In this document: positions 1 to 64,000 of the stretch, one piece after another
Layout of the letters: each line of letters opens with the position of its first letter
How positions within the stretch are numbered: position 1 is the first letter of the stretch
Notes under the pieces: model-generated
Told to the model about the DNA's origin: nothing
Database searches by the model: none
The model's input: only the letters and a program-made list of their open reading frames with translations
Source of the DNA: an uncultured Desulfobacteraceae bacterium
Lineage (GTDB): Bacteria; Desulfobacterota; Desulfobacteria; Desulfobacterales; UBA5852
DNA: 64,000 nucleotides
NCBI GenBank assembly: GCA_913060875.1
Contig: CAJXSL010000019.1
Coordinates: 1-64,000 of the forward strand
Direction: 5' to 3'
Program-made: the position numbers and the translations under genes

Positions 1-264
1 GAGAGTAACAAGTGAGTCGTTCTGATGGCAGAGCCACTGAACTCTGACCTTGCCCTAAGGGCATGGGTTTCTATGCTAGACTAAAAAATAAAACCAATAG
101 AAAGTATTAAATAATTCTATTATTTCAAGAATCCACAGATGAAACAATTTTTTTATCTAATTTGTGGAGTTTCTTCAATATAGAGAAAGATACTTGCTAC
201 TGCCCATCTTAGTTATTGAGTTGCCTTATGTATGCATTCATCGTGTCTGCCCAATACAATGACA
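1..264. other. Left-edge intergenic region, no gene recognised
   Basis: I see no convincing coding region here. The first 60 bases contain a small palindrome around TTGCCCTAAGGGCATGG, and positions 70-200 are AT-rich. The stretch ends in the promoter-like sequence of the following SDR gene. A short open frame covering 232-441 overlaps the SDR gene out of frame and has no family resemblance. Confidence 0.5.
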
Positions 265-293
265 TTGCGAAGCATATCTACGCATTGTATAAT
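265..293 (+). promoter_or_regulatory. Sigma-70-like promoter of the SDR gene
   Basis: TTGCGA at 265-270 is separated by exactly 17 bases from a perfect TATAAT at 288-293. The expected transcription start, about 7 bases further on, falls at or next to the ATG at 302. The SDR mRNA would therefore be leaderless or nearly so, which agrees with the absence of a Shine-Dalgarno sequence. Confidence 0.5.
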
Positions 294-301
294 AAAACAA
301 A

Positions 302-1183
302 ATGAGCCCACGGATAGAAAACGATTCAATCAATGGAATGACGTGCCTGATAACAGGCGCAACTTCAGGTATTGGAAAAGCCACTGCCCTTGCGATTGCC
401 CGGCGCGGCATTCATACTGTCATCGTTGGTCGCAATCATGAAAAATGCTTGAGGACAGCCCTCCACATTAAACAAAAATCCCGTTCCGAGGCGGTTGACT
501 TTTTCATTGCGGATCTCGCCTCTCTATCGGACGTAAGAAAAGTCGCTGCAGCGTTCAAGGAGAAATACAGCAAACTTGATATCCTGGTAAATAACGTCGG
601 GGCCCGTTTTATGAACTATATCCAAAGCCCCGACGGCTATGAGATGACATTTGCGTTGAATCATTTGTCCGGCTTTCTTCTGACCCATCTTCTGATGGAT
701 ACTTTAAACAAATGTAAGGTTTCTCGTATTGTCAACGTGGCTTCCGGAGCCCACGCCCGCGCTTTGGAGTTGGAGTCCTTGCTTGTCAATGTCGAAAACT
801 ACGATGGCCGAAAGGCCTACGCCCAGTCCAAGCTGGCCAATCTGTTGTTCACCTACGAGTTGAGTCGAAGGGTGGCCGGGACGGGGATCACTGTCAATGC
901 TGTTGACCCCGGTGGAGTGGCCACCAATTTCAATCGCAACAATGGTTTTCGTTTTTGGCTGCGACACATCGGTGCCCATATTCTGGCACGCAACCTGACA
1001 GGCCCTCAAAAGGGGGCTGAAACAAGCGTGTACCTCGCCATATCTCAGGATGTCGAAGGGATTACCGGACGCTATTACCGCTACCGGCAACCTATTGAAT
1101 CATCACCCGCATCCTATGACCGCAAGGCTGCCAAGCGTATCTGGGAACTCAGCGAAAAATTCACCGGCATGTCGTCAACCTAA
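302..1183 (+). CDS. Short-chain dehydrogenase/reductase, retinol-dehydrogenase-like
   Basis: Predicted cytosolic NAD(P)-dependent oxidoreductase of 293 residues with a Rossmann fold. Visible motifs are the cofactor loop TGATSGIG at residues 18-25, NNVG at 97-100, catalytic Ser148, and the YxxxK pair Tyr173/Lys177, so the active site is complete. The order of motifs and the N120-H121 segment match the WWOX/RDH11-type 'classical' SDRs, which act on alcohols, ketones or lipid-like substrates. The natural substrate cannot be read from the sequence. No Shine-Dalgarno precedes the ATG and the promoter -10 ends only 8 bases upstream. It stands alone, 208 bases before the acyltransferase gene, at the left end of a polysaccharide locus. 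Confidence 0.85.
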   Translation: MSPRIENDSINGMTCLITGATSGIGKATALAIARRGIHTVIVGRNHEKCLRTALHIKQKSRSEAVDFFIADLASLSDVRKVAAAFKEKYSKLDILVNNVGARFMNYIQSPDGYEMTFALNHLSGFLLTHLLMDTLNKCKVSRIVNVASGAHARALELESLLVNVENYDGRKAYAQSKLANLLFTYELSRRVAGTGITVNAVDPGGVATNFNRNNGFRFWLRHIGAHILARNLTGPQKGAETSVYLAISQDVEGITGRYYRYRQPIESSPASYDRKAAKRIWELSEKFTGMSST

Positions 1184-1391
1184 CGTTATCAACTGTATGC
1201 TACAGGTTATTGAATAGTACATCCTCATCTAATTTCCTGCGCCCATCAAATTACCAAAATCATATCTTTTATACCCTTAAGGATTATCGCTCAGTGTTCG
1301 CTCACAATGCGTAAAAACAACCCCTACAGTTGCGCTGCCGAGACGACCACTATATTCAAAGATCAAATTCTAAAGAAACGGAATCCTGCTC

Positions 1392-1892
1392 ATGCCTGTT
1401 AAAGCGGTAAATCGCATCATGCAAATGTTGTCATCGGTTGCGCCGGGGGGGTACACCATCAGGCCACGGCTACATGCTCTTAGAGGTGTGCATATCGGAA
1501 AGGATGTCTGGATCGGACAATATGTCTATATTGATGAGAACCATCCCGATGCGGTAAAAATCGGTGACAACTGCGCTATCAATATTCGAACATCGATCTA
1601 TGCCCACATGTATTTCGGTCCGCCCAAGAAGATCGGTGGCTTTGTCAAGGAAGTGGTGATTGAAAACAATGTCTTTATCGGACCCCACTGCCTTATTCTT
1701 CCTGGCGTTCACATAGGTGAAGGCGCGGTTATTAAGGGAGGGACAGTCGTTTCCCGGAATGTACCGCCTTACACGCTTTGGGGAATGCCTGATGCCGGCC
1801 CGCTGGCCAAAATTACGGTGCCCCTCAAACCCGGGCACACCTATCAGGAGTTCGTAAGAGGCCTGAGGCCCATACGGAAACACAGAAAATAA
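1392..1892 (+). CDS. Hexapeptide-repeat (left-handed beta-helix) acyltransferase
   Basis: This 166-residue protein shows the isoleucine-rich hexapeptide pattern of LbH acetyltransferases. Examples are VHIGKDVWIGQYVYI around residues 33-47 and VVIENNVFIGPHCLILPGVHIGEGAVI around 88-114, which build a left-handed beta-helix trimer. His72 in the YAHMYFG loop is a candidate catalytic base. Family members move acetyl or other acyl groups from acyl-CoA or acyl-ACP to sugars, so O-acetylation of a surface polysaccharide is a reasonable role here, given the sugar-transferase and rhamnose genes downstream. The upstream 200 bases contain no strong Shine-Dalgarno. The call to family is firm; the acceptor is unknown. 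Confidence 0.75.
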   Translation: MPVKAVNRIMQMLSSVAPGGYTIRPRLHALRGVHIGKDVWIGQYVYIDENHPDAVKIGDNCAINIRTSIYAHMYFGPPKKIGGFVKEVVIENNVFIGPHCLILPGVHIGEGAVIKGGTVVSRNVPPYTLWGMPDAGPLAKITVPLKPGHTYQEFVRGLRPIRKHRK

Positions 1893-1975
1893 GCCAAAAG
1901 GACAAGGTACGAGGAAAAAGGCAAGAGATCAAAGGTCCTGGCAAAATGACAAAAGTCCGGAAGGCCGGACTGTGA
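1893..1975. repeat. Purine-rich low-complexity intergenic stretch
   Basis: Short G/A-rich words such as aaggtacgaggaaaaaggca recur here. They resemble the words flanking the four-helix-bundle gene at 4110-4205, suggesting the same dispersed repeat family. No coding signal. Confidence 0.35.
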
Positions 1976-1985
1976 GGAAGGATGA

Positions 1986-2402
1986 ATGATTCTTGATCAT
2001 ATCGGGATTGTTGTAAGGTCTCTCGAAAAAGGCATCGCCCATTGGGAAAAACTGTTTGGATATCAACAACAAACAACCGTCATTACCAATAAGCGGCAAA
2101 AGGTTAACGTCGTCTTTCTGGAAAAGAAAGGGTCATTGTCCATCAAGCTGATCGAGCCCTCCGAGCCCTCCTCGACCATTGCCAAAATGGCTTCCCGTGG
2201 TGGAGGGTTGCATCATTTATGTTTTCGTACGGAAAATCTGGAGCGCACCGTCGCCAAAATGAAAAATATGCCTGTGCGCATCATTGCCCTCCCCGAGCCA
2301 GGGGAGGCCTTTGCCAACCATGAGATTGCCTTTGTCTATTCGCAAGGGGTGAATATCGAGCTTATCGATACTCTGGAGCGCGCCGGGAAGATTAAAGAAT
2401 AG
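1986..2402 (+). CDS. VOC-family protein, methylmalonyl-CoA-epimerase-like
   Basis: Small 138-residue vicinal-oxygen-chelate protein with two beta-alpha-beta-beta-beta modules. His5 (LDHIGIVV), His77 in the GGGLHHLCF segment and Glu125 in NIELID sit where methylmalonyl-CoA epimerase has metal ligands, and the overall length and pattern match that family. Epimerases of this type interconvert (R)- and (S)-methylmalonyl-CoA using a divalent metal. Related VOC proteins do other chemistry, and the polysaccharide setting leaves the substrate open. The ATG at 1986 follows AGGAAGG with good spacing; another ATG at 1982 is out of frame. Confidence 0.7.
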   Translation: MILDHIGIVVRSLEKGIAHWEKLFGYQQQTTVITNKRQKVNVVFLEKKGSLSIKLIEPSEPSSTIAKMASRGGGLHHLCFRTENLERTVAKMKNMPVRIIALPEPGEAFANHEIAFVYSQGVNIELIDTLERAGKIKE

Positions 2403-2424
2403 AAGCTATCTCAGAAAAGTTTTT

Positions 2425-2640
2425 TCGCCCGATATCGGCGTTGTGCCCTCGTCTCAAGTCATCGACATACTTGAGTATGTACCCCAAGGGCACTTCCTTC
2501 GGGGCGCCTGCGGGTTGCACCCACCGTTGAAGGCTCAATCAGATGGGAAGTCCCGCTTTAGGGGAATTCTCGGCCACGCCTTGATCTCGAACGAAAACCC
2601 TAATCTTGAGAGGCTTCTAAAGTTACGAGATCAAAGCCAA
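2425..2640. repeat. Dispersed intergenic hairpin element (copy 1)
   Basis: This gene-free stretch between the VOC and DUF362 genes contains a GGCGTT...TCGAC hairpin segment with the palindrome ACATACTTGAGTATGT. A related arrangement lies on the opposite strand at 33960-34135: GGCGTT, then TCGTNC, GTC and TCGAC-hairpin, then a GCCTTG...AAAACC tail. The stem bases differ but still pair. A 78-codon open frame at 2443-2679 runs through it and is probably not real. Confidence 0.4.
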
Positions 2641-2745
2641 AATGATCTCCAAAACCTGGACCAGGCCTTACAATCTTAATGCCGAGATAAATTAGCAAAG
2701 GGGCCGTCAAACTGAAATAAATAATGATGATCAAGGGAGGCGCTT

Positions 2746-4098
2746 ATGTTTACGCGTAGAGAAATATTGAAAGTCTTTGGGATGGCGGCGGGTTTTTCGT
2801 TCTTAAAACCTCTTAGCACTGCTGCGGATCTCCCGGAACGACCTGCCGTTGATTATCCCCTATCCACGATCTTCAGATCGGTCAACGGATCACCATCTGA
2901 AAATATCGGAAAGGTCATTGATCTTCTCGGAGGCATTGAAGCCATCGTTGATAAGTCCGATGTCGTTGTAATTAAACCCAACGTCCAGTGGTGGAACCAG
3001 GGCGCACCGAACCTTTCCGCCGTGCATAAATTTGTAGACCTGATCATGGATCGCCCCGGAGGATTTGACGGTGAGGTTGTCATTGCTGAAAACTGCCACC
3101 GGGGCAACCAGCCATGGAATTATGCAGGATGGCAATATACTTTCAAACGCAATGCCAGCATTCCCGGCGTAACAAATTTCAATGATCTTGCGGCCACGCT
3201 CAAAAAATTGTATGGGGATCGTTATTCGACTGTTCACTGGATCAATGTCCAGGCTGGTGCCAAACGCGTCTATTCACCAAAAAACGGATTCGGCTATGTC
3301 TATTGCGATGGCACCAATGGAACAGATCGGCTCGTATTCGGGAATGGCATCCAAGGCGATGGATTCCGCGAAACGATCATGACCTATCCCATATTTGGAA
3401 CGGACCGCGGGACAACGATCGATTACAAATATGGCATTTGGCAAGACGGGAATTACGATAATAAGCGACTGAAATTTATTAACTTTGCCGCCCTCAACCA
3501 CCATAGCACCTATTGCGGCATGACCAGTCTGATTAAAAATTATCTGGGCGTATCGGATTTAAGCGGAGGCCCCGACCCCTTTGACGATGGCAAATTGACC
3601 GATCAGTATTATAATTTTCACTCCTTCCCTTTCAACAAATGGGCTCCAGGTCCCCAACCCGGCATGATCGGGGCCGAAATCGGCGTCTTCTTTGAGGCTA
3701 TCCGCCGACCAGATCTGAACATCGTGACGGCGGAATGGATCGGTCTAGCAGATCGCATCAAGCCACCGGTTGCGCGAACACGCGCCGTTTTAGCGTCGAC
3801 AGATCCCGTGGCGTTGGATTTTCACAGTGCCAAATACCTGCTTCATCCCAACTCTCGCATTCCTTTCCACGACCCAGAAAGTCCTGACAGCCCGACGTAC
3901 CAGTATATCAAGGCCTGCGCCGATCAAGGCGGGGGTGAGTTTGACGAACGTCGCGTTAATATGGTTTCTTATGACCACAGAGTAAAAGGGCTGCAAACCG
4001 ATGAGGAAGCTGCCGTCTTTGCTGAAAAGGAATGGGGGGCCCATGTCAGAACAATTGGCAAATATTTACTGATGCGGTACGGATCGTTTCTCCTTTAA
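2746..4098 (+). CDS. Tat-exported DUF362-domain protein
   Basis: A 450-residue protein starting with a twin-arginine signal (TRREILK at residues 3-9, then a hydrophobic AAGFSFL segment), so it is probably exported folded by Tat, perhaps with a bound cofactor. The mature part has the DUF362 features: an early VVIKPNVQW strand-loop, a central HHSTYCGMTSLIKNYLG segment and late STDPVALDF. DUF362 proteins are poorly characterised; some carry Fe-S clusters, but I see no ferredoxin CxxC motif here. Translation starts at ATG 2746 after GGGAGG. The 3' end forms a perfect hairpin. A second, non-exported DUF362 protein is encoded at 26023-27345. Confidence 0.75.
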   Translation: MFTRREILKVFGMAAGFSFLKPLSTAADLPERPAVDYPLSTIFRSVNGSPSENIGKVIDLLGGIEAIVDKSDVVVIKPNVQWWNQGAPNLSAVHKFVDLIMDRPGGFDGEVVIAENCHRGNQPWNYAGWQYTFKRNASIPGVTNFNDLAATLKKLYGDRYSTVHWINVQAGAKRVYSPKNGFGYVYCDGTNGTDRLVFGNGIQGDGFRETIMTYPIFGTDRGTTIDYKYGIWQDGNYDNKRLKFINFAALNHHSTYCGMTSLIKNYLGVSDLSGGPDPFDDGKLTDQYYNFHSFPFNKWAPGPQPGMIGAEIGVFFEAIRRPDLNIVTAEWIGLADRIKPPVARTRAVLASTDPVALDFHSAKYLLHPNSRIPFHDPESPDSPTYQYIKACADQGGGEFDERRVNMVSYDHRVKGLQTDEEAAVFAEKEWGAHVRTIGKYLLMRYGSFLL

Positions 4099-4109
4099 AG
4101 AAACGATCC
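4081..4109 (+). terminator. Perfect 10-bp stem-loop at the end of the DUF362 gene
   Basis: GGATCGTTTC (4081-4090) and GAAACGATCC (4100-4109) pair perfectly around a 9-base loop that contains the stop codon. No T-run follows, so this is terminator-like or an mRNA 3'-stabilising hairpin rather than a classical intrinsic terminator. Confidence 0.45.
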
Positions 4110-4205
4110 GAGGATCAAGGTTCGAGGGGCGGGGTTAGAGGTTCGAGGCAAAAGGGCCGAGTAAAAGACCAAAGGGAACAAGGCGGTTCCGAGGGACGAG
4201 GAAAA
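4110..4205. repeat. Left flank of the four-helix-bundle gene
   Basis: Repeated words of the type ggttcgagg and gggacgagg fill this stretch. Their reverse complements (cctcgttcttcgttcc, cacctcgcatcttgagcc) lie downstream at about 4655-4700, so the four-helix-bundle ORF is enclosed by imperfect inverted repeats. Confidence 0.4.
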
Positions 4206-4220
4206 AAATAAGGAGTCTGG

Positions 4221-4751
4221 ATGCGATTTGAGGATCTTGAAGTATGGAAGCGTGTAGCTCGACTGAGCGCTGACATCTATCGCCACTTGAAGGACCTGAA
4301 AGATTTCGGGTTCAAAGATCAAATAACACGATCCGGATTATCGGTACCAAGCAACATCGCGGAAGGGTTTGAAAGGCTATCTGAGAAAGAGGGTATTGCT
4401 TTCCTATCTTATGCTAAAGGTTCTGCCGGCGAACTTCGATGCCAGATCTATACTGGAATGGACATTGGATATATTCCCAAAAATATCGGAAGTTCGTGGA
4501 TCAAAAGGACCATCGAACTTTCCGCCATGATCGGCAGGTTGATCAAAACAAAAAACAGTACGTGGCGAACCGCCTCAAAATCGGTAACTGTCAGATCAAG
4601 TCTGAATTACTACAGATTAGGAAACGCAAAATGCTGCAAATATCTTTCCTTTCCCCCCTCGTTCTTCGTTCCTTACACCTCGCATCTTGAGCCTTTAACC
4701 TTCAAACTTTATCCTGGTATTTCTTATGTGCGGCATCGCCGGTATCATTGA
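4221..4751 (+). CDS. Four-helix-bundle protein (S23/IVS-encoded family)
   Basis: Residues 1 to about 110 match the four-helix-bundle family first seen in 23S rRNA intervening sequences: FEDLEVWKRVARLSADIY, then ITRSGLSVPSNIAEGFER, then FLSYAKGSAGELRCQI and MDIGYI. These proteins are usually about 115-125 residues. Here the frame runs on to 176 residues and overlaps the asparagine synthase start by 26 bases. The last 50 or so residues look like translated repeat sequence, so the original stop has probably been lost. Inverted purine-rich repeats flank the gene, suggesting it arrived as a small mobile unit. Function unknown; the related Avd proteins of diversity-generating retroelements bind nucleic acid, but no retroelement is visible here. 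Confidence 0.65.
   Translation: MRFEDLEVWKRVARLSADIYRHLKDLKDFGFKDQITRSGLSVPSNIAEGFERLSEKEGIAFLSYAKGSAGELRCQIYTGMDIGYIPKNIGSSWIKRTIELSAMIGRLIKTKNSTWRTASKSVTVRSSLNYYRLGNAKCCKYLSFPPSFFVPYTSHLEPLTFKLYPGISYVRHRRYH
4652..4705. repeat. Right flank of the four-helix-bundle gene
   Basis: The C/T-rich words cctcgttcttcgttcc and cacctcgcatcttgagcc are the inverted counterpart of the G/A-rich words at 4110-4205. They lie inside the extended reading frame of the four-helix-bundle protein. Confidence 0.35.
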
Positions 4752-6723
4752 TTTTAATCATCACGAAGACATGCAGGCCCTTCTGCAACGCATGCTGGGA
4801 TTCCTGCACCACCGGGGTCCTGACGCAGGCGGGCTTTACATGGACCATGGCGTCGGGCTGGGACACGCGCGTCTGAGTATCATCGATTTAGCCGGCGGCG
4901 ATCAACCGATCCACAATGAGGACCGTAACGTCTGGATCGTCTACAATGGTGAAGTGTTTAATTACCCCGAACTGCGCCAAGAACTCTTGACCCGCGGCCA
5001 TCGATTCTACACCACCACCGATACGGAAGTCATCGTCCATCTTTATGAAGAGATGGGCCCGGCTCTTTTTGAAAAACTCAACGGCCAGTTTGCATTTGCC
5101 ATCTGGGATGCCCGCAAACGCCACCTCATCCTTGGCCGAGACCGTGTGGGGATCCGTCCGTTATTTTACGTCCACAACGGACAACGCCTGCAGTTTGCCT
5201 CCGAAATCAAAGCCCTCTTTGCGGATGCTCGTATCCAACGCAAACTGGATTCCCAGACCCTTTCAGACATTTTCACGTGCTGGACCCCGGTGGACGACCG
5301 CACCCCTTTTACTGGCGTGCGTCAGGTCCCGGCCGGACATTACGCGAAATTTTCGGAAAAAGGGATTCGTATTACCCCTTATTGGACGATCCCTGCCGGC
5401 GATACCGATCCCGGCGAACGCCCTTTCGAGGATTGGCTGGAGGAGTTCAAAGCACTGATTCTGGATGCCACGCGCATCCGGCTGCGGGCCGACGTCCCTG
5501 TGGGCGCTTATTTGAGCGGCGGCATCGACAGTACCTATACCAGCGCGCTGGTCAAAAACAATTTCAACAACCGCCTGTGCACCTTTTCAGTCGGCTTCAG
5601 CGACCAGCGCTTCGACGAAAGCCACTTCCAGAAACTGGCCCTTGAAAGCCTTCAGACCGAACACCGCATGACCACCTGTGCCGAAAACAGTATTGGCGCC
5701 ATATTTCCGGATGTGGTCTGGCACACCGAAACGCCGATCCTGCGCACAGCGCCGGCCCCCCTCTTTCTGTTGGCCCGCCTGGTAAGGGAAACCAATTTTA
5801 AAGTTGTGCTGACTGGTGAGGGCGCCGACGAAATCATGGCCGGTTACAATATTTTCAAGGAAGCGCAGGTGCGCCGCTTCTGGGCACGCAACCCGCTTTC
5901 TGAAAATCGGCCCATGCTGCTGCAGCGCCTCTATCCTTACATTTTTGCCGAAGGCTCCGAGAGGGCCAAGCAGTATCTGAAATCCTTCTTTAAAAAAGAT
6001 CTGGAACAGACTGATTCGCCAATTTATTCGCACCTGCCGCGCTGGCACAATACCGCCCAGCTGCGACATTTCTTTTCGGATGCCTTGCGAAACCGAACCA
6101 CCGGTTCCAAACGTTTCGAGGAGCGATTCACAGCCTCGCTGCCAACCGATTTCATGCAGTGGCCGGCCCTGTCGCGTGCCCAATACATTGAAATGCGGCT
6201 TTTCCTGACCAACTACCTGCTGAGCTCCCAGGGAGACCGCATGGCCATGGCCCATTCCGTCGAAGGACGCTATCCGTTTCTGGATTACCGGGTTATCGAG
6301 TTAGCATTTCGCATGCCGCCCCGCTATCGGCTATTCGGCTTGACTGAAAAACACATATTGAAAACAGCGGCACGGGGCGTCATTCCCCCGGAATTGATCG
6401 ACCGTCCGAAGCAGCCTTACCGGGCCCCAATAAGCAGTGCTTTCGTGAGTTCCGCCCCTCCCGACTATATGGCGGACCTCTTGTCGGAAAAACGCTTGGA
6501 GGAGAGCAGCTATTTTGCCCCCCGCAAGGTTCATCAACTGCGGCTCAAGGCCCGGCAGCCCAATGGCCGGGCCTTGAGCGAACGCGAAAACATGGCCCTG
6601 GTCGGCATTATCTCGACCCAGCTTTTGGATGACCAATTTATACGGCATTTCCCGACAGAGCCCGACCATCTTCACAAGAATCTCAAGATTTACCATCAAG
6701 ACACCGAAAACAGATTGAACTGA
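4726..6723 (+). CDS. asnB: Asparagine-synthase-type glutamine amidotransferase
   Basis: A 665-residue class II amidotransferase. Cys2 (MCGIAG) is the N-terminal nucleophile that releases ammonia from glutamine, with HRGPD at 29-33 and VYNGEVFN around 72-79. The C-terminal synthase half has the ATP-pyrophosphatase loop SGGIDST at 264-270 and GEGADE near residue 365. The enzyme activates a carboxylate with ATP and amidates it. In exosortase-linked polysaccharide loci, members of this family are thought to amidate a sugar acid or other precursor rather than supply asparagine. A nadE-like gene follows 11 bases later, then an ACP and acyl-AMP ligase, so amidation of a carrier-linked product is plausible. 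The start is fixed by the required Cys2. Confidence 0.85.
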   Translation: MCGIAGIIDFNHHEDMQALLQRMLGFLHHRGPDAGGLYMDHGVGLGHARLSIIDLAGGDQPIHNEDRNVWIVYNGEVFNYPELRQELLTRGHRFYTTTDTEVIVHLYEEMGPALFEKLNGQFAFAIWDARKRHLILGRDRVGIRPLFYVHNGQRLQFASEIKALFADARIQRKLDSQTLSDIFTCWTPVDDRTPFTGVRQVPAGHYAKFSEKGIRITPYWTIPAGDTDPGERPFEDWLEEFKALILDATRIRLRADVPVGAYLSGGIDSTYTSALVKNNFNNRLCTFSVGFSDQRFDESHFQKLALESLQTEHRMTTCAENSIGAIFPDVVWHTETPILRTAPAPLFLLARLVRETNFKVVLTGEGADEIMAGYNIFKEAQVRRFWARNPLSENRPMLLQRLYPYIFAEGSERAKQYLKSFFKKDLEQTDSPIYSHLPRWHNTAQLRHFFSDALRNRTTGSKRFEERFTASLPTDFMQWPALSRAQYIEMRLFLTNYLLSSQGDRMAMAHSVEGRYPFLDYRVIELAFRMPPRYRLFGLTEKHILKTAARGVIPPELIDRPKQPYRAPISSAFVSSAPPDYMADLLSEKRLEESSYFAPRKVHQLRLKARQPNGRALSERENMALVGIISTQLLDDQFIRHFPTEPDHLHKNLKIYHQDTENRLN

Positions 6724-6734
6724 AAGGAAAAAGA

Positions 6735-7730
6735 ATGCCATCCGAAACCGGACTCAATGATGACGTCCTGGAATTGAATGCCCAGGATGAGGTGGAATCG
6801 ATCTGCGACCGGATCCGCCGGATTCTGGCCAACGACTTGAAGCGCCGAGGACTGGTAGTTGCTTTGTCCGGAGGCATCGACAGCAGTGTCACTACCGCGC
6901 TGGCCGTCAAGGCTGTCGGGCCGGAACGGGTCCTTGTCCTGTTGATGCCCGAACGCCACTCCGCGGGAGAAACCCTTGAGTTGAGCCGCAGTGTCGCCGA
7001 GGCCTTCCGTGCGCCGTATGAGCATGAAGATATATCCGGCATTCTTGAAGCTGTCGGATTTTACCGGCGTTACAATGAGGCTGTTCGTCAGGTAATCCCG
7101 GAATACGGGCAGGGCTGGAAATCCAAAATCGTCATACCGAGCGTTTTTGCGACAAAGGGGTTCAGCCTCTTTTCCATCGTGGCCCAGGACGATAAGGGCA
7201 ACGAGATCAAAAAACGGCTGCCCCTCAAGGCCTATCTCGAAATCGTCGCCGCCACCAACTTCAAGCAGCGCATCCGCAAGATGATGGAATACTACCACGC
7301 CGACCGGCTCAACTTTGCCGTGGCCGGCACACCCAATCGTCTCGAGTACGACCAGGGGTTCTTCGTCAAGCTAGGCGATGGGGCCGCCGACATCAAACCC
7401 ATCGCCCACCTATACAAGAGCCAAGTCTACCAACTGGCCGAATATCTAGGGGTTCCCGAGGAAATCCGCAAACGCCCCCCCACCACCGACACCTATTCCC
7501 TGCCCCAGGGGCAGGACGAGTTTTATTTCTCGTTGCCCCACGATAAGATGGACCTCTGTCTCTACGGCCGCAATAATAAGGTTGCCCCCGAGGTCTTGGC
7601 ACCGCTCGCGGGTATAACGCCGGGGCAGGTCCAGCGGGTATACGACGATATCGACACTAAACGTTCCACCACCCGCTATCTCCATCTGTCCCCACTTCTG
7701 GCGGGTGATGTACCGGAATTAGCCAAATGA
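6735..7730 (+). CDS. nadE: NAD+ synthetase-like ATP-pyrophosphatase (ammonia-dependent type)
   Basis: This 331-residue protein has the adenylation loop SGGIDSS at 45-51, VAGTPNRLEYDQGFFVKLGDG near 195-215, and DIKPIAHLYKSQVYQLA. These match NadE, which converts deamido-NAD and ammonia to NAD+. It lacks the N-terminal glutaminase domain found in glutamine-dependent NadE, so it needs free or delivered ammonia. An insertion around residues 110-180 is longer than in minimal NadE proteins. It follows the asnB-type gene by 11 bases. Either it is the housekeeping NAD synthetase or, by inference, a locus-specific amidating enzyme for the surface polymer; sequence alone does not decide. Confidence 0.75.
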   Translation: MPSETGLNDDVLELNAQDEVESICDRIRRILANDLKRRGLVVALSGGIDSSVTTALAVKAVGPERVLVLLMPERHSAGETLELSRSVAEAFRAPYEHEDISGILEAVGFYRRYNEAVRQVIPEYGQGWKSKIVIPSVFATKGFSLFSIVAQDDKGNEIKKRLPLKAYLEIVAATNFKQRIRKMMEYYHADRLNFAVAGTPNRLEYDQGFFVKLGDGAADIKPIAHLYKSQVYQLAEYLGVPEEIRKRPPTTDTYSLPQGQDEFYFSLPHDKMDLCLYGRNNKVAPEVLAPLAGITPGQVQRVYDDIDTKRSTTRYLHLSPLLAGDVPELAK

Positions 7731-7740
7731 CCCAACATGC

Positions 7741-7763
7741 CGGAAAGCTTTAATCAGCTTCCG
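7741..7763 (+). terminator. Stem-loop after the nadE-like gene
   Basis: CGGAAaGCT pairs with AGCTTCCG across a 6-base loop, with one bulged A. The downstream sequence has only a weak T-run (tgtgtttt), so termination is probable but not certain. Confidence 0.4.
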
Positions 7764-7895
7764 AATGTGTTTTGAACCCATATAGCGATATCTTTATTAA
7801 AAGAAAATAGTTACGCTCAAACGGCAGAATACGGTCCTGTGCAAAGGTTAGAGGGCCTACATAGAAATCCAATATGACTTGTTAGGGAGCTCTTA

Positions 7896-8144
7896 ATGGC
7901 AGCACACAAAGAAAAAGTCAGAGCATTCATTATCGACAATTTCATGTTCGGCAGTGCGGACGGACTGACCGATGAGACATCTTTTCTTGACGAAGGCATC
8001 ATCGACTCCACGGGTATACTCGAACTCGTGGACTTCCTGGAGCAGGAATTCGGCATCCAAATCGAGGACGAAGAACTGGTCCCTGAAAATCTCGATTCTA
8101 TTACCAATGTCCACACCTTTATCGAAAACAAATTGTCGGCGTAA
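7896..8144 (+). CDS. Acyl carrier protein
   Basis: An 82-residue acidic ACP/PCP-type protein. The phosphopantetheine attachment site is Ser38 in DEGIIDSTGILEL, followed by the helix LVDFLEQEFGI and an acidic DEEL stretch, as in ACPs. The family carries acyl or aminoacyl groups as thioesters. The start ATG follows AGGGAG. The acyl-AMP ligase gene begins 20 bases downstream, so ligase and carrier probably work as a pair that loads an acid onto the carrier for transfer to a surface glycan or lipid. This pairing is typical of exosortase-associated loci. Confidence 0.85.
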   Translation: MAAHKEKVRAFIIDNFMFGSADGLTDETSFLDEGIIDSTGILELVDFLEQEFGIQIEDEELVPENLDSITNVHTFIENKLSA

Positions 8145-8164
8145 GCTGACGGCCCCCCATACCC

Positions 8165-9748
8165 ATGACGAAATTCGCCCCACGCCTTACCGCCAGGCTG
8201 ATCCATCAATTCCTTGAAAGCAGCGCCGCGCTGCATCCTGAGCAAATCGCGGTGGTGCATCAGGGGGAGGCGGTTTCCTACCGCGAGCTCAACTGGCGCT
8301 CCAACCGGTTTGCCCATTGGCTGATCGATAACGGCATCGCGCCCGGCGACCGAGTGCCGTTTATCATGGAAAACGGCATCGACTACGTAACGGTCTATTA
8401 CGGAATCCTGAAAGCCGGGGCAGTGGCGGTGCCCTTAAGCACCGATCTCAAGCCGGCCTCTCTAAGACCGTTGCTCGAAGAGCTGGCACCCTCGGCATTC
8501 GTCGCGACTTCCCGTTTCGAGCGTCTCTTAAAGGCGACGGATTACCCGTGGCCGCTGCTCGTGATCGGCAACCCGAAGCTGGCCTGGCAGGCGCTCTCGG
8601 TTCAAGTTGCCGCGCTCGACGAGATTGTCAGGACACCATCATCCGAAAGCGACACCCCCAAGCTTGATTTGGATGCCAACCGTCTGGCCAGCATCATCTA
8701 TACCAGCGGCTCCACGGGCAAGCCCAAAGGTGTCATGTTGAGCCACCGCAATATTGTCGACAATGCCAATGCCATTTGCGATTATCTCGAATTGACCGCC
8801 AGGGATATCCAAATGGCTGTGCTGCCGTTTTTCTACGTCATGGGCAAATCCCTGCTCAACACCCATGTTGCCGCCGGTGGACGCGTGGTGATCAACAACA
8901 AGTTTGCCTACCCGGCAGCGGTGGTGCAGGAAATGGCGACGGCGGAAGTGACCGGCTTTTCGGGTGTGCCCTCGACATACGCCTACCTGCTGCATCGATC
9001 GCCGCTCGCCAAATACCGCGATCGATTGCCGGCCCTGCGATACTGTTCCCAGGCCGGGGGCCACATGTCCGCGCACATCAAGCAGGAACTGCTTCGCATT
9101 TTGCCATCCCACACCAGGCTTTTCATCATGTACGGCGCCACCGAGGCGGCTGCGCGGCTGACCTATCTGCCGCCCGAACATATACGAGTGAAAATGGAAT
9201 CCATTGGCATTGCCATCCCGGGCGTCACCATGAAGGTCTTGGATAAACAGGGCAACAATCTACCCACCGGGCAAGTCGGCGAAATTGTCGGTGCCGGCAG
9301 CAATATTATGATGGGATATTGGAAAAACCCGGAGGCGACGGCCAAAGCGTTGGATGCACATGGATATCATACCGGCGACATCGGCTACTGCGATGCCGAA
9401 GGCTTTTTTTATCTGGTTGGCCGGCGTGACAATCAACTTAAAATCAAGGGGCACCGCATCAATCCCCAAGAGGTGGAGGACGCCCTGGCGGCAAGCGGTC
9501 TGGTAATCGAATCCGTCGTCCTGGGAATTCCCGATGACCTCCAGAGCTATCGGCTGGCAGCCCTTGCGGTACCCCGTAGCGAATGCTGCCATCAGCAAAA
9601 AATCCGCCACCTGTTGTCTGAGATGCTCCCGACCTATAAGATACCGCACGAAATCAAATTCTGTCGCAACCTTCCGATGAACGCCAATGGCAAGATCGAT
9701 CGTCAAAAATGCCTGGCCATCATGACCGCAAATCCGAAACAGCTCTAA
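8165..9748 (+). CDS. Acyl-CoA/acyl-ACP ligase (AMP-forming), exosortase-locus type
   Basis: A 527-residue ANL-superfamily adenylating enzyme. The P-loop YTSGSTGKPKG lies at 179-189, followed by YGATEAA, then TGDIGYCDAEGFFYLVGRRDNQLKIKGHRI, the hinge region. The C-terminal catalytic Lys is in MNANGKIDR. It forms an acyl-adenylate and transfers the acyl group to CoA or, given its neighbour, to the phosphopantetheine of the ACP encoded just upstream. The family often occurs next to exosortase genes as an 'exosortase-associated acyl-CoA ligase'. All signature motifs are intact. Substrate identity is not evident. An exosortase gene begins 23 bases downstream. Confidence 0.85.
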   Translation: MTKFAPRLTARLIHQFLESSAALHPEQIAVVHQGEAVSYRELNWRSNRFAHWLIDNGIAPGDRVPFIMENGIDYVTVYYGILKAGAVAVPLSTDLKPASLRPLLEELAPSAFVATSRFERLLKATDYPWPLLVIGNPKLAWQALSVQVAALDEIVRTPSSESDTPKLDLDANRLASIIYTSGSTGKPKGVMLSHRNIVDNANAICDYLELTARDIQMAVLPFFYVMGKSLLNTHVAAGGRVVINNKFAYPAAVVQEMATAEVTGFSGVPSTYAYLLHRSPLAKYRDRLPALRYCSQAGGHMSAHIKQELLRILPSHTRLFIMYGATEAAARLTYLPPEHIRVKMESIGIAIPGVTMKVLDKQGNNLPTGQVGEIVGAGSNIMMGYWKNPEATAKALDAHGYHTGDIGYCDAEGFFYLVGRRDNQLKIKGHRINPQEVEDALAASGLVIESVVLGIPDDLQSYRLAALAVPRSECCHQQKIRHLLSEMLPTYKIPHEIKFCRNLPMNANGKIDRQKCLAIMTANPKQL

Positions 9749-9771
9749 TGCCAATGATCTGGTGCCACTGA

Positions 9772-10695
9772 ATGACTGAATTGCCGCTTGGAAAAAGACC
9801 CCCGGCCTCGAGAGTGCAGGCACGCCATCCCGCATTGCGGCATATTGCCTTTGCCGGGTTCGTCGCCGCCGGCGTCCTTTTGTATTGGGGCCCCTTGGTG
9901 AAACTATCCCGTCTGTCGATGCACAACGAACTGTACTCGCACTTCCTCCTCATCCCGTTCGTCAGCCTGTTTTTCCTGTATGTCCAGCACACGCGCTGCT
10001 TCGAGGTGATACAACCGGCCCGGCGATGGGGCCTGCCGGTGATCCTGACGGGGATCGCGGTTATGGTAGCAGGCTACCAATTTCGCAGCCATTTGAGCCC
10101 GAACGACTTTCTCTCCTTGTGCCTGACGGGTATGGTCTGCTGGATCAATGGCGGCTTCCTGTGGTTTTATGGCCAAAAGGCCTACCGGGAAGCCCTCTTT
10201 CCCCTTTTGTTTCTCGTCTTCACCATACCGATTCCCGATATTGTTCTGGAACCGGTTGTCCGGCTGCTCCAGGTCGGTTCGGCCCATGCCGTTAACGGGG
10301 CCTTCACTATGATCGGCATCCCCTACTTCCGGGATGACATGGTTTTTCAGTTGAGCGGTATCACCATCGAGGTGGCCAAAGAGTGCAGCGGTATCCGATC
10401 CAGTCTAATTCTCGTAATCACCAGCACCATTGCCGGATATATGTTCCTGGAAAGCGCATGGCGGCGAATTGTCTTGATCCTGGCCATCATTCCGCTTACA
10501 ATATTTAAAAATGCCCTTCGCATCACAACCCTGTCATTGTTGGCGTCCTATGTGGATCCACATTGGATCACCGGTAGCTGGCTACACAGAAGCGGGGGCA
10601 TTGTGTTTTTCCTCATTGCCCTGGCCGTGCTTGCCCCCCTGCTTTGGTATTTAAAACGATCTGAAATACGGACACACGAAGCTACAAATATTTGA
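9772..10695 (+). CDS. Exosortase (transmembrane cysteine transpeptidase)
   Basis: A 307-residue integral membrane protein with about eight hydrophobic segments. It carries the exosortase/archaeosortase catalytic triad: Cys205 in ECSGIRS, Arg250 in KNALR and His272 in LHRSGG; YSHFLLIP near 55-62 is also typical. Exosortases cleave C-terminal PEP-CTERM-like tails and anchor or release the protein at the cell surface, alongside polysaccharide export. This one lacks the EpsI domain found in longer exosortases. I found no PEP-CTERM-type tail on any protein in the window, so its substrates lie elsewhere or carry an unrecognised signal. It probably shares a transcript with the ACP and ligase genes. 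Confidence 0.88.
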   Translation: MTELPLGKRPPASRVQARHPALRHIAFAGFVAAGVLLYWGPLVKLSRLSMHNELYSHFLLIPFVSLFFLYVQHTRCFEVIQPARRWGLPVILTGIAVMVAGYQFRSHLSPNDFLSLCLTGMVCWINGGFLWFYGQKAYREALFPLLFLVFTIPIPDIVLEPVVRLLQVGSAHAVNGAFTMIGIPYFRDDMVFQLSGITIEVAKECSGIRSSLILVITSTIAGYMFLESAWRRIVLILAIIPLTIFKNALRITTLSLLASYVDPHWITGSWLHRSGGIVFFLIALAVLAPLLWYLKRSEIRTHEATNI

Positions 10696-10972
10696 CCAGG
10701 TTCAATACGGAGGTATCTAACCGGCGGCATTGGAATGACCGGTGTAACGCCGCAGCCCGACAAAGGGCGGGGCGTTGACAACCATTTGGCCGCTTTGGGG
10801 ACTGCTATGGAATGGGCTTGATGATATGGGTATTTTTTTTCACAATTGGCTTCAATACGTCTGCGACAGGGAAATGAAGTCCATAAAACTGCGGATTGAA
10901 AATTAGCTGATCAAATCCATAGATATTGATTTTAATAATATTTTCAGATTGATGTGATCTCCAGTATCAATC
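10696..10972. other. Intergenic region between exosortase and sugar transferase genes
   Basis: No coding signal. AACGCC (10746-10751) pairs with GGCGTT (10771-10776), with an inner CCC/GGG pair, giving a stem-loop without a clear T-run. The rest is AT-rich and leads to a possible sigma-54 promoter. Confidence 0.4.
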
Positions 10973-10988
10973 TGGCACGCAAATTGAT
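10973..10988 (+). promoter_or_regulatory. Weak sigma-54-like promoter of the sugar transferase gene
   Basis: TGGCACG-N4-TTGAT matches the -24 element fully, but the -12 element has GA where GC is expected, so activity is doubtful. The transferase ATG is 50 bases downstream. GCACG and CGTGC also form a small inverted repeat here. Confidence 0.3.
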
Positions 10989-11038
10989 TCTAACGTGCTA
11001 AATGACGATATCAGCATCCATCGAAATAGCGGGGAAAT

Positions 11039-12700
11039 ATGATCGACGCCGAAGTTGAAACCCAAAATACATGCATGATCCCCAAAATAGAACCACAGTC
11101 AGCAAACCGTATCAACAAGCAGCATGGTTTGCTGTCCTACAAAGGCGGGCTTGTCCTGCACGATCTTCTTATCCTGATGGCTGTGACCTTGGTTTGCTGC
11201 CGGCCATGGAACAGCGCAGCCCAGTTCCTGCTGAACGGTTTGATGGTCGCCGCAACGATTTCTCTCGCCATCAATTTCAGGCTCTACAGCTATCACCTCA
11301 TCTTTTCCCTGCGCCATCACCTGGTCGCTATCGGTAAAACCTTTCTTTTTGCATTGCTGACGCTATCCATCGTCATCGCCATCATGACGATACCGGAAGA
11401 AACCATCAATGCCTATCTGGTTCCCGTGACGTTGGTAACTGCAACCGCGGTCGTTGCCATTAACCGAAAGTTCAACTGGGATCTATTGGGTCTGCTTTAC
11501 CCGGTTGGTTTTTCATTTTTCATCATTGGTATTTTTGAGAGCATCCGCGTCTACTTCCCATTGGAAAGCAGTTTTTCCTGGTATCCGTCGTTTCGCATGC
11601 TGTTTTTGGGTGCCGTGTCCATTATAATCTGCCGAACGATTCTTGTTCATTTGATCTTCAACCGCCTGCTGCGCAAACGCTTTCGTCGCCAAGTCCTGAT
11701 TGTGGGAGCCAACAGCGAAGCCAACACCTTTGCCAAACACGTGCTGGACAAAAACGCCCCCTTCTGGATTGCCGGTACGGTCGAAGGCGCACACTATGAA
11801 AATTGCCGGTTGACGGAAGTCCCCAACAAAGCCTGCCTGGGCGACCTGCGGCAACTCCCGGAGCTTTCCCTGCAGCACAAAATCAGTGAAATTGTCGTTA
11901 CCAGCAAAAGCATATCCAAACATGATCTTATCGCCATTCTGGATTTTTGCACCTCCGCCGGCATCAATGCGTGGTTTTCACCACGCCTTATGCCGATTAT
12001 CGATGTCAAGCTCCACATTGACAGTTTCTGCGGCAAACCCATGATTCGACTGTGTTCCCAAAAGCGTTCCTGGCTATTTTACAAACTGAAACATATCAGT
12101 GATGCCCTGATCACTTTGCCGGCCTTTATTTTACAGATGCCGTTTTTCCTGATGATTATGGCTCTTATTAAACTGGAGTCCAAGGGGCCGGTTTTCTACC
12201 TGGCGCGCGCCATCGGGAAAAGTGGCAGCCCTTTCAATATGTATAAATTCCGCTCGATGTATGTTGACTCGGACAAATCAATTCACCAGCAATATGTCAC
12301 GAAATTGATCAAGGGTGAAATTGACCAGGAGGACGCCGAAAAAGGTCCCATCAAAATTGTCCAGGATCCGCGTGTCACCAAGGTCGGCCGAATTCTGCGC
12401 AAACTAAGCCTTGATGAGTTGCCCCAGTTGATCAACGTGCTGAAGGGCCAGATGAGCCTCGTGGGCCCCAGACCCTGCCTCCCCTATGAATATGAAATCT
12501 ACCAGGATTGGCATAAAAAAAGGACCGCCGTCCGGCCGGGCATCACCGGTTTATGGCAGGTAACCGGGCGCAGTGAAGTGCTTTTCGAGGACATGATTTT
12601 GCTGGACCTCTATTACATCTATAACAACAGCCTGATGCTGGATCTCCAGATCCTGTTTGAAACGGTTTTTGTTGTACTTGGCAAAAAAGGCGCCTATTAG
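11039..12700 (+). CDS. Undecaprenyl-phosphate sugar phosphotransferase
   Basis: A 553-residue polyprenyl-phosphate hexose-1-phosphate transferase of the WcaJ/EpsL type. The N-terminal half has four to five hydrophobic segments followed by a Rossmann-like CoA-binding-fold domain (QVLIVGANSEA, about residues 220-230). The C-terminal third is the bacterial sugar-transferase domain, with MYKFRSMY near 400, then KLSLDELPQLINVLKGQMSLVGPRP and RPGITGLWQV. It moves a sugar-1-phosphate from a UDP-sugar to undecaprenyl phosphate at the inner membrane, the first step of polysaccharide repeat-unit assembly. An intrinsic terminator follows 36 bases after the stop codon. Confidence 0.88.
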   Translation: MIDAEVETQNTCMIPKIEPQSANRINKQHGLLSYKGGLVLHDLLILMAVTLVCCRPWNSAAQFLLNGLMVAATISLAINFRLYSYHLIFSLRHHLVAIGKTFLFALLTLSIVIAIMTIPEETINAYLVPVTLVTATAVVAINRKFNWDLLGLLYPVGFSFFIIGIFESIRVYFPLESSFSWYPSFRMLFLGAVSIIICRTILVHLIFNRLLRKRFRRQVLIVGANSEANTFAKHVLDKNAPFWIAGTVEGAHYENCRLTEVPNKACLGDLRQLPELSLQHKISEIVVTSKSISKHDLIAILDFCTSAGINAWFSPRLMPIIDVKLHIDSFCGKPMIRLCSQKRSWLFYKLKHISDALITLPAFILQMPFFLMIMALIKLESKGPVFYLARAIGKSGSPFNMYKFRSMYVDSDKSIHQQYVTKLIKGEIDQEDAEKGPIKIVQDPRVTKVGRILRKLSLDELPQLINVLKGQMSLVGPRPCLPYEYEIYQDWHKKRTAVRPGITGLWQVTGRSEVLFEDMILLDLYYIYNNSLMLDLQILFETVFVVLGKKGAY

Positions 12701-12736
12701 GGCTTCCTTAAGCACCAAACCATACCCCGTTAGTAT

Positions 12737-12774
12737 AAAAAGCCCGCCAGGCTTCTGCTTGGCGGGCTTTTTTT
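12737..12774 (+). terminator. Intrinsic terminator after the sugar transferase gene
   Basis: AAGCCCGCC and GGCGGGCTT form a strong GC-rich stem with a short loop, directly followed by a run of seven T. It ends the polysaccharide transcript. Confidence 0.9.
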
Positions 12775-13061
12775 GTGGCTGTTTTTATAGTCGGTTGATT
12801 GATTGATTATCCAAAAGCAGACGGTCACTTGCAACCGAATGTCCAAAGCCTACCGGGAAAAATTCCTTCGGGGGCAATAAAAATTGGAAAATAATAATAA
12901 CGTCCGGCCCAAAAGGTCATCGCACGGATTCGATAAAATTCCCGATGATTATAATTTTTTCCACGAAATATCTAAAGTAAATCTCACGGTTGTACGATAA
13001 ATTTAAAGAAGACTCGCTTCTCATCACGGCACCCCCGTCTTTGCAATTCTGATTCTCCAGT
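12775..13061. other. AT-rich intergenic region
   Basis: About 290 bases with no open frame of note, between the terminator and the sigma-54 promoter of the Ig-like gene. Such a length would leave room for upstream activator binding, but I see no clear repeated operator. Confidence 0.4.
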
Positions 13062-13077
13062 TGGCCTGATCATTGCA
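13062..13077 (+). promoter_or_regulatory. Sigma-54 promoter of the Ig-like protein gene
   Basis: TGGCCTG (13062-13068), four bases, then TTGCA (13073-13077) gives both invariant doublets of the -24/-12 consensus (GG and GC) at the right spacing. The predicted start near 13088 lies 42 bases before the ATG at 13130. It also rules out a TTG start at 13073. Exosortase systems are known to use sigma-54 regulators (PrsK/PrsR). Confidence 0.6.
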
Positions 13078-13129
13078 AATTACCTCGCGCCAGAAATTAA
13101 TTCCATTTACGAGTGAGGTAAAAATAGCA

Positions 13130-14869
13130 ATGCGAAATCGTCTCTTTTCTCTTCTTCTGATGATACTTGTCTTTTTATCACTACCGGCTTTTCTAATCGC
13201 AGGGTCTGTCCAACTTAGCTGGCAGCCCAACACGGAGGCTGATCTCCAGGGATACAACCTTTACTACGGCACGGAATCGCGCCAGTATGGGCCGCCGATG
13301 CCGGCAGATAAAACCGCCCAGATCACGCTTTCCGAGCTCGAAGAAGGCGTTGAATACTACTTCGCCGTCAGTGCCGTCGACACGGCCGGCAACGAAAGCG
13401 GCTTCTCCGAAGAGATTTCCAAACTGATCTCTTCGACAGATCCACAGCTTCCCGTCGTATACATTACTTCACCGGTGGAGGCAGAAACCTACACCTCGAA
13501 TAAGGCCGTGATCGACCTTGCCGGCACGGCGGGCGACAACGACAGCATCAAGCAGATCACCTGGAGCAGCTCCACCGGCGCCAACGGTATTGCCTCCGGC
13601 ACAGCCAGCTGGTCCATTTCCGGCATTAATCTTGCCGAAGGCCAGAACGTCATCACCGTTACAGCCACCGATGCCAGCGGCAACCAGACATCCGATACCA
13701 TTACCGTATCCTACACAGCCCCCGACACCCAGGCTCCCGAGGTGACCATCACGGCACCCGCTGTTTCACCTGATGGCGCCTACCAAGCCACCAGCAGCAC
13801 CCTGCAGCTGTCCGGAACCGCCCAGGATGACCATGGCGTCGCCAAGGTGACCTGGTCCATGGGCGATACCGGCGGCATCGCCGAGGGAACCACCAACTGG
13901 TCCGTTTCTGCCATACCCCTCAACGAGGGCCTCAACACCATCACCGTAACGGCTGAGGACGAGGCCGGGAACCCGGGCTCCACGAGCATCCTCATCAATT
14001 ATGCCGCTCCGGACACAACCTTACCAGTCATCGCCATCACTTCACCGGTAACGGCAGAAACCTACACCTCGAACCAAACTACGATCGACCTCGCCGGCAC
14101 AGCCGGCGACAACGACAGCATCAAGCAGATCACCTGGCGCAGTTCCACCGGCGCCAACGGTGTCGCCTCCGGCACCGCCAGCTGGTCCATTGCCGGCATT
14201 AACCTTGTCGAAGGCCAGAACGTCATCACCGTCACTGCCGCCGATGCCAGCGGCAATCAGGCATCCGATACCATTTCCGTATCCTACACAGCCCCCGACA
14301 CCCAGGCCCCGGTGGTGACCATCACGATACCCGCTGTTTCCCCTGATGGCGCCTACCAAGCCACCAGCAGCACCCTGCAGCTGTCCGGAACCGCCCAGGA
14401 TGACCATGGCGTCGCCAAGGTAACCTGGTCCATGGGGGATGCCGGCGGCATCGCCGAGGGGACCACCAACTGGTCCATTTCCGGCATTAGTCTTGCAAGT
14501 GGTACTAATGTCATAACGGTTACGGCCACTGATGTCGCAGGCAACCAGTCGTCAGCCAAGCTGACGGTGACCTATGAAGCCGCCGACACTACGGCTCCAA
14601 GCGTCAAGATAACGTCGCCGACGACGAAAAGCTCTTATTTCTCACGAACGGCAACAGTCGATATCGGCGGAACGGCCAGTGACAACAGTGGCATCGATAA
14701 AGTTGTATGGAAAAACTCCCGTGGCGAAAGTGGCACCTGCAACGGTACGGATACATGGCAAGCCTCTGGAATAAAAATCAATCGCTGGTGGAACACCATC
14801 ACGGTGACGGCCATTGATAGCGCGGGGAATACCGAAACTTACTTTCTTAAGGTGTTTCGATGGAAATAG
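13130..14869 (+). CDS. Secreted Fn3/Ig-like repeat protein
   Basis: A 579-residue protein with a Sec signal peptide (MRNRLFSLLLMILVFLSLPAFLIA). An Fn3-like domain follows (about 27-110: SWQPNTEADLQGYNLYYG, VEYYFAVSAVDTAGNES). Then come five tandem Ig-like repeats of about 95 residues, each ending in a NTITVTAxDxAGN pattern. Repeats 1-2 and 3-4 are almost identical at DNA level with a 573-base period, a recent tandem duplication; repeat 5 is divergent. No LPxTG, PEP-CTERM or transmembrane anchor is present, so it is probably released or held by the surface polymer. The start is set by GAGTGAGG before ATG 13130 and by the sigma-54 promoter. Confidence 0.8.
   Translation: MRNRLFSLLLMILVFLSLPAFLIAGSVQLSWQPNTEADLQGYNLYYGTESRQYGPPMPADKTAQITLSELEEGVEYYFAVSAVDTAGNESGFSEEISKLISSTDPQLPVVYITSPVEAETYTSNKAVIDLAGTAGDNDSIKQITWSSSTGANGIASGTASWSISGINLAEGQNVITVTATDASGNQTSDTITVSYTAPDTQAPEVTITAPAVSPDGAYQATSSTLQLSGTAQDDHGVAKVTWSMGDTGGIAEGTTNWSVSAIPLNEGLNTITVTAEDEAGNPGSTSILINYAAPDTTLPVIAITSPVTAETYTSNQTTIDLAGTAGDNDSIKQITWRSSTGANGVASGTASWSIAGINLVEGQNVITVTAADASGNQASDTISVSYTAPDTQAPVVTITIPAVSPDGAYQATSSTLQLSGTAQDDHGVAKVTWSMGDAGGIAEGTTNWSISGISLASGTNVITVTATDVAGNQSSAKLTVTYEAADTTAPSVKITSPTTKSSYFSRTATVDIGGTASDNSGIDKVVWKNSRGESGTCNGTDTWQASGIKINRWWNTITVTAIDSAGNTETYFLKVFRWK
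13488..14580 (+). repeat. 573-bp tandem duplication inside the Ig-like gene
   Basis: The segment starting at 13488 recurs from 14061 with long identical runs, covering two Ig-like repeats (191 residues). It is in frame. High identity over both synonymous and non-synonymous sites points to a recent duplication or ongoing gene conversion. Confidence 0.8.
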
Positions 14870-14956
14870 ATTGATAAGAAGCAGTCGGCCAATGCTACAC
14901 TGCTTCGCGTTAAAACTAAGCATACCAGATAGGAAAAAGTTCGTCAGAAGGAGTCA

Positions 14957-15688
14957 ATGAAAATGTACACTAAATCTTTCATAGCTGTTTTAATTACATA
15001 TTTTAGTTTAATTTCATTTTGTTCGGCAGCCACATTGGTCTGGGACGCCAGCACCGGAACGGTTGATGGATACAAGGTTTACTACGGCACCAGTGCAACC
15101 AACCCTTCCGAATCCGTCAATGTCGGTAATGTCACCCAATACGCCATCGATTCATTGCCGTTATCTGAAAATGTCCAATATTATTTTTGCGTTTCGGCCT
15201 ACAATACCGCTGGTGAAAGCGATCCCTGTGCACCCGTGGCCTATACCCCTTCGGACACGACGCCGCCAACACCTCCAATAGGTCTAGTAGCACATGCCTC
15301 CTCAGCAAGTAATGGAAATACCGAGGTGGCCCTGTGGTGGACAACTTATTCCAACCGTAGCAGCAACGTACCGGTGGACATCTATGACGGAGCCAATTTG
15401 CTTGATACCGTCACCGTGGATCAAAAAACGAACGGGGGGCAGTGGAACGTTCTCGGCTCCTACACCTTTAGTAGCCAGCCTAAAGTGGTCATCCGGGCCG
15501 TGGGCTCTGATAGCACCTGCGCTGATGCTGTCAAACTCACCGATAGCAACGGTAACGAAAGTATCATCGACAACGGAGCCTCAGGCACTAGCTATACCGG
15601 TACCTGGAAAATTTCCATTGGTACCAGTTACTACGGCAGCCAGTCCTTATTTTCGAGTGATGGCGCAACCTACACCTTTGCCCTTTGA
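14957..15688 (+). CDS. Secreted Fn3-domain protein
   Basis: A 243-residue protein with a signal peptide ending near FCSAA. An Fn3 domain (TLVWDASTGTVDGYKVYYG to YYFCVSAYNTAGESDPCAPV) and an acidic/proline linker (DTTPPTPP) follow. A C-terminal Ig-like domain lies at about residues 125-240. The Fn3 half is a paralogue of the 117-residue protein encoded at 17213-17566 and of the pseudogene at 16264-16539. It lies 87 bases after the Ig-like gene, preceded by AGAAGGAG. Probably an extracellular matrix or surface component; no anchoring signal is visible. Confidence 0.7.
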   Translation: MKMYTKSFIAVLITYFSLISFCSAATLVWDASTGTVDGYKVYYGTSATNPSESVNVGNVTQYAIDSLPLSENVQYYFCVSAYNTAGESDPCAPVAYTPSDTTPPTPPIGLVAHASSASNGNTEVALWWTTYSNRSSNVPVDIYDGANLLDTVTVDQKTNGGQWNVLGSYTFSSQPKVVIRAVGSDSTCADAVKLTDSNGNESIIDNGASGTSYTGTWKISIGTSYYGSQSLFSSDGATYTFAL

Positions 15689-15789
15689 ACTTTTAATATA
15701 GCGATGTAATATTTGGCAGAGATAACCCGCTGAAATAATAACAGCATCATATAGACTCTTTAATCTCACATTAGGTTGATAATACTAAT

Positions 15790-15823
15790 AAAGGACGGGA
15801 GATTGGCCTTCCGTCCTTTTTTG
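15790..15823 (+). terminator. Intrinsic terminator after the Fn3 gene
   Basis: AAGGACGG and CCGTCCTT pair around a short loop and are followed by six T. It closes the Ig-like/Fn3 transcript. Confidence 0.85.
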
Positions 15824-16061
15824 TACCAACGAAAAGATACACAGGATACACTAACTTCAATAAAAATAATCCACCATGAAAGGCTTGAAAATCATGGGAA
15901 AATAGATTGTTGGTCTTCAGGCAATAAGGGAAAGGCCTTTGCCCTGTTGGACTTTGCATATAATCAGATAAAATCTTTTTGGCGCTGTGATCATTTGTGT
16001 CCAATTGATGGTAGGAGGCCATCGATATTCCAACCCGATTTCTGATCAATCAGATTACCGG
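15824..16061. other. Intergenic region with no recognisable gene
   Basis: About 240 AT-rich bases. Open frames on both strands (15776-16049) have no family features and no Shine-Dalgarno, so I treat the stretch as non-coding. Confidence 0.4.
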
Positions 16062-16091
16062 TTGTCAAAAATCATCAAATCAGTGTATACA
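16062..16091 (+). promoter_or_regulatory. Promoter of the decayed Fn3 copy
   Basis: TTGTCA-N18-TATACA. The same sequence with nearly the same spacer occurs at 17091-17120 in front of the intact paralogue, so the promoter was duplicated with the gene. Confidence 0.5.
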
Positions 16092-16263
16092 AAAACTGAC
16101 CAACCGAGTCGGTTTTCAACTACAAGCCGTATGCCTTTGGCGATTTTTTCATCTAAGCCTCCTAGTCCGTGCATTATGCCAGAAAGCTCTACTTTTAAAA
16201 TGCAAACTTTTAGGGGAAACTTACTTGACGACGATCATCTCGTTTTCGGTGCCCACCATAACG

Positions 16264-16539
16264 GCAGCAGGAACGCTAGCTTAGGACGGAATTTCGGGAA
16301 TAATTGACGGGTATATAGTTTACTGGGGAACCAGTTCGAGCGACCGCTCCAACTCGAGGAATATGGGTAATATAACACACTGCGACTTGAATAGTTTGCC
16401 TTTGTCCGAAGGCATCCCCTATTACCTGTGCGTCTCGGCTTACAATGCCGCCGTCGAAAGTCCACCATGTGCACCGGTGGTGTTTACGCCCGGGGACAAT
16501 ACGCCGACCTTACCGCCTGTGGGGCTTACTACCGAGTGA
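16264..16539 (+). pseudogene. Fn3-domain pseudogene, decayed copy of the 17213 gene
   Basis: Reading from GCA at 16264, the frame parallels the intact paralogue (ATLV-D...DGY-VYWG, YYLCVSAYN, ESPPCAPVVFTPGDNTP, PPVGLTTE, stop). TAG at 16282-16284 replaces the tryptophan codon of LVWD, and the signal-peptide part upstream is no longer recognisable. The stop after GLTTE at 16537 is shared with the intact copy, which shows that the short form is an established gene structure. Together with the conserved promoter at 16062-16091 it marks a roughly 1-kb tandem duplication. Confidence 0.75.
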
Positions 16540-16695
16540 GAACGGCAGGCTATTAGGCTTTAGGAAAAACGCTAAGGATAGCCTGCTGATTAATCGGTTT
16601 TCCTACAGCCTATAGCCCAAACCACTACAGCCGGATCCATTCCTAAACACAATGTCACCACGAAGGACTCAAAGGAGTTGCCTTCGGCAAAGGGT
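16540..16695. repeat. Intergenic repeat modules C and A
   Basis: Contains a C module (cctacagcctatagccc) and a short A-type module (caccacgaaggactcaaagg), leading directly to the 262-bp element. Confidence 0.55.
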
Positions 16696-16957
16696 CTAAC
16701 CCGAACATTTCATGAAATTTTGTCTACACAATAAATTTTATGCAAATCTTCAAGGGTATAAACGCTATTCGGGATATGATTTTCAGGTGACACGTTGTAC
16801 CCTTCACCGATCTCCAGAATCATAGAAAAAGTTTCACCCTGCGGGCACGCTCGAGATGCCCATTGGCCGCGTTATCAGGGGCTTGCGGTACAGGCGTACA
16901 GCGGCGCCCCTGATGCCTTATCAATGAACATCTCGAACGCGTGAAATATCCGGGATA
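16696..16957 (+). mobile_element. MITE-like 262-bp element, copy 1
   Basis: Non-coding element bounded by CTAACCCGAACATTTCATG on the left and GTGAAATATCCGGGATA on the right, imperfect terminal inverted repeats. Inside, CGAGATGCCCATTGG pairs with CCAATGAACATCTCG, and ATCAGGGGC with GCCCCTGAT. Copies 2 and 3 lie at 23612-23875 and 45953-46215 in the same orientation. No transposase is encoded, so movement would need one in trans. Confidence 0.7.
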
Positions 16958-17085
16958 GCTGAAAGGAAAAACCTACATTCCTATTAATTTTAGGCCTTCC
17001 CCACAGCCTACAGCCTAAACCCCTACCGCCTGATCTGTAACGATCTGTGTTCATCCGTGCCCCTTTCCACTATTCAAACCAGGTT
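16958..17085. repeat. Intergenic repeat modules B, C and D
   Basis: Successive gctgaaaggaaaaacc (B), ccacagcctacagcctaaac (C) and gatctgtgttcatccgtg (D) words in the order seen elsewhere in the window. Confidence 0.55.
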
Positions 17086-17090
17086 GTCGG

Positions 17091-17120
17091 TTGTCAACAT
17101 TATGAAAATCAGTGTATACA
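17091..17120 (+). promoter_or_regulatory. Promoter of the intact Fn3 gene
   Basis: TTGTCA-N18-TATACA, duplicated from or with the copy at 16062-16091; 92 bases before the ATG. Confidence 0.5.
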
Positions 17121-17212
17121 ATTGATAACCTAATACCGTTGTTTATCGGTGGGGGAAATCCTCATTTCACCGATCCGATGAAAAAAATTGGCTTTCTGAA
17201 GGGAACACGGGC

Positions 17213-17566
17213 ATGGGAAAAAACCGGGGAATGATGGCCGTTGGCGTGATATGGGCTTTGGCAGCCTTTTTTTTCATCCCAGCTTTACTTTCAGCAGAAA
17301 CGCTCGTCTGGGATGCCAGTTCCGGGACCGTGGACGGGTATCATGTCTATTATGGGACAACACCAAGCGATCAATCCAACTACCGTGATGTGGGTAATGT
17401 CACCCAACTGGATATAAACAACCTGCCACTCTCCGAGGGTGTAACCTACTATCTTTCCGTATCCGCCTACAATGAGGCCGGCGAAAGCCCGCCGTGTGCG
17501 CCGGTGGTGTTCACACCGGGCGACAATACGCCGCCCATACCGCCTGTGGGGCTGACGACTGAGTGA
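17213..17566 (+). CDS. Small secreted Fn3-domain protein
   Basis: A 117-residue protein with a signal peptide (MGKNRGMMAVGVIWALAA, ending LLSA) and one Fn3 domain (TLVWDASSGTVDGYHVYYG, YYLSVSAYNEAGESPPCAPV). It stops after a proline-rich PPIPPVGLTTE tail. The same stop occurs in the adjacent pseudogene, so the short length is genuine and not a truncation. The longer paralogue at 14957 carries an extra C-terminal domain. Predicted extracellular; partner unknown. AAGGGA precedes the start. Two conserved Cys-region residues (PPCAP) are shared by all copies. Confidence 0.65.
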   Translation: MGKNRGMMAVGVIWALAAFFFIPALLSAETLVWDASSGTVDGYHVYYGTTPSDQSNYRDVGNVTQLDINNLPLSEGVTYYLSVSAYNEAGESPPCAPVVFTPGDNTPPIPPVGLTTE

Positions 17567-17579
17567 GAAAGGCAGGATA

Positions 17580-17642
17580 TTAGCCCGAATATTTGCATAA
17601 AATTTATTGTGTGGAAAAAATTTCATGAAATATCCGGGTTAG
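17580..17642 (-). mobile_element. 62-bp deletion derivative of the MITE-like element
   Basis: Read on the minus strand it begins CTAACCCGGATATTTCATG, continues through about 45 bases of the left end of the 262-bp element, and ends ATATTCGGGCTAA. Both terminal repeats are kept and the interior is lost. It sits just after the Fn3 stop codon; the equivalent place behind the pseudogene lacks it, so it inserted after the duplication or was lost there. Confidence 0.65.
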
Positions 17643-18000
17643 GCTGTAGACTGATAGGCTACAGGAAAGGTGAAAAGGATGACCTGCGGTTTAAACGGTT
17701 TTCTACAGCCTATAGCCTAAACACCTACAGCCTGATCTGCCTTTAAAGACATTTTTCACCATGAAGAGCATGAAGGACTTGAAGGGGTAAAATCGAAAAC
17801 AAACAAATTACACCACGAAGGACGCGAAGAGGCACGAAGGGAAACAGAAGCGCCAAGCTGAAAGGGAAAAACCTCAAATAATTTTACCACGAAGGGCACG
17901 AAGAACACGAAGCAATAACTACAGGGCCTGGAAAATTCTCGCGGAGCGATTTCATCTGTGTGTATCTGTGTTCATCTGTGGCACTTTCTTTTCTAGCCGG
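17643..18000. repeat. Composite intergenic repeat modules before rmlA
   Basis: Contains C (cctacagcctatagcctaaa), A (accatgaagagcatgaagg and accacgaaggacgcgaag), B (cgccaagctgaaaggg), another A and a D' (gtgtgtatctgtgttcatc) module. No coding signal in about 360 bases. Confidence 0.6.
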
Positions 18001-18008
18001 AGAATTAA

Positions 18009-18890
18009 ATGAAAAAATACAAAGGCATCATTCTGGCCGGCGGGTCCGGTACCCGCTTGTTTCCGATTACGAGTGTGGTCTGTAAACAGCTGCTGCCGGT
18101 TTACGACAAACCCATGATCTACTACCCATTGTCGGTCCTCATGCTGGCCGGCATCCGCGATATCCTGATCATCTCGACACCCGAGGACCGACCCAAGTAC
18201 CAGGCCCTTTTTGACGACGGATCCCGGTTTGGCCTGCAAATTTCTTATGCGGTGCAGCCCCGGCCGGAAGGCCTGGCCCAGGCCTTCATCATCGGCCGTG
18301 AACACATCGGAGACGATAATGTCTGCCTGATTCTGGGGGATAATATCTTTTTTGGATACGGTTTTTCCGCGATTCTGGAACGCGCCACACAAATGGAAAC
18401 CGGCGGGTTGGTTTTCGGGTACTGGGTAAGGGACCCGGAACGCTATGGTGTGGTGGAATTTGACCATGGCGGCAAGGTGCTCAGCATCGAGGAAAAACCG
18501 CAGCAGCCCAAATCCAATTATGCGGTACCCGGCCTCTATTTTTTTGACAACCGGGTGGCCGATATCGCCGCCGCTGTCAAACCGTCACCACGCGGGGAGT
18601 TGGAGATTACAGAAGTCATCGATGCTTACCTAAAAATGGAGGCGTTGCGCGTGGAAACCATGGGACGCGGCTACGCCTGGCTGGATGCCGGTACACACGA
18701 ATCCTTGCTGGATGCCTCCAACTTCATCGAAACGATCCAAAAACGCCAGGGCCAGAAAATAGGCTGCATCGAGGAAGTTGCCTTTCGCAAAGGGTTCATC
18801 GACCGAACGCAGCTCATTGAACTGGCCGGCCCCTACATGAAAAATGATTATGGCAAGTATTTGGTTGAGTTGGCGAACGGGATGCCGTGA
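18009..18890 (+). CDS. rmlA: Glucose-1-phosphate thymidylyltransferase
   Basis: A 293-residue enzyme making dTDP-glucose from dTTP and glucose-1-phosphate, the first step of dTDP-L-rhamnose synthesis. The nucleotide loop [11 protein letters not shown] begins at residue 11, followed by [16 protein letters not shown]. Other signatures are GLAQAF, LGDNIF and [13 protein letters not shown]. Full length for RmlA. ATG 18009 follows GGAG. rmlC and rmlD follow on the same strand after a 225-base gap; rmlB is beyond them on the opposite strand. Confidence 0.95.
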
Positions 18891-18964
18891 CACGGATCGG
18901 CCAATGCAGTCGTTTACTGTATCGGCCAGTCAAGTGTAATCCGCTGCTGTTCTGTGAGATGAGG

Positions 18965-19095
18965 TATTCCAAGGGTTCATGGATCCGAGGGGTCGAGGGG
19001 TCAAGGGAAAAACATTTTTTCACAGAGTTCGGCATTGCCAATGAGAGGCCATTTTTTGGCCCCTTGGCCCCTGGAATCCTTGGCACCTTTTTTTT
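18965..19095. repeat. Inverted G-rich/C-rich repeat between rmlA and rmlC
   Basis: The words gaggggtcgaggggtcaagg (from about 18988) are mirrored by ccccttggcccctggaatcc at about 19059-19079, giving a large imperfect hairpin. It resembles the ggttcgagg-type repeats near the four-helix-bundle gene. Confidence 0.45.
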
Positions 19096-19115
19096 CAAAT
19101 AACCAGGAGCGTCGT

Positions 19116-19676
19116 ATGAAAGTAAGTCCCACGGCAATACCGGATGTTTTGCTGATCGAGCCCGCTGTATTCGGTGACAGCCGAGGTTTCTTCCTTGAAA
19201 CCTACCATGGCACCCGCTATCGTGAGAATGGCATTCCGTCCGACTTTGTGCAGGACAACCTGTCATTCTCCCAAAAAAACGTCTTGCGCGGACTCCATTA
19301 TCAATGGCCCCACCCGCAGGCCAAGCTCGTACAGGTTCTGGAAGGGGAAGTCCTGGATGTAGCCGTCGACATCCGCCGGGGCTCTCCCACCTTCGGGGAA
19401 AGTGTTCATCGGGTATTGTCATCCGACAACAAGCACCAGTTGTTCATACCGAAAGGCTTTGCTCACGGCTTTTTTGTCATGAGCGAAACCGCCTTGTTTA
19501 TGTACAAATGCTCGGGCTACTACAATCAATCCGCGGAAAAAGGCATCCTTTATTCCGACCCGGACCTTGCTATCGACTGGCCCGATGGGACACCGACACT
19601 ATCCGCAAAGGATGCGGTTTTCCCTCGCCTTAAGGATCTGCCGGAAGAAGACTTGCCGCCCTACGAGCTGCCATAA
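19116..19676 (+). CDS. rmlC: dTDP-4-dehydrorhamnose 3,5-epimerase
   Basis: A 186-residue cupin-fold epimerase, third enzyme of dTDP-L-rhamnose synthesis. GDSRGFFLETY, NVLRGLHYQWP (catalytic His region) and IPKGFAHGFFVMSE are the RmlC signatures, with the conserved Tyr in MYKCSGYYNQ. The ATG at 19116 has AGGAG upstream and gives the standard length; an in-frame Met 81 bases earlier would add a repeat-encoded tail. Its stop overlaps the rmlD start by one base (TAATG), so the two are translationally coupled. Confidence 0.95.
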   Translation: MKVSPTAIPDVLLIEPAVFGDSRGFFLETYHGTRYRENGIPSDFVQDNLSFSQKNVLRGLHYQWPHPQAKLVQVLEGEVLDVAVDIRRGSPTFGESVHRVLSSDNKHQLFIPKGFAHGFFVMSETALFMYKCSGYYNQSAEKGILYSDPDLAIDWPDGTPTLSAKDAVFPRLKDLPEEDLPPYELP

Positions 19677-20569
19677 TGAAAAGGATCGCAATCATAGGGG
19701 CCAACGGACAACTGGGCTCGGCCTTAGAAAACCAGTTCCGAGCCACCCCCTTCAACATCGCTTTGGCCCGACGCCCCGAAGTTGACCTGGCGGATGTGGC
19801 ATCAATAAAGGGATTTATTGCCGGCTGCGAACCGTCGATAGTGATCAACGCGGCCGCCTACACCGCAGTGGATAACGCCGAATCCGATCCGGAAAACGCC
19901 TATGCCGTCAACGCGTCAGGTCCCGCTCATCTGGCTGAAATCTGCCGCTCGCTGAGAATCCCCCTGGTTCACTATTCCACCGACTATGTTTTCGACGGCA
20001 GCAAGTCCGGGGCTTATGATGAAACCGATCCGGTGTCTCCGGTGGGTGTCTACGGCAAAAGCAAATCGGCTGGCGAAGAAAAAATCCGCGCCATCCTGCC
20101 CCGCCACATCATCATCCGCACATCATGGCTTTACGGCCTGCACGGCAACAACTTCGTCAAGACCATGTTGAAATTGGGGCAAACCCATGAGACGCTAAGG
20201 GTGGTTTCCGATCAACAGGGCTGTCCCACCTTTGCCGGGGATTTGGCCGCGGCAGCCTTGCAGATCGTGGGCAGTGTGTTCTCAGGGGAAAACGAAATCT
20301 GGGGCACCTACCACTATGCCAACACGGGCGCCACCTCATGGCATGGATTTGCAGCCGAGATTTTCCGGCTGGCGGCCCAAATTCCATCTTACAAAATGGC
20401 CTGCCAGGCCATAGACCCGATTCCCACCGCCGAATACCCCACCCCGGCCCGCAGGCCCCCCAACTCGGTTCTGGACTGCAGCAAGATCCGGAAAACATTC
20501 GGCATTGAGATCCCCCATTGGAAGGAAAGCTTGGCGGGGGTTATGCCGGAAATGGTGTCGAGATTTTAG
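19676..20569 (+). CDS. rmlD: dTDP-4-dehydrorhamnose reductase
   Basis: A 297-residue NAD(P)H-dependent extended SDR, last step of dTDP-L-rhamnose synthesis. The N-terminal GANGQLG loop starts at residue 8. HYSTDYVFDG, YGKSK (YxxxK) and RTSWLYG follow in the usual order. It starts within the rmlC stop codon (TAATG). Repeat modules follow its stop, and no rmlB is found in the same direction. Confidence 0.95.
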   Translation: MKRIAIIGANGQLGSALENQFRATPFNIALARRPEVDLADVASIKGFIAGCEPSIVINAAAYTAVDNAESDPENAYAVNASGPAHLAEICRSLRIPLVHYSTDYVFDGSKSGAYDETDPVSPVGVYGKSKSAGEEKIRAILPRHIIIRTSWLYGLHGNNFVKTMLKLGQTHETLRVVSDQQGCPTFAGDLAAAALQIVGSVFSGENEIWGTYHYANTGATSWHGFAAEIFRLAAQIPSYKMACQAIDPIPTAEYPTPARRPPNSVLDCSKIRKTFGIEIPHWKESLAGVMPEMVSRF

Positions 20570-20574
20570 AAGGT

Positions 20575-20735
20575 AAACCGATTGGACACAGATAAACACG
20601 GATAAAAACGGTTATTGCAAAAAAACTATAACCATGAAGGAAAACAGCAGCGCCAAGCTCAAAGCGTCAAGCTGAAAGGGACAACCCACGTTGTCCTATC
20701 CGTAACACGTGTCACAACGAAGGACACGAAGAGGC
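20575..20735. repeat. Repeat modules D, A and B downstream of rmlD
   Basis: ggacacagataaacacgg (D), accatgaaggaaaacagc and caacgaaggacacgaag (A), cgccaagctcaaagcgtcaa (B). The last A copy runs into the 3' end of the brnA gene, which lies on the minus strand. Confidence 0.55.
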
Positions 20736-20978
20736 ACGCAACTCCTCCCGCACAACTCGGCGGAGAATCTCTTCAAGAGGCTGGTCTTGATGTTCAATGT
20801 GTTTTCTAAGCGCGTCATTGAGCATCGACTGGTAATTCCCCCCACCTTGTTCCTCAACTTTAGAACGGAACCAATCGACAATATCTCGGTCGAGTCTGAT
20901 CGTTATCCGAATTTTATTCCCCGCTTGAGGGAGCACGGCACCACGCTTGCCTTTGCTGAAATCATATTTCGCTTTCAT
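20712..20978 (-). CDS. brnA: BrnA-like antitoxin
   Basis: An 88-residue ribbon-helix-helix type antitoxin. The core NKIRITIRLDRDIVDWFRSKVEEQGGGNYQSMLNDALRKHI (residues 21-61) matches BrnA, which binds operator DNA and neutralises the BrnT RNase. Its start overlaps the 3' end of the brnT remnant, the normal brnT-brnA order. The C-terminal tail (EELRASSCPSL) is partly encoded by an A-type repeat. Because brnT is broken, this is probably an orphan antitoxin. Confidence 0.7.
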   Translation of the reverse strand: MKAKYDFSKGKRGAVLPQAGNKIRITIRLDRDIVDWFRSKVEEQGGGNYQSMLNDALRKHIEHQDQPLEEILRRVVREELRASSCPSL

Positions 20979-21180
20979 ATTGTCTTACCTCACTACGCAC
21001 AGCTTTACGTGCTGAAATAATACGAATATTATCGCCACGCCATGTGTAGACCACTACTAAAATGCGACCAAAAGCATCCATACCTAACAGAGGCCTCCAA
21101 CTATGCGAGAGGAAAATCACTATAGGCCCCGAAGTGGGCCCGATCTCCCTACCAAAACGTTGGCAGAATTGGTGGCTCCC
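20962..21180 (-). pseudogene. brnT: Truncated brnT toxin remnant
   Basis: Only the C-terminal half is BrnT-like: LGMDAFGRILVVVYTWRGDN, then IRIISARKA and EVRQYE. Upstream, the frame loses resemblance, and the sequence ends at the rmlB stop codon at 21183 on the same strand. The N-terminal half, with the usual heat-loop residues and the KHG motif, is missing or frameshifted. A break at the junction with rmlB is the simplest reading. Intact BrnT is a ribosome-independent RNase of about 90 residues. Confidence 0.6.
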
Positions 21181-21182
21181 AG

Positions 21183-22250
21183 TTACGCTCTCTCGTCGTA
21201 GTTCTGATCGATCCATTTCAAATATTCACCGGTCCGGATGCTCTCGACCCAGTCCTGGTTTTCGAAATACCAATCCACGGTTTTGGCAAGGGCTGTCTTG
21301 AAATCGTGTTGGGGGGTCCAGCCCAGTTCGCTGCGGATTTTAGTGGAATCGATGGCATAACGCCTGTCATGGCCGGGGCGGTCTTTGACGAAATGGATCA
21401 ATCGAGAGCTAGACGTTTCCCCTTGCCGCCCCAGCTTGGCATCGAGCAGGCTGCAGAGCAGGTTCACCACGTCGATATTCCGCATCTCCTCCCCACCGCC
21501 GATGTTGTAGGTTTCGCCGTTTTGCCCTTCGGTGAGAACCGTCAACAGGGCGTCGCAATGGTCCCGCACGAACAACCAGTCCCGCACGTTTTTGCCGTCG
21601 CCGTAAACCGGCAGGGGCTTTTCCTCCTGGATGTTCAGGATCATCAATGGAATGAGCTTTTCGGGAAACTGGTAGGGCCCGTAATTGTTGGAGCAATTGG
21701 TAATGACCGCGGGGAAACCGTAGGTCCGGTAGTAGGCCTTGGCCAGGTGGTCGGAACCGGCCTTGGAGGCGGAATAGGGGCTCGAGGGATCATACGGGGT
21801 CGTTTCCTTGAAATAGCCCTCAGGACCAAGGCTGCCGTAGACTTCGTCCGTGGAAACGTGCAGGAACTTGAAGTTTGGCCGTTCGCTACTGGATTCCCAA
21901 TAGGACCGGGCCGCCTCCAAAAGCTGATAGGTGCCCACGATGTTGGTTTCGATAAAAGCGCCGGGTCCGTAAATGGATCGATCGACGTGGGATTCGGCCG
22001 CAAAATGCACCACCGCCTCGAATTTTTCCGTTTTGAAAAGATTGTGCAGCAATTCACTGTCTTTAATATCCCCCTGGACGAAACGATACCGGTCAGGGTG
22101 TTCGCTTTCGATGTCCAGGAGATTTCTGGGATTGCCGGCATAGGTCAGGAGATCCAGGTTCACCACTTCCCACCCCGGTTTCTTGTCAAAGACGGTGCGA
22201 ATAAAATTCGTGCCGATAAAGCCTGCGCCCCCGGTTACCAACAGTTTCAT
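21183..22250 (-). CDS. rmlB: dTDP-glucose 4,6-dehydratase
   Basis: A 355-residue NAD-dependent extended SDR, second step of dTDP-L-rhamnose synthesis. TGGAGFIG starts at residue 6; HFAAESHVDRS, STDEVYG and YSASKAGSDHL (YxxxK) are all present, as is NNYGPYQFPEKLIP. It is opposite in strand to rmlA, rmlC and rmlD and separated from them by the brnTA remnant and repeats. An inversion or separate insertion has evidently split the usual rmlBDAC group. Full length. Confidence 0.95.
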   Translation of the reverse strand: MKLLVTGGAGFIGTNFIRTVFDKKPGWEVVNLDLLTYAGNPRNLLDIESEHPDRYRFVQGDIKDSELLHNLFKTEKFEAVVHFAAESHVDRSIYGPGAFIETNIVGTYQLLEAARSYWESSSERPNFKFLHVSTDEVYGSLGPEGYFKETTPYDPSSPYSASKAGSDHLAKAYYRTYGFPAVITNCSNNYGPYQFPEKLIPLMILNIQEEKPLPVYGDGKNVRDWLFVRDHCDALLTVLTEGQNGETYNIGGGEEMRNIDVVNLLCSLLDAKLGRQGETSSSRLIHFVKDRPGHDRRYAIDSTKIRSELGWTPQHDFKTALAKTVDWYFENQDWVESIRTGEYLKWIDQNYDERA

Positions 22251-22289
22251 ATCCTATTTCCTTTCCTGTGGCCGTCACGGCGAAAGAAC

Positions 22290-22800
22290 CCAATAAGTAG
22301 CCACTGATTTTCACAGATGGTCACGGATATAACAACAGGAGGCCAACATATCAATCCGTGGTTTTCCAGGGCAAGGAGGGATTTTACCATGAAGAGAAAA
22401 AAGAGCGTCAAGCTGAAAGGGAAAAACCGAAACAAGTTTCACCACGAAGCACACGAAGGGCCACGAAGGTAAAAAAGCGTCAAGCCGAAAGGGATAGCCA
22501 CAGTACTCATAGTTGCTGGTTTTCCCTACAGCCTGATCCGTGGTTATCCGTGTTCATCTGTGTCCAAATAATTTTTACCATGAAGTTCATGAAGGACATG
22601 AAGGGGTAGAAGGGGTAATGAAAGCGCCAAGCTCAAAGCGTCAAGCTGAAATGTTAAACCCACAACCAAAAAGATTATACATCGGTTTTGCAGTTCCTTT
22701 CAGCTTTCAGCTTGACGCTTCTCCCACAATCTGTGTGTATCTGTGTTCATCCGTGGCTAAAAACAGCTGTTCATCACGAAGGATGACAGCAAACAAAGGC
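22290..22800. repeat. Composite intergenic repeat array between rmlB and the toxin gene
   Basis: About 500 bases of modules A-B-C-D with no gene. The 22440-22550 part is nearly identical to 25621-25733, and the 22620-22740 part is nearly identical to 37267-37387. A and B modules are followed by their mirror images (ctttcagcttgacgcttc), giving large potential hairpins. Confidence 0.65.
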
Positions 22801-22807
22801 ATCGGGC

Positions 22808-23134
22808 TCAGGCCTGCAATAGCCTTCGTTGCAGCAATGTTTGCATATCGCGGCGACCATCGGCGATCACCATTACGTATACATTTTCGTCCACGATCCT
22901 ATAAATGATGCGGTAAGGTTTGAAGAAAATCTCACGGTACTCGCGAAGCACAATGGCCAAGAGTTCCTTGGGGTAGGCTCCTCGTTCCGGGTTTTCAGAA
23001 AGGCTGGAAAAAGCCTTCTCGATTTGATCGAGGACATAATCGGCTTTGCCCGGCACGTCGTGCCATTCGATGTAATCATACAAATCTTCCAGGTCGCGCG
23101 CGGCATCTTTGGTCAGGAACACTTGGGAAGACAT
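22808..23134 (-). CDS. ParE/RelE-family toxin
   Basis: A 108-residue protein with the ParE/RelE fold pattern: an N-terminal helix pair (AARDLEDLYDYIEWHDVPGKADYVLDQI) and the strand region PERGAYPKELLAI...REIFFKPYRIIYRIV, with an RRD motif near the C-terminus. Such toxins inhibit gyrase (ParE) or cut ribosome-bound mRNA (RelE); the C-terminal pattern is closer to ParE. The Phd-like antitoxin gene lies upstream on the same strand but is separated by 145 bases of degenerate repeat element instead of the usual overlap. No good Shine-Dalgarno precedes the ATG, so toxin translation may be weak. Confidence 0.75.
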   Translation of the reverse strand: MSSQVFLTKDAARDLEDLYDYIEWHDVPGKADYVLDQIEKAFSSLSENPERGAYPKELLAIVLREYREIFFKPYRIIYRIVDENVYVMVIADGRRDMQTLLQRRLLQA

Positions 23135-23285
23135 TCGTCCGGATCTTTCATGAACATTTTGTTGCCAATTTATTTCGAGGGATGGACTCAGTGGCTCAAA
23201 TGAAAGTTACAGTCAAGAGGCCTGGCAACACTTTGTGACCAATGCCAATGAACACATCAGGCGCGTGAAATATACGTGTTACCCG
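23135..23285 (+). mobile_element. Degenerate MITE-like element splitting a toxin-antitoxin operon
   Basis: The left part (gtccggatctttcatgaaca) and right part (ggcgcgtgaaatatacgtgt) resemble the ends of the 262-bp element, and ccaatgaacacatcagg recalls its internal stem. It fills the whole gap between antitoxin and toxin, and its right end contributes the antitoxin stop codon. Confidence 0.5.
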
Positions 23286-23554
23286 CGCCTGCTCCGGTCG
23301 CGAATTCGGCGAACCACATCCCCCGCAGGCTGGACTTCGCCCTTTTCGATCTGACGCGTGCCGAGCGCCAGAATTTTCAGGAGAGCCATGGTCTCCTGTG
23401 TTTGCTCATAGCTTTCGATGTCCTGTATCACGACCTTGGCTTCGCCATTTTGGGTGATGACCAGGGGTTCACCCTGCTTTGCCAAGCCACGTATGATCTC
23501 CGCAGCATGGGCTTTCAGATAACTGATTGGTTTGATTTGACGCGATAGTTTCAT
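23279..23554 (-). CDS. Phd/YefM-type antitoxin
   Basis: A 91-residue protein starting MKLSRQIKPISYLKAHAAEI, with GEPLVITQNGEAKVVIQDIESYEQ, the standard Phd/YefM dimerisation and DNA-binding region. The C-terminal part (ALLKILALGTRQIEKGEVQPAGDVVRRIR) is the flexible toxin-binding segment. Antitoxin precedes toxin, as in Phd/Doc and YefM/YoeB operons. The upstream Met 8 codons earlier is less likely because it lies in poorly conserved sequence. The TAA stop falls within the end of the degenerate repeat element. Confidence 0.8.
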   Translation of the reverse strand: MKLSRQIKPISYLKAHAAEIIRGLAKQGEPLVITQNGEAKVVIQDIESYEQTQETMALLKILALGTRQIEKGEVQPAGDVVRRIRDRSRRG

Positions 23555-23611
23555 ATCTATCCTCCGAATATAGACCAAATTTAGTCCTCATACAGGTCGA
23601 TTGTCAATCTG

Positions 23612-23875
23612 TTTAACCCGAACCTTTCATGAAATTTTTTCTAAGCAATAAATTTTATGCAAGTTTTCAGGGGTATCAAAGCTATTCGGGGTATGATTTT
23701 CGGGTGACAATTTGTGCCCCTGGCCGATTTCCAAAATTATCGAAAAAATTTCACCCTGCGGGCGCGCCCGAGATGCCCATTGGCGGCGTTATCAGACACT
23801 TGCGGTCCAGGCGTACAGCGGCGTCCCTGATGCCTTGCCAATGAACATCTCGAACGCGTGAAATATCCGGGTTAA
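23612..23875 (+). mobile_element. MITE-like 262-bp element, copy 2
   Basis: Left end TTAACCCGAACCTTTCATG (23612-23630) and right end CGTGAAATATCCGGGTTAA (23857-23875) are 19-base imperfect inverted repeats. The internal outer stem CGAGATGCCCATTGG/CCAATGAACATCTCG is kept; the inner ATCAG stem is partly mismatched. No coding capacity. Confidence 0.75.
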
Positions 23876-24139
23876 TGCCTGATCTGTTGCTAAAAACAAC
23901 TTTTTACAATGAAGGGCATGAAGGACTTGAAGAGGTAATGAAAGCACCAAGCTCAAAGCGTCAAGCTGAAAGGAAAAACCCACAGCCCTGTTTGTTTTCT
24001 GCTTTCCCTACAGCCTAAACACCTACAGCCTTATCAGTGACAATCCGTGTTCATCTGTGTCCAAATAATTTTTTCCATGAAGTGCTTGAATGGCATGGAG
24101 GAAAAAAGAAACGCCAAGCTCAAAAACAAACTGAAAGGG
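23876..24139. repeat. Intergenic repeat modules A, B, C, D, A, B
   Basis: Modules follow in order: A (acaatgaagggcatgaagg), B (caagctcaaagcgtcaagct), C (ccctacagcctaaacaccta), D (aatccgtgttcatctgtgtc), then A and B again, ending at the stop codon of the ATPase gene. Confidence 0.6.
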
Positions 24140-25378
24140 TCATAGGTAATGCACTGGGATTTGAATGATTTTGTCGGTAACGCGTTCCACCCGCGGGGCC
24201 CGATTTACGAGAATGCCAAAGGGGCATTGCCTATCGTTTAAAAAAACCTCCAGACTGCGCAGGGAATACCGTTTGATGACCGAACTTAGCTTGATCTCGA
24301 TCGGCACAATCCCAAATGGTCCCTCAACAACCAGATCCACTTCGGACTTATCAATGGTCCTGTAGTAACAAAATTCAAGCCCCGCCGTCATGGTCGCCTG
24401 GAGGCCACGAATGAATTCTTCAATGACAAAACTTTCGAAGGAAAAACCGGCCACCGGATGCAACAAAAGTTGATCAAGCTCCCCTATTTTGAGAAAAAAA
24501 TGCAACAGTCCCTGATCCCTGAAAAAACCTTTGGGGGCTTTCTGGACTTTTTTGAGTGAATCCCGTGAATAGGGCGGCAGGTTTCGCCAGATAAAGGTGT
24601 GATGAATGATATCAAGGTAGTCTTTGACGGTTGAGACGCTGATCTCAAGCGCTCGGGCCATTTCACTCATGTTGAGCTGGTGGCCTGAAAACTGGGCCAG
24701 CAGCGTGAGAAAACGTCTGAAATTATGAATTTTCAATTTGGGAAAAAGGGCTCTGATATCCCGGGCAATGTAATTAGCGATGTAATTTTCCTGCCATTGC
24801 GGTAAAAAATCCGGATGGCGGTCACTTTCGATCAAAGCTTCCGGAAAGCCTCCCTGAAACCAGACGTGCGCGCTTTGAGAGGGTTCGACAACGGGTTTCA
24901 GTCGGACGAACTCCTCTACAGGCGTATTGCCGGCAGTTATGAAGCCATAAAGCTCCGAAATTTCCTTTTCGTAGAACTCCCCCTGCTTGAATGGCCCCAT
25001 TTCAACGGTGGCGATTCTTCCGGCAAGGCTTTCCGTAATGGCTTTAACAATATTGGGGGAACTGGATCCGGTCAGCAGAAACCGCCCTTTTTGCCCGCGG
25101 TCAGCATCGATGACGCCTCGTAAAACCCGAAAAAGATCCGGATACTGCTGGGCCTCGTCAATCACGAGGCTATCGTGATGGACAGCAAAAAAAGCCGCCG
25201 GATCATCACTGATCAACTGGTAATCGCCAGGGTTTTCAAGATCATAATAACGCCATTCCGGGCGCAGATCTTTCGCCAAAGTCGATTTGCCGCATTGCCT
25301 TGCACCGATAATGGCAACAGCGGGAAACATTTCCAGCAAACGATTGATTTTATTTTTGAGGTATCGATTTTTAACCAT
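24140..25378 (-). CDS. DUF4143-family AAA ATPase
   Basis: A 412-residue ATPase with Walker A IIGARQCGKST near residues 20-30, Walker B SLVIDEAQ near 70-77 and the LLTGSSS sensor-1 segment. The C-terminal DUF4143 domain has YLDIIHHTFIWRNLPPYS and the PD-(D/E)XK-like FCYYRTIDKSEVDLVVEGPFGIVPIEIKLS. These proteins are widespread in mobile, accessory parts of genomes, and their role is not established. The DVI-type end with a D...E-x-K pattern suggests nuclease ancestry. The start codon lies inside a 14-bp perfect inverted repeat, suggesting tight control. It is surrounded on both sides by repeat arrays. Confidence 0.8.
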   Translation of the reverse strand: MVKNRYLKNKINRLLEMFPAVAIIGARQCGKSTLAKDLRPEWRYYDLENPGDYQLISDDPAAFFAVHHDSLVIDEAQQYPDLFRVLRGVIDADRGQKGRFLLTGSSSPNIVKAITESLAGRIATVEMGPFKQGEFYEKEISELYGFITAGNTPVEEFVRLKPVVEPSQSAHVWFQGGFPEALIESDRHPDFLPQWQENYIANYIARDIRALFPKLKIHNFRRFLTLLAQFSGHQLNMSEMARALEISVSTVKDYLDIIHHTFIWRNLPPYSRDSLKKVQKAPKGFFRDQGLLHFFLKIGELDQLLLHPVAGFSFESFVIEEFIRGLQATMTAGLEFCYYRTIDKSEVDLVVEGPFGIVPIEIKLSSVIKRYSLRSLEVFLNDRQCPFGILVNRAPRVERVTDKIIQIPVHYL

Positions 25379-25411
25379 GATATTTACGAGTTAACCTTAA
25401 ATATCATGGTT
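25373..25411 (-). promoter_or_regulatory. 14-bp perfect inverted repeat over the ATPase start codon
   Basis: AACCATGATATTTA (25373-25386) and TAAATATCATGGTT (25398-25411) are perfect reverse complements separated by 11 bases. The ATG of the ATPase gene is in the proximal arm. It could be an operator for self-repression or an mRNA hairpin hiding the start codon. Confidence 0.6.
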
Positions 25412-25429
25412 GTCAAGGAATTGTCAGGC

Positions 25430-26022
25430 AATCTACCATGAAGAGCATGAAAGGAAATAAGCGTCAAGCTGAAAGGAAAAACCACAGCTTAATTTGTTTG
25501 CGGTTTTCCCTACAGCCTATAGCCTAAACCCCTACAGTCTGACCTGTGTCTAAAAAACAGCTTTTCACCATGAAGTGCATGAAGGACTTGAAAGGGTGAA
25601 TCAAAACCAAAACAAATTTCACCACGAAGCACACGAAGGGCCACGAAGGTAAAAAAGCGTCAAGCCGAAGGGGAAAGCCACAGTATTCATAGTTGCTGGT
25701 TTTCCCTACAGCCTGATCCGTGATTATCCGTGAAAATCTGTGGCAAAATCGATTTTCACCATGAAGAACATGAAGGACTTGAAGGGGTAGAATCAAAACC
25801 GAAAGGCGTCTCACCACGAAGGAAACGAAGATGCACGAAGATAAAAAAGCGCCAAGTTTAAAGCAGCGAGCTGAGAGGGAAAACCTGCTGAAATGTTTGT
25901 TGTCGGTTTCCCCTATAGCCTACAGCCTAATCCCCTACAGTCTAATCCGTGACAATCCGTTTTTATCTACAGCCAAATATTGGTTTTCTTCGTGTCCTTC
26001 GTGCTCTTCGTGGTTCCATCTT
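25430..26022. repeat. Composite intergenic repeat array
   Basis: Nearly 600 bases made only of modules A, B, C and D in repeated order (three rounds). It ends with A' words (cttcgtgtccttcgtgctct) before the DUF362 stop. The 25621-25733 part is almost the same as 22440-22550. Confidence 0.65.
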
Positions 26023-27345
26023 TTACTCAACCTGAAAGAACCCCTCCTCGAACTCCGGCTTGTCCTTGTAGCGCGCCATTAAGAATCCCGGAAGTTGCTC
26101 AGCGTTTTCGACGATATTGGGATCCACTTCGATGCCGGCCTGGTGGAATGCGGCGACGATGGATTTGGGGTTCGGGGGGCAGCCGTCCACCGGGATGGCT
26201 TCCTGGATATCCGGGTTGTCCTTGTGCCGTTTGCACATGCACTGGCCCAGGAGGATGGTTTTCTTTTTGCCGGGGCGGGGGTCCATCTGTTTGCCGGTGA
26301 GGACTTCCACGTCATCCCAGGGCTGGCCCTTCCAGGCCATGGCGATGGCCGTCAGAACGGCACCGGTGATGCCGGAGCAATAGGTGCACATGGAAAGATC
26401 GTACTTGTAATAGGAAAGGCCCTGGATGCCCATTTTGGCCATGGGAGCCGGCAGTGCTCCGTCCTCGGTGTATCCAAATTCATACTGGTGAAAATCGGTT
26501 ACATCTTCAATTTTCTCCCCTTTCACCTCGACGTCGGACAAATCCAGCGGTTTCCGGCGGTTTTCAGCGTAGAGCTTCAGGTGGGGCACATCTTCGGGGG
26601 CGTATCCCAGGACTTGGGCACCGACCTTGTCGACGGCAAATATGTCCCGGGAGGCCATCAGCAAATTGCTGCGCCGCATGCGACCGTCGAAAGCCGGCCC
26701 CCGTTCATTGCTGTAGATGCCGTCCACCAGGGTAAACACCGGCGGCATGGGGTCGGACAGGCGCGCCACCCAGCGATGCAGGTTCATATTTGGATCGGCA
26801 TTGTGGCAGCGTTTGCGCGAAGGGATGCTGATGGTGCCCTTCAGATTTTTGATGCCCAGGCTCACCGTGGTCTGGGCATGGGTTTTCAACACCGGCAGAT
26901 CAATTATGGCATCGCTTTCCAGCACGTCAGTGCTGAAGCTCAGTTTCATGCCGTCCCCCAGATCGACCTTGGTGAAAGGCCGCGCCAGGATATTGACGCA
27001 CTTGACCCCGTAACGCTTCTGCAGTTTGGTGTATCCCAGGGTTTCGTAAGCGTGAAACTGGGTTTCCTTGTCCTTGGGGTCGGCGGCCACCGATCCTTCC
27101 CCGATGGTGATGTGGTTAATGCCGAGATCCTTGAGCAGGCGCACCATATCCTCCACCACCCGGGAGGTGGTGATGACGCCCCATTTGGGAATAACCGTTT
27201 TGGCGGTCCAAAATACGATGTTGGGCTTGATAAAGACGTGATCGGAAGGCTTCAGGTGGGACAGGCCGCCGGCGAGTTCGACGGCTTTCCGGACGGAGTC
27301 GTAGGGTTTTTCATAGCGGACGATGGAAACGAGCGAGCGAGACAT
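26023..27345 (-). CDS. DUF362-domain protein with Cys-rich C-terminal region
   Basis: A 440-residue protein without a signal peptide. DUF362 features are HVFIKPNIVFW, SDAIIDLPVLKTHAQTTVSLGIKNLKG and FTLVDGIY. Later Cys motifs CTYCSG (about 325-330) and GQCMCKRH...PVDGCPPNP may bind an Fe-S cluster, as in ferredoxin-linked DUF362 proteins of anaerobes. A redox role next to the ETF and dehydrogenase genes is an inference. The start ATG follows GGAGGTT. The gene is monocistronic, between two repeat arrays. A long antisense open frame over it is a shadow. Confidence 0.8.
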   Translation of the reverse strand: MSRSLVSIVRYEKPYDSVRKAVELAGGLSHLKPSDHVFIKPNIVFWTAKTVIPKWGVITTSRVVEDMVRLLKDLGINHITIGEGSVAADPKDKETQFHAYETLGYTKLQKRYGVKCVNILARPFTKVDLGDGMKLSFSTDVLESDAIIDLPVLKTHAQTTVSLGIKNLKGTISIPSRKRCHNADPNMNLHRWVARLSDPMPPVFTLVDGIYSNERGPAFDGRMRRSNLLMASRDIFAVDKVGAQVLGYAPEDVPHLKLYAENRRKPLDLSDVEVKGEKIEDVTDFHQYEFGYTEDGALPAPMAKMGIQGLSYYKYDLSMCTYCSGITGAVLTAIAMAWKGQPWDDVEVLTGKQMDPRPGKKKTILLGQCMCKRHKDNPDIQEAIPVDGCPPNPKSIVAAFHQAGIEVDPNIVENAEQLPGFLMARYKDKPEFEEGFFQVE

Positions 27346-27429
27346 TGAACCTCCTTATACCCAAAAAAATCACCATGAAAAAATCATGTTTCATATTAAA
27401 AAACGATACAAGACCAAAATCCAAAACCA

Positions 27430-27520
27430 AAGAGCGAGTTTACCATAAAGAGCATGAAGGACATGAAAAGAAAACCTTAATTCAAAAGATTTCTACCACG
27501 AAGGACACGAAGAGCATGAA
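27430..27520. repeat. A modules on the 3' side of the GxxExxY gene
   Basis: taccataaagagcatgaagg and ctaccacgaaggacacgaag, forward A modules. Inverted A' copies lie beyond the other end of the gene at 27928-27950 and 28038-28062, so the gene is bracketed. Confidence 0.6.
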
Positions 27521-27534
27521 GAAAACAAAAAAGG

Positions 27535-27969
27535 TTATATTACAAAACGCTTCAATCCACTTTTCAGCCTGACAGCGTTGAAATTGATCAAGAAACCCTC
27601 TTTCACGTTTAACAGTTTCATGTAGGTCAACAGCTGTGCTTCATGGATCGGCAATAATTTTTCGACACTTTTGAGTTCCAGGACGATGGTATCTTCAACA
27701 AGAAAGTCCAATCGATAGCCGCAATCCAATTCAATTCCCTTGTAAACGACAGGCAACGGGTGCTCAGGTTTATATGAAATCTTTTGAACATCGAACTCGT
27801 GAGCCAAACAGCGCTGATACGTCGATTCCAAAAGGCCAGGGCCGAGAACACTGTGGACCTCCATAGCGCAACCTATCACTCGATAGGACAATTCACTGAA
27901 TTTTATAGCCTTTCTATGCAAAACTTTCGTATCCTTAGTGCTTTTCGTAGTGAAAGATCTATTCGCCAC
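27535..27969 (-). CDS. GxxExxY family protein (PD-(D/E)XK nuclease-like)
   Basis: A 144-residue protein with the family motif GLLESTY at 45-51. The nuclease-like pattern is Asp88 (RLDFLV), then ten residues to Glu98-Leu-Lys100 (LELKSVEKL), followed by HEAQLLTYMKLL and a GFLINF ending. The family is assigned to the PD-(D/E)XK superfamily (PDDEXK_3); its target is unknown. The first 17 residues (FTTKSTKDTK) are the translation of an A-type repeat, so part of the repeat has become coding or the true start is later. A and D modules bracket the gene in inverted orientation, like the second family member at 41662. Confidence 0.8.
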   Translation of the reverse strand: MANRSFTTKSTKDTKVLHRKAIKFSELSYRVIGCAMEVHSVLGPGLLESTYQRCLAHEFDVQKISYKPEHPLPVVYKGIELDCGYRLDFLVEDTIVLELKSVEKLLPIHEAQLLTYMKLLNVKEGFLINFNAVRLKSGLKRFVI

Positions 27970-28065
27970 AGATTCTCACAGATGATCACCGATCAATAAA
28001 ATCAATTTGATATTATAAGCTTTTTGGGTTTTTCTTCTTCGTGTCCTTCGTGCTCTTCGTGGTAA
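27925..28065. repeat. A' and D' modules on the 5' side of the GxxExxY gene
   Basis: Inverted A' words (gtatccttagtgcttttcgt, cttcgtgtccttcgtgctct), a D-type word (cacagattctcacagatgat) and the core-like AATCAATTTGAT at about 28000-28011. The first A' lies inside the reading frame start. Confidence 0.6.
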
Positions 28066-28097
28066 ATTATCTTTTTGTGTTTTCCTGTCAATTTTTC

Positions 28098-29174
28098 TTA
28101 AAAATCCATCGGCTGCACCTTCTCCCGGATGCGCCCTGATGCGACCAGTTCCATGAAGTCCTCGGCCGGTGGGCGGCACATGGCCACCACCTGGTTCCAG
28201 GCGGCGAAGCGTTCCCGGTCTTTCCGGAAATAGTGTTTGAAATCCGTCCGGTCCGGGATCTTGGCATTGGGCAGCTGCTGAACAAATTCGTTTGTCGGGG
28301 CGATCATGACCACATTGGCCATGTTGACGGCCGAGGGTTTGCGCCAGGTCAGTTTTTTATCCAGCCAACCCGGGATGATGGCATCCGTAAAGTGGGGCAT
28401 GAGAACGATTTCATCGTCCTTTAGGCGGTAAGGCAGATCCATATGGTAGTCGATCATGCCCCCGTCGCGGTAGATACCCGGCCGTGCTCCGGAAATATCG
28501 GCGACACCTGACATTACCAGCGGAATCGATCCGGAGGCCAGCAGGGCATCCGTGATATTCTGCCCACTGAGTTTAGCCCGATTGAATGGAATCGTATCGT
28601 GAGCCGCCAAGGGCGGCAGGCTCCGGGCGTCATGAAAAAGGGTCCGTTGGAAGAAAAAGTTTAGATACTTTCGGTCGATTAAATTGGAAGCAACCGCGCC
28701 TGCCAACCCCACAGCCATGCCAGCTTTATTTTCAAACGCCGTCAGGTGGCGGCAGCGGACCGCCAGTAGATTCAGCCGGCACCAGGGGTGGTTCAGGATT
28801 TCAGGTACAGCCGTTTCCGGAAGATAACCTTCCATCACCTTGCGGCTTTCCGCAGTCACCTCGGCCGGGGTGGGCGCCGTGGCGTAGGTCTGGTGGATGT
28901 AGGCCTCCCGGAAACGGTCCAGGGCCTCGAGCGGGTCCGACTGGCTCAGGGCGGCAAACCGCCAGGCACCGATGGAGGAGCCGATCAGATGCAGCGGCTC
29001 GGTTCGCCCCCTGAAAAAAGTTGAAAAGAGAAGGCGGTCGAGATGGTAGAGCACCAACCACTTGGGTCCGCCCGCAGCTCCGGCCACCACGCGTACCCGT
29101 TCCGGCCGCAGGCCCTCATCGCGGATGAGTGTCAGGGCCTTCGGGCCGGCTTTGACGACAAATTCAGTATGCAT
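28098..29174 (-). CDS. Patatin-like phospholipase
   Basis: A 358-residue lipid acyl hydrolase of the patatin type. The glycine-rich oxyanion segment is GAAGGPKW (32-39), the nucleophile Ser67 is in GSSIG (65-69), and the dyad Asp is in RDGGMIDYH. Patatins release fatty acids from phospholipids or neutral lipids. No signal peptide, so it is cytosolic or membrane-peripheral. Its position beside etfBA and acyl-CoA dehydrogenase genes suggests it feeds fatty acids into beta-oxidation. I chose ATG 29174 with AGGTG upstream rather than the TTG at 29192. Confidence 0.8.
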   Translation of the reverse strand: MHTEFVVKAGPKALTLIRDEGLRPERVRVVAGAAGGPKWLVLYHLDRLLFSTFFRGRTEPLHLIGSSIGAWRFAALSQSDPLEALDRFREAYIHQTYATAPTPAEVTAESRKVMEGYLPETAVPEILNHPWCRLNLLAVRCRHLTAFENKAGMAVGLAGAVASNLIDRKYLNFFFQRTLFHDARSLPPLAAHDTIPFNRAKLSGQNITDALLASGSIPLVMSGVADISGARPGIYRDGGMIDYHMDLPYRLKDDEIVLMPHFTDAIIPGWLDKKLTWRKPSAVNMANVVMIAPTNEFVQQLPNAKIPDRTDFKHYFRKDRERFAAWNQVVAMCRPPAEDFMELVASGRIREKVQPMDF

Positions 29175-29237
29175 TGTTTTCACACCTGCCAAAATGCCAA
29201 TGTAAATGCAGTTGATTGAAAGCCTTATAACGCATTT

Positions 29238-29345
29238 ACCACGAAGGTCACGAAGGTCACGAAGGAATCAATTTGTTTTACACAAATTGATTAAACATAT
29301 CATCATATCGATGGGGTTTCTTCGTTGTCTTCGTGCGCTTCGTGG
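29238..29345. repeat. Symmetric A-core-A' intergenic element
   Basis: Forward A words (taccacgaaggtcacgaagg) at 29237-29265, then the core palindrome AATCAATTTGT...ACAAATTGATT (29266-29292), then inverted A' words (cttcgtgcgcttcgtggtaa). The arms pair, so the element can fold into a long hairpin. The same core occurs at 36186-36212. Confidence 0.65.
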
Positions 29346-29397
29346 TAACAATTGTTCTGATTTTTTTCAAATTGGCCCTTGACGCTTCTCTCCTACC

Positions 29398-30390
29398 CTA
29401 TGCCGTGTACGAACGATTCCTCTCGAGGGCTTCGATCAGCAGCGGCAGGAAGGTGTTCAAATCTTCCACCACACCCACATCGGCGGCACGGAAAATCGCC
29501 GCGTCGGGATCTTTGTTGATGGCCGCCACGAATCGCGAACCGCTCATGCCAACAAGGTGCTGGAAAGCCCCGGAGATGCCGCAGGCCAGATAGAGTGCGG
29601 GAGACACCGTCGCGCCGGTGACACCGACCTGCCGGCTGTAGGGCAGCCAGCCGGCATCACAGACAAGACGGGAGCCGGCCACGGCCGATTTCGGGAAACA
29701 CGCCGCCAGTCGGTGGATGAGGTCGAGATTCTCCTGGGAACCAATGCCGCGTCCGGCCGCCACGACCGTTTCGGCCTGCCCAAGGGCGGCCTCGCAATCG
29801 GAAGCCCTGGCTTCGATCAATCGGATCCGTTGGGGCGACGGGGATGGCTGCTGAATCTCGAGGGGTCCGGGTTGCCTTTTCGTATCCTCCCATTGGAAAA
29901 ACCCCGGCAGCACCGTCAAAACGACAGGCCGATCACCTGCCCTGATTTCCGTCAGCCACTTGCCGCCGAACACAGCACGTTGGAAAATGAACTGATCTCC
30001 ATCAGCGATGATGCCCTGGACACCCGTGATACAGGCGGCCTCCAGAGCAATCGCCAAAGGCCCCACGCAGTCCTGGGCGCTGGAGGTGTGAAGAAAGGCG
30101 ATAATTTCCGGCCGAAGGTCCGCTAGAACCGGCTTCGCAAGATTCGCCAGCAACGCACCGGTCAAAGGCTTCTCAGGCGGCACCACCAGGGCGGTCGCCG
30201 GGTAGCCCGTACTTTCGGATAGATACTCGCCGGCTGCTGCCGCGTGTTTCCCCACCACCAACCAGTGCACACCCACCGGTTGATCCTGCCCCAACCGGTC
30301 CCCGACGGCCGCCAAATCCATGGCTGCCGATGGGTTGCCATCCGTCTCGGCTTCGGCAATCAACACCACCGACTTTATCGGCATCAGCAT
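29398..30390 (-). CDS. etfA: Electron transfer flavoprotein, alpha subunit
   Basis: A 330-residue ETF alpha subunit. The C-terminal FAD domain shows GSRLVCDAGWLPYSRQVG, GVTGATVSPALYLACGISGAFQH, INKDPDAAIFRAADVGVV. ETF takes electrons from acyl-CoA dehydrogenases and passes them to membrane quinone reductases or Fe-S proteins. The start overlaps the etfB stop (two possible ATGs, 30390 and 30384, both giving coupling). The N-terminal domain is more divergent than usual. No ferredoxin domain is fused. Confidence 0.9.
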   Translation of the reverse strand: MLMPIKSVVLIAEAETDGNPSAAMDLAAVGDRLGQDQPVGVHWLVVGKHAAAAGEYLSESTGYPATALVVPPEKPLTGALLANLAKPVLADLRPEIIAFLHTSSAQDCVGPLAIALEAACITGVQGIIADGDQFIFQRAVFGGKWLTEIRAGDRPVVLTVLPGFFQWEDTKRQPGPLEIQQPSPSPQRIRLIEARASDCEAALGQAETVVAAGRGIGSQENLDLIHRLAACFPKSAVAGSRLVCDAGWLPYSRQVGVTGATVSPALYLACGISGAFQHLVGMSGSRFVAAINKDPDAAIFRAADVGVVEDLNTFLPLLIEALERNRSYTA

Positions 30391-31166
30391 AACCCCTTCG
30401 ATCGAAGCATGGCCGCCAGTTGATGCGCCTTGCTCTCGGAGCTGCCCTCAATCCGTACCCCTTCGCGACGCTGCTCCGGGGGTCTGACTGTGACGACACG
30501 TTGTCTTGCGTCTGCAGGCGCCAAGGTTTCCTCCGAGAACACCTCTAGCGGATACGTGTTCGCCCGCAGCAGTTTGGACAGGGCCGGATAGCGCGGCTGG
30601 CAGCTGCCGGACTGGATGGTCAGCAGGGCCGGCAGATCGATCTCCAGCGCTTCCTGACACCCGCCTTCGATCTCCCTTTCACATACTAGGGCCTGCGACC
30701 TTTCGGATTGGGCAAATGCATGCACCGACGTCAAACAGGGCCAACCCAGCATACCGGCCATGATGGGCCCCACCAGGCCCTGCATCAAATCTTCGGACAT
30801 GGTACCACAAAGGATCAGGTCGTAGGCGCGTTCACGGGCATACGCCGCCATCAATCCGGCGATGGTAAAAGGGCTCGTCAGCCTATCGTTGGTTTGCAGG
30901 ATGTGCACACCATGATCGGCCCCCATGCCCATGGCCCGCCGCAGCACCTCTTCGGCGTCCTCCTCGCCGACGGTCAGCGCGTCGATGCGGGAGGCTCCGG
31001 TGGTTTCCCGAAGCTGAAGGGCCGCCTCCACGGCGTATTCGTCATACCGGTTCATCCGCCAGGCGAGGCCGTCACGAAAGATGTCCGCTGGGGATTTCGG
31101 CGGGATCTCCGGAGTCGGTATGGTTTCCAGATCCGGAACACGTTTAGTACAGACGAGTATTTTCAT
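30384..31166 (-). CDS. etfB: Electron transfer flavoprotein, beta subunit
   Basis: A 260-residue ETF beta subunit. The N-terminus KILVCTKRVPD is typical, and the AMP/FAD-binding features are MNRYDEYAVEAALQL, ALTVGEEDAEEVLRRAMGMGADHGVHI and LCGTMSEDLMQGLVGPIMAGMLGWPCLTSV, with TIQSGSCQPRYPAL. It forms the heterodimer with EtfA. The reading frames overlap by 7 bases. The likely partners are the two acyl-CoA dehydrogenases encoded on the opposite strand at 32530 and 34173. Confidence 0.92.
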   Translation of the reverse strand: MKILVCTKRVPDLETIPTPEIPPKSPADIFRDGLAWRMNRYDEYAVEAALQLRETTGASRIDALTVGEEDAEEVLRRAMGMGADHGVHILQTNDRLTSPFTIAGLMAAYARERAYDLILCGTMSEDLMQGLVGPIMAGMLGWPCLTSVHAFAQSERSQALVCEREIEGGCQEALEIDLPALLTIQSGSCQPRYPALSKLLRANTYPLEVFSEETLAPADARQRVVTVRPPEQRREGVRIEGSSESKAHQLAAMLRSKGLC

Positions 31167-31194
31167 ATTTCAATCAAGGTTCCGCTGATGGGCC

Positions 31195-31350
31195 CAAAAG
31201 GGTAAGTCAAAACCAATTCACCATGAAGGACATGAAGATCCTGAAGAAGACCAGACAGGACACGGATCAACACAGATTCCCACAGATCAAAACATTGATA
31301 TTATTCAGGAAAAACATTATATAGGTTGCTCTGTGTCCTATTAATGTTTC
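31195..31350. repeat. A, D and D' modules upstream of etfB
   Basis: accatgaaggacatgaagat (A), ggacacggatcaacacagat (D) and, 60 bases later, an inverted D' word (ctgtgtcctattaatg). Rest of the gap is AT-rich. Confidence 0.5.
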
Positions 31351-31414
31351 ACGTCGTATTCGTCTTTTATCCATGTTTTGTAAAATGTACCCGTACCGGT
31401 GTCAACCAAAATAG

Positions 31415-31440
31415 AACGAACGTTCGTTTTTTTATTGACA
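31415..31440 (+). promoter_or_regulatory. Perfect 14-bp palindrome next to a TTGACA -35 box
   Basis: AACGAACGTTCGTT (31415-31428) is a perfect palindrome of the kind bound by TetR-family repressors of acyl-CoA genes. TTGACA at 31435-31440 lies 6 bases downstream; the -10 is poor (CATATC at 31458). The TetR encoded at 37426 is the obvious candidate binder. Confidence 0.5.
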
Positions 31441-31554
31441 CCCAACACGTCATCTGCCATATCGCAATCTGTGACTCAATGACAAGAGGACCATGCAGCG
31501 CATGAACCGCGTTCAACACTTCCGATTATACATGATCAACCGACCTGATTTCCG

Positions 31555-32265
31555 ATGAGCAACCTTATTATCGTCCGACATGGCCAGGCATCTTTCGGTG
31601 AGGAAAACTATGATCAACTCTCACCCGTTGGGTACCGCCAGGCACAAGTCGTGGCCAACCATTTGCAGGATACTGGTGCAGGCTTCGATGCCGTCTACAC
31701 CGGGCAACTCACACGGCAGCGGCAAACCTTTCAGACCATGGCAACCGTTTTCGCCGAAAACGGCCGTCCCCTTCCCGAATCGTCAACCCTGCCGGATCTC
31801 GACGAATATGATTCTACGGGCGTCTGGGCGTATTACTACCCTGTCATGGTCAGGGAAGATCCCCACCTCAAGCTGGATGAAACCCGTCTCGCGGAAGACC
31901 CGAAAGCCTTCCAAACGGTGTTTTCCCGTGTTGTCCAGCGCTGGATGAATGAAACCCAGGACCGGCCGGGGCTGGAATCATGGCCCAATTTTCGCGCGCG
32001 AATTGGCCGTGGCTTAAATACAATCATGCAGCAGGTAGGCTCCGGCAAGAACGTCATGGTCTTCTCATCGGCCGGGCCCATTGCCGTAGCCGTCCAGCTG
32101 GCCACCCAAATGCCCGACGACCAGTGCATCGGGATTTCCTGGCAGGTGCTGAACGCCTCCATGACACGCTTTCGCTTCAACGCCGAGAAGATGACGCTGA
32201 CGGGATTCAACGACGTGGCCGCTTTGGAGCGCCAGGGGGATCCCGGGCTTTTGACGTATCGCTGA
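31555..32265 (+). CDS. Histidine-phosphatase-fold protein with altered active site
   Basis: A 236-residue member of the phosphoglycerate mutase/histidine phosphatase superfamily. The phospho-acceptor motif RHG is at residues 8-10 (IIVRHGQASF). The second catalytic His, normally in a VSHGG-type strand, is replaced: the strand reads VMVFSSAGPIAVAV. The enzyme may therefore have unusual chemistry or a binding role. This variant commonly accompanies APH-type kinases and acyl-CoA dehydrogenases, as here. By inference it could act on phosphorylated acyl-CoA intermediates. No strong Shine-Dalgarno is present. Confidence 0.75.
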   Translation: MSNLIIVRHGQASFGEENYDQLSPVGYRQAQVVANHLQDTGAGFDAVYTGQLTRQRQTFQTMATVFAENGRPLPESSTLPDLDEYDSTGVWAYYYPVMVREDPHLKLDETRLAEDPKAFQTVFSRVVQRWMNETQDRPGLESWPNFRARIGRGLNTIMQQVGSGKNVMVFSSAGPIAVAVQLATQMPDDQCIGISWQVLNASMTRFRFNAEKMTLTGFNDVAALERQGDPGLLTYR

Positions 32266-32268
32266 AAA

Positions 32269-32500
32269 TGGGACACAGATTAACACGGATGGACACGGAT
32301 AAAAGCACATAAAAGATCAAAACCCTATAAGCTGGTCACCATGAAGAACATGAAGGACATGAAGAAATTTTAGGGACACTGATAAACACTGATTCTCACA
32401 GATTTTAAACTTCATGACCTTCATGTTCTTCATGGTAAAATCTCATTTTTTTTAAATTTCTCAATCCGTGTTTATCTGTGTTCATCAGTGTCCCCACAAT
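32269..32500. repeat. Mirrored D-A-D-A'-D' intergenic element
   Basis: gggacacagattaacacgg (D), accatgaagaacatgaagg (A), ggacactgataaacactg (D), cttcatgttcttcatggta (A') and ccgtgtttatctgtgttc / catcagtgtcccc (D'). The outermost words are reverse complements, so the whole 230 bases can fold on itself. Confidence 0.65.
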
Positions 32501-32529
32501 ATCATTGACCCACTCTATAGGAGCATAAA

Positions 32530-33720
32530 TTGGATTTCACCGTATCGAAAAAGATGCAAACCGTCGTCGGCATGATCGACGAATTTGTGGACAAGGAACT
32601 CATCCCCCTGGAGCCTGTTTTTCTGCGGGGTGATATGGATGTGCTGGAGAAGGAAATCAAGGACCGGCAGCGGCTGGTCAAACAGATGGAGCTCTGGGCG
32701 CCGAACCATCCGGTTGAATACGGCGGCATGGGCCTCGATTTGATGGAGCATGCCCTGGTGTCCGAAGCCCTGGGCCGCACCCCGCTGGGCCACTATACCT
32801 TCGGCTGCCAGGCCCCGGACGCCGGCAACGCCGAAATCCTGCACCTTCACGGCACACCGGAACAGAAAGAGCGCTATTTAAAACCGCTGATTCAGGGAGA
32901 CATCCGGTCCTGCTTCTCCATGACCGAGGTGGAGCTGCCCGGTTCCAATCCCCTCATGATGGATACCACCGCCGTGAAGGACGGGGACGACTATGTGATC
33001 AACGGCCAGAAATGGTACACCACCTCGTCGGACGGGGCCGAATTTGCCATCGTCATGGCCGTGACCAATCCGGAAGCCCCACCCTATCTTCAGGCCAGCA
33101 TGATCATCGTGCCCACTGACACGCCCGGGTTCAACCAGGTCCGCTGCATCCCGGTCATGGGGGAATCCGGAACCGGCTACTTCAGCCACGGCGAGATCCT
33201 CTACCAGTCCTGCCGGGTCCCCCAAAGCAATCTCCTGGGGCCCGAAGGGCACGGTTTCGTCATTGCCCAGGAGCGGCTGGGGCCAGGCCGCATTCACCAC
33301 TGCATGCGCTGGATCGGCATCTGCAACCGGGCCCTGGATCTCATGTGCCAGCGGGCGGCCACCCGGCCGATCGCCCCCGGACGAACCCTCGGGACCAAAC
33401 AGATCATCCAGGCCTGGATTGCCGAAAGTGCCGCCGAAATCCAGGCGGCCCGGCTTTCGGTTCTGCATGCTGCCTGGAAAATGGAGGTGGAAAGCCACAA
33501 GGCGGCCCGCCGGGAGATTTCCCTCATCAAATTCCTGACGGCCAACGCCATGATGAACGTCATCGACCGGGCTCTCCAGGTGCATGGGGGGCTGGGCATG
33601 ACCGACGATACCATCCTGGCCTTTCTCTACCGTCATGAGCGGGCCGCCCGAATTTACGACGGCGCCGACGAAGTGCACAAAATCTCGGCTGCCAAGCAAA
33701 TTTTGAAGGACTATGCGTAA
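32530..33720 (+). CDS. Acyl-CoA dehydrogenase, ACAD10/ACAD11-like
   Basis: A 396-residue flavin acyl-CoA dehydrogenase. FSMTEVELPGSNP (about 129-141) and KWYTTSSDGAEF form the flavin/substrate core, with QVHGGLGMTDD near 350. At the catalytic position the sequence reads RIYDGADEVHK, with Asp377 where ordinary family members have Glu (IYEGT). That DG-DEVH pattern is characteristic of ACAD10/ACAD11-type enzymes, which act on 4-phosphoacyl-CoA. The start is TTG at 32530, supported by AGGAG six bases upstream; no ATG fits. With the APH-type kinase at 38130 it may form the two-step 4-hydroxyacyl-CoA route. Confidence 0.85.
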   Translation: MDFTVSKKMQTVVGMIDEFVDKELIPLEPVFLRGDMDVLEKEIKDRQRLVKQMELWAPNHPVEYGGMGLDLMEHALVSEALGRTPLGHYTFGCQAPDAGNAEILHLHGTPEQKERYLKPLIQGDIRSCFSMTEVELPGSNPLMMDTTAVKDGDDYVINGQKWYTTSSDGAEFAIVMAVTNPEAPPYLQASMIIVPTDTPGFNQVRCIPVMGESGTGYFSHGEILYQSCRVPQSNLLGPEGHGFVIAQERLGPGRIHHCMRWIGICNRALDLMCQRAATRPIAPGRTLGTKQIIQAWIAESAAEIQAARLSVLHAAWKMEVESHKAARREISLIKFLTANAMMNVIDRALQVHGGLGMTDDTILAFLYRHERAARIYDGADEVHKISAAKQILKDYA

Positions 33721-33739
33721 AACGAAAGCCATAAGCAGC

Positions 33740-33905
33740 CACTGATTGACACGGACAGACACAGATAGAACAAAATAAAGTTTACTATGAAGAACATGAA
33801 GGGCTTGAAGGAAATCAATGGGACACAGATGAACACGGATAAACACTGATAAATCAAAACCAAGAATTCACCACGAAGGACACGAAGAGCAAGAAGAGCA
33901 AGAAG
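33740..33905. repeat. D-A-D-A intergenic modules
   Basis: cactgattgacacggacag (D), actatgaagaacatgaaggg (A), gggacacagatgaacacgg (D) and accacgaaggacacgaagag (A), all forward. No mirrored half here. Confidence 0.6.
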
Positions 33906-33949
33906 AAAAGATCCGTATTTTTGTTTGTAACACAGAAAATTTTTCGCCC

Positions 33950-34140
33950 TGCACCTAAAAATGTAAATTTGAACAGACCAGAATTTTGGAACTTCAAACG
34001 CGTAATGTGGCTGTTAGCAGGCAGTAGGTTTTGGTTCCGGGCAAGGCCGCAGCCCATTGGACACCGCAGGCGTAGCAGCGCTACGTCGAGGACGTACGAT
34101 GGGCGAGAACGCCGCCCGGGGGCAAAAGATGCTGCCTGGT
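33950..34140 (-). repeat. Dispersed intergenic hairpin element (copy 2)
   Basis: On the minus strand: GGCGTTCTCGCCCATCGTAC, then GTCCTCGACGTAGCGCTGCT and GCCTTGCCCGGAACC. It parallels the element at 2425-2640, with the stem GTAGC/GCTAC replacing ATACTTGAGTAT. No gene. It directly precedes the start region of the next dehydrogenase gene. Confidence 0.4.
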
Positions 34141-34172
34141 AGCAGTCACCCAAAACAGGGGAACTAAAAAAA

Positions 34173-35987
34173 ATGGCCCAACAAATTGCCGACCGCCGCG
34201 ACATTGACTTTGTTTTGCATGAAATGCTCCAGATCGAGAGGCTGACCGAAGCGGAAATGTTCAGCGAGTTCAACCGCAAAACCTTTGATCTCATTCTCAA
34301 CGAAGCCCGGCGCTTTGCCATCAAGGAGATGCTGCCCACCTACGAGGAAGGGGACCGGGTGGGCGTCCGCTACGAGGGCAACGGTACGGTCAAGGTGCCG
34401 GAGAGCTTTCACCGGGTACACGAACTCTATCTGGAAAGCGAATGGACCGCCCCGGCCATGAATCCCGAATACGGCGGCCAGGGCCTCCCCCACTCCCTGA
34501 CCGTAGCGGTGGACGAATACCTCATGGGCGCCAACTGGGCCATCAGCGCCTATGGCTCCATGGGAGCCGGCACCGGCTACATGATCGAAAACTACGGTAC
34601 GGGCGACCAGAAAAAAACCTACCTGAAAAAGCTCTATACCGGGGAATGGGGCGGCACCATGCTGCTCACCGAATCCGACGCCGGCTCCGACGTGGGCAAC
34701 CTGTCCACCAGCGCGGTGCGCAACCCCGACGGCACCTATTCCCTCACCGGCAACAAGATTTTCATCACCAATGGCGAGCATGACCTGGTGGACAACATCA
34801 TCCACCCGGTGCTGGCCCGCATCGAGGGGGATCCGGCCGGCACCAAGGGGATTTCCATCTTCATCGTGCCGAAATACTTCGTCAATCCCGACGGCAGCCT
34901 CGGGGATCGCAACGACATCGTCTGCACCGGTGTGGAAGAAAAACACGGCATCCATGCCAGTGCCACCTGCAGCATGGCCCTGGGCACCAAGGGCCAATGC
35001 ATCGGCTACCTGCTGGGGGAAGAACGGCAGGGCATGAAAATCATGTTCCAGATGATGAACGGCGCCCGTCTGGGCACCGGGATGCAGGCCCTGGCCCATG
35101 CTTCCACGTCCTACCTGCACGCCCTGGACTACGCCCGCAAACGCATCCAGGGCCGCGACCTGGAGGATTTCCAGAATCGCGATGCCCAACCCGTGGCCAT
35201 TATCCGGCACCCGGATATCCGCCGCAATCTTTTGTGGATGAAAGCCCACGTCGAAGGCCTGCGGGCCCTGATCTACTACTGCTGGAACCTTACGGATCGG
35301 GCCAAAATCGCCGCATCGGAAGAAGAGCAGACCCAGTTGATGGCTCTGGTGGACCTCATCACACCGATCATCAAAGGCTACGGCAGCGAACGCGGCTACG
35401 ACGTTTGCGTCCAGGCGATTCAGGTTTTCGGCGGTGCCGGCTACACACGGGACTACCCGGTGGAGGCCATTGCCCGGGACTGCAAGATCACCAGCATTTT
35501 CGAGGGCTGCACCGGCATCCAGGCGCTGGATTTATTGGGCCGCAAGCTGGGCATGAACAAAGGGGCCCTCTATATGGATTTTCTCGGAAAAATGAAAGAA
35601 GCGGCCGCCGCCGGCAAAACGGTACCGGCAACGGCCGACATGGCCGAACGCTTCGATGGGGTCGTGGACCGCCTGGGCCAGATCGCGCTGGGTCTTGGGC
35701 AGGCCGCCATGTCGCCCAAGTTCAAGGCCGCGTTTTCCCATTCCGTGCCCTTTCTGGAGGCCATGGGAGACGTCACGATGGCCTGGATGCTGCTGTGGCG
35801 GGCCACCGTGGCGGCGGAAAAGCTGGAAAACGCCAAGAAAAAAGACCAGCTTTTCTATCAGGGCCAGATCCAGACGGCGGAATTTTTCATTCGCACCGTC
35901 CTGCCGGTCGCACTTGGCAAAATGAACGCGATCGAAGATTGCTGCGATGCCGCGGTAGAGATTCAGGATGCCGCCTTCGGCGGCTGA
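34173..35987 (+). CDS. Acyl-CoA dehydrogenase with C-terminal extension (AcdA/DmdC-like)
   Basis: A 604-residue acyl-CoA dehydrogenase of the long subfamily. TMLLTESDAGSDVGNLSTSA (about 165-184) and NKIFITNGEHD are the core motifs; QVFGGAGYTRDYPVE and the catalytic Glu in SIFEGCTGIQALDLLGRKL are intact. The extra 130-residue C-terminal domain, rich in helices (KMKEAAAAGKTVPATADMAE), is typical of this group, which includes DmdC and FadE5-like enzymes. It oxidises an acyl-CoA to enoyl-CoA, with electrons going to ETF. Strongly GC-rich in third codon positions, like its neighbours. Confidence 0.9.
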   Translation: MAQQIADRRDIDFVLHEMLQIERLTEAEMFSEFNRKTFDLILNEARRFAIKEMLPTYEEGDRVGVRYEGNGTVKVPESFHRVHELYLESEWTAPAMNPEYGGQGLPHSLTVAVDEYLMGANWAISAYGSMGAGTGYMIENYGTGDQKKTYLKKLYTGEWGGTMLLTESDAGSDVGNLSTSAVRNPDGTYSLTGNKIFITNGEHDLVDNIIHPVLARIEGDPAGTKGISIFIVPKYFVNPDGSLGDRNDIVCTGVEEKHGIHASATCSMALGTKGQCIGYLLGEERQGMKIMFQMMNGARLGTGMQALAHASTSYLHALDYARKRIQGRDLEDFQNRDAQPVAIIRHPDIRRNLLWMKAHVEGLRALIYYCWNLTDRAKIAASEEEQTQLMALVDLITPIIKGYGSERGYDVCVQAIQVFGGAGYTRDYPVEAIARDCKITSIFEGCTGIQALDLLGRKLGMNKGALYMDFLGKMKEAAAAGKTVPATADMAERFDGVVDRLGQIALGLGQAAMSPKFKAAFSHSVPFLEAMGDVTMAWMLLWRATVAAEKLENAKKKDQLFYQGQIQTAEFFIRTVLPVALGKMNAIEDCCDAAVEIQDAAFGG

Positions 35988-36024
35988 TTTTTCACCCTGC
36001 AGTGCATGCAGAAAACCATAATAG

Positions 36025-36298
36025 GACACTGATTACGAAGATAAACACGGATTAAAAAACACAAACCATATTTCACCATGAAGATCATGAAGGGTTTGAA
36101 GAGTAAAACCATATCCCCAAATACCTTCTCGAATTATACGGTGATTGGGCCTGCAAGGTGCGCTTTTTTTCGGGATTTTCGCTTTAATCAATTTGTCACC
36201 GACAAATTGATTTCTTCATGATCTTCATGCCCTTCATGGTAAACGGTGTTGGTTTTTCAGTATCTGTGTCCATCCGTGTTCATCAGTGTCCCATAAAT
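36025..36298. repeat. Complete mirrored D-A-core-A'-D' element
   Basis: aggacactgattacgaagat (D), accatgaagatcatgaaggg (A), the core AATCAATTTGTC-acc-GACAAATTGATT (36186-36212, perfect 12-base arms), cttcatgatcttcatgccct (A') and ctgtgtccatccgtgttcat plus cagtgtccc (D'). This is the best-preserved symmetric unit. Confidence 0.75.
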
Positions 36299-36311
36299 AA
36301 GGAGTAATACC

Positions 36312-37181
36312 ATGACCATCGACGACATCAAAAAAATCTGCGTGGTAGGCGCCGGCAACATGGGGCACCAGATTGCCCTGCTGTGTGCCCTGAACGGTTT
36401 CGAAACGGCCTGCACCGACATCGACAAAAAAACCCTCGACAAGGCGATTGCCTTTGCCGATCAATACCTCCCCGGCCGGGTGGCCAAGGGCAAACTGACC
36501 GAACAGGAAGCCCAGGATGCCCGCAACCGGCTCTCCTTCAAATCGCAACTGGCCGAAGCCGCTAAAGACGCGGATTACGTGATCGAAGCCGTGGTGGAAG
36601 TGCTGGCCATCAAGCGACAGATCTATGCCGATCTCGACAAACTGACGCCAGCGCATGCCATCCTGGCCACGAACAGCTCCGCCATTGTCAGTTCCAAGAT
36701 TGCGGATGCCACCAACCGTCCCGACAAGGTCGTCAACCTGCACTTTTTCAACCCCGCCCTGGTCATGAAGCTGGTGGAAGTGGTCCAGGGCCCGCATGTG
36801 TCCGGGGAGACGGCGGATCTTTCCATGCAACTGTGCGACAAACTCGGCAAAGTGCCCGTGCGCCTGAATAAGGAAGTCGAAGGTTTTTTGCTGAACCGCA
36901 TCTTCTTTGCCATTTTCAAGGAAGCCGAATGGCTGCTGGAGATGGGTGTCGCCTCGGTGGAAGACATCGACAAGGCCTGTGTTTTTGGCGCCGGCCACCC
37001 CATGGGCCCTTTCCGCCTGATGGACCTCACCGGCATCGATCTGGCCTACACCATGGGCATGGAAGCCTTCAAGCGTTCCGGCGACCGCCAGGATCTGCCG
37101 TCGCCCAGTATTGTCGAACATTTTGTGAAGGGGGAATACGGCCAGAAAACCGGGCGGGGGTGGTACGACTACGGGAAATAA
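36312..37181 (+). CDS. 3-hydroxyacyl-CoA dehydrogenase
   Basis: A 289-residue single-function NAD-dependent dehydrogenase (Hbd/PaaH type). The Rossmann loop GAGNMG is at 13-18, ATNSSA and HFFNPALVMKLVEVV contain the catalytic His region, and the C-terminal domain has NRIFFAIFKEAEWLLEMGVAS and GHPMGPFRLMDLTGID. It oxidises 3-hydroxyacyl-CoA to 3-ketoacyl-CoA. AAGGAG precedes the ATG. In the proposed route it would act after the dehydrogenases. No thiolase gene is found in the window. Confidence 0.92.
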   Translation: MTIDDIKKICVVGAGNMGHQIALLCALNGFETACTDIDKKTLDKAIAFADQYLPGRVAKGKLTEQEAQDARNRLSFKSQLAEAAKDADYVIEAVVEVLAIKRQIYADLDKLTPAHAILATNSSAIVSSKIADATNRPDKVVNLHFFNPALVMKLVEVVQGPHVSGETADLSMQLCDKLGKVPVRLNKEVEGFLLNRIFFAIFKEAEWLLEMGVASVEDIDKACVFGAGHPMGPFRLMDLTGIDLAYTMGMEAFKRSGDRQDLPSPSIVEHFVKGEYGQKTGRGWYDYGK

Positions 37182-37186
37182 AAATT

Positions 37187-37412
37187 TGGGACACGGATGA
37201 ACACGGATAAACACTGATAGAAAGTCAAAATCAATAGAATACCATGAAGATCATGAAGGACTTGAAGGGGAATAAGGGCCAAGCTCAAAGCGTCAAGCTG
37301 AAAGGTTAAACCCACAACCAAAAAGATTATACATCGGTTTTGCCGTTCCTTTCAGCTTTCAGCTTGACGCTTCTCCCACAATCTGTGCGCATCTGTGTCC
37401 TATTTACCACCA
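37187..37412. repeat. Mirrored D-A-B-B'-D' element
   Basis: gggacacggatgaacacgg (D), accatgaagatcatgaagg (A), gccaagctcaaagcgtcaag (B), an interior shared with 22653-22715, ctttcagctttcagcttgac (B') and gcgcatctgtgtcctattta (D'). About 120 bases are nearly identical to 22620-22740. Confidence 0.7.
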
Positions 37413-37425
37413 TTTAAGGACTTAA

Positions 37426-38133
37426 ATGAATTACCAGCAATTCCAAAAATCCATCAACGTCTCCAAAGAGCAGCTCTATCGCGAGATCTACCTGGCCAAC
37501 CGGGATCAGATTCAGGTCAAAAAGGAAGAAACGGTTATCCGCAACCTTGCCCGCATCTTCGATGCCGCCCTCAAAATCAGCAATGAAAAAGGCTTTCAGG
37601 CCATGAGCATGCGGGATTTCAGCAAGGAAACCGCCCTTAGCATGGGGGCCCTCTACTCCTACTTTGCCAGCAAGGACGAATTGCTGGACATGATCCTGCG
37701 TCAGGGCCGCCAGTTGGTCGTGCGGATCCTCAATGCGCATATTCAACCCATCAGCGATCCGGTCACCAAACTCGAGGCCGCTATCCGCATCCATATTTAC
37801 CTGAGCGAGGCGCTGCAACCCTGGTTCTATTTTTCCTTCATGGAAGTAAAAAATATGAGTCCCGCCGAGAAGGAAAATACGGTTGCCGGCGAACTCTATA
37901 CCGATCAAATCTTTGCGGATATTCTCAGCGAAGGACAGGCCGCCGGTCATTTTGCAGCCCGCGACCCCCAGCAAAGCGCCAGCGGCATCAAAGCGCTTTT
38001 ACAGGACTGGTATGTCAAGCGCTGGAAGCACGCGCGCCGGCAAACCGATGTGGATGACTATGCCGATTTCATTGTCGATTTCGTCATGGCCTATCACCTC
38101 GTCGCCAACGGCAAGAAAGGACAACGGCCATGA
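37426..38133 (+). CDS. TetR-family transcriptional regulator
   Basis: A 235-residue regulator. The helix-turn-helix is at about 42-88 (RIFDAALKISNEKGFQAMSMRDFSKETALSMGALYSYFASKDELLD), then an all-helical ligand domain. Members of this group sense acyl-CoAs or xenobiotics and repress nearby genes. Its stop codon overlaps the kinase start by four bases (ATGA), so it is co-translated with the APH-type kinase. The palindrome at 31415-31428 is a candidate operator; no second copy was spotted close to its own promoter. Confidence 0.85.
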   Translation: MNYQQFQKSINVSKEQLYREIYLANRDQIQVKKEETVIRNLARIFDAALKISNEKGFQAMSMRDFSKETALSMGALYSYFASKDELLDMILRQGRQLVVRILNAHIQPISDPVTKLEAAIRIHIYLSEALQPWFYFSFMEVKNMSPAEKENTVAGELYTDQIFADILSEGQAAGHFAARDPQQSASGIKALLQDWYVKRWKHARRQTDVDDYADFIVDFVMAYHLVANGKKGQRP

Positions 38134-39197
38134 CCCTGTCGGATCAATCCCGGCCGATTCGGCCGGACGAAGGTCTCAACGAAGCGGCCCTGGAGGCCTT
38201 TCTCAGGGACAGCCTGCCGGGTCTCAAAGGGCCCATGACGGTCCGGCAGTTCCCCAGCGGATTTTCCAATCTCACCTATCACCTGCGAATCGGGAAGCGT
38301 GAATTTGTCCTGCGCCGACCGCCCTTCGGCACCAAAGCCAAAAGCGCCCATGACATGAAGCGCGAATTCAGCATCCTCAAGGCGCTGAAACCCCATTATC
38401 CCTACTGCCCTGAAGCGCTTGTCTATACCGAAGACAATGCCATCCTGGGGTGCCCTTTCTACATAATGGAGCGCCTGCAAGGCATCATCCTGCGTAAAAA
38501 TCTTCCGGAAGGCCTCTCTTTTTCCGCTGGGGATATGCATCAACTGTGTGAAACCCTGCTGGACGTCCTCGTGGAACTCCACCAGGTGGACTATCGCCAA
38601 GCCGGTTTCGACCGCATCGGCCACCCCGAAGGATACGTCCGCCGCCAGGTCGAAGGCTGGACCGGCCGTTACCGCAAGGCCCGCACGGACGACGCCCCTG
38701 ATTTCGAAGCCGTCATGACCTGGCTGGCGGATCAAATGCCGCCGGATACGACCTCCCCGGCAATTATTCATAACGACTATCGGTTCGACAACGTGGTGCT
38801 GGAGGAAACCCGGCCCCGCAACATCATCGGCGTTCTCGATTGGGAAATGGCGACCGTGGGCGACCCCCTGATGGATCTCGGCAACACCCTGGCCTATTGG
38901 GTCCAGGCCGACGACAGCGAGGAACTCCAGGCCATGCGACTCATGCCCACCCACCTGGAAGGGGCCCTGACCCGGCGCGAACTGGTGGACCGCTATGCGG
39001 AGAAGACCGGCCGCGCGGTGGATGATTTTGCCTTCTACAGCGCCTTCGGCCTGTTTCGGCTGGCCGTCATCGCCCAGCAGATCTACTACCGCTACTACCA
39101 TGGCCAAACCAAAGACGAACGTTTCAAGATGCTCATCTTCGGCGTGCACATCCTGGAAAAGACCGCCAAGCGCGTCATGAACGAAGGATTTTTCTAA
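38130..39197 (+). CDS. APH-type phosphotransferase (ACAD10/11 kinase or LvaA-like)
   Basis: A 355-residue kinase-fold protein. FPSGFSNLTYHL (41-52) is the nucleotide loop, VLRRPPFGTKAKSAHDMKREF carries the Lys and Glu region, HNDYRFDN (214-221) is the catalytic loop with Asp216, and DWEMATVGDP (from 237) binds metal. All key residues are present. This family is fused to the dehydrogenase in mammalian ACAD10/ACAD11 and corresponds to LvaA of bacterial levulinate catabolism, where the 4-hydroxyl of an acyl-CoA is phosphorylated. Here kinase and dehydrogenase are separate genes. It overlaps the tetR gene and is not an antibiotic resistance gene by context. Confidence 0.85.
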   Translation: MTLSDQSRPIRPDEGLNEAALEAFLRDSLPGLKGPMTVRQFPSGFSNLTYHLRIGKREFVLRRPPFGTKAKSAHDMKREFSILKALKPHYPYCPEALVYTEDNAILGCPFYIMERLQGIILRKNLPEGLSFSAGDMHQLCETLLDVLVELHQVDYRQAGFDRIGHPEGYVRRQVEGWTGRYRKARTDDAPDFEAVMTWLADQMPPDTTSPAIIHNDYRFDNVVLEETRPRNIIGVLDWEMATVGDPLMDLGNTLAYWVQADDSEELQAMRLMPTHLEGALTRRELVDRYAEKTGRAVDDFAFYSAFGLFRLAVIAQQIYYRYYHGQTKDERFKMLIFGVHILEKTAKRVMNEGFF

Positions 39198-39202
39198 AAC
39201 GA

Positions 39203-39425
39203 CTATGGGACACTGATCAACACTGATAACACAGATAAAGTCTAAAACATCCTAAGGTTGTAAAAACACATTTTAACATCAATAGCATGAAAGTCCTGAA
39301 CCCAATAGCTTTATAGACAGTTGGTTACGATGGTGATGCCACCAGGAAGATAACAAGAGATTGGAAGTAAACTAAAAACCTTCTTTAAAATCTGTGTAAA
39401 TCTGCGTTCATCTGTGTCCTTATCA
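39203..39425. repeat. Degraded D...D' element
   Basis: tgggacactgatcaacactg (D) at the left, ctgcgttcatctgtgtcctt (D') at the right, and an interior with little module sequence left (an A-like tagcatgaaagtcctgaac word). Confidence 0.5.
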
Positions 39426-39450
39426 ATTCTAACCTACCAAAGGACAGCCA

Positions 39451-41595
39451 ATGCCTGACAATCCGCTCGAGACCATCATGGCGCCGCGCTCCATCGCCGT
39501 TGCCGGCGCCAGCAACAACCCCACCAAAATGGGGACCATCCAGTACCTGAACCTTCTGCACAGCGGCTTTCCCGGGCCGGTCTACCCCCTGCATCCCAAA
39601 GAAAAAGAGGTTTTCGGCGCCAAGGCGTATGCCCGCATCGAAGATCTGCCGGAGGTGCCGGACCTGGCCATGCTGGTGGTGCCCGGACGGGTGGTGCCGG
39701 ATATGATCGAGCGGTTTGGCGCTCTCGGAACCCGCCATGCCGTCATCATCACCGCAGGCTTCAAGGAAACCGGTCCGGAGGGCCTGGACCGCGAAAAGGA
39801 ATTGAACCAGGCCGCCCGCGCTCACGGCCTGCGGTTTTTGGGCCCCAACTGCATGGGGCTGGTCAACACCCACCTGCCTCTCAACGTGACCGCCGCCCCC
39901 CTGGTGTCGCCCCCCGGAAACCTTGGTCTGATATCCCAGAGCGGGACCTATATCACCCAGACCCTGAAATATCTCCACGAGAAGGGCGTGCGTCTCAGCA
40001 AGGCGGCCAGCGTGGGCAACGAAGCCAGCATCGACCTGGTAGACGTACTCGAATACCTGGGCGAAGACCCGCAGACCCGGGCCATCGGCATGTATATCGA
40101 GTGCATTCGACGCCCGGACCGCTTTCTGGATGCGGCCCGGCGCATTGCCCCGCACAAGCCCATCATTGCGCAATACGTGGGGGGCACAGCATCCGGAGCC
40201 CGCTCAGGGTCCAGTCATACCGGTGCCCTGGCCGGACCGGACGACATCTACGACGGCCTTTTCCGACAGGCGGGCATCCTCCGGGCCAACAGCATCGAAG
40301 ACGTTTACCGCGTCGGGCAAGCGCTCTCCACCCAGCCGCTGCCCCGGGGCAAACGAGTTGCCATCCTGACCAACTCCGGCGGACCCGGAACCGCCATGGC
40401 CGATACCCTGGACCGCCTGGGCATGGAAATGCCGGCCTTCAGCCCATCCCTGCAGTCAAAACTCGGGGCCCTCCTGCCGGGACATGCCAGCGCCGCCAAT
40501 CCGGTGGACCTGACCTTCCATGTGGACATGACCCTGATGGTCCAAACCCTGCCGGAAACCATCCTCGCATCCGACGAAGTGGATGCCCTTCTGATTCATG
40601 GCATCATGGACACCGGGTGGGCCGATCTGGCCTATCCGGTATTCAAGGATATCTTCAATATGAGCCAGGAAGAATTCCGGAAGGGCATGCAAGCCAATGT
40701 CGAAAACCTCATTAAAATGCCGTCGCGGTGCAACAAACCGGTAATCGTCTCCTCTTTTTTTGGACGCAATGACCACGCCGCCCGCAGTTTGCAGGATGGC
40801 GGCATTCCGGTTTTCGACAGCCCGGAGAAGGCCGCGGCCGCCATGGCCGCTCTCAACGCCTATCGGGAAATCCAGGCCCGGCCGAAAGATGTCGCCCCTG
40901 CCGGCAACCCATCCTCATCTAAGGCCCGGCCGATATGGGAAAAAGCCGCTGACAGGGGATGGGACGAATTCCGTGCCAAAGAAATGCTGCGGGCTTATAA
41001 GATCCCAACCTGCCGGGAAATTTTGGCGAAATCGAAAGCCGACGCCATCGACGCAGCCAAGGCCATCGGGTACCCCGTGGCGGTCAAAGGCTGCCACACG
41101 AGCCTTGCCCACAAGACGGAACTAGGGGTCGTCCATCTCGACCTGGTGTCCGCCGACGGCGTCGCCGCAGCCTGCGCCGCCATTCGGGACAAATCGCCGG
41201 ATGCGGATTTCCTGGTGTGTGAAATGGTGTCCGGCCACCGGGAGTTCATCGCGGGCGTTCACCGTCATCCCGGATTCCCCCCCTGTGTCCTCTTCGGCCT
41301 GGGGGGCGTCTTGACCGAAGCGCTTGAAGAGACCGCCATCCGCCTGGCGCCCTTGCGCCGCTCGGAAGCGCTGGAACAGATTGCCGCCATCCGTGCCCAG
41401 CCGCTCCTCGATGCGTATCGGGGTTGGCCGGCTGTCGACCGGGAGGCCCTGGCCGACATCCTGGTCCGGATCGGTCTGCTGGCCCTAGATTTTCCACAGA
41501 TCGAGGCCATCGATCTCAACCCCATCCTCATCCGGGATGGCCAGCCGGTGGTGGTGGATGCCTTGTTTGAACAAGAAAAATCAATAGGACACTGA
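39451..41595 (+). CDS. ADP-forming acyl-CoA ligase (fused alpha-beta)
   Basis: A 714-residue NDP-forming acyl-CoA synthetase. The N-terminal CoA-binding domain has IAVAGASNNPTKMG, the ligase domains have GLISQSGTY and the phosphohistidine His256 in GSSHTGALAG, and the C-terminal ATP-grasp part has FRAKEMLRAYKIPTC, PVAVKGCHTSLAHKTELGVV. It interconverts acyl-CoA plus ADP and phosphate with free acid, CoA and ATP, so it can save energy from acyl-CoA. The last residues (IGH) and the TGA stop are encoded by a D-type repeat, showing that the repeat has reached the end of the gene. Confidence 0.88.
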   Translation: MPDNPLETIMAPRSIAVAGASNNPTKMGTIQYLNLLHSGFPGPVYPLHPKEKEVFGAKAYARIEDLPEVPDLAMLVVPGRVVPDMIERFGALGTRHAVIITAGFKETGPEGLDREKELNQAARAHGLRFLGPNCMGLVNTHLPLNVTAAPLVSPPGNLGLISQSGTYITQTLKYLHEKGVRLSKAASVGNEASIDLVDVLEYLGEDPQTRAIGMYIECIRRPDRFLDAARRIAPHKPIIAQYVGGTASGARSGSSHTGALAGPDDIYDGLFRQAGILRANSIEDVYRVGQALSTQPLPRGKRVAILTNSGGPGTAMADTLDRLGMEMPAFSPSLQSKLGALLPGHASAANPVDLTFHVDMTLMVQTLPETILASDEVDALLIHGIMDTGWADLAYPVFKDIFNMSQEEFRKGMQANVENLIKMPSRCNKPVIVSSFFGRNDHAARSLQDGGIPVFDSPEKAAAAMAALNAYREIQARPKDVAPAGNPSSSKARPIWEKAADRGWDEFRAKEMLRAYKIPTCREILAKSKADAIDAAKAIGYPVAVKGCHTSLAHKTELGVVHLDLVSADGVAAACAAIRDKSPDADFLVCEMVSGHREFIAGVHRHPGFPPCVLFGLGGVLTEALEETAIRLAPLRRSEALEQIAAIRAQPLLDAYRGWPAVDREALADILVRIGLLALDFPQIEAIDLNPILIRDGQPVVVDALFEQEKSIGH

Positions 41596-41616
41596 TTAAC
41601 ACAGATAACACAGGTT
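41586..41616. repeat. D module at the end of the CoA ligase gene
   Basis: ataggacactgattaacaca; it provides the ligase stop codon and forms the left half of a D...D' pair around the GxxExxY gene. Confidence 0.6.
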
Positions 41617-41661
41617 TTTTTTAAAAAGTCAGAAAACAAGCGATGAGAAGGAGAGCCGCTC

Positions 41662-42042
41662 TTGGCTTATAAGTACGAGGATCTTACCCGCCGCATTATT
41701 GAAATCTTCTACAACGTATACAACACGTTAGGGTATGGTTTCCTTGAAAAGGTTTACGAAAATGCGCTGGTGATTGAATTCAACAAATCTGGTGTAGATG
41801 CCAGGCCGCAAGCCCCTATAAAGGTGGTTTACGACCGGCAAATTGTAGGGGAATACTTCATCGATCTTCTGGTTGAAAATTGCGTCATCGTCGAAATCAA
41901 AGCCGTTAAAGCACTTTTGAAGGAACACGAAGCACAGTTGCTGAACTATTTGAAGGCCTCAGAGATGGAAGTGGGGCTTCTGCTTAATTTTGGCCCGAAG
42001 CCTGAAATCAGGCGCAAAATTTTCGATAACGATAAAAAATAA
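41662..42042 (+). CDS. GxxExxY family protein (PD-(D/E)XK nuclease-like)
   Basis: A 126-residue protein with GFLEKVY (26-32), the family motif, and Asp68 (EYFIDLLV) ten residues before Glu78-Ile-Lys80 (VIVEIKAVKAL), the PD-(D/E)XK-like active-site pattern. EHEAQLLNYLKASEMEVGLLLNFG follows, as in the copy at 27535. Function unknown; nucleic-acid cleavage is predicted only from fold. The start is TTG at 41662 after AAGGAG. The gene sits exactly between a D module and its inverted D' copy, in the place where other units have A-core-A'. Confidence 0.85.
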   Translation: MAYKYEDLTRRIIEIFYNVYNTLGYGFLEKVYENALVIEFNKSGVDARPQAPIKVVYDRQIVGEYFIDLLVENCVIVEIKAVKALLKEHEAQLLNYLKASEMEVGLLLNFGPKPEIRRKIFDNDKK

Positions 42043-42054
42043 CGCGTGGGTGAA

Positions 42055-42096
42055 GTTTAATATCTGTGTTTATCTGTGTCCATCAGTGTCCCATTT
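42055..42096. repeat. D' module closing the GxxExxY unit
   Basis: aatatctgtgtttatctgtg and catcagtgtcccat, the reverse complement of the D word at 41586-41616. Together they look like terminal inverted repeats of a 510-base unit. Confidence 0.6.
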
Positions 42097-42097
42097 T

Positions 42098-43003
42098 TCA
42101 GGCAATGCGATATTGCCGCACGGAATCGTAGGAGTAAATCGCCAACGCCGTCCAGATCAGGCCGAAGGTGAACAGCTGGGCCGGCACGAGGGGTTCGCGG
42201 TAGATGAACACTGCCAGGAGGAAGGTGCAGCTGGGGGCGATATACTGCAGAAAGCCCACGGTGGCCAGTCGCAGCAGCTTGGTCCCCATGGTGAAGAGCA
42301 GCAGGGGCAGGCCGGTTACCAGGGCCGCGCCCATCAGCAGCAGGGTGATCGGCGTACCGGCATTCAGAAACGCCCCGTGGCCGGCGTGATCGATATAGAT
42401 CAGATAGGCGGTGGCCGGGACGGAGAGCAGCAGCGTCTCCACCGTCAGGCCCACCAGGGGGCCGACCGGCACGACTTTGCGGATCAGGCCGTAAAACCCG
42501 AAACTGAAGGCCAGGGCCAGGGAGACCCAGGGAAACTGGCCGTAGCTGAGGGTGAGATAAAACACCCCCACGGCCGCCAGGCCCACCGCCACCAGTTGCA
42601 GCCGGCGCAGACGTTCTTTGAGAAAGACAACCCCCAGCAGAACATTGACGAGGGGGTTGATGTAATACCCCAGGCTGGTCTGGAGGATGTGGCCGCTGTT
42701 GATGGCCCAGATGAACAGAAACCAGTTGCCGCCCACGATCACGGTGGTGCCCATCAGGATGAGCAGCGTGCGCCCGGAAGACATGGCCTTCAGAAAGTCG
42801 TCGAGGTGCCCGCGCAGCAACACCAGGGGCGCCAGAAAAACAAACGACCAGATCATGCGGTGCATCAGGATTTCGAATGCCGGCACGCTCACGAGGGCTT
42901 TCCAGTAGATCGGGCTGAGCCCCCAAATGAAAAACGCCGATGCCGCCAGCAGAACGCCCAGCGGCGAATCGGATGTTTCAGTTGTACGAGGTTGACGGGA
43001 CAA
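42098..43003 (-). CDS. rarD: RarD-like EamA-family permease
   Basis: A 301-residue inner-membrane protein with about ten transmembrane helices in two EamA halves. GTTVIVGGNWFLFIWAINSG followed by HILQTSLGYYINPLVNVLLG is the RarD signature. RarD proteins are putative drug/metabolite exporters; substrates are not established. The start is TTG at 43003 behind AGGAAG, because no ATG fits the conserved N-terminus. It runs opposite to its neighbours, and its 3' end abuts the D' repeat. Confidence 0.85.
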   Translation of the reverse strand: MSRQPRTTETSDSPLGVLLAASAFFIWGLSPIYWKALVSVPAFEILMHRMIWSFVFLAPLVLLRGHLDDFLKAMSSGRTLLILMGTTVIVGGNWFLFIWAINSGHILQTSLGYYINPLVNVLLGVVFLKERLRRLQLVAVGLAAVGVFYLTLSYGQFPWVSLALAFSFGFYGLIRKVVPVGPLVGLTVETLLLSVPATAYLIYIDHAGHGAFLNAGTPITLLLMGAALVTGLPLLLFTMGTKLLRLATVGFLQYIAPSCTFLLAVFIYREPLVPAQLFTFGLIWTALAIYSYDSVRQYRIA

Positions 43004-43146
43004 TATGCAAGCTTCCTGAAACGCAAATAAATGGTGCTGTTCGGTTGCGAAAGTTCAAAAAGCGCACCTTAGGCGATTAAACCGGGCATGTCAAAAGCAT
43101 TTACCCGGAATTTTAACCCCATAACCGCATCGGGAGGTAACAGGGT

Positions 43147-45012
43147 ATGACAAGAATTGAAATTGCAACCTTGTCGGACATCGAAGCTATCGAAGAAATC
43201 CCCATCGAAGAACGGATTCCCGCCCGCAACACCTACGACCTAATCAAAAACGGCGCCGCCATCGACCCTGACGGCATCGCCCTCAGCTTCATGTTGAGCG
43301 GTGATGCCTACGCCAATCCGATGCAGGTCACCTACAGCGAGTTGATCGCCAATATTACCCGGGCCGCCAATCTTTTCAACGACCTGGGCATCGGTCCCGA
43401 AGACGTGGTCTCCTATCTTCTGCCCAACCTGCCGCAAACCCATTATACCCTCTGGGGCGGGGAAGCGGCCGGCATTGTCAACCCGATCAATCCCATGCTG
43501 GAAGCCGGCACCATCCGGGACATCTGCCGGGCCGCCGGCACCAAAGTCCTGGTGGCACTGGGGGATGTGCCCGGCGCCGACATCTGGCCCAAAGTTGAAA
43601 CCATCCGCAATGAACTGCCGGATCTCAAAGCCATTGTCAGGGTCTTTGGCCCCAGTGACGAAAAACAGGGCATTTATGGTTTTGACGAAGTCATCGGCAA
43701 CTACAATGGCGACCGTCTGGATTCCGGACGCCAGATCGCCCCACAAGACCGGGCCTCCATGTACCATACCGGAGGGACCACCGGCACGCCCAAACTGGCA
43801 CCCCACACCCACTTCAACGAAGTCGCCATGGCGTTCATGATGGATGCGGCCCTGGATCTTAAAACCGGCGAAGCGATCCTGTGCGGATTGCCGCTTTTTC
43901 ATGTCAACGGAGCCACCGTCACAGGGTCCTTCCCTTTCTCCCGAGGCGCCCACGTCGTCCTCATTTCCCCCATGGGTTATCGGGATCCTTCCACCATTCA
44001 AAATTTATACAAGATCGTCGACCACTACAAAGCCATCAGTTTCTCATCGGTCCCCACCGTATTGAGTACCCTGCTGGACATCCCCTTGGAGGATGCGGAC
44101 ATTTCCTCCCTGCGCTGTGGCATCTGCGGGGCCGCCCCCCTGTCCACCGAGCTTTTCAACCGATTCGAAAAGCACAGCGGCATGAAAATCTTGGAGGGCT
44201 ACGGCCTGACGGAAGGCACCTGCGCCTCTTCGCTGAATCCCCTTTTCGGTGAACGCCGGGTGGGATCCATCGGCCTGCGTCTGCCTTACCAGCAGATGAA
44301 AGTCATGGTGCCGCATGACAGCGGTTGGCGTGATGCCGAACCCGACGAGATCGGGGCTATCTGCATCAAAGGTCCCAACGTCTTCGCCGGCTATCTCGAG
44401 GAAGCCCAGAATGCCAATATCTGGCCGGAGGAGGGATGGTTCAACACGGGTGACCTGGGGCGCCAGGACGAGGCCGGCTATTTCTGGCTGACGGGACGCA
44501 CCAAGGAGCTGATCATCCGGGGCGGGCACAATATCGACCCGGCCATGATCGAAGACCCGCTCTACCGCCTGCCGGAGGTCCAGGTGGCGGCTGCCGTCGG
44601 ACGGCCTGACGCCCACGCGGGCGAAGTGCCCGTGGCCTATGTCCAGTTGGCGGACGGTGCCACCAAGACCGAAGACGAATTGCTGGCCTACCTGAAAGAA
44701 ACCGTGGGCGAACGGGCCGCCGTCCCCAAGAAAGTGGTGGTCGTGGACGCCATTCCCTTGACGCCGGTCGGCAAAATCTTCAAGCCGGCCCTGCGGTGGC
44801 AGGCTATTGCCAATGTCTACCGTGAGGAACTGGCAGGCTTGGGCGATATGGCCCGCTCGCTCGACGTCCAGGTGAGCGAAGACAAAAAACACGGTGCCGT
44901 CGCCCGCATCCGCATCGAAGCCGCGGACGGGAACAGTGCCGAGCAGGTCGCGGAAAAAGTCAAGGAACTCCTGGCGCGCTACACGATTAAATATGATTTG
45001 GAAATCGTGTGA
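43147..45012 (+). CDS. Acyl-CoA synthetase (AMP-forming)
   Basis: A 621-residue ANL-superfamily ligase activating a carboxylic acid to its CoA ester. The P-loop is MYHTGGTTGTPKLAPHTH (about 204-221), with YGLTEGTC, GWFNTGDLGRQDEAGYFWLTG and the C-terminal TPVGKIFKP with the catalytic Lys. The 50-residue C-terminal extension is longer than in short-chain enzymes. A strong GGGAGGT precedes the start. Likely provides the acyl-CoA or hydroxyacyl-CoA entering the dehydrogenase pathway; chain length is not predictable here. Confidence 0.88.
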   Translation: MTRIEIATLSDIEAIEEIPIEERIPARNTYDLIKNGAAIDPDGIALSFMLSGDAYANPMQVTYSELIANITRAANLFNDLGIGPEDVVSYLLPNLPQTHYTLWGGEAAGIVNPINPMLEAGTIRDICRAAGTKVLVALGDVPGADIWPKVETIRNELPDLKAIVRVFGPSDEKQGIYGFDEVIGNYNGDRLDSGRQIAPQDRASMYHTGGTTGTPKLAPHTHFNEVAMAFMMDAALDLKTGEAILCGLPLFHVNGATVTGSFPFSRGAHVVLISPMGYRDPSTIQNLYKIVDHYKAISFSSVPTVLSTLLDIPLEDADISSLRCGICGAAPLSTELFNRFEKHSGMKILEGYGLTEGTCASSLNPLFGERRVGSIGLRLPYQQMKVMVPHDSGWRDAEPDEIGAICIKGPNVFAGYLEEAQNANIWPEEGWFNTGDLGRQDEAGYFWLTGRTKELIIRGGHNIDPAMIEDPLYRLPEVQVAAAVGRPDAHAGEVPVAYVQLADGATKTEDELLAYLKETVGERAAVPKKVVVVDAIPLTPVGKIFKPALRWQAIANVYREELAGLGDMARSLDVQVSEDKKHGAVARIRIEAADGNSAEQVAEKVKELLARYTIKYDLEIV

Positions 45013-45037
45013 TCCTGTACCATTATTATAAAGGATT

Positions 45038-45112
45038 GGGTTAACGCGGATATTTCATGACATTTTTTCCGACAACGAATGAACACGGACAGGCACAGAA
45101 AACGCAATGATT
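45038..45112. repeat. Left-end remnant of the MITE-like element plus a D word
   Basis: gttaacgcggatatttcatg resembles the left end of the 262-bp element; atgaacacggacaggcacag follows. An in-frame ATG at 45079 in the D word is an unlikely start for the next gene. Confidence 0.45.
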
Positions 45113-45120
45113 CATCCGAA

Positions 45121-45741
45121 ATGGATGGCATCCGGGCGATTGTCTTCGATCTCGGCAACGTTTTGATCGATATCGATTTTTATCGTTGCGCCCGTCTGTG
45201 GGCGGATCGATCCGGCGTTCCGGCCGAGACCCTCGCGTCACGGTTCCGGATCGACGACGCTTACCGGGCCTTTGAATGCGGCCGGATGCCGCCATCCGCC
45301 TATTATGATTCCCTCCGTCGTCAGCTTGGCCTCGACCTGACGGATGATGACATGCGGGCGGGATGGCAGACCATTATTCGGGATGAAAAACCCGGCATCC
45401 GGGATTGCCTGAATAAACTGGCCTGCCATTACCCGCTCTACGTCCTGACCAATACCAATGCGGAACACGAATCCGTATGGGAGGAAACCCATCAGACGCT
45501 CCTGTCCATTTTTCAGGAACTGTTTGTTTCCTCGCGCATGGGCTGCCGCAAACCCGATGTGGCCACCTACCAAAAAGTCGCCCGCTCCATCGGCCTGCCC
45601 TGCTCCCGGATATTGTTTTTTGACGATGCCGAGGAAAACGTCCGGGGAGCCGTCAAAGCCGGGATGCCCGCCATCCAGGTCCAAAATGTGGACACTATTG
45701 CGGAGTGGCTCCATCGGTATGCCGGCAAATGTCCCGGATAG
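45121..45741 (+). CDS. HAD-superfamily phosphatase, YihX-like
   Basis: A 206-residue HAD hydrolase. The N-terminal IVFDLGNVLIDID carries the nucleophilic Asp; the second Asp of DxD is Gly, as in the YihX/epoxide-hydrolase-N group. Motif II is VLTNTN, motif III the Lys in GCRKPD, and motif IV is LFFDDAEENV. The closest known pattern is E. coli YihX (alpha-D-glucose-1-phosphate phosphatase), including DIDFYR and the cap helix spacing. A sugar- or other small phosphate is the likely substrate. Start at ATG 45121 because the upstream ATG lies in repeat sequence. Confidence 0.8.
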   Translation: MDGIRAIVFDLGNVLIDIDFYRCARLWADRSGVPAETLASRFRIDDAYRAFECGRMPPSAYYDSLRRQLGLDLTDDDMRAGWQTIIRDEKPGIRDCLNKLACHYPLYVLTNTNAEHESVWEETHQTLLSIFQELFVSSRMGCRKPDVATYQKVARSIGLPCSRILFFDDAEENVRGAVKAGMPAIQVQNVDTIAEWLHRYAGKCPG

Positions 45742-45825
45742 CCTGTTTTGCCCAAAATCGAATCAGGGCCGAAAGACGACCATTGGGTGACAACGGTCCG
45801 CTCACACCGTTGAAAGGAGCCGTCC

Positions 45826-45924
45826 ATGACCCCACGCGAGGTATTCGAGCTGGCCATATCACTGGAATTCGAGAAACTTTCCCAGGAAAGATTCGGGCAC
45901 CGGGATTATATTCTCGAGCACTAA
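45826..45924 (+). CDS. Small 32-residue ORF
   Basis: A short frame (MTPREVFELAISLEFEKLSQ, then ERFGHRDYILEH) with AAGGAG at good distance before the ATG. It is amphipathic and helical, and its beginning recalls the first helix of ferritin-like/rubrerythrin proteins, so it may be a truncated relic. The MITE-like element starts 29 bases after its stop. I do not recognise a function. Confidence 0.35.
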   Translation: MTPREVFELAISLEFEKLSQERFGHRDYILEH

Positions 45925-45952
45925 AGCCAAGCACGTTAACCGGCACAAAGGG

Positions 45953-46215
45953 TTAGCCCGGATATTTCATGAAATAATTCTGCGAAATATATTTTTTACA
46001 TAAAAAATCAGTTATATAAACATTTATCAAGGCGCGATTTCCCGGTGACAGTTTGTTACCTGCACCGATTTCTAAAGAGACAGAAGACTTTCACCCTACG
46101 GGCGCGCCCGAGATGTCCCTTGGCTGCGTTATCAGGGGCTTGCGGTAGCGGAAGTACAGCCGCGCCCCTGATGCCTTACCAATGAACATCTCGAACACGT
46201 GAAATATCCGGGTCA
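45953..46215 (+). mobile_element. MITE-like 262-bp element, copy 3
   Basis: Left end TTAGCCCGGATATTTCATG and right end CGTGAAATATCCGGGTCA. The inner stem ATCAGGGGC/GCCCCTGAT is perfect and the outer stem CGAGATG/CATCTCG is kept although the sequence between differs from copies 1 and 2. Its right end contains the stop codon of the Feo Cys-rich gene. Confidence 0.75.
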
Positions 46216-46386
46216 GGGCCGCGGCAAGATGGTCTTGTAGTCCGATTGACAGGCCGAGGCCTGGCTACATCCAGAGCACCCGCAATCGCAGTTATTCCCA
46301 GGCGGTGACCGCAAAAGCTGCCAAAGCTGCCTCATCGTATACAAAACCGCCAGTCCCACAATCACGGCAATAATAAAGATATCCAT
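46213..46386 (-). CDS. FeoB-associated Cys-rich membrane protein
   Basis: A 57-residue protein. One transmembrane helix (IFIIAVIVGLAVLYTM) is followed by a Cys-rich tail (NCDCGCSGCSQASACQ). Such proteins accompany FeoB in anaerobes and probably help deliver or bind ferrous iron. I start at ATG 46386, which has GGGAGGTGAT at ideal spacing; a TTG 18 bases upstream is less likely. It follows feoB on the same strand. The TGA stop is inside the right terminal repeat of MITE copy 3. Confidence 0.8.
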   Translation of the reverse strand: MDIFIIAVIVGLAVLYTMRQLWQLLRSPPGNNCDCGCSGCSQASACQSDYKTILPRP

Positions 46387-46412
46387 ATGTTTATCACCTC
46401 CCAAATCGGCGC

Positions 46413-46458
46413 CAGCCCGAATATTTCATGCGCCCGCAGGGTGAAATGTTCGGGTTAG
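46413..46458. mobile_element. 46-bp deletion derivative of the MITE-like element
   Basis: agcccgaatatttcatgcgc and ggtgaaatgttcgggttag are the two ends with only a few bases between. It lies between feoB and the Cys-rich gene, and its outer bases form the TAA stop of feoB. Confidence 0.65.
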
Positions 46459-48668
46459 AACCCCAGCAGGCTCCCCAGTTGGTAGACCACAACGGCAAGC
46501 GTAAAGGCCAATGCGGTATTGAATACCACCGAAAAAGCGGCCCACTTCCAACTCCCCGCCTCACGGGCGATACAGACCACGGATACGAAACAGGGCGCAT
46601 AAAACATGGTAAAAACAATCAGGCTCAGGGCCGTCAATGGCCGCCATCCCGGTGCGGCCGCCAGTTTATTGGCCAGCGAACCGGTTTCTTCCGGATCGAC
46701 ATCCCCCAGGGAATACGCCGTCCCGAGAGTGGAGACCACGACCTCCTTGGCGGCAAAGCCACCGACCAAAGCAATATTGGTACGCCAGTCAAAGCCGGCA
46801 AATCGGGAAAGGGACTCCAGCGCCGTCCCGATTCGCCCGGCAACCGAATAGCGCAATCCCATCTCGGCCTCCCGGGCGTCGATAAGCGCCAGTTTGCCTT
46901 GCAGATCCAACGCCGATGCCTCCAATGCCGTCTCCCCTCCGGCATTTTCAATCGCCTTTGCTGTGGCGGGAGCAGCGGCCAAAACGGCTTGCCGCTGGTT
47001 TTCGAATTGCTGCCGGACGGATTCCGGCAAGCCGGGAAATGACATCAGGGCCCAGAGCACTATCGATATGCCCAAAATCACTGTGCCGGCCTTGCGGATG
47101 TAGTGCCATGTCCGCTCCCAGGTATGGATCAACAGGCCTTTAAACGTGGGCAAACGATAGGGCGGCAATTCCATTACAAAGGGCGTTGCCTCCCCCGGAA
47201 TCACCGTACTGCGCAACAATTTGGCCACCAGCAGGGCACCGGCCCAGGACACCAGCGTAATGCCGAACATCACCATGGCTTCATGGGAGGCAAAAAAGGC
47301 GGCCACCAGGAGGGCGAACACCGGGAGTTTGGCGCCGCAATTCATGAAAGGCACCGTGAGGATGGTCGCCAGGCGTTCACGGGGCGACTTCAAGGTTCGG
47401 GTGGCCATGATACCCGGCACCGCACAGCCGCCGGCAATCCCGCCCGAAACGATGAAAGCCATCACCGAACTGCCGTGCAGTCCGAACACCCGGAACACGC
47501 GATCGAGCATATAGGCCATCCGCGCCATGTAGCCGGAATCCTCCAGAAAAGAAATTCCCAGAAACATGAACATGATCAGGGGCACAAATCCCAGGACGCC
47601 GCCAATGCCGTCAATGACGCCGGATACCAGGAGAGATCGGAACAAACCTTCCGGGATGAAAGCCTCGGCCAATCCGCCTAACCACCCGAAAAAAGATCCC
47701 AGCCACGCCACCGGCACTTCGCTGTAGGTAAACGTAAACTGGTAAAGTCCCCAGATCACGGCCAGCATGATGAGCGGTCCCGCAAAACGGTTGGTGAGCA
47801 CCTTGTCGATACGATCGGAAAGGTACAGCCGGTCCCGGTCGTGCCGAACACCCATCACCCCCTGCTGGAGGATCGACCGAATATACCCATAGCGATGATC
47901 GGCGATCACCGCTTCCGGATAGAGATCCAGCGTGGCCCTGAGATGGTCGGCCACTTTTTGAACCGTGGCCTCCAGTTGGGCCGACAATTCCGGGTTGGCT
48001 TTACGACCCAGCGCCAGGATCTGCTCGTCGGTTTCCATATACTTCAACGCCACCCAGCGGGCCCGGTAACGATCCGTCAGCAAGCCGGCCCCCCTTATCG
48101 CCTGCTCCATCTCCATCAGGGCCAGGTCGATATCCTCCCCGTAGGAAATATCCAAGGGATGATGACGGACACCATCCCCTACGATGCGCTCCGCCACCTG
48201 CAGCAGTTCGGTTTTCCCTTCGCCGCGACGGGCAACCGTGGCCACCACCGGCACCCCGAGCAGTTGGCCCAGTTTCATCGTGTCGATGGTGATGCCTCTT
48301 TGGGCGGCCACGTCCATCATGTTGAGGGCCACAATCACCGGCACCCCCATTTCCATAAATTGCAGGGTCAGGTAGAGATTCCGCTCCAGATTGGCGGCAT
48401 CGACAATGTCGATGACCGCCGCCGGCTTTTCATTGACCAGAAATTCCCGCGCCGCCACTTCTTCCAGCGAATAGGCTGTCAGCGAATAGGTACCGGGCAG
48501 ATCCACGAGCTTCAGCTGCCGCCCATCATGGACATAGACGCCCTCCTTTTTCTCGACGGTTACGCCGGGATAGTTGCCCACGTGCTGGCGGGCACCTGTA
48601 AGGGCATTGAAAAGGGTTGTTTTACCGGAATTCGGGTTGCCGGCCAGGGCAAACGTCGCTTCAGACAT
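46455..48668 (-). CDS. feoB: Ferrous iron transporter FeoB
   Basis: A 737-residue Fe2+ uptake protein. The N-terminal G domain has GNPNSGKTT (10-18), [19 protein letters not shown] and NMMD; a GDI-like region follows. Membrane segments begin near residue 280, with the paired gate motifs ([12 protein letters not shown] and NCGAKLPVF). The start is the second ATG (48668), since the first is only one base from the GGAG. feoA precedes it by 48 bases. The stop codon TAA is supplied by the end of a small repeat element, so the natural C-terminus may have been altered by one or a few residues. Confidence 0.93.
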
Positions 48669-48716
48669 GATCATACTCCTTCAATCAATCAAAAATAGAC
48701 CGGCTCCCGGAGGAGC

Positions 48717-48950
48717 CTATTGGACTTCAACTTCGATAAAATCCGCCTCATCGTTGCGCAGGGTCAGGGTAAAGCCCATTACGCGCAGGGCCACGGGGTC
48801 ATACAGCGGCGCCCGGCCCCTGATTTTGATTTCCGCCCCGGGCACCAGGCCCATATCCCGAATCCGGCGCCCCATTTCGCCGGAAGCTTTGACCGTCCGT
48901 ATAATACCCGCCTGATTGTCTTGCATCTGTCGCATCATGATAAGCGTCAT
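48717..48950 (-). CDS. feoA: FeoA-family protein
   Basis: A 77-residue SH3-like protein (QAGIIRTVKASGEMGRRIRDMGLVPGAEIKI, VALRVMGFTLTLRNDEADFIEV) that works with FeoB in ferrous iron uptake. ATG 48950 follows AAGGAGG with seven bases; an earlier in-frame start would add twelve residues without ribosome site. The promoter region in front carries DtxR/IdeR-like boxes, so iron excess probably switches the operon off. Confidence 0.9.
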   Translation of the reverse strand: MTLIMMRQMQDNQAGIIRTVKASGEMGRRIRDMGLVPGAEIKIRGRAPLYDPVALRVMGFTLTLRNDEADFIEVEVQ

Positions 48951-48973
48951 CAGAATCCCTCCTTTTTGTAAAG

Positions 48974-49076
48974 TTAGGTATTCCAAACTCTTGACACTGT
49001 CAACTCTTTTTTTCGGATAGCCTAACTTTTTTTGTATTGACTGATTTGATTCATGTGCTAACTTAGCTTAACCTAT
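48974..49076. promoter_or_regulatory. Divergent feo/dtxR control region with three DtxR/IdeR-like boxes
   Basis: Three 19-base sites resemble the consensus TTAGGTTAGSCTAACCTAA: 48974-48992 (11 matches), 49012-49030 (14) and 49058-49076 (14). TTGACAcTGTCAA (48991-49003) gives a -35 box in both directions. For feo, the -10 (TACCTA, 48975-48980 read on the minus strand) lies within box 1, which fits repression. TTGACT at 49037 and TAACTT at 49059 could serve the regulator gene, with box 3 over its -10. Confidence 0.6.
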
Positions 49077-49093
49077 TGAAATCGGGAGACTTT

Positions 49094-49606
49094 ATGATGG
49101 AAAAGCCTTTATTGACCGAAAGTATGGAGGATTACCTGGAAGCCATTCTGGAGCTGGAGCGCCGTCACAAGGTGGCCCGGGCCAAAGATATCGCGGAACG
49201 TCTGAACGTGAAACGCGGCACGGTGACCGGTGCCCTCAAATCACTGGCGGATAAAGGGCTGATCAACTATGCGCCTTACAGCTATGTCACGCTGACCGCC
49301 GAGGGATCCGCCATTGCCAGAGAAATCAGCCGTCGCCATCAGGTCATCCGCAACTTCCTGACCGAAGTGCTTAAGATTCCAACGGAAACGGCCGAAACCA
49401 CGGCCTGTCGCATGGAACACGTGGTGGAGGGCATGGTGCTCAAACGCCTGGTCTGTTTTATCGATTTCATCCACCAGTGTCCCCGGGCGGGCAATGATAT
49501 GCTCCAATCCTTTATCAGCTACTGTGACTCCGGCCATCTCAATTGGAGCGCATGCGAAACCTGCATCGATGACTGCAAAAAGCGGTTCAAAGATCAGAGC
49601 CATTAA
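49094..49606 (+). CDS. DtxR/IdeR-type metal-dependent regulator
   Basis: A 170-residue iron-dependent repressor. The N-terminal winged helix (MEDYLEAILELERRHKVARAKDIAERLNVKRGTVTGALKSL) is followed by the dimerisation and metal-binding part, with CRMEHVVEGMVLKRL. The C-terminus holds a Cys/His cluster (DSGHLNWSACETCIDDC) that could bind another metal or Fe-S cluster. There is no SH3-like third domain. GGGAG precedes ATG 49094. It is divergent from feoA, which it probably represses when iron is plentiful. Confidence 0.85.
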   Translation: MMEKPLLTESMEDYLEAILELERRHKVARAKDIAERLNVKRGTVTGALKSLADKGLINYAPYSYVTLTAEGSAIAREISRRHQVIRNFLTEVLKIPTETAETTACRMEHVVEGMVLKRLVCFIDFIHQCPRAGNDMLQSFISYCDSGHLNWSACETCIDDCKKRFKDQSH

Positions 49607-49669
49607 AGTACGCCAGCCAGACGTATTCGTACAAAATCATTTTTAACGGAAAAGGAAAGGATGGTGACG

Positions 49670-50422
49670 ATGGAATGGCTATCCGACCCGCAGGCCTGGG
49701 TGGCACTGGGCACCCTCACCGCGCTGGAAATCGTATTGGGCATCGACAATATTATTTTCATTTCCGTTTTGGTCGGCCGCCTGCCGGAACACCAGCGGCA
49801 GCGCGCCCGGATGATCGGCCTGTCTTTGGCCATGATCATGCGCATCCTGCTCCTGATCTCCATCACCTGGATCATGCGCCTCAGCCAACCCCTTTTTGCC
49901 GTATGGGGGCATGCTTTTTCCGGACGCGATTTGATCCTGGTCGGGGGAGGCCTGTTTCTTCTGGTCAAAAGCACTTTCGAAATCCACAACAGCCTGGAGG
50001 GTGAGGGACATGGGGCCGTCTCGACAGCCACGGCCTCCTATATCCAGGTACTGGTGCAGATCATGCTCCTTGACGTCGTCTTTTCCCTGGATTCGGTCAT
50101 CACGGCCGTCGGGCTGGCCCAGCATCTGCCCGTAATGATCATCGCCATTGTCATTGCCGTGGGGGTCATGATGGTGTCAGCCGGCCCCATCGGTATTTTT
50201 GTGGATGCCCATCCCACCATCAAGATCCTGGCCCTGAGCTTTCTGATCCTGGTGGGCGTCACCTTGGTGGCCGAAGGCATGACGTTTCACATCCCCAAGG
50301 GATATATCTATTTTGCCATGGCGTTTTCGTGCTGTGTCGAAATGTTGAATCTGAAAATCCGCAAACGCACGCAGGCGCCTATAAAACTGCGCAAAAAAAG
50401 GCTGGCCGATCAGAAGGCTTGA
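49670..50422 (+). CDS. TerC-family integral membrane protein
   Basis: A 250-residue membrane protein with about seven helices. EWLSDPQAWVALGTLTALEIVLGIDNIIF and the second acidic segment FSLDSVITAVGL are the paired TerC signatures with conserved Asp residues. Some members export manganese and support metal-dependent enzymes; tellurite resistance is not implied. I start at ATG 49670 (MEWL), nine bases after AAGG, rather than at the ATG directly next to the ribosome site. It lies 60 bases after the metal regulator, so a role in metal balance is plausible. Confidence 0.88.
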   Translation: MEWLSDPQAWVALGTLTALEIVLGIDNIIFISVLVGRLPEHQRQRARMIGLSLAMIMRILLLISITWIMRLSQPLFAVWGHAFSGRDLILVGGGLFLLVKSTFEIHNSLEGEGHGAVSTATASYIQVLVQIMLLDVVFSLDSVITAVGLAQHLPVMIIAIVIAVGVMMVSAGPIGIFVDAHPTIKILALSFLILVGVTLVAEGMTFHIPKGYIYFAMAFSCCVEMLNLKIRKRTQAPIKLRKKRLADQKA

Positions 50423-50529
50423 GGGAATCCTGAACTAAATCTGGATTTAAAAAAGCGAACCACCAAGAAAAGCAAGAAGACAAATCATAACCGTTTCGTT
50501 GTGATCTATGGCAAACAAGGAGGTTTCCC

Positions 50530-50922
50530 ATGGCCAGATCCGTATCCGTCCTCCTGACCATCGACGCCGCCATCAATCTCCTGCTGGGGATTCTGCTGCT
50601 CGCCTTCTGCCGCCCCATCGCGGATTTCATGGGCGTTCCCTACACGAGCGTCACATTCTATCCGACCCTCCTCGGCGCCGTCCTGTTCGGTATCGGCATT
50701 GCCCTGATCATCGAGTCCCGGCGGCCGCCCCAGGGTCTGGTCGGTCTGGGCCTGGGCGGCGCCGTGGCCATCAATCTCAGCGGCGGAATCGTTCTGCTGA
50801 CCTGGCTCCTCAGCGGCACCCTGAATCTGCCCCTTCGCGGCCGCATCTTCCTGTGGACCCTGGCCCTTATCCTGGTGGGCCTCAGTTCCATCGAACTGCT
50901 GGCCCACTACCGCAAACGGTGA
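50530..50922 (+). CDS. Predicted membrane protein, four helices
   Basis: A 130-residue hydrophobic protein with four likely transmembrane segments (about 10-30, 45-62, 70-95, 105-122) and a conserved-looking GVPYTSVTFYPTLLG segment. I do not recognise a family. AGGAGG lies ahead of the ATG at good spacing, and codon use resembles the neighbours, so it is a real gene. Confidence 0.6.
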   Translation: MARSVSVLLTIDAAINLLLGILLLAFCRPIADFMGVPYTSVTFYPTLLGAVLFGIGIALIIESRRPPQGLVGLGLGGAVAINLSGGIVLLTWLLSGTLNLPLRGRIFLWTLALILVGLSSIELLAHYRKR

Positions 50923-51006
50923 CAGGGTATTGCGGTACGGGCGCACAGCGGCGCCCCTGATGCCGTCCAGCGAACCTCTCGAACGCGTACAATATTCGGG
51001 CGGAAC
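50923..51006 (+). mobile_element. Right-end fragment of the MITE-like element
   Basis: ttgcggtacgggcgcacagc, cgcccctgatgcc, ctctcgaacgcg and aatattcgggc follow the right third of the 262-bp element. The left part is missing. Confidence 0.5.
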
Positions 51007-51059
51007 CATGGGCACGCGGGACATCTTTACAGACGTCCCGCAAAACAGTACCATGAACC

Positions 51060-51420
51060 CGCGATCGTGGATGCGAAGCATTTAGGACAATCGTTAAAAT
51101 GGCGGTATCGGAATCGGGTTCGAAAGGGCGTCGGATAGGGTTAAAGCATGAAAATCGGTCGTTCCGATGAATCTTTGCAAGAATAAAACAGGAAATTCCG
51201 GACGATTCCGATCCCGATACCGACACCGATACTGCTCCGCCACAAGCCGTCTGCGCTTTGCCTGCCGCCCTGATGCTCGATTATCCGCGGCCCGAAAATC
51301 TGAGTATTGCGACACAGCCTCGCAAGCCGGAATCTATCGGTATCGATATGTTAGAGATTCCGGATCAAGTCCGGAATGACAGATTAAAGACGGTTTACGA
51401 GACCGTCAAGAAAAGTACCG
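51060..51420. repeat. Intergenic hairpins and satellite-like words
   Basis: cggtatcggaatcggg (51103 on) is mirrored by cccgataccgacaccgatac near 51213. Two clean hairpins follow: ATTCCGGA/TCCGGAAT (51357-51364 and 51370-51377) and GACGGT/ACCGTC (51389-51394 and 51402-51407). No gene in these 360 bases. Confidence 0.5.
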
Positions 51421-51442
51421 TTTCAAAAGGACACCCTCTACC

Positions 51443-51856
51443 ATGAATCTATGGCTACGCCGCATTTCCCTTTACTTCAGTGCCGGATGCCTGGGCGGTC
51501 TGGCCGGCAGCATGGCGGTCTGGCTTTTCGGGGCCTATCGCATCAATGCCGTCCTGCATGTGGCCATCCACCCCCGGCTGACACCCGCATGGCTCTATCC
51601 GCGCATTGTCTGGGGCGGGTTGTGGGGGCTTCTGTTCCTGCTTCCGCTGGTGAAAAGCCGTTTCGTACTGCGGGGCCTGATTTTGAGCCTGGGCCCCACC
51701 CTGACGCAGCTGTTCTATATCTTTCCCACCGTCCAGAATCAGGGGTTGCTGGGCATGAAATTGGGAACCCTGACACCGGCGACGGTCATCCTTTTCAACG
51801 CTATCTGGGGGGTTACCGCCGCCCTCTGGCTGCGCCTGATCGACCGCAGTGCCTAG
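51443..51856 (+). CDS. Predicted membrane protein
   Basis: A 137-residue protein with about four hydrophobic segments and a conserved-looking PAWLYPRIVWGGLWGLLFLLP region followed by GLILSLGPTLTQLFYIFP. It may belong to a family of small uncharacterised inner-membrane proteins. No catalytic residues stand out. The start has only a weak ribosome site. Confidence 0.6.
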   Translation: MNLWLRRISLYFSAGCLGGLAGSMAVWLFGAYRINAVLHVAIHPRLTPAWLYPRIVWGGLWGLLFLLPLVKSRFVLRGLILSLGPTLTQLFYIFPTVQNQGLLGMKLGTLTPATVILFNAIWGVTAALWLRLIDRSA

Positions 51857-51890
51857 TCAGGGGCAAGCGTCTGCCTTTAGACGACGACGG

Positions 51891-51924
51891 TTAACCCGAA
51901 CATTTCATGAAATATTCGGTTTAA
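51891..51924. mobile_element. 34-bp palindromic minimal MITE derivative
   Basis: TTAACCCGAACATTTCATG joined to AAATATTCGGTTTAA: both terminal repeats of the 262-bp family with nothing between. It lies between two same-strand genes, 5 bases before the DUF192 start. Confidence 0.65.
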
Positions 51925-51928
51925 TGCC

Positions 51929-52468
51929 ATGGATTCTGACCAACAAAAAAATTTCCAACCGAACACACACAATGGGAAATTCTGGTCTATTGTACCTTTG
52001 GTCTGCTTTCTCCTGGTCCCGATTGTGGGTATTTTTCTTTTCAATCCTGTCGTCCAGGCCGATATCTGCGGTTATCCCGAGAAAGGCTTCCTGGTGGTTT
52101 CCCGCGGGGCCGAAACGACGGTTACCTTTCAGGTCGCCCTGGCCGAGAGCCGGGACCAATATCGCCGGGGCCTGATGGGCTGCCGCCGCCTCTCCCCGGG
52201 CACCGGACTCCTTTTTATCTACCCGGAAGCCGCCCGGCGAACCTTCTGGATGAAAAACACGCCCCTGGAACTGGCCATCATTTTTGTGTCTTCACGCGGC
52301 TATATCCGGGCCATCGAAAAGGGATCCCCCAACAGCACCCGTCGCATCCATTCACCCGACGGCATTCAATTCGTGCTCGAAATCAATCATGACGAGGCCG
52401 ATCAACTTGCGGTCGGTGATCGTATCACCCTGAGGCCGTCTCCCCCTGAATCTGAAAGCGGAGCCTGA
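51929..52468 (+). CDS. DUF192-family protein, membrane-anchored
   Basis: A 179-residue protein. One N-terminal membrane helix (VPLVCFLLVPIVGIFLF) is followed by the DUF192 domain: VALAESRDQYRRGLMGCRRLSPGTGLLFIYPEA, RTFWMKNTPLELAIIFVS and FVLEINHDEADQLAVGDRI. The domain faces the periplasm by topology. Function is not established. It ends two bases before the GNAT start, so the two are co-transcribed. Confidence 0.8.
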   Translation: MDSDQQKNFQPNTHNGKFWSIVPLVCFLLVPIVGIFLFNPVVQADICGYPEKGFLVVSRGAETTVTFQVALAESRDQYRRGLMGCRRLSPGTGLLFIYPEAARRTFWMKNTPLELAIIFVSSRGYIRAIEKGSPNSTRRIHSPDGIQFVLEINHDEADQLAVGDRITLRPSPPESESGA

Positions 52469-52470
52469 AC

Positions 52471-52899
52471 ATGACTGTTGTCATTCAGCCGATGACCATT
52501 GCCGATTACACTGCCGTGCGCGCCCTGTGGGAAACCTGCGACGGCGTCGGCCTGAACGATGCCGACCAGCCGGAAGCCATCGGTGCCTATTTGCAACGCA
52601 ATCCCGGCATGAGTTTTGTCGCCCGGCAGGACGGTTCCCTTGTGGGCGCGGTTCTCTGCGGGCATGACAGCCGCCGGGGCTATCTGAACCACCTGGCCGT
52701 CCACCCGGCCCATCGCGGCGAGGGCATTGGCCGCCGTCTCGTGGCCCATTGCCTGGAAGCCCTGAAGGAGGCCGGCATTGCCAAATGCCACTTGTTTATT
52801 TTCACGAACAACCAGGCGGGACGCGCCTTCTGGCGCAAGATCGGGTGGGAATTGCGCGACGATCTGACCGTTGCCTCCCATATCCTGTCAGCACGGTAA
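52471..52899 (+). CDS. GNAT-family N-acetyltransferase
   Basis: A 142-residue acetyl-CoA-dependent acyltransferase. The acetyl-CoA loop is HRGEGIGRRLV (about 81-91), after the beta-strand YLNHLAVHP; NNQAGRAFWRKIGWE is the typical C-terminal motif B. Similar to YpeA-type proteins with unknown small-molecule or peptide substrates. It directly follows the DUF192 gene. Confidence 0.85.
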   Translation: MTVVIQPMTIADYTAVRALWETCDGVGLNDADQPEAIGAYLQRNPGMSFVARQDGSLVGAVLCGHDSRRGYLNHLAVHPAHRGEGIGRRLVAHCLEALKEAGIAKCHLFIFTNNQAGRAFWRKIGWELRDDLTVASHILSAR

Positions 52900-52942
52900 T
52901 AACGTTATCCTGGCAGCTCAAAATTAACAGGGGGACGTCACC

Positions 52943-53728
52943 ATGGACGACATTCGCATCCACAGCTGGAACGAACTGCAGGAAGCCCTGTTCGAAGACG
53001 CCTGGAACCCCGAAATCGAGCGCTTTCGCTCCCGCAATGCTTTCCGGGGACTCTCCGACGCCGACTATCCCCTGGAGACCACCCTGATGCGGCTGGGGGG
53101 CAGCTACGTGGAACTCGAACGCCATCTCCTGCGCAACTTCCGCAAGTACGCCCACCGGGATGTGGTGGAGCGGGATTCCCTCTGGCACTGGATGTCCGTG
53201 GCCCAGCACCACGGGCTGCCCACCCGCCTCATGGACTGGACCTACTCCCCTTTCGTGGCCATGCATTTCGCCCTGACCAATCTCGAAAAATACGACACCG
53301 ACGGGGTCATCTGGGCCGTCAATTACTTCAAAGCCCACCAGCTCCTGCCCCAAAAACTCATGCAGGCCCTCGACCAGGAAGGCGCCCATGTCTTCACCGT
53401 GGGCATGCTCTCCCAGGAGGTGGCATCGTTGAACGAACTGCCCGAAATGACCACATCACCCTTCATGCTGTTTTTCGAACCCCCCTCCATCGATGACCGC
53501 ATTGTCAACCAGTTCGCCTTTTTCTCTATCATGTCGGACCCCACAGCCCGCCTGGACGAATGGCTGGCCCTGCATCCCGATATCTGGCGCAAGATCATCA
53601 TTCCGGCGGAGCTGAAGTGGGAATTGCGGGACAAACTGGACCAGGCCAATATCACCGAACGGGTGCTGTTCCCCGGCCTGGACGGATTGAGCTCCTGGTT
53701 AAAACGCCAGTACAGCCCAAAAATTTAG
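52943..53728 (+). CDS. FRG-domain protein
   Basis: A 261-residue protein with the FRG motif AFRGLSDADYPLETTLMR (33-50) and the family signature AQHHGLPTRLMDWTYSPFVAMHFAL (about 87-111). FRG proteins occur widely in accessory regions, sometimes in toxin or defence settings, and their chemistry is not settled. No second domain is fused. GGGGGA precedes the ATG. The gene follows the GNAT gene by 43 bases but may be separately expressed. Confidence 0.8.
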   Translation: MDDIRIHSWNELQEALFEDAWNPEIERFRSRNAFRGLSDADYPLETTLMRLGGSYVELERHLLRNFRKYAHRDVVERDSLWHWMSVAQHHGLPTRLMDWTYSPFVAMHFALTNLEKYDTDGVIWAVNYFKAHQLLPQKLMQALDQEGAHVFTVGMLSQEVASLNELPEMTTSPFMLFFEPPSIDDRIVNQFAFFSIMSDPTARLDEWLALHPDIWRKIIIPAELKWELRDKLDQANITERVLFPGLDGLSSWLKRQYSPKI

Positions 53729-53744
53729 GTCAAAAACGATACCC

Positions 53745-54060
53745 CTGATATTTACCATGAAGAACATGAAGGGAATGAAGAAAGAAACAAACGCGTCACA
53801 AGGCAAAAACCTTTTCACCATGAAGGGCGTGAAGAATATTCTTGGCCACAGATGAACACGGATTGCGGGAGAAGCGTCAAGCTGAAAGCTGAAAGAGACA
53901 GCAAAACCCGTACTCAGGCTTTTTAGGTTGTGGGTTTACCCTTTCAGCTTGACGCTTTGAGCTTGGCGCTTCTATTTCTCTTCCTGCCCTTCGTGGTCGA
54001 TATCTTTTTGATGTCGATTTTTAACCTTCATGATCTCCATGTCCTTCATGGTGATCATTT
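53745..54060. repeat. Mirrored A-D-B-B'-A' element
   Basis: accatgaagaacatgaaggg and accatgaagggcgtgaagaa (A), cacagatgaacacggattgc (D), agaagcgtcaagctgaaagc (B), then ctttcagcttgacgctttga (B') and cttcatgatctccatgtcct (A'). B and B' pair over more than 15 bases. Confidence 0.65.
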
Positions 54061-54087
54061 TTCATCGTTTAGCAAAAGGAGACCAAC

Positions 54088-54291
54088 ATGCCCTACGTCA
54101 ATATCCGCATCACCCGTGAGGGGGCCACGCCCGAGCAGAAGGCCGAACTCATCCGGGGCGTGACCCGCTTGCTGCAGGACACCCTGGGGAAAAATCCGGC
54201 CACCACGGTGGTCACCATCGACGAGGTGGAAACGGACAACTGGGGGATTGGGGGCGAGACAGTGACCGTTCTCCGCGGTATCCCTACATAA
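54088..54291 (+). CDS. 4-oxalocrotonate tautomerase-like protein
   Basis: A 67-residue tautomerase. Pro2 (exposed as N-terminal after Met removal) is the catalytic base; PYVNIRITREGATPEQKAELIRGVT and TVVTIDEVETDNWGIGGETV match the DmpI-type branch, which forms hexamers. Substrates are keto-enol compounds. AAGGAG precedes the ATG. Confidence 0.88.
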   Translation: MPYVNIRITREGATPEQKAELIRGVTRLLQDTLGKNPATTVVTIDEVETDNWGIGGETVTVLRGIPT

Positions 54292-54769
54292 ACAGCATCT
54301 TTTGGCCCTGAGCTGTGTTGTCGCCCTTTTGAAATCCTCGAAATAGATTACTATTCCTGCGGTTTCACAAGCGCTTTCGCCTTGCTCAGAACAAAAATCT
54401 ACCAGTTATGTAGGGACACCGGAAATGAGTGGTTCGAATAAAAATTCACTTAACCCATAGGAGTAAGCTTGGAGACGGTTTTCAGACTCTTGGTGGTGTA
54501 TTTCCCTTTGTCCCGCGCCGAGCATCGGCGGGGCGGACGGGATAAAGCGCGCGGACTGTCTGAACCCGCCGTAGCCCAAGCGAAGGCGGGTGAGTTTCCG
54601 CGTGCTCCGGCCGCACCGACGACGCGCAGGATGAAGCGGGACACGGGCGTTTTCTTTTGCTTCGTTTTCTTTCACGGGAAAGAAAATGAAGAGAACCAAA
54701 ATAGAAAAAAGTGCTTCGTATTCGTCGAGCCTATCCGGTTACCCTTAGAGATGGGGATTTAGACCACAC
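54292..54769. other. Intergenic region with a GC-rich dispersed element
   Basis: Positions 54470-54720 contain a sequence with words such as cccgccgtagcccaagcgaa and cgttttctttcacgggaaag. The latter includes the inverted pair TTTCTTTC/GAAAGAAA. Open frames on both strands here look non-coding. Similar words occur between genes in many proteobacteria. Confidence 0.4.
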
Positions 54770-57250
54770 CTAAGCGCTTTTTAAATTCGCAACAAAACGC
54801 CGATTGATCTCGAGTTTCTCCAGCGACAGGTTGACCACGTCGCGGGCCTGGGGATGGGCTTCCACATAGGTCTTGAAAAAGACCTGCACGGCGGCGGGAT
54901 CCCCCAGTCCGGCCGCAGGAATGATCGCGGCGATGACCCGCTCGAACAGCAGCGGGTGAAAATCCTTGAAACGGTCCTGGGTGCCCACGAACCAGCCCCA
55001 CAAATCCTTCACGGCGTATGGATTGGCCGCCATGGCCACGAGAGGGATAAAGCGATTCCGGTCCGGCACATGGTCCAGCACGTAATCACGCGCCGCCGCC
55101 AGGGTGTCCGTGTTGCGAAAGCAGCCCATGGCCGCCATAATCGTCAAACGTTCATGTTCGCTTTGCGTTTGATCGAGCCGCCGGGTCATCCACTGCAAGG
55201 CCTCGTCATCGTGGAGCAAAGCGCCGGCCTGCAGCAGAGCTTTGAGGATATCGGGATGCACGGTCTCACCAGCGGTTAAACGCTGAAAAGCCTCGCGGGC
55301 AAACGCTTGTGCCGGGCCCGACCCGAACAGCACCGCATGCCACAGAAGCTGATCCCGCAGAGCGGACGTTACATGGGCCTCCCCGTCCGCCGGGGTCCAG
55401 CCGATGGACGCCAGCACACGCTCCGCCTGCTGACGGCCGGCAGCAGCCGCATCGGCATGCGCTGCCAGCAGATAGGTGAAGTGCAGATGTTCGTCGATGC
55501 TCACCAGGGGAAGAAACGCATCCTCCGTATCGTACCATTTTAAAAACCCCAGATAGTCCTCGAAGCCGACCGCACCGGCCAGTACCCGGGCAAACAAGTC
55601 GTTCTGCAGCCCCCAGCGGTCTTCGGATGACAGTTGTTTGTCGCGCACCAGGCGGCCCAGGGCGGTCTCGCCATTATCGTTTTCATAGGCCACCCGGTAG
55701 AACCCGGTCTGGCCGTCGTTGACTTTCACCGCGGCAGCCTCACCAATATCAAGGCTTATCGTCGCCTCACGCATCAGCACCTGCATGCGCCGTTCGCCGC
55801 CGTCCGGATCAAAAAGACGCAAGGTGAGGGGAATCGGCCAGCAGCCCTCATTTGTGCCGGGCAGATAGCAGAAGCGCTCCTGTGTCAAGGTCAATTGGCC
55901 CCCGTTGCGCCGCACCCTTACCAACGGGTGCCCCGGTTGCTCCACCCAGGCCCGCATGATTTCGCTGACCGGCTGGTCCGAAACCGTCTCGAAGGCTTTC
56001 CAGAACTGGAGGCTGTCGGCACAGGCATAGGCATGCCGGGAAAGGTAGTCCCGCAGGCCTTTCATGAAGGCCTCATCGCCGATGAACCCGCGAATCTGGC
56101 GCAGCACGCTGCCGCCTTTGCTGTAGATGATCGGCGCCGTACTGGTGTTGATCACCAGGTGTTCCCCTCCGGGAATTTCGATAGGAAACGTTTCCTGCAG
56201 GCCGTCCCGGCGCAGGGCCGCATCCGTCTGGGTAAGGATGAACTGGCTCCAGATCTCCCACTCCGGTTGATAGTGATCCACGATCCCGAAGCCGAAATAG
56301 GTGGCAAAACTTTCGTTCAGCCAGAGGTAGCGCCAGTCCGACGGGGTTACCAGATTGCCGAACCACTGGTGGGTGATCTCGTGGGCAATCACTTCGAAAA
56401 TGCGCTCCTGGCCGGCCTTGGAGGTGACGCCGGGATAGTTCAACAGCAGGTTCTCCCGAAAGGTCACCGCGCCCCAGTTCTCCATGGCCCCGAAGGCGAA
56501 GTCCGGAATACTGATGAGATCCATTTTGTCGAGCGGATAGGGGATACCGAAATAGGACTCGCAAAAAGCAAGCGCCTGCCGCCCCCACGTAAGGCCGGCA
56601 TCGCTGAATTGCGTGCCCCCCGGCGGCGTCAGCAGCCGGACCCGCCCGTCTTCCGCATCCTGGACGGATTCAAAACGGCCCACGCCAAAAAACACCAGAT
56701 AGGTGGACATGCGGGGTGTTCGCGCAAAGCACACCCGTTTCTTGCCGTTCTCCAGCAGGATTTCTTCCCGCACGGCACCATTGGAGATGGCTGTCAGGTC
56801 GGCCGGCACCGTCAACTCGATATCGAAGGTGGCCTTGTGCCGGGGGTGATCGAAACAGGGAAAAGCCCGTCGGGCGTCGCTCTCCTGGAATTGTGTCACG
56901 GCCATATAGTGGGTGTCACCGTTCCAACGGTACCCGCTGCGATAGAATCCGGCCATGCGATCGTTGATGGTACCGCTGAAATCAATCTCCAGGGTAAACG
57001 GTTCCGCAACGGCCGTCGGCAGCCGGACGACCAGGGTCTCGTCGGCCGGTTCAGGCGTGATCTCCGCCTGAAGCGTGGTGCTTCCCAGCCTGGCCGTGCA
57101 TTGCGATACGTCCAGGTCAATCGCATTCAGGTTCAGGATATCCAAGGGTTTTTCAGGCGTTGCCGTCAGCTGAAGCCGGCCTTCGAAGGTAAATGATTCC
57201 AGGTGGGGTTCGATCTGCAGGGCATAGTGAAGATTGGACAGTTCAGGCAT
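54770..57250 (-). CDS. pepN: Aminopeptidase N (M1 family)
   Basis: An 826-residue zinc aminopeptidase. The substrate-binding GAMENWG is near 254, the zinc site HEITH is at 290-294 with the third ligand Glu313 (HExxH-X18-E). The catalytic Tyr lies in the later IIYSKGGSVLRQ segment, and a long helical C-terminal domain follows. It removes N-terminal residues from peptides. No signal peptide, so cytosolic. Length is close to other bacterial PepN. It is 43 bases from the end of the degenerate-GGDEF gene upstream. Confidence 0.92.
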   Translation of the reverse strand: MPELSNLHYALQIEPHLESFTFEGRLQLTATPEKPLDILNLNAIDLDVSQCTARLGSTTLQAEITPEPADETLVVRLPTAVAEPFTLEIDFSGTINDRMAGFYRSGYRWNGDTHYMAVTQFQESDARRAFPCFDHPRHKATFDIELTVPADLTAISNGAVREEILLENGKKRVCFARTPRMSTYLVFFGVGRFESVQDAEDGRVRLLTPPGGTQFSDAGLTWGRQALAFCESYFGIPYPLDKMDLISIPDFAFGAMENWGAVTFRENLLLNYPGVTSKAGQERIFEVIAHEITHQWFGNLVTPSDWRYLWLNESFATYFGFGIVDHYQPEWEIWSQFILTQTDAALRRDGLQETFPIEIPGGEHLVINTSTAPIIYSKGGSVLRQIRGFIGDEAFMKGLRDYLSRHAYACADSLQFWKAFETVSDQPVSEIMRAWVEQPGHPLVRVRRNGGQLTLTQERFCYLPGTNEGCWPIPLTLRLFDPDGGERRMQVLMREATISLDIGEAAAVKVNDGQTGFYRVAYENDNGETALGRLVRDKQLSSEDRWGLQNDLFARVLAGAVGFEDYLGFLKWYDTEDAFLPLVSIDEHLHFTYLLAAHADAAAAGRQQAERVLASIGWTPADGEAHVTSALRDQLLWHAVLFGSGPAQAFAREAFQRLTAGETVHPDILKALLQAGALLHDDEALQWMTRRLDQTQSEHERLTIMAAMGCFRNTDTLAAARDYVLDHVPDRNRFIPLVAMAANPYAVKDLWGWFVGTQDRFKDFHPLLFERVIAAIIPAAGLGDPAAVQVFFKTYVEAHPQARDVVNLSLEKLEINRRFVANLKSA

Positions 57251-57293
57251 TCAGGGCCTCAATTCATTCTTGGGTTGACAGGGAAAAAAGCGG

Positions 57294-59489
57294 TTACATT
57301 AGATCTTTGATGTTGCGCAGACGCACCACCATTTCATGCAGCGAGGTTTCGGCCCGTTTGAGAAAGGTTCTGAGAGGCGGCAGCTCTTCATGGGAAAAAT
57401 CCTTGACAGCCGTTGCCAGCCGCACCTTCAGCGGAACCCCTTTGACGTTGTAGACATGCCGGTGAAGTTCGCCGACGATTCGTTGCCGGGCGGTCTGCAC
57501 GTCTTCGGGAATCGTCATGGGCAGCAGCCAGATCATCCGGCTTTTGTCGAGCGACCCCACCATGTCCGGATCTCTGACAATGCGCGCCAGCCGCTCCAGG
57601 ATCGCCTGGTAGACATCCTGCTGGTTGATCGACCCGGGGGCCACCTTGGCCCGGGGGATCGCCCGGATAATCGCAAAAAGCACGACGGAAAAAGGCGTAC
57701 CGTAACGAACAGCCCGCTGAATTTCTTTTTCAATGAAAAACAGCATGCTGGAACGGTTGAGGGCCCCGCTCGGAATATCCTTTTTTTCCTTCTGCTTCTT
57801 CCAGGCCACCCGCCCTTTGACGATTTCTTCATAGATGGCTTTGAAATTGGTCTCGTCGATCCCCCGTTCCCGCAGGGAGGTCTGCACCTGGTTCAAAATG
57901 GTGTTGAGCTCTTCCCCCTCGTCCGTGCCGGCCTCCAGCGCTCCCAGAATGCTGAAAGAACGGACATCCCCGGCGTCCACGGGAAGTGCCTTGCGCTGGC
58001 TCCACTCCCCCTGCAAGCGTTCGATCATACCCTCCATGCGTCGCTTCAGACGCTCCTCGACTTCCTGTAGAATGTCGGGTTTGACATCCTTGGAATTGAG
58101 GCGATCGAGAATCTGCGACTGGACACGGCGGTAGATCGTTTCCAGATGGGTTTGAGGGCCGTCGCCTTCCTTGACGGCCTCGTCCATCGACAGCTGTCCG
58201 CCCACACGCTCCACATAATCCACCAACAAATCGGACAGGAGCTTTTCATCGCCCGTCCCCTTGCGGATTTCGGCGGAAAGATAGATCAGTTCCGCTGCAA
58301 TTTGCGGGCTGGTCAGCACCTCCTTTACCAGTTCTTCCCCGTCGATCCCGATGGCGGCCGCACTCTTTTCCAAAACCTGCGCCAGTCCATGGCTCTGGAG
58401 TTCACGCCCCAACTCCTCCACCAGTTCAGCAAAATCGGTCGGCGGCATCCCTTCTTCCAAAAGCGCTTGTTTGAGCGTCGGCAACAGCCGCTTCAATTCC
58501 GCGGGGTCCGGCACCAGGCGCCGCAGGATCTGAGCCATGCGTTTCACGGAAATTTCGCCGCCGCGATATTCCTGCCGGACCACTTGGACAAATACCCGAT
58601 CCGTCAGTTGATCGGCCTCGTCACGTATCAGGTCTTCATCCGGGTACACGACCCCGACCGTCTTCTGGGATTCAATCCCGCTGAGCAGTTTCCGCTTCAT
58701 ATCGAAAACCGCTTCGGCCAGTTCCGCCAGGCCGGCCCCTTCCATGTCCGGCGCTACTTTTTCCACTTCGCTGCGCAACCGCGTCAGCTGTTTAACGATC
58801 ACGGGACCGGAAGACTTTTTACCGCCGCCCCCGTCCTGGGCCGATGCCAGGTCGGAATCGATCAGAGCCCGGGAAGCGGCGCCAGGGTTGTCGATGACCA
58901 TACGCAGGGACATGGCCTGCTCCAGTTCCTCCGCCACCATGCCGCCCGCCATCACGTCCAGAATGCTGCTGGCGCGTCCGCCGCTTCCTCCCGAAACGCC
59001 ATCCTGGTCGGTTTTTTTCAGAGCATCCCGGGACACAACCGCATCGTCTTCCGTAACTTTTTTATAAAAAACATGGTTGATCCTGATAAATTCCACGCCC
59101 TTGCGTTTGAGTCCGGCCTTCATGGATTCTGCATCGGGATAGACCGTCAGATCGACGAATATGCGGACAAATTCCGACACATCCGAGGTTTGCACCCCTT
59201 TTTCGAAAGAGACGGACTGGATACCGGCTTTTTTAAAATGGGAAACCATCCGGGTAACATTCAATCGCGGATCGAGCGGTTCGTCCTCGATAAAAAATTG
59301 GTCCCGGTTCATGATAATGACCAGGGGCGACTGAACCGCGAGCCCACTGTCGACGGTCTTGGAAAAATCTTTAATAGACTGGGCCGTGTAGGGATGCTCG
59401 GCCTGGTACATCGTCGATCGGTTGAACAATAAAGAAAACGATCGGCCAATCCGATCAAATTCCGTTTTCTTGAGTTTTTCCTTCGCCAT
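57294..59489 (-). CDS. Large signalling-type protein with degenerate GGDEF domain
   Basis: A 731-residue protein. The N-terminal 160 residues (FSLLFNRSTMYQAEHPYTAQSI, then VIIMNRDQFFIEDEPL) form an unrecognised domain. A long helical, acidic middle part follows. The last 160 residues resemble a GGDEF fold (LNRSSMLFFIEKEIQRAVRYGTPFSVVLF), but SLDKSRMIWLLP stands where GGDEFxxLLP is expected, so diguanylate cyclase activity is unlikely. The kinase gene ends 31 bases upstream on the same strand, suggesting a kinase-effector pair. An ATG 150 bases upstream would overlap the kinase and is unlikely. Confidence 0.6.
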   Translation of the reverse strand: MAKEKLKKTEFDRIGRSFSLLFNRSTMYQAEHPYTAQSIKDFSKTVDSGLAVQSPLVIIMNRDQFFIEDEPLDPRLNVTRMVSHFKKAGIQSVSFEKGVQTSDVSEFVRIFVDLTVYPDAESMKAGLKRKGVEFIRINHVFYKKVTEDDAVVSRDALKKTDQDGVSGGSGGRASSILDVMAGGMVAEELEQAMSLRMVIDNPGAASRALIDSDLASAQDGGGGKKSSGPVIVKQLTRLRSEVEKVAPDMEGAGLAELAEAVFDMKRKLLSGIESQKTVGVVYPDEDLIRDEADQLTDRVFVQVVRQEYRGGEISVKRMAQILRRLVPDPAELKRLLPTLKQALLEEGMPPTDFAELVEELGRELQSHGLAQVLEKSAAAIGIDGEELVKEVLTSPQIAAELIYLSAEIRKGTGDEKLLSDLLVDYVERVGGQLSMDEAVKEGDGPQTHLETIYRRVQSQILDRLNSKDVKPDILQEVEERLKRRMEGMIERLQGEWSQRKALPVDAGDVRSFSILGALEAGTDEGEELNTILNQVQTSLRERGIDETNFKAIYEEIVKGRVAWKKQKEKKDIPSGALNRSSMLFFIEKEIQRAVRYGTPFSVVLFAIIRAIPRAKVAPGSINQQDVYQAILERLARIVRDPDMVGSLDKSRMIWLLPMTIPEDVQTARQRIVGELHRHVYNVKGVPLKVRLATAVKDFSHEELPPLRTFLKRAETSLHEMVVRLRNIKDLM

Positions 59490-59520
59490 AGCGCTTGGTC
59501 TCCAAATATTCGCGCATCGA

Positions 59521-60459
59521 TTAGTGGGCTTGCAGATAGGCTTCCAGATCCTGCCGGAACAGGCGGCAGTCGGCATAGCGATCTTCTTTGCGATAGGCCG
59601 TGGCCTTGAGAACAATTCGATCGATGGTTTCGTCCGCATGCGGATTCACTTCAGAAGGCAATTTGATAAAAATGCCGTCCTTGCGCCTGACTTTCTGCTT
59701 CAGCAAATCCGTTTTCGACTGGTAGGACGGAAACGGCAGGTCGGGGGACAGTATTTTAAACAGCATGGTACCCACCGCGTAAATGTCGCTGCGGGCATCG
59801 ACTTCCCGTCCCAGGATCTGCTCGGGGGGCATGTAAACAGGCGTCCCCTGGATCATGGGGGTACGCTCGTCTTCGCCGCGCAGGACCTTGGCCACGCCAA
59901 AATCAGTGATCAGCGGCCGCTGGGTGTGCTTCTCCACCAGGACATTGTCCGGTTTGATATCCCGATGAATGATGTCTTCTCCGTGGGCATAATGCAGGGC
60001 ATCCAGGACCTCTATCGTGATCCGAACGGCTTCCTCCACCGGCAGGGTGCGGCGGGATGGCAGCAGGTTCTTCCGCGCCATATCGATCATCCGCCCCAGG
60101 GATTTTCCCTGGACCAGCTGCATGGTAAAAAAAAGGAACTCGTCCGTCTCGCCCACCTCGTAGACCGGAATGATATTGGGGTGGGAGAGGATGGCCGCCG
60201 ATTCCGCCTCCGATTGAAAGCGTTGCGCTGTTTTGGGCGTCATGAGCGACTTGGGAAGAATTTTCAAGGCGATCTGACGCTTCAACGTCCGCTGATAGGC
60301 GATGAACACGACCGCCATGCCCCCGCGGGCCAATTCCTTGAGAATCGTGGAGGTTCCCACCTCTTTGCCGATCAGGTGGTCAACGTTTATTTTGGCAATG
60401 GCACCCATGGCATTCGCCGCCCGCAAGGCAAAACCGTCAGATTCGATTCTGCCAACCAT
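59521..60459 (-). CDS. Hanks-type serine/threonine protein kinase
   Basis: A 312-residue protein kinase without transmembrane or sensor domain. The glycine loop is ARGGMAVVF (44-52), Lys66 is in ALKIL, the catalytic loop HRDIKPDN is at 165-172, DFG at 186-188 and PPE at 211-213, so it is predicted active. The closest known group is the PknB-like kinases. The downstream degenerate-GGDEF protein is a possible substrate. ATG 60459 has no strong ribosome site; Met18 is an alternative start. Confidence 0.9.
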   Translation of the reverse strand: MVGRIESDGFALRAANAMGAIAKINVDHLIGKEVGTSTILKELARGGMAVVFIAYQRTLKRQIALKILPKSLMTPKTAQRFQSEAESAAILSHPNIIPVYEVGETDEFLFFTMQLVQGKSLGRMIDMARKNLLPSRRTLPVEEAVRITIEVLDALHYAHGEDIIHRDIKPDNVLVEKHTQRPLITDFGVAKVLRGEDERTPMIQGTPVYMPPEQILGREVDARSDIYAVGTMLFKILSPDLPFPSYQSKTDLLKQKVRRKDGIFIKLPSEVNPHADETIDRIVLKATAYRKEDRYADCRLFRQDLEAYLQAH

Positions 60460-60707
60460 GTTCGCTTGGTGATATCAATCCGGACATCGAAATCGCATGC
60501 AAAGGTCGGTATGGAAACAATACCGGTCAGGTAAAGAACCTACTGAATCTTTTATTTATATTACAATTGACAGCCGGGGTCAAACTTTTGGTGCCCCTGA
60601 AACGGACAACCCATTGGGCGTCGTCAATGCCCCGCATGGTTTTGACATGCAGGATGGAACGCTTACGTTATTCGAAACCCTGGCGAAAAGGTATCTTAAA
60701 ACATCAA

Positions 60708-62846
60708 ATGATTTCTCCTCTCGGGCGCCCCAATACCATCTTTACCGGCTTTACCGACAGGCCGACATTACGCCATCGGCCCTTGTTGCGGCACCTTATC
60801 GTGGCCATATCCTTATTGATGGCGAGCAGCCATGGGTTTGCCTTTCAAGCCACCCACGAACTGACGGTCACCCTCGCACCGGAAACCTCACGTCTGTCGG
60901 GAACAGACCACATTACGCTCAAGGACGTTCCAAAGACGGTTGTGCCCATCGGACTCAATCCACGCATCCGGATTACCGCCTTGACGGTCAACGGCGTTCC
61001 CCGCCAAACCGTTGCCGCGGCCAACGGCGTGGCCATCGACCTTTCCAATACGGCGCCGGGCCAGGCCATCGACCTGGAAATCCGATACGAAGGCTATTTT
61101 CGCGACAAAGCCCCTGAATTGCCGGCCAACACCGACAACCCCGGCTACGGCGTAAGCGGTACGATCACCCCCCGGGGGACCCTCCTGCTGGGCGGTGCGG
61201 GCTGGTACCCGGCCATCGGCGGCGCCACCGAAACACTGGCATTGCAGGTCCATGCGCCCGAGGGCATCCGGGCGGTGACCACCGGCCGTCCCGTCGGGTT
61301 TGCCACATACGACGGTTTATCCGTTTCGCGCTGGCAAATCGACCCGCCGGCCGGCCGTCTGGCCCTCTCGGCCGGTCGGTATGTCGTGACCACGTCCACG
61401 GCCGGCGATATTCCCATTGCGACCTATTTCCTGTCGGACGACCAGCGCCTGGCGGCGACTTATCTGAACGCAACGGCAAATTATATCGCCCTCTACGAAA
61501 AGCGATTCGGCCCTTACCCGTTTCCCCAGTTCAGTGTCGTCGAAAATTTCTTTCCCACCGGCTACGGATTTCCATCGTACACCCTCATCGGCGGACGGGT
61601 TCTGCGCCTGCCGTTCATCGTGAAAACGAGCCTGGGCCATGAGATCGCCCACTGCTGGTGGGGCAACGGGGTACGCATCGACGCATCCGACGGCAACTGG
61701 AGTGAAGGCCTGACCAGCTATGTGGCCGACTACCTGTATCAGGAAATGCTGTCGAAAGAAGCCGCGCGCGCGCACCGCCGGCAATTGCTGCGGAATTATG
61801 CCACCCTCGTCGCGCCGGCGGACGAATTCCCGCTGCGCCGGTTCTCCCATCGTTTCAACCCACAAACCAAAGCCGTCGGTTACGATAAAAGTGCCATGGT
61901 GTTTCACATGCTGCGCCAGGCCATCGGCGACCAGGCGTTTTGGGACGGTCTGCGACACCTTTACCGCACCCGGTTGCATCAGGCTGCCAACTGGAAAGAC
62001 CTGCAAGGCGCTTTCGAGCATGTCCATGGCAGTGACCTGTCCTGGTATTTTCAGCAGTGGCTTGAGCGACCGGGAGGGCCATCGCTGGCGTTCGAAGATC
62101 TCCGGGTGAACGTCAACGCCCCGGGCCGGTATGTCGTGAGCGGCGTTTTACGCCAAAAGCCGCCCCTCTATCGACTGCAGGTGCCGATCGAACTGGCCGG
62201 CACATCCGCCACCGCTCGGGAAATTCTCGATGTCCGGGGGGAATCGACACCCTTCCAGATAGGTATCGACGGCCGACCAAGGCGCTTGGAAGCCGACCCG
62301 CACGCCCATGTGTTCCGCCGGTTGGCCCCGGAAGAAATCCCGGCCACCATTAACGCCCTGCGTCGCAAGGCCTCCCTTCTGGTGGTAATTCCGACCACTG
62401 CGCCCACGTCAGCCCAACGGCAGACAGCCCATATGTTGGCACGCGCACTGGGCCGCAGCGAAGTCCGTGTGATACCGGAGCAGTCTGTAGACGCGAATGT
62501 ACCGGAAGGCCAGGACATCGTGGTTCTCGGCATCCCCAGGCATCAGAACCTGCAAAATGCCATTCAGGGCCCTATCGCCCTGACACCGGGGGGCTTCGAG
62601 CTGGCCGGTCAAACCTATTCATCCGGCACGAACAGCTTTTTCGGGGTGTGGCCCCACCCCCGCTCCGATGAAAAGGTCGTGGCCGTGCTGGCCCATGGCC
62701 GCGAAAGCGACCATGTGACCCTGGCGCGCAAGATCCCGCATTACGGCCGTTACAGCTACCTTGTTTTTGCCGGAACCACGAATCGGGTCAAAGGTGTCTG
62801 GCCGGCGACATCATCGCCTTTGGTGCGTGTCTGGCCAGAGGAATGA
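60708..62846 (+). CDS. Secreted M1-like metallopeptidase
   Basis: A 712-residue protein with a hydrophobic signal segment (LLRHLIVAISLLMASSHGFA). An M1-type domain follows, with HEIAH at 311-315 and Glu333 as third ligand (HExxH-X17-E, one residue shorter than in PepN but usual for this branch: GNWSEGLTSYVADYLY). The N-terminal beta domain (ELTVTLAPETSRLSG) and C-terminal 180 residues of unknown type complete it. Periplasmic or outer-membrane location is likely. The start codon is uncertain; ATG 60708 gives a 25-residue lead before the helix. Confidence 0.75.
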   Translation: MISPLGRPNTIFTGFTDRPTLRHRPLLRHLIVAISLLMASSHGFAFQATHELTVTLAPETSRLSGTDHITLKDVPKTVVPIGLNPRIRITALTVNGVPRQTVAAANGVAIDLSNTAPGQAIDLEIRYEGYFRDKAPELPANTDNPGYGVSGTITPRGTLLLGGAGWYPAIGGATETLALQVHAPEGIRAVTTGRPVGFATYDGLSVSRWQIDPPAGRLALSAGRYVVTTSTAGDIPIATYFLSDDQRLAATYLNATANYIALYEKRFGPYPFPQFSVVENFFPTGYGFPSYTLIGGRVLRLPFIVKTSLGHEIAHCWWGNGVRIDASDGNWSEGLTSYVADYLYQEMLSKEAARAHRRQLLRNYATLVAPADEFPLRRFSHRFNPQTKAVGYDKSAMVFHMLRQAIGDQAFWDGLRHLYRTRLHQAANWKDLQGAFEHVHGSDLSWYFQQWLERPGGPSLAFEDLRVNVNAPGRYVVSGVLRQKPPLYRLQVPIELAGTSATAREILDVRGESTPFQIGIDGRPRRLEADPHAHVFRRLAPEEIPATINALRRKASLLVVIPTTAPTSAQRQTAHMLARALGRSEVRVIPEQSVDANVPEGQDIVVLGIPRHQNLQNAIQGPIALTPGGFELAGQTYSSGTNSFFGVWPHPRSDEKVVAVLAHGRESDHVTLARKIPHYGRYSYLVFAGTTNRVKGVWPATSSPLVRVWPEE

Positions 62847-62942
62847 GGCTTCCCCCGTAGAACCTGAAACCTCCTAACCCCAGGGGACGCGTGGGATGTT
62901 CCGGGGTGCGGTTAAACACGCACACCCATTGAGGAAAGCGTT

Positions 62943-63806
62943 ATGGTCAGAACTTCGATTCTCGGGCTGGTCACCGGGCTGGTCGTTTTAGGTGCGTCTA
63001 TTTTGGTGGCGGGTGGCATTGGGCCTGTATATGTCCAGCTTTCCACCGGCCAAACCGTTTCCGAGGATGTCTTCGTTCGGCATCTTGCGGCCCATCGTGT
63101 TATCCTGGTGGGGGAGCGCCATAACCAGGCCCATCACCATGAGGGGCAGCTGCGGGTGATCCAGTTGCTGGCGGCCCATGGTCTGCCGTTGGCCATCGGC
63201 ATGGAAATGATCCGCCATGACAGCCAAGCCGAATTGGATGCCTGGATTTCCGGAAAAATGGACGAGAATACATTCCGGGATATCTATCGCGACAATTGGA
63301 ATTACCCCTGGCCCCTCTATCGATCGATTTTCATGTTTGCCCGGGACCACAAGATTCCCATAATCGGTCTCAATGTACCCCGTTCGATAACCCGTCAGGT
63401 GGCCCGGAAAGGGTTCCGTTCCCTGACCCCTTCCCAGCGTCAGGGGCTCCCGTTTGTAACCTGTTCCGTAGACGAAGACTACCGGACCTATATTCGGCAG
63501 GCTTACGGCGCCCACGGCCATGGCAACATGACCTTCGACCATTTCTGTGAGGCCCAGCTGGTATGGGACAAGGCCATGGCTGTCAACGCCCTGCGATACC
63601 TGGGAAAGGAGCCTGATCAGCACATGGTCATCTTGGCAGGGACAGGGCATGCCCGAAAAAATGCAATCCCGCACCAGATCGAAACCCTTGGCGGTTTGAC
63701 GTTTCAAGTCGTGCTGCCTGAAATCCCGGACTTTCTTGACGTCCGAAATCTTGGCATCGAGGATGCCGATTTCCTGCTTCGAAACCTGTCGTCTGAAAAA
63801 AAATGA
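62943..63806 (+). CDS. ChaN-like heme-binding-type protein
   Basis: A 287-residue protein with an N-terminal hydrophobic segment (SILGLVTGLVVLGASILVAGG). The ChaN domain has RVILVGERHNQAHHHEGQLRVI, LAIGMEMIRHDSQAELDAWI, YPWPLYRSIFMFARDHKIPIIGLN and LAGTGHARKNAIP. Campylobacter ChaN is a surface lipoprotein that binds heme; here no lipobox Cys is seen, so this protein would stay membrane-anchored or be released. GAGGAAAG precedes the ATG. It follows the M1-like gene by 96 bases. Confidence 0.85.
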   Translation: MVRTSILGLVTGLVVLGASILVAGGIGPVYVQLSTGQTVSEDVFVRHLAAHRVILVGERHNQAHHHEGQLRVIQLLAAHGLPLAIGMEMIRHDSQAELDAWISGKMDENTFRDIYRDNWNYPWPLYRSIFMFARDHKIPIIGLNVPRSITRQVARKGFRSLTPSQRQGLPFVTCSVDEDYRTYIRQAYGAHGHGNMTFDHFCEAQLVWDKAMAVNALRYLGKEPDQHMVILAGTGHARKNAIPHQIETLGGLTFQVVLPEIPDFLDVRNLGIEDADFLLRNLSSEKK

Positions 63807-64000
63807 ATGCAGCCCTCCGCCTTGAAACCGCCGGAGCGCTGCCGACCGCAAAGCCGTCCGCTCCTTAGGGCAAATGGTTTGGCGGCCGATTTTTGACAGC
63901 AAAGATTTTCTACCGTTTCGACGGGCCCCCAGGCACCGGCAATAGGGTCAAGTCTTTTCGCTTGACAGCTTGTGCCGCCAATGATTAGGTTTATTACACA
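63807..64000. other. Right-edge intergenic region
   Basis: No gene recognised. GTCAAG (63947-63952) and CTTGAC (63961-63966) form a small hairpin with an 8-base loop. It is not followed by a T-run. Confidence 0.4.

Follow-up and report, generated by a model that had tools for sequence, protein, structure and literature searches.

In the PEP-CTERM/EpsH system, as described in the available part of Haft et al. 2006 (PMC1569441), the exosortase is encoded in an EPS locus and the PEP-CTERM genes are scattered, as they are in this genome. That part of the paper also describes sigma-54 -24/-12 motifs before a portion of the PEP-CTERM genes, as we found here, and it mentions an older proposal in which EpsH is a flippase or polymerase. 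According to the accessible text of PMC9850573, the Aquincola tertiaricarbonis PEP-CTERM gene pepA, whose transcription start was determined, depends on RpoN.

We analysed a window of 64,000 nucleotides from an uncultured Desulfobacteraceae bacterium, in which an exosortase gene sits among EPS genes. The features that matter here, all on the forward strand, are the following.

4726 to 6723 (+), asparagine-synthase-type amidotransferase, resembling TIGR03108 (XrtA/PEP-CTERM system amidotransferase; 411.4 bits, under the cut-off of 816.9)
6735 to 7730 (+), NAD synthase family protein, also part of this cassette (NF002048, 500.9 bits, cut-off 313)
7896 to 8144 (+), acyl carrier protein of 82 aa, read from its DSxG motif
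8165 to 9748 (+), AMP-forming acyl-CoA ligase, resembling TIGR03098 (exosortase A system-associated; 345.8 bits, under the cut-off of 592.35)
9772 to 10695 (+), exosortase of 307 aa, matching PF09721 and TIGR02602, with no EpsI domain match
10973 to 10988 (+), weak sigma-54-like site TGGCACG-N4-TTGAT before the sugar transferase, unsupported as a promoter
11039 to 12700 (+), polyprenyl glycosylphosphotransferase (sugar transferase; TIGR03025, 339.5 bits, cut-off 295.55)
12737 to 12774 (+), strong intrinsic terminator between the sugar transferase and Ig-like genes (-29.5 kcal/mol, z -7.06, then a T run)
13062 to 13077 (+), sigma-54 -24/-12 site TGGCCTG-N4-TTGCA
13130 to 14869 (+), secreted Ig-like protein of 579 aa with Fn3 and Big_7/Glucodextran_B repeats, a signal-peptide-like N terminus (by reading) and no C-terminal anchor
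14957 to 15688 (+), secreted Fn3 plus Golvesin_C-like protein of 243 aa with no C-terminal anchor (translation, domain matches)
16265 to 16556 (+), degenerate Fn3 gene copy, 71% identical to 17292 to 17583 by sequence comparison
17213 to 17566 (+), short secreted single-Fn3 protein of 117 aa (translation, domain match)

The coordinate 13077, given earlier as an end point, marks where the sigma-54 site stops, and the Ig-like gene extends to 14869. We put at roughly 70% the probability that the window exosortase is the PEP-CTERM processor of this genome, that a second enzyme, XrtD, handles the VPLPA tails, and that the Fn3/Ig proteins are unanchored, sigma-54 co-regulated partners and not substrates.

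The window enzyme is an ordinary protein-sorting exosortase. It scores 160.9 bits against PF09721 (cut-off 25.7) and 126.8 bits against TIGR02602 (cut-off 105.55). The full triad that had been read from it, Cys205, Arg250 and His272, is invariant in all 12 aligned homologues. We take these to be the catalytic residues; the catalytic mechanism of exosortases is known from the family. The general exosortase model recognises it, but its score stays below the cut-off of every named subtype tested. XrtC (TIGR04151) comes closest, with 192.5 bits where 300 are required, and this assignment was rejected for that reason. The other subtypes were XrtA (127.8 of 208 bits), XrtB (65.7 of 275), XrtD (130.7 of 400), XrtV (90 of 313) and XrtW (137.9 of 425). 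Its occurrence is sporadic, because no match at 1e-30 was found in four other genomes of the genus or in one other of the family. The exosortase tree was built without matches below 150 BLAST bits, which kept 41 of the 42 related loci together with the window enzyme and XrtD; one long frame (L131) was trimmed to its last 310 residues. A sugar transferase gene adjoins the exosortase in most of this clade.

The earlier note had described an exosortase without visible substrates and no PEP-CTERM-like tail on the proteins around it. The second statement stands: the genome has 21 TIGR02595 (PEP-CTERM) matches over cut-off, all of them on contigs other than that of the window. A crude rule for a C-terminal helix followed by basic residues selected 7 of 301 window ORFs of at least 60 aa, the exosortase itself among them, and none of the seven has a PEP motif. 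The first statement holds for the window only, and an orphan exosortase finds no support, with 21 matches elsewhere in the same genome. These came from the genome-wide search for PEP-CTERM-type tails that the note had proposed, and they supply the many normal PEP-CTERM proteins that it had named as one half of the case against its own reading.

By the same rule and by their translations, the Ig-like and Fn3 proteins show no C-terminal PEP motif, membrane helix or basic tail. A hidden sorting tail was rejected for both, as neither is among the seven ORFs. The two options left standing earlier, non-anchored matrix proteins or an unusual tail, thus part ways: the lack of a C-terminal membrane segment fits the former, and the latter found no support. 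The Fn3/Ig proteins of the window do not look like substrates but like matrix partners that have no anchor and may be co-regulated; they would be secreted and act in the matrix.

The sigma-54 site reported ahead of the Ig-like gene was confirmed. The window has a single copy, which lies downstream of the strong terminator and 52 nt ahead of the start codon (ATG at 13130), and it is well above chance: the strict pattern TGGCNYGN4TTGCW has an expectation of 0.00026 per 300-nt upstream region and was found 36 times in the genome, compared with 10 for the reversed control. Our gene-start filter placed no start behind 5 of these 36 sites, the window site being one of them because of the filter distance. 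A sigma-70-type scan (17 matches, 10.4 expected, sd 3.0) gave none on the forward strand between 12160 and 15154. The other sigma-54-like site noted earlier, before the sugar transferase, did not hold up as a promoter. In its -12 element the C of the GC pair is missing, and nothing comparable was found in any of eight related loci (its score is 14.2; the best at the eight sugar transferase genes there is 13.4, of 16.2).

Sigma-54-like sites also precede PEP-CTERM genes. At a score of at least 14, a threshold chosen after a first look at the scores, they were found at 7 of 21 genes, with 0.29 expected (binomial P of 8e-9, from the control rate); 14 of the 21 have no site at this score. Four genes remain at 14.5 or above and two at 15.5 or above, and the reversed matrix gave 0 of 21 at each threshold. 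The strict pattern itself is matched at two. A sigma-54 regulon common to the Ig-like gene and the PEP-CTERM genes is therefore plausible.

The activator of such a regulon would have to be other than PrsR/PrsK, since neither exceeds its cut-off in this genome. The best PrsK (TIGR02916) match has 109.4 of 300 bits and the best PrsR (TIGR02915) match 444.6 of 502.6 bits, so the prsR/prsK search suggested earlier came back without either. The exosortase clade of the window comprises 10 genomes, and 9 of them lack PrsK, which points to a clade that mostly does without the usual PEP-CTERM kinase. In the counts of genes around related exosortases, PrsK was accepted from 300 BLAST bits and PrsR from 400. 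In two related loci (L105 and L106) a 456-aa activator is encoded next to the exosortase, the sugar transferase and an Fn3 gene, and it is present in 6 of those 10 genomes. As a PrsR substitute it was rejected: the best match in the window's own genome is only 42% identical and ranks with unrelated activators. In four other genomes, no exosortase was found within the 6 to 20 kb around this activator (one contig is 6.3 kb long).

Fn3/Ig genes accompany exosortases in relatives as well: 13 of 42 loci have one within 9 kb. Among the matches listed, 58 reached at least 72 bits; after removing 11 model-building rows, 8 of the remaining 47 lay within 10 kb of an exosortase, with 0.36 expected (P of 2.7e-9). 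These eight come from six genomes, three of them from a single one. In several groups, then, exosortase loci have a linked Fn3 subfamily, and the available parts of the literature searched contained no statement of such a link. In six loci (L108, L113, L122, L130, L134 and L137), an Fn3/Ig gene is flanked by the exosortase on one side and a PrsK-like kinase on the other, two of the six kinases being over the PrsK cut-off. The earlier claim that the Ig-like/Fn3 genes belong to an exosortase regulon thus gains partial support from this linkage and from the sigma-54-like sites at seven PEP-CTERM genes; in our reading the genes would belong to one regulon and share its activator.

Alternatively, the Fn3/Ig genes could be bystanders of EPS clusters, with the sigma-54 site serving a regulon other than that of the PEP-CTERM genes. 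We regard this as a real possibility, though not the one we favour. Fn3/Ig genes also occur with no exosortase nearby, one of them in another polysaccharide-type cluster (C10, by reading), and part of the linkage may therefore be to EPS loci. The genome has 58 sigma-54-activator-like matches above 230 bits, and the genes after three other strict sites read as pilA, nifH and glnB from their N termini. No shared activator site emerged either. Motif 1 of the PrsK/PrsR regulon is 17 nt long, ends in TTTACA and lies about 63 nt upstream; a palindrome guessed from it, TGTAAA-N5-TTTACA, was near background in this genome and in PrsR-bearing genomes alike. At Fn3/Ig genes near exosortases of relatives, a site of at least 14.5 was found in 2 of 14 cases, which is not significant (P of 0.07). 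Against bystanders, the Fn3 genes listed lie near exosortases far more often than an even spread would place them, and an Fn3 stub precedes a PEP-CTERM gene by about 1 kb on another contig (C9). Sigma-54 sites also recur at Fn3/Ig genes within the window's own clade (L105 and L123; 2 of 5 genes, P of 0.009 in a subset picked after the scores were seen).

The pairing of enzymes and tails carries the other half of our preferred reading. The genome is 99.73% complete and has only two exosortase matches. The second is XrtD (595.8 bits, cut-off 400), with the EpsI domain, and five VPLPA matches, three over cut-off, were found. Because the only other detected exosortase is of the VPLPA type, the window enzyme would by elimination serve the PEP-CTERM proteins, and it likely has about 20 client proteins encoded elsewhere in the genome. 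The separation between the two kinds of tail is imperfect, because two of the five VPLPA matches coincide in place with PEP-CTERM matches, and XrtD might take PEP tails as well. An apparent orphan exosortase is thereby turned into a testable pairing within one genome, in which each of two exosortases has its own type of tail: PEP-CTERM for the window enzyme, VPLPA for XrtD.

It is improbable that the window exosortase acts only in polysaccharide assembly of its own cluster while XrtD serves all PEP-CTERM proteins. Its place among EPS genes, the older EpsH proposal and the two doubly matched tails would suit that idea, but its Cys/Arg/His residues are invariant and the XrtD model is named VPLPA-CTERM-specific. 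Among relatives with a window-type exosortase, 27 of 44 genomes have one detected exosortase, and 23 of these 27 encode PEP-CTERM proteins, up to 26 of them (6 of 7 within the window's clade). PEP-CTERM matches are absent from the other four, and in draft genomes a further exosortase may have escaped detection.

Least probable is a private, unrecognised substrate class in which the Fn3/Ig proteins next door carry a sorting signal of a kind other than PEP-CTERM: their closeness to exosortases and the helix plus basic tail that the crude rule detects on several relatives (L105, L106, L113, L130, L134 and L137) would suit it, but the window proteins have no C-terminal helix, the relatives' tails are of other kinds (CFI-box-CTERM over cut-off on L113, a CFIATAAYG stretch likewise on L130, L134 and L137), the N termini at L108 and L124 are lipoprotein-like by reading, and classic PEP-CTERM proteins occur in 40 of the 44 genomes with a related exosortase.

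Under our preferred reading, PEP-CTERM proteins from other contigs, which carry a signal peptide at the N terminus and a tail of PEP motif, helix and basic residues at the C terminus, would be exported and held in the inner membrane by that tail. The Cys/Arg/His site of the window exosortase would then cut them and transfer them to the cell surface or to the polysaccharide that the adjacent EPS genes produce. XrtD would take the few VPLPA-type tails. The Ig-like/Fn3 proteins would be exported and released, serving in the matrix or in adhesion as partners that have no anchor. Sigma-54 would switch on some of the PEP-CTERM genes and, with them, at least the Ig-like gene. For biofilm biology this suggests that PEP-CTERM surface proteins have unanchored partners. 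A bolder version is doubtful: that one branch of PEP-CTERM systems, which has an exosortase subtype of its own next to a sugar transferase, swapped PrsK/PrsR for another sigma-54 activator that also drives a tail-less Fn3/Ig matrix protein as a standing partner of the exosortase, so that sorted proteins and a binder set free from the cell would be made as one set.

Among known systems, XrtC, the VPDSG-CTERM-specific exosortase, resembles the window enzyme in length and in model score, but the enzyme stays under its cut-off and none of the 21 PEP-CTERM tails of the genome reads VPDSG. Like the XrtA-associated cassette (TIGR03098 ligase, TIGR03108 amidotransferase), the window has an amidotransferase, an acyl carrier protein and an acyl-CoA ligase beside the exosortase. 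At least two of these three occur in 3 of 42 related loci (L102, L123 and L138), all with acyl carrier protein homologues. The members tested in the window, L123 and L138 are under the curated cut-offs, however, and an NAD-synthase-like and a DUF362 protein join the window cassette; NAD synthase homologues lie close to exosortases at L103, L120 and L138. In the part of PMC10599522 available, the Geobacter sulfurreducens Fn3 gene GSU1945 is next to the PEP-motif genes GSU1943 and GSU1944, a likeness by locus number alone, and the paper places it in a different table from theirs. The Aquincola pepA of PMC9850573, in the accessible text, likewise has a surface-related function and sigma-54 control in a genome with PEP-CTERM proteins, but it has a PEP-CTERM tail and the window Ig-like gene does not. 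Compared with the PEP-CTERM/EpsH system, as far as the available part of PMC1569441 describes it, this genome has no PrsK/PrsR over cut-off, the window enzyme is without the EpsI domain, and Fn3/Ig partner genes adjoin it.

On its sequence, the window enzyme is an exosortase of an unnamed subtype, and the overall system is a PEP-CTERM/exosortase system. The features concerned are these.

2746-4098: DUF362 protein, counted with the following cassette
4726-9748: cassette of amidotransferase, NAD-synthase-like protein, acyl carrier protein (ACP) and acyl-CoA ligase
9772-10695 (+): exosortase, 307 aa (PF09721, 160.9 bits; TIGR02602, 126.8 bits against a cut-off of 105.55)
13062-13077: sigma-54 site with both conserved halves, 52 nt 5' of the ATG at 13130

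Cys205, Arg250 and His272 of the exosortase are invariant in all 12 homologues of alignment A1, confirming the full Cys/Arg/His triad that the earlier note had read. The enzyme scores below the cut-off of every subtype model scored. XrtC is the top model (192.5 bits, cut-off 300). All 12 A1 members match it at 1e-10 or better, but they match the XrtA, XrtB, XrtD, XrtV and XrtW models too.

The exosortase is preceded by the amidotransferase, NAD-synthase-like, ACP and ligase genes; the upstream side was read to the contig end at which the window begins (G000:C19:1-64000). Downstream of it come genes for a sugar transferase and the 579-aa Fn3/Ig-like protein (the Ig-like gene), then two shorter Fn3 proteins of 243 and 117 aa with a decayed Fn3 copy between their genes. 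Of the 42 loci found around related exosortases, 4 (L103, L120, L123 and L138) have three or more of the cassette members close to the enzyme gene, with DUF362 counted as a member. A 23S rRNA-intervening-sequence-type protein (4221-4748; PF05635, 102.1 bits) lies immediately 5' of the amidotransferase; a protein 68% identical to it follows the exosortase in locus L094, and a weaker match lies about 2 kb from that of L095. Between the Fn3 genes, 15680-18010 holds the decayed copy and repeated noncoding stretches of 25 to 45 nt (families D2 to D5), the pattern that local duplication leaves.

The earlier note described an exosortase without visible substrates. This holds for the window's contig, C19, which carries no TIGR02595 match in the profile search of the window's genome (G000; 5.88 Mb, 99.73% complete), but not for the genome. 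The genome-wide tail search that the note had proposed found 21 PEP-CTERM matches on other contigs, every one above the TIGR02595 cut-off. In 20 of the 21, tail, helix and basic end lie in one frame (17 VPEP, two TPEP, one VFEP). The PEP-CTERM gene at C8:55783 has its start and tail in separate frames and a sigma-54-like site upstream.

PF09721 matches two proteins in the genome, the window enzyme and one on contig C21. The latter is XrtD, the VPLPA type (595.8 bits against a cut-off of 400; EpsI domain, 161.8 against 42.8). Five VPLPA matches (TIGR03370) were found, three above cut-off; two of the five coincide with a PEP-CTERM match, at C1:1074631 (above the TIGR03370 cut-off) and C4:75575 (below it). 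There are therefore two enzymes and two tail types, with some overlap. By elimination, the window enzyme probably pairs with the PEP-CTERM tails, a pairing that is well supported, if indirectly. At C10:4084-5226, a gene with a sigma-54 site ahead of it encodes a secreted protein that ends in PTPVPASLWLAISGLTLLVGLRRYR and matches no NCBIfam model, and the next gene gives a VPLPA-CTERM match; both proteins are candidate XrtD substrates.

The 42 loci, from an A1 scan of named genomes, belong by record title mainly to Desulfobacterales, Syntrophaceae and other former Deltaproteobacteria, and also to Nitrospirota and Acidobacteria. The gene is sporadic, because A1 matches at 1e-30 occur in 14 of 291 genomes of the window's order, its own counted, and in none of four other genomes of its genus or one other of its family. 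The window enzyme is one of 10 rows that group together (SH-aLRT 98, in a quick 43-row tree with SH-aLRT support only and some long end branches); eight of these, the window among the eight, have a sugar transferase neighbor, and two have neither marker. Exactly one exosortase was detected in 27 of the 44 genomes that could be traced from a locus or a handle, although a second may be missed in drafts. PEP-CTERM proteins occur in 23 of these 27 (1 to 26 each; zero in 4) and in 6 of the 7 from the window's clade. Therefore, the clade goes with ordinary PEP-CTERM tails. A variant tail occurs immediately upstream of the exosortase in L105 (904-1296) and L106 (7854-8258), on a small secreted protein whose C terminus reads VPESS or VLDSS, then a helix and a basic end; the L105 tail barely exceeds the TIGR02595 cut-off (18.8 against 16 bits), and no match was reported for L106.

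The sigma-54 site noted earlier ahead of the Ig-like gene was confirmed in both halves. Its 52-nt distance to the ATG can be set beside the motif 2 to PEP-CTERM start spacing in section 7 of Haft et al. (PMC1569441; mean 71 nt, SD 38.5). The Ig-like gene is probably transcribed from a sigma-54 promoter of its own, because the stretch between the sugar transferase and the site contains a strong hairpin terminator (-29.5 kcal/mol, z -7.06) and no sigma-70-like match was found on the + strand from 12160 to 15154.

Genome-wide, the strict sigma-54 pattern occurs 36 times against 10 in the control, and before 2 of the 21 PEP-CTERM genes (C4:118422 and C15:66585; P 1e-5). With a simple matrix of our own, written with the window's site already known and its threshold picked after the first scores, 7, 4, 3 and 2 of the 21 reach 14, 14.5, 15 and 15.5; the reversed matrix gives 0 of 21 at every threshold, with 0.29 expected at 14. 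Among relatives, a score of at least 14.5 is reached by 2 of 14 Fn3/Ig genes near exosortases (L105 and L123) and by 12 of the 380 remaining ORFs, with PEP-CTERM genes counted among the latter (P 0.07). Both genes belong to the window's clade, which alone gives 2 of 5 (P 0.009), small numbers from a subset picked afterwards. A PEP-CTERM gene of Aquincola with a determined start is reported to be RpoN dependent (PMC9850573).

The search for prsK and prsR that the note had suggested found neither above cut-off in the window's genome: the top PrsK match has 109.4 bits, in the kinase part only, and the top PrsR match 444.6 against 502.6. PrsK is above cut-off in 22 of the 44 genomes, and a PrsK-like neighbor (at least 300 BLAST bits, within 9 kb) occurs in 21 of the 42 loci; in L094, PrsK and PrsR both pass (389.7 and 652.1). 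A PrsK match at E ≤ 1e-60 anywhere in the genome is present in one of the 10 genomes that make up the window's group, compared with 26 of the 34 others (Fisher P 0.0003, relatedness ignored). L106 encodes a 456-aa sigma-54 activator-like protein (12239-13606), with orthologues 54 to 85% identical in five more window-clade genomes and none at that identity in the seven other-clade genomes searched. The proposal that the Ig-like gene belongs to the exosortase-system regulon gains from the sites at 7 of 21 PEP-CTERM genes. A sigma-54 regulon common to this gene and part of the PEP-CTERM set is moderately supported.

An Fn3/Ig-like gene lies within 9 kb of the exosortase in 13 of the 42 loci. In six (L108, L113, L122, L130, L134 and L137) it directly follows the exosortase on the opposite strand, before a PrsK-like kinase. 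These kinases pass the PrsK cut-off only in L113 and L122; that of L137 has 277.5 against 300, and the remaining three (L108, L130 and L134) show weak similarity at 66 to 168 BLAST bits. An 11-row Fn3 model searched in the 44 genomes gave 58 matches of at least 72 bits, 19 of them within 10 kb of an exosortase. With the model's own rows removed, 8 of 47 (6 genomes) remain so placed, against at most 0.36 expected (P 2.7e-9), an expectation that presumes even spread and independent matches for a model itself made from exosortase-near domains. Part of the linkage may run via EPS loci, because Fn3 genes also occur without a nearby exosortase (C10).

The Fn3/Ig proteins differ in their anchors. A CFI-box-CTERM anchor is present in L113 (107 bits against 40) and, by eye, in L130, L134 and L137; a Cys-bearing glycine-rich stretch followed by a helix is seen in the L105 and L106 proteins and, by eye, in that of L122; and a lipoprotein-like N terminus was read in L108 and L124. 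By our rule, the proteins of the window, L123, L133, L138 and L140 have no C-terminal helix. This variety argues against substrates of one sorting enzyme and in favor of surface proteins that are released or held by some other anchor. The unusual sorting tail once suggested for the Ig-like protein was not borne out.

In the exosortase family, export of a PEP-CTERM protein halts at its tail, after which the enzyme cuts and transfers the protein. Most likely, the window exosortase would act in this way on the PEP-CTERM proteins here. The Ig-like protein would be expressed under sigma-54, probably alongside some of the PEP-CTERM proteins; its signal peptide would direct its export, and it would then be set free into the matrix. 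A matrix role is a guess from its domains.

Among open-licence papers, where absence weighs little, none on exosortases with Desulfobacterota was found, and the parts seen on exosortase/PEP-CTERM and fibronectin state no link. The Fn3 protein GSU1945 adjoins, by locus number, two PEP-motif genes from a different table (GSU1943 and GSU1944; PMC10599522), and the available part of that paper does not comment on the association. Compared with the described PEP-CTERM/exosortase form, the window system differs in its unnamed enzyme subtype, in having no PrsK or PrsR above cut-off, and in a tail-less Fn3/Ig partner linked to the exosortase.

Follow-up and report, generated by a model that had tools for sequence, protein, structure and literature searches.

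GxxExxY nuclease-like genes framed by mirrored intergenic repeats: candidate gene-bearing members of a widespread class of elements

A small nuclease-like gene that lies exactly between an intergenic repeat and its reverse complement, in a region where the same repeats also form frames without any gene, raises the question of whether gene and repeats belong to one system. The locus is found in the first 64 kb (the window, i.e., the whole stretch of DNA analysed here) of the 89-kb contig C19 from a Desulfobacterota-type genome of 5.88 Mb in 30 contigs. Only two GxxExxY genes are present in this genome, both of them inside the window, which is rich in repeats, D and A words being present in most intergenes from 17 to 54 kb. 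The first gene and its arms are as follows.

41662..42042, plus strand: GxxExxY / PDDEXK_3 gene 1, TTG start, 126 aa (TIGR04256 E 2.3e-41; PF13366 E 3.6e-42; AlphaFold2 model, pLDDT 95, with fold comparisons)
41583..41614, plus strand: 5' arm D of gene 1, with the 12-nt-period word GGACACTGATTAACACAGATAACACAG; the D segment 41583-41608 is aataGGACACTGATTAACACAGATAA
42061..42095, minus strand: 3' arm D' of gene 1, reverse complement GGGACACTGATGGACACAGATAAACACAG; its segment 42070-42095 is the near-exact reverse complement of D

An ADP-forming acyl-CoA synthetase gene and an EamA gene converge here, and the unit (41583-42095) takes up the gap from one stop codon to the other. On the upstream side, the synthetase stop codon (ORF end 41595) is overlapped by the D word, and that of EamA is about 5 nt from the end of D'. 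The two arms are 461 nt apart with an inverted-repeat score of 18.5, confirming the location of the gene between D and its reverse complement reported in the initial annotation, and both arms base-pair in the predicted RNA fold of 41583-42097. The second gene has arms of the A type.

27535..27969, minus strand: GxxExxY gene 2, GTG start as listed, 144 aa (TIGR04256 E 1e-43)
27440..27529, plus strand: two A-type arrays of gene 2 (27440-27469 and 27494-27529), with the 9-nt-period words ACCATAAAGAGCATGAAGGACATGAAAAG and ACCACGAAGGACACGAAGAGCATGAAG
28029..28064, minus strand: A' arm of gene 2, reverse complement TTTACCACGAAGAGCACGAAGGACACGAAGAAG

In this second unit (27440-28064), A at 27494-27529 and A' at 28029-28064 are spaced by 499 nt and score 18.5. 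Gene 2 had been described as bracketed by A and A'/D' words; the A/A' mirror stands and the D' word does not, the word at about 27962 being in D orientation. The N-terminal codons of gene 2 (FTTKSTKDTK) translate A-type words, which bears out the remark that its first codons are themselves repeat. The congener G200 has an orthologous A' arm of the ATG type, from which the start codon of the gene 2 orthologue could come; both arms at this site differ in concert, ACG to ATG, between the window and G200, and this is one event. A scan of 1.24 Mb of the same genome for mirrored pairs about 440-560 nt apart that enclose one small gene yielded both GxxExxY genes and, on contig C21, three genes of the S23 family, to which we return below.

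Both window proteins match two family profiles over their full length, namely TIGR04256 (140.8 and 148.4 bits; cut-off 35) and PF13366, PDDEXK_3 (143.8 and 144.9 bits; cut-off 22). In the Pfam profile search PF13366 was the only match of gene 1, gene 2 had in addition a sub-threshold match to Cas4, and PF01797 was absent for both. The D-x9-E-x-K pattern earlier seen in the two proteins is confirmed and extends to the family: among 89 sequences, D68 is conserved in 89, E78 and K80 in 88 each, and these residues are accompanied by Q92 (88/89) and Y96 (87/89), QxxxY being the RecB/Cas4 motif. An AlphaFold2 model built from the 89 sequences (pLDDT 95) most resembles Cas4 SSO0001, lambda exonuclease and the resolvase Hjc. 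Cas4 SSO0001 is the best Foldseek match (E 6e-5), VIA-align places many PD-(D/E)XK enzymes at Z 6-9 without clearly singling out one of them as nearest, and by sequence the solved structures include no relative at E <= 1. The GxxExxY protein is thus predicted, from its profile and modelled fold, to be a RecB/Cas4-like PD-(D/E)XK nuclease. No cas genes were recognised among the neighbours scanned with Pfam. A known anti-phage defence system was also considered and rejected, as a search with defence models gave weak Cas4-fold matches only (best E 7e-5). In the open-access literature the family receives passing mentions, with its genomic setting and function not described.

The generality of the mirrored setting was assessed by a flank score, defined as the best local alignment of the 350-nt upstream flank with the reverse complement of the 350-nt downstream flank; flanks scoring at least 14 were called mirrored. 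The sample consisted of 113 GxxExxY genes, drawn from Desulfobacterota and some 15 further phyla of bacteria and archaea. Besides the window genes it included 29 loci from 198 genomes of the phylum of the window, and 80 loci taken from GTDB, where the genomes belong to Bacteroidota, Pseudomonadota, Chloroflexota, Planctomycetota, Acidobacteriota, Verrucomicrobiota, Omnitrophota, Cyanobacteriota, archaea and others; these 80 are the top hits of an alignment headed by one window protein, and many of them come from metagenome bins. Flanks are mirrored for 71% of the 113 GxxExxY genes; among 613 other genes from the same contigs the figure is 2.4%. About 29% of the GxxExxY genes are without mirrored arms at this threshold. 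Controls from the GTDB-set contigs that were matched for small size or wide spacing give 0-1.4%, and none of 28 ParE toxin genes has mirrored flanks. Pairs of words facing inward are found at 58% of GxxExxY loci and 0.8% of controls, and pairs facing outward at 16% and 1%, respectively. The enrichment expected by the initial annotation is thus strongly positive against ordinary genes and extends well outside Desulfobacterota.

Among the few controls with high scores are three S23 genes and a transposase-like gene associated with REPs, for all of which mirrored flanks are expected.

One might suppose that intergenic repeats flank the two genes by chance in a repeat-rich window, since D and A words fill most of its intergenes between 17 and 54 kb. 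The probability of such a coincidence is negligible given the contrast with same-contig and matched controls in many phyla, and chance association is ruled out by the same-contig, matched-gene and word-orientation controls taken together. The mirrored setting of GxxExxY genes is real and general across phyla, and we hold the anatomy of the units described here with high confidence.

The arms consist of degenerate tandem words, e.g., ACCACGAAGGACACGAAGG, ACCACAGAGACACAGAG, ACCGCAGAGGCGCAGAGG and GGACACTGATTAACACAGAT, with a grammar, CRCNRAK, that is common to arms across phyla and a best period of 8-12 nt in 72 of the 80 armed GxxExxY loci. In genomes with several GxxExxY genes, the two arms of one unit match each other (mean score 15.7) and mostly not the arms of other copies (9.7; p = 8e-14); therefore, most units carry their own word flavour. 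The genus of the window differs in that its D words form one shared family lacking private own-partner matching: D arms share 21.5 and 23.7 identities with their own D' partner and 22.9 and 24.8 with other D' arms, so that pairing is not privately maintained in this genus. Private covariation, or compensatory evolution, of the D arms is unsupported by the same figures.

Words and gene are correlated among genomes. The strict word pattern has a mean of 12.6 occurrences per genome in 70 GxxExxY-positive genomes versus 1.9 in 128 negative ones (p = 6e-9, by statistics that ignore kinship), i.e., words are about seven times more numerous in the gene-bearing genomes. At least four words occur in 32 of the 70 gene-positive genomes versus 6 of the 128 gene-negative ones (p = 6e-12, kinship again ignored). 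The same pattern reversed is nearly absent from genomes. Neither the words nor the link between gene and repeat was found in the open-access literature, which leaves aside most subscription journals.

The words also form mirrored units without a gene. The three such frames that the initial annotation had placed at 32269-32500, 36025-36298 and 37187-37412 are present as described, and word mapping adds the last of the following lines.

32269..32500, no strand assigned: gene-less nested mirrored unit D>A>(D)<A'<D'; predicted RNA fold z = -11.8; orthologous unit in the congener G200
36020..36298, no strand assigned: gene-less nested unit D>A>core hairpin<A'<D', core AATCAATTTGTCACCGACAAATTGATT
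37187..37412, no strand assigned: gene-less frame D>A ... D', enclosing an inverted pair of 7-nt-type words AAGCTCAAAGCGTCAAGCTGAAAGG, a class seen around S23 genes
39207..39420, no strand assigned: gene-less D ... D' frame, by word mapping

The three frames of the initial annotation are also found in the orthologous intergenes of G200. Moreover, the A words of the genome form 21 inward doublets and no outward ones, mostly 25-43 nt apart, an arrangement that is REPIN-like by analogy. Our best explanation, to which we give about even chances, is that GxxExxY genes are the gene-bearing members of widespread mirrored-repeat elements that may be mobile and would resemble REPIN/RAYT in organisation while using an unrelated enzyme.

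Alternatively, the words could be common hairpins of the REP type, dispersed by another agent such as a RAYT or an IS, in the loops of which GxxExxY and S23 genes merely land or survive, the nuclease not acting on the words. The presence of words in some gene-negative genomes, the single shared D family of this genus and the many gene-less frames per gene in the window are in agreement with this proposal, whereas no RAYT-like gene was found with one query in 1.24 Mb of the genome. The comparison of orthologous sites also bears on it. At site 1, the gene with mirrored D-type arms lies beside EamA in four congeners, including G200, G201 and G199; in the sister genus (G202), the same two neighbours are about 109 nt apart with neither the gene nor a word between them, so that the empty site bears no trace of an earlier hairpin. 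Finally, two gene families, GxxExxY and S23, have different word periods in the same genomes (see below), a difference that neutral landing sites would not predict. We consider insertion into host repeats quite improbable, and return to the reading of GxxExxY genes as members of the elements themselves.

At orthologous sites a whole unit may be in place, decayed or missing. In G200 the copy of the site 1 gene is frameshifted. In another genus, a unit present in G055 is truncated in G148 after the 5' arm and about 44 codons and is absent from G017; in addition, G120 lacks a 1.8-kb insert of G055 that contains a GxxExxY unit together with a WYL-like regulator. This insert, which is more than the unit, is bounded by a 13-nt direct repeat (AGGAAGGC[C/T]TTGC); none of the three compared sites has a target-site duplication bounding a unit alone, the inverted arms being present. 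Between G201 and G199 the site 1 gene has dN 0.14 and dS 1.5 (dN/dS about 0.09) and is under purifying selection. Units are inherited vertically in this genus, as site 1 is in the four congeners. Ordinary phage or plasmid cargo is excluded: a GxxExxY relative is held by none of 50,697 phage records and by 8 of 72,556 plasmids.

The interpretation given in the initial annotation is partly supported. Its view of the empty units as non-autonomous relatives is favoured by the excess of inward doublets, the correlation of words with the gene and the absence or truncation of units as wholes. As to movement, none was observed for a unit in the genomes compared: site 1 is vertical, a clean target-site duplication of a unit was not found, and 6 of 128 gene-negative genomes have four or more words. 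The low copy number (two per genome here), together with site 1 and the words without a gene in these six genomes, argues against strong mobility.

The S23 genes (PF05635; eight copies in the genome of the window, five of them in C21), missed by the first reading of the locus, share the mirrored-arm design. Mirrored arms surround 60% of 43 S23 genes in a first set, mostly from the phylum of the window; in other phyla they surround 18 of 33. Their words, e.g., TAGTGAATAGTGACTAG, TCGTAAATCGTAAATCG and AAAGCTCAAAGCTGAAAGG, mostly have a 7-nt period: a period of 7 or 14 nt was found for 41 of 48 S23 loci versus 2 of 74 GxxExxY loci (p = 1e-22). A strict rule of 7 nt for S23 is broken by one S23 unit with 9-nt AACNGYTTN arms. 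S23 is present in 47 of 54 GxxExxY genomes versus 40 of 94 others (p = 5e-8, kinship ignored). The S23 protein of rRNA intervening sequences (IVSs) is related to Avd of diversity-generating retroelements (PMC10053308).

The main rival explanation comes from these IVSs. In rRNA, an IVS has a 28-bp terminal stem and is excised by RNase III, with S23 as its hallmark gene (PMC4990558); the insertions are sporadic, hold a small gene in the loop of a terminal inverted repeat, and some are without an ORF (PMC4990558, PMC11270868). By this explanation a GxxExxY unit is a stem-loop in a host transcript whose arms are cut by RNase III and whose small protein is a passenger or helper, so that the arms serve to limit harm to neighbours rather than transposition. 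It is favoured by the gene-in-mirrored-arms design of S23, by the more frequent location of GxxExxY genes in co-directional gene runs (59/93 versus 209/506 other genes) and by the strong predicted RNA folds of the units (z -3.4 and -11.8). However, no GxxExxY gene was found in an rRNA gene, nor any rRNA beside one, at the 20 other loci scanned, and the window has no Rfam match, hence no recognised structured RNA. In addition, the window unit lies stop to stop between convergent genes, outside a transcript; RNase III processing needs no nuclease with a conserved active site and DNA-nuclease relatives, and the gene-less doublets are left unexplained by an IVS-like reading alone. Overall, we regard it as unlikely. 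The window unit is not itself an rRNA IVS, in which a PF05635 gene interrupts an rRNA gene: its protein is of PF13366.

As a mobile-element component, the GxxExxY gene could work as follows. A unit comprises an arm of two to four degenerate tandem words (8-12-nt period, CRCNRAK), a nuclease gene of about 125 aa and the reversed arm; the two arms can fold it into a long stem with the gene as the loop, in single-stranded DNA, in a cruciform or in RNA. The Cas4/RecB-like nuclease may then bind the periodic words in the folded stem and cut or trim it, and hairpin units could thereby be excised or copied to new intergenic places. Such action would be in cis on its own unit and in trans on the gene-less doublets, which together with the nested frames would be non-autonomous relatives of the gene units. 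More tentatively, and with somewhat less than even chances, we suggest that two cross-phylum classes of gene-repeat elements have gone unrecognised, with GxxExxY (PD-(D/E)XK) and S23/IVP (an Avd-like four-helix bundle) as their enzymes, each of which would read a word code of its own (8-12-nt versus 7-nt period) in mirrored arms. The rRNA intervening sequence would then be a special case, and the short-period repeats seen in the intergenes of many environmental genomes would be the non-autonomous populations of these elements.

These observations give a named but unexplained protein family a concrete setting, a nuclease with an adjacent defined hairpin, which can be tested at the bench. Through the link to S23/IVP they also open an approach to two matters debated for decades, the job of the rRNA intervening-sequence protein and the spread of such sequences. 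They suggest, too, a candidate origin for the 7-, 9- and 12-nt-period intergenic repeats of environmental genomes, which the open-access literature searched does not explain. If the enzymes do act on their own arms, these would be gene-repeat systems with neither HUH nor DDE transposases.

Among known systems, classical IS elements and MITEs have terminal inverted repeats, target-site duplications and near-identical dispersed copies; at the GxxExxY units inverted arms are present, and at the three sites compared a duplication bounding a unit was not seen. With Cas4/RecB-like nucleases the protein shares D...ExK and QxxxY, the Cas4 fold match and weak Cas4 profile matches, but it is far smaller, about 125 aa. 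As in the rRNA IVS, and likewise in S23 units outside rRNA, the gene is in the loop of inverted arms; however, the protein families are unrelated, S23 arms mostly have a 7-nt period, and GxxExxY units are intergenic. The system with the closest organisation is REPIN/RAYT (TnpA-REP), where one small gene of nuclease type is flanked by inverted repeats, the repeats are dispersed as inverted hairpin doublets, and the presence of the gene correlates with the repeats (PMC2817692, PMC3116915). All three features have a counterpart here, in the mirrored arms of the gene, the inward doublets of intergenes and the correlation of GxxExxY with its words. The differences are that the REPIN/RAYT enzyme is an HUH/Y1 transposase (PF01797) and the GxxExxY enzyme a predicted PD-(D/E)XK nuclease (PF13366), that the words here are 8-12-nt tandem repeats without a GT(A/G)G head or internal palindrome, and that the GxxExxY word grammar is common to many phyla.

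Almost all intergenes at 31170-39430 of the window hold a unit with the nested, mirrored order D>A>core<A'<D', in which degenerate tandem words (D, 12-nt period; A, 9-nt period) face their reverse complements, and such units stand at orthologous places in the congener G200 (contig C35, 16.4-26.5 kb; loci L200 and L201). A core hairpin, CAATTTGTC..GACAAATTG, recurs; in one case, near 22765 of G200, it carries a paired change, GAATTTGTC..GACAAATTC. At 37187-37412, two S23-type words of 7 nt, inverted relative to each other, lie inside a GxxExxY-type D/A frame, and thus the two word classes are mutually nested.

A further inverted intergenic family, CCCGAACATTTCATGAAAT / GTGAAATATCCGGG, is scattered through the window's genome:

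16696-16751, window site
17587-17642, window site
23611-23874, window site
46154-46220, window site
L244, L247 and L260, further loci

The repeat-rich stretch also includes a gene for a ParE-type toxin (22844-23122).

A-type words were found in G022, G134, G145 and G185 (26-53 per genome), where no GxxExxY gene was found; these words may be relics, reflect assembly gaps, or depend on another enzyme.

Elsewhere, a 1.8-kb insert within 211500-216000 on contig C2 of G055 (L368) comprises a WYL-like regulator and a GxxExxY unit and adjoins an S23 unit. A direct repeat of 13 nt marks its borders, and the congener G120 (contig C19, L366) lacks the insert. Runs of three GxxExxY genes within approximately 3 kb were observed in G153 (C3, 169.5-172.3 kb, L212) and G072 (C32, L211), the latter followed by an S23 gene.

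The S23/IVP gene at 4221-4751 of the window (176-aa frame) is without mirrored arms. On contig C21 of the same genome (1-60 kb, L249-L251), 41 kb holds five S23/IVP genes, two of them with in-frame stops, set among words of the (AAAGCTC)n type and inverted pairs that enclose no gene; this group looks like an array of S23 units.
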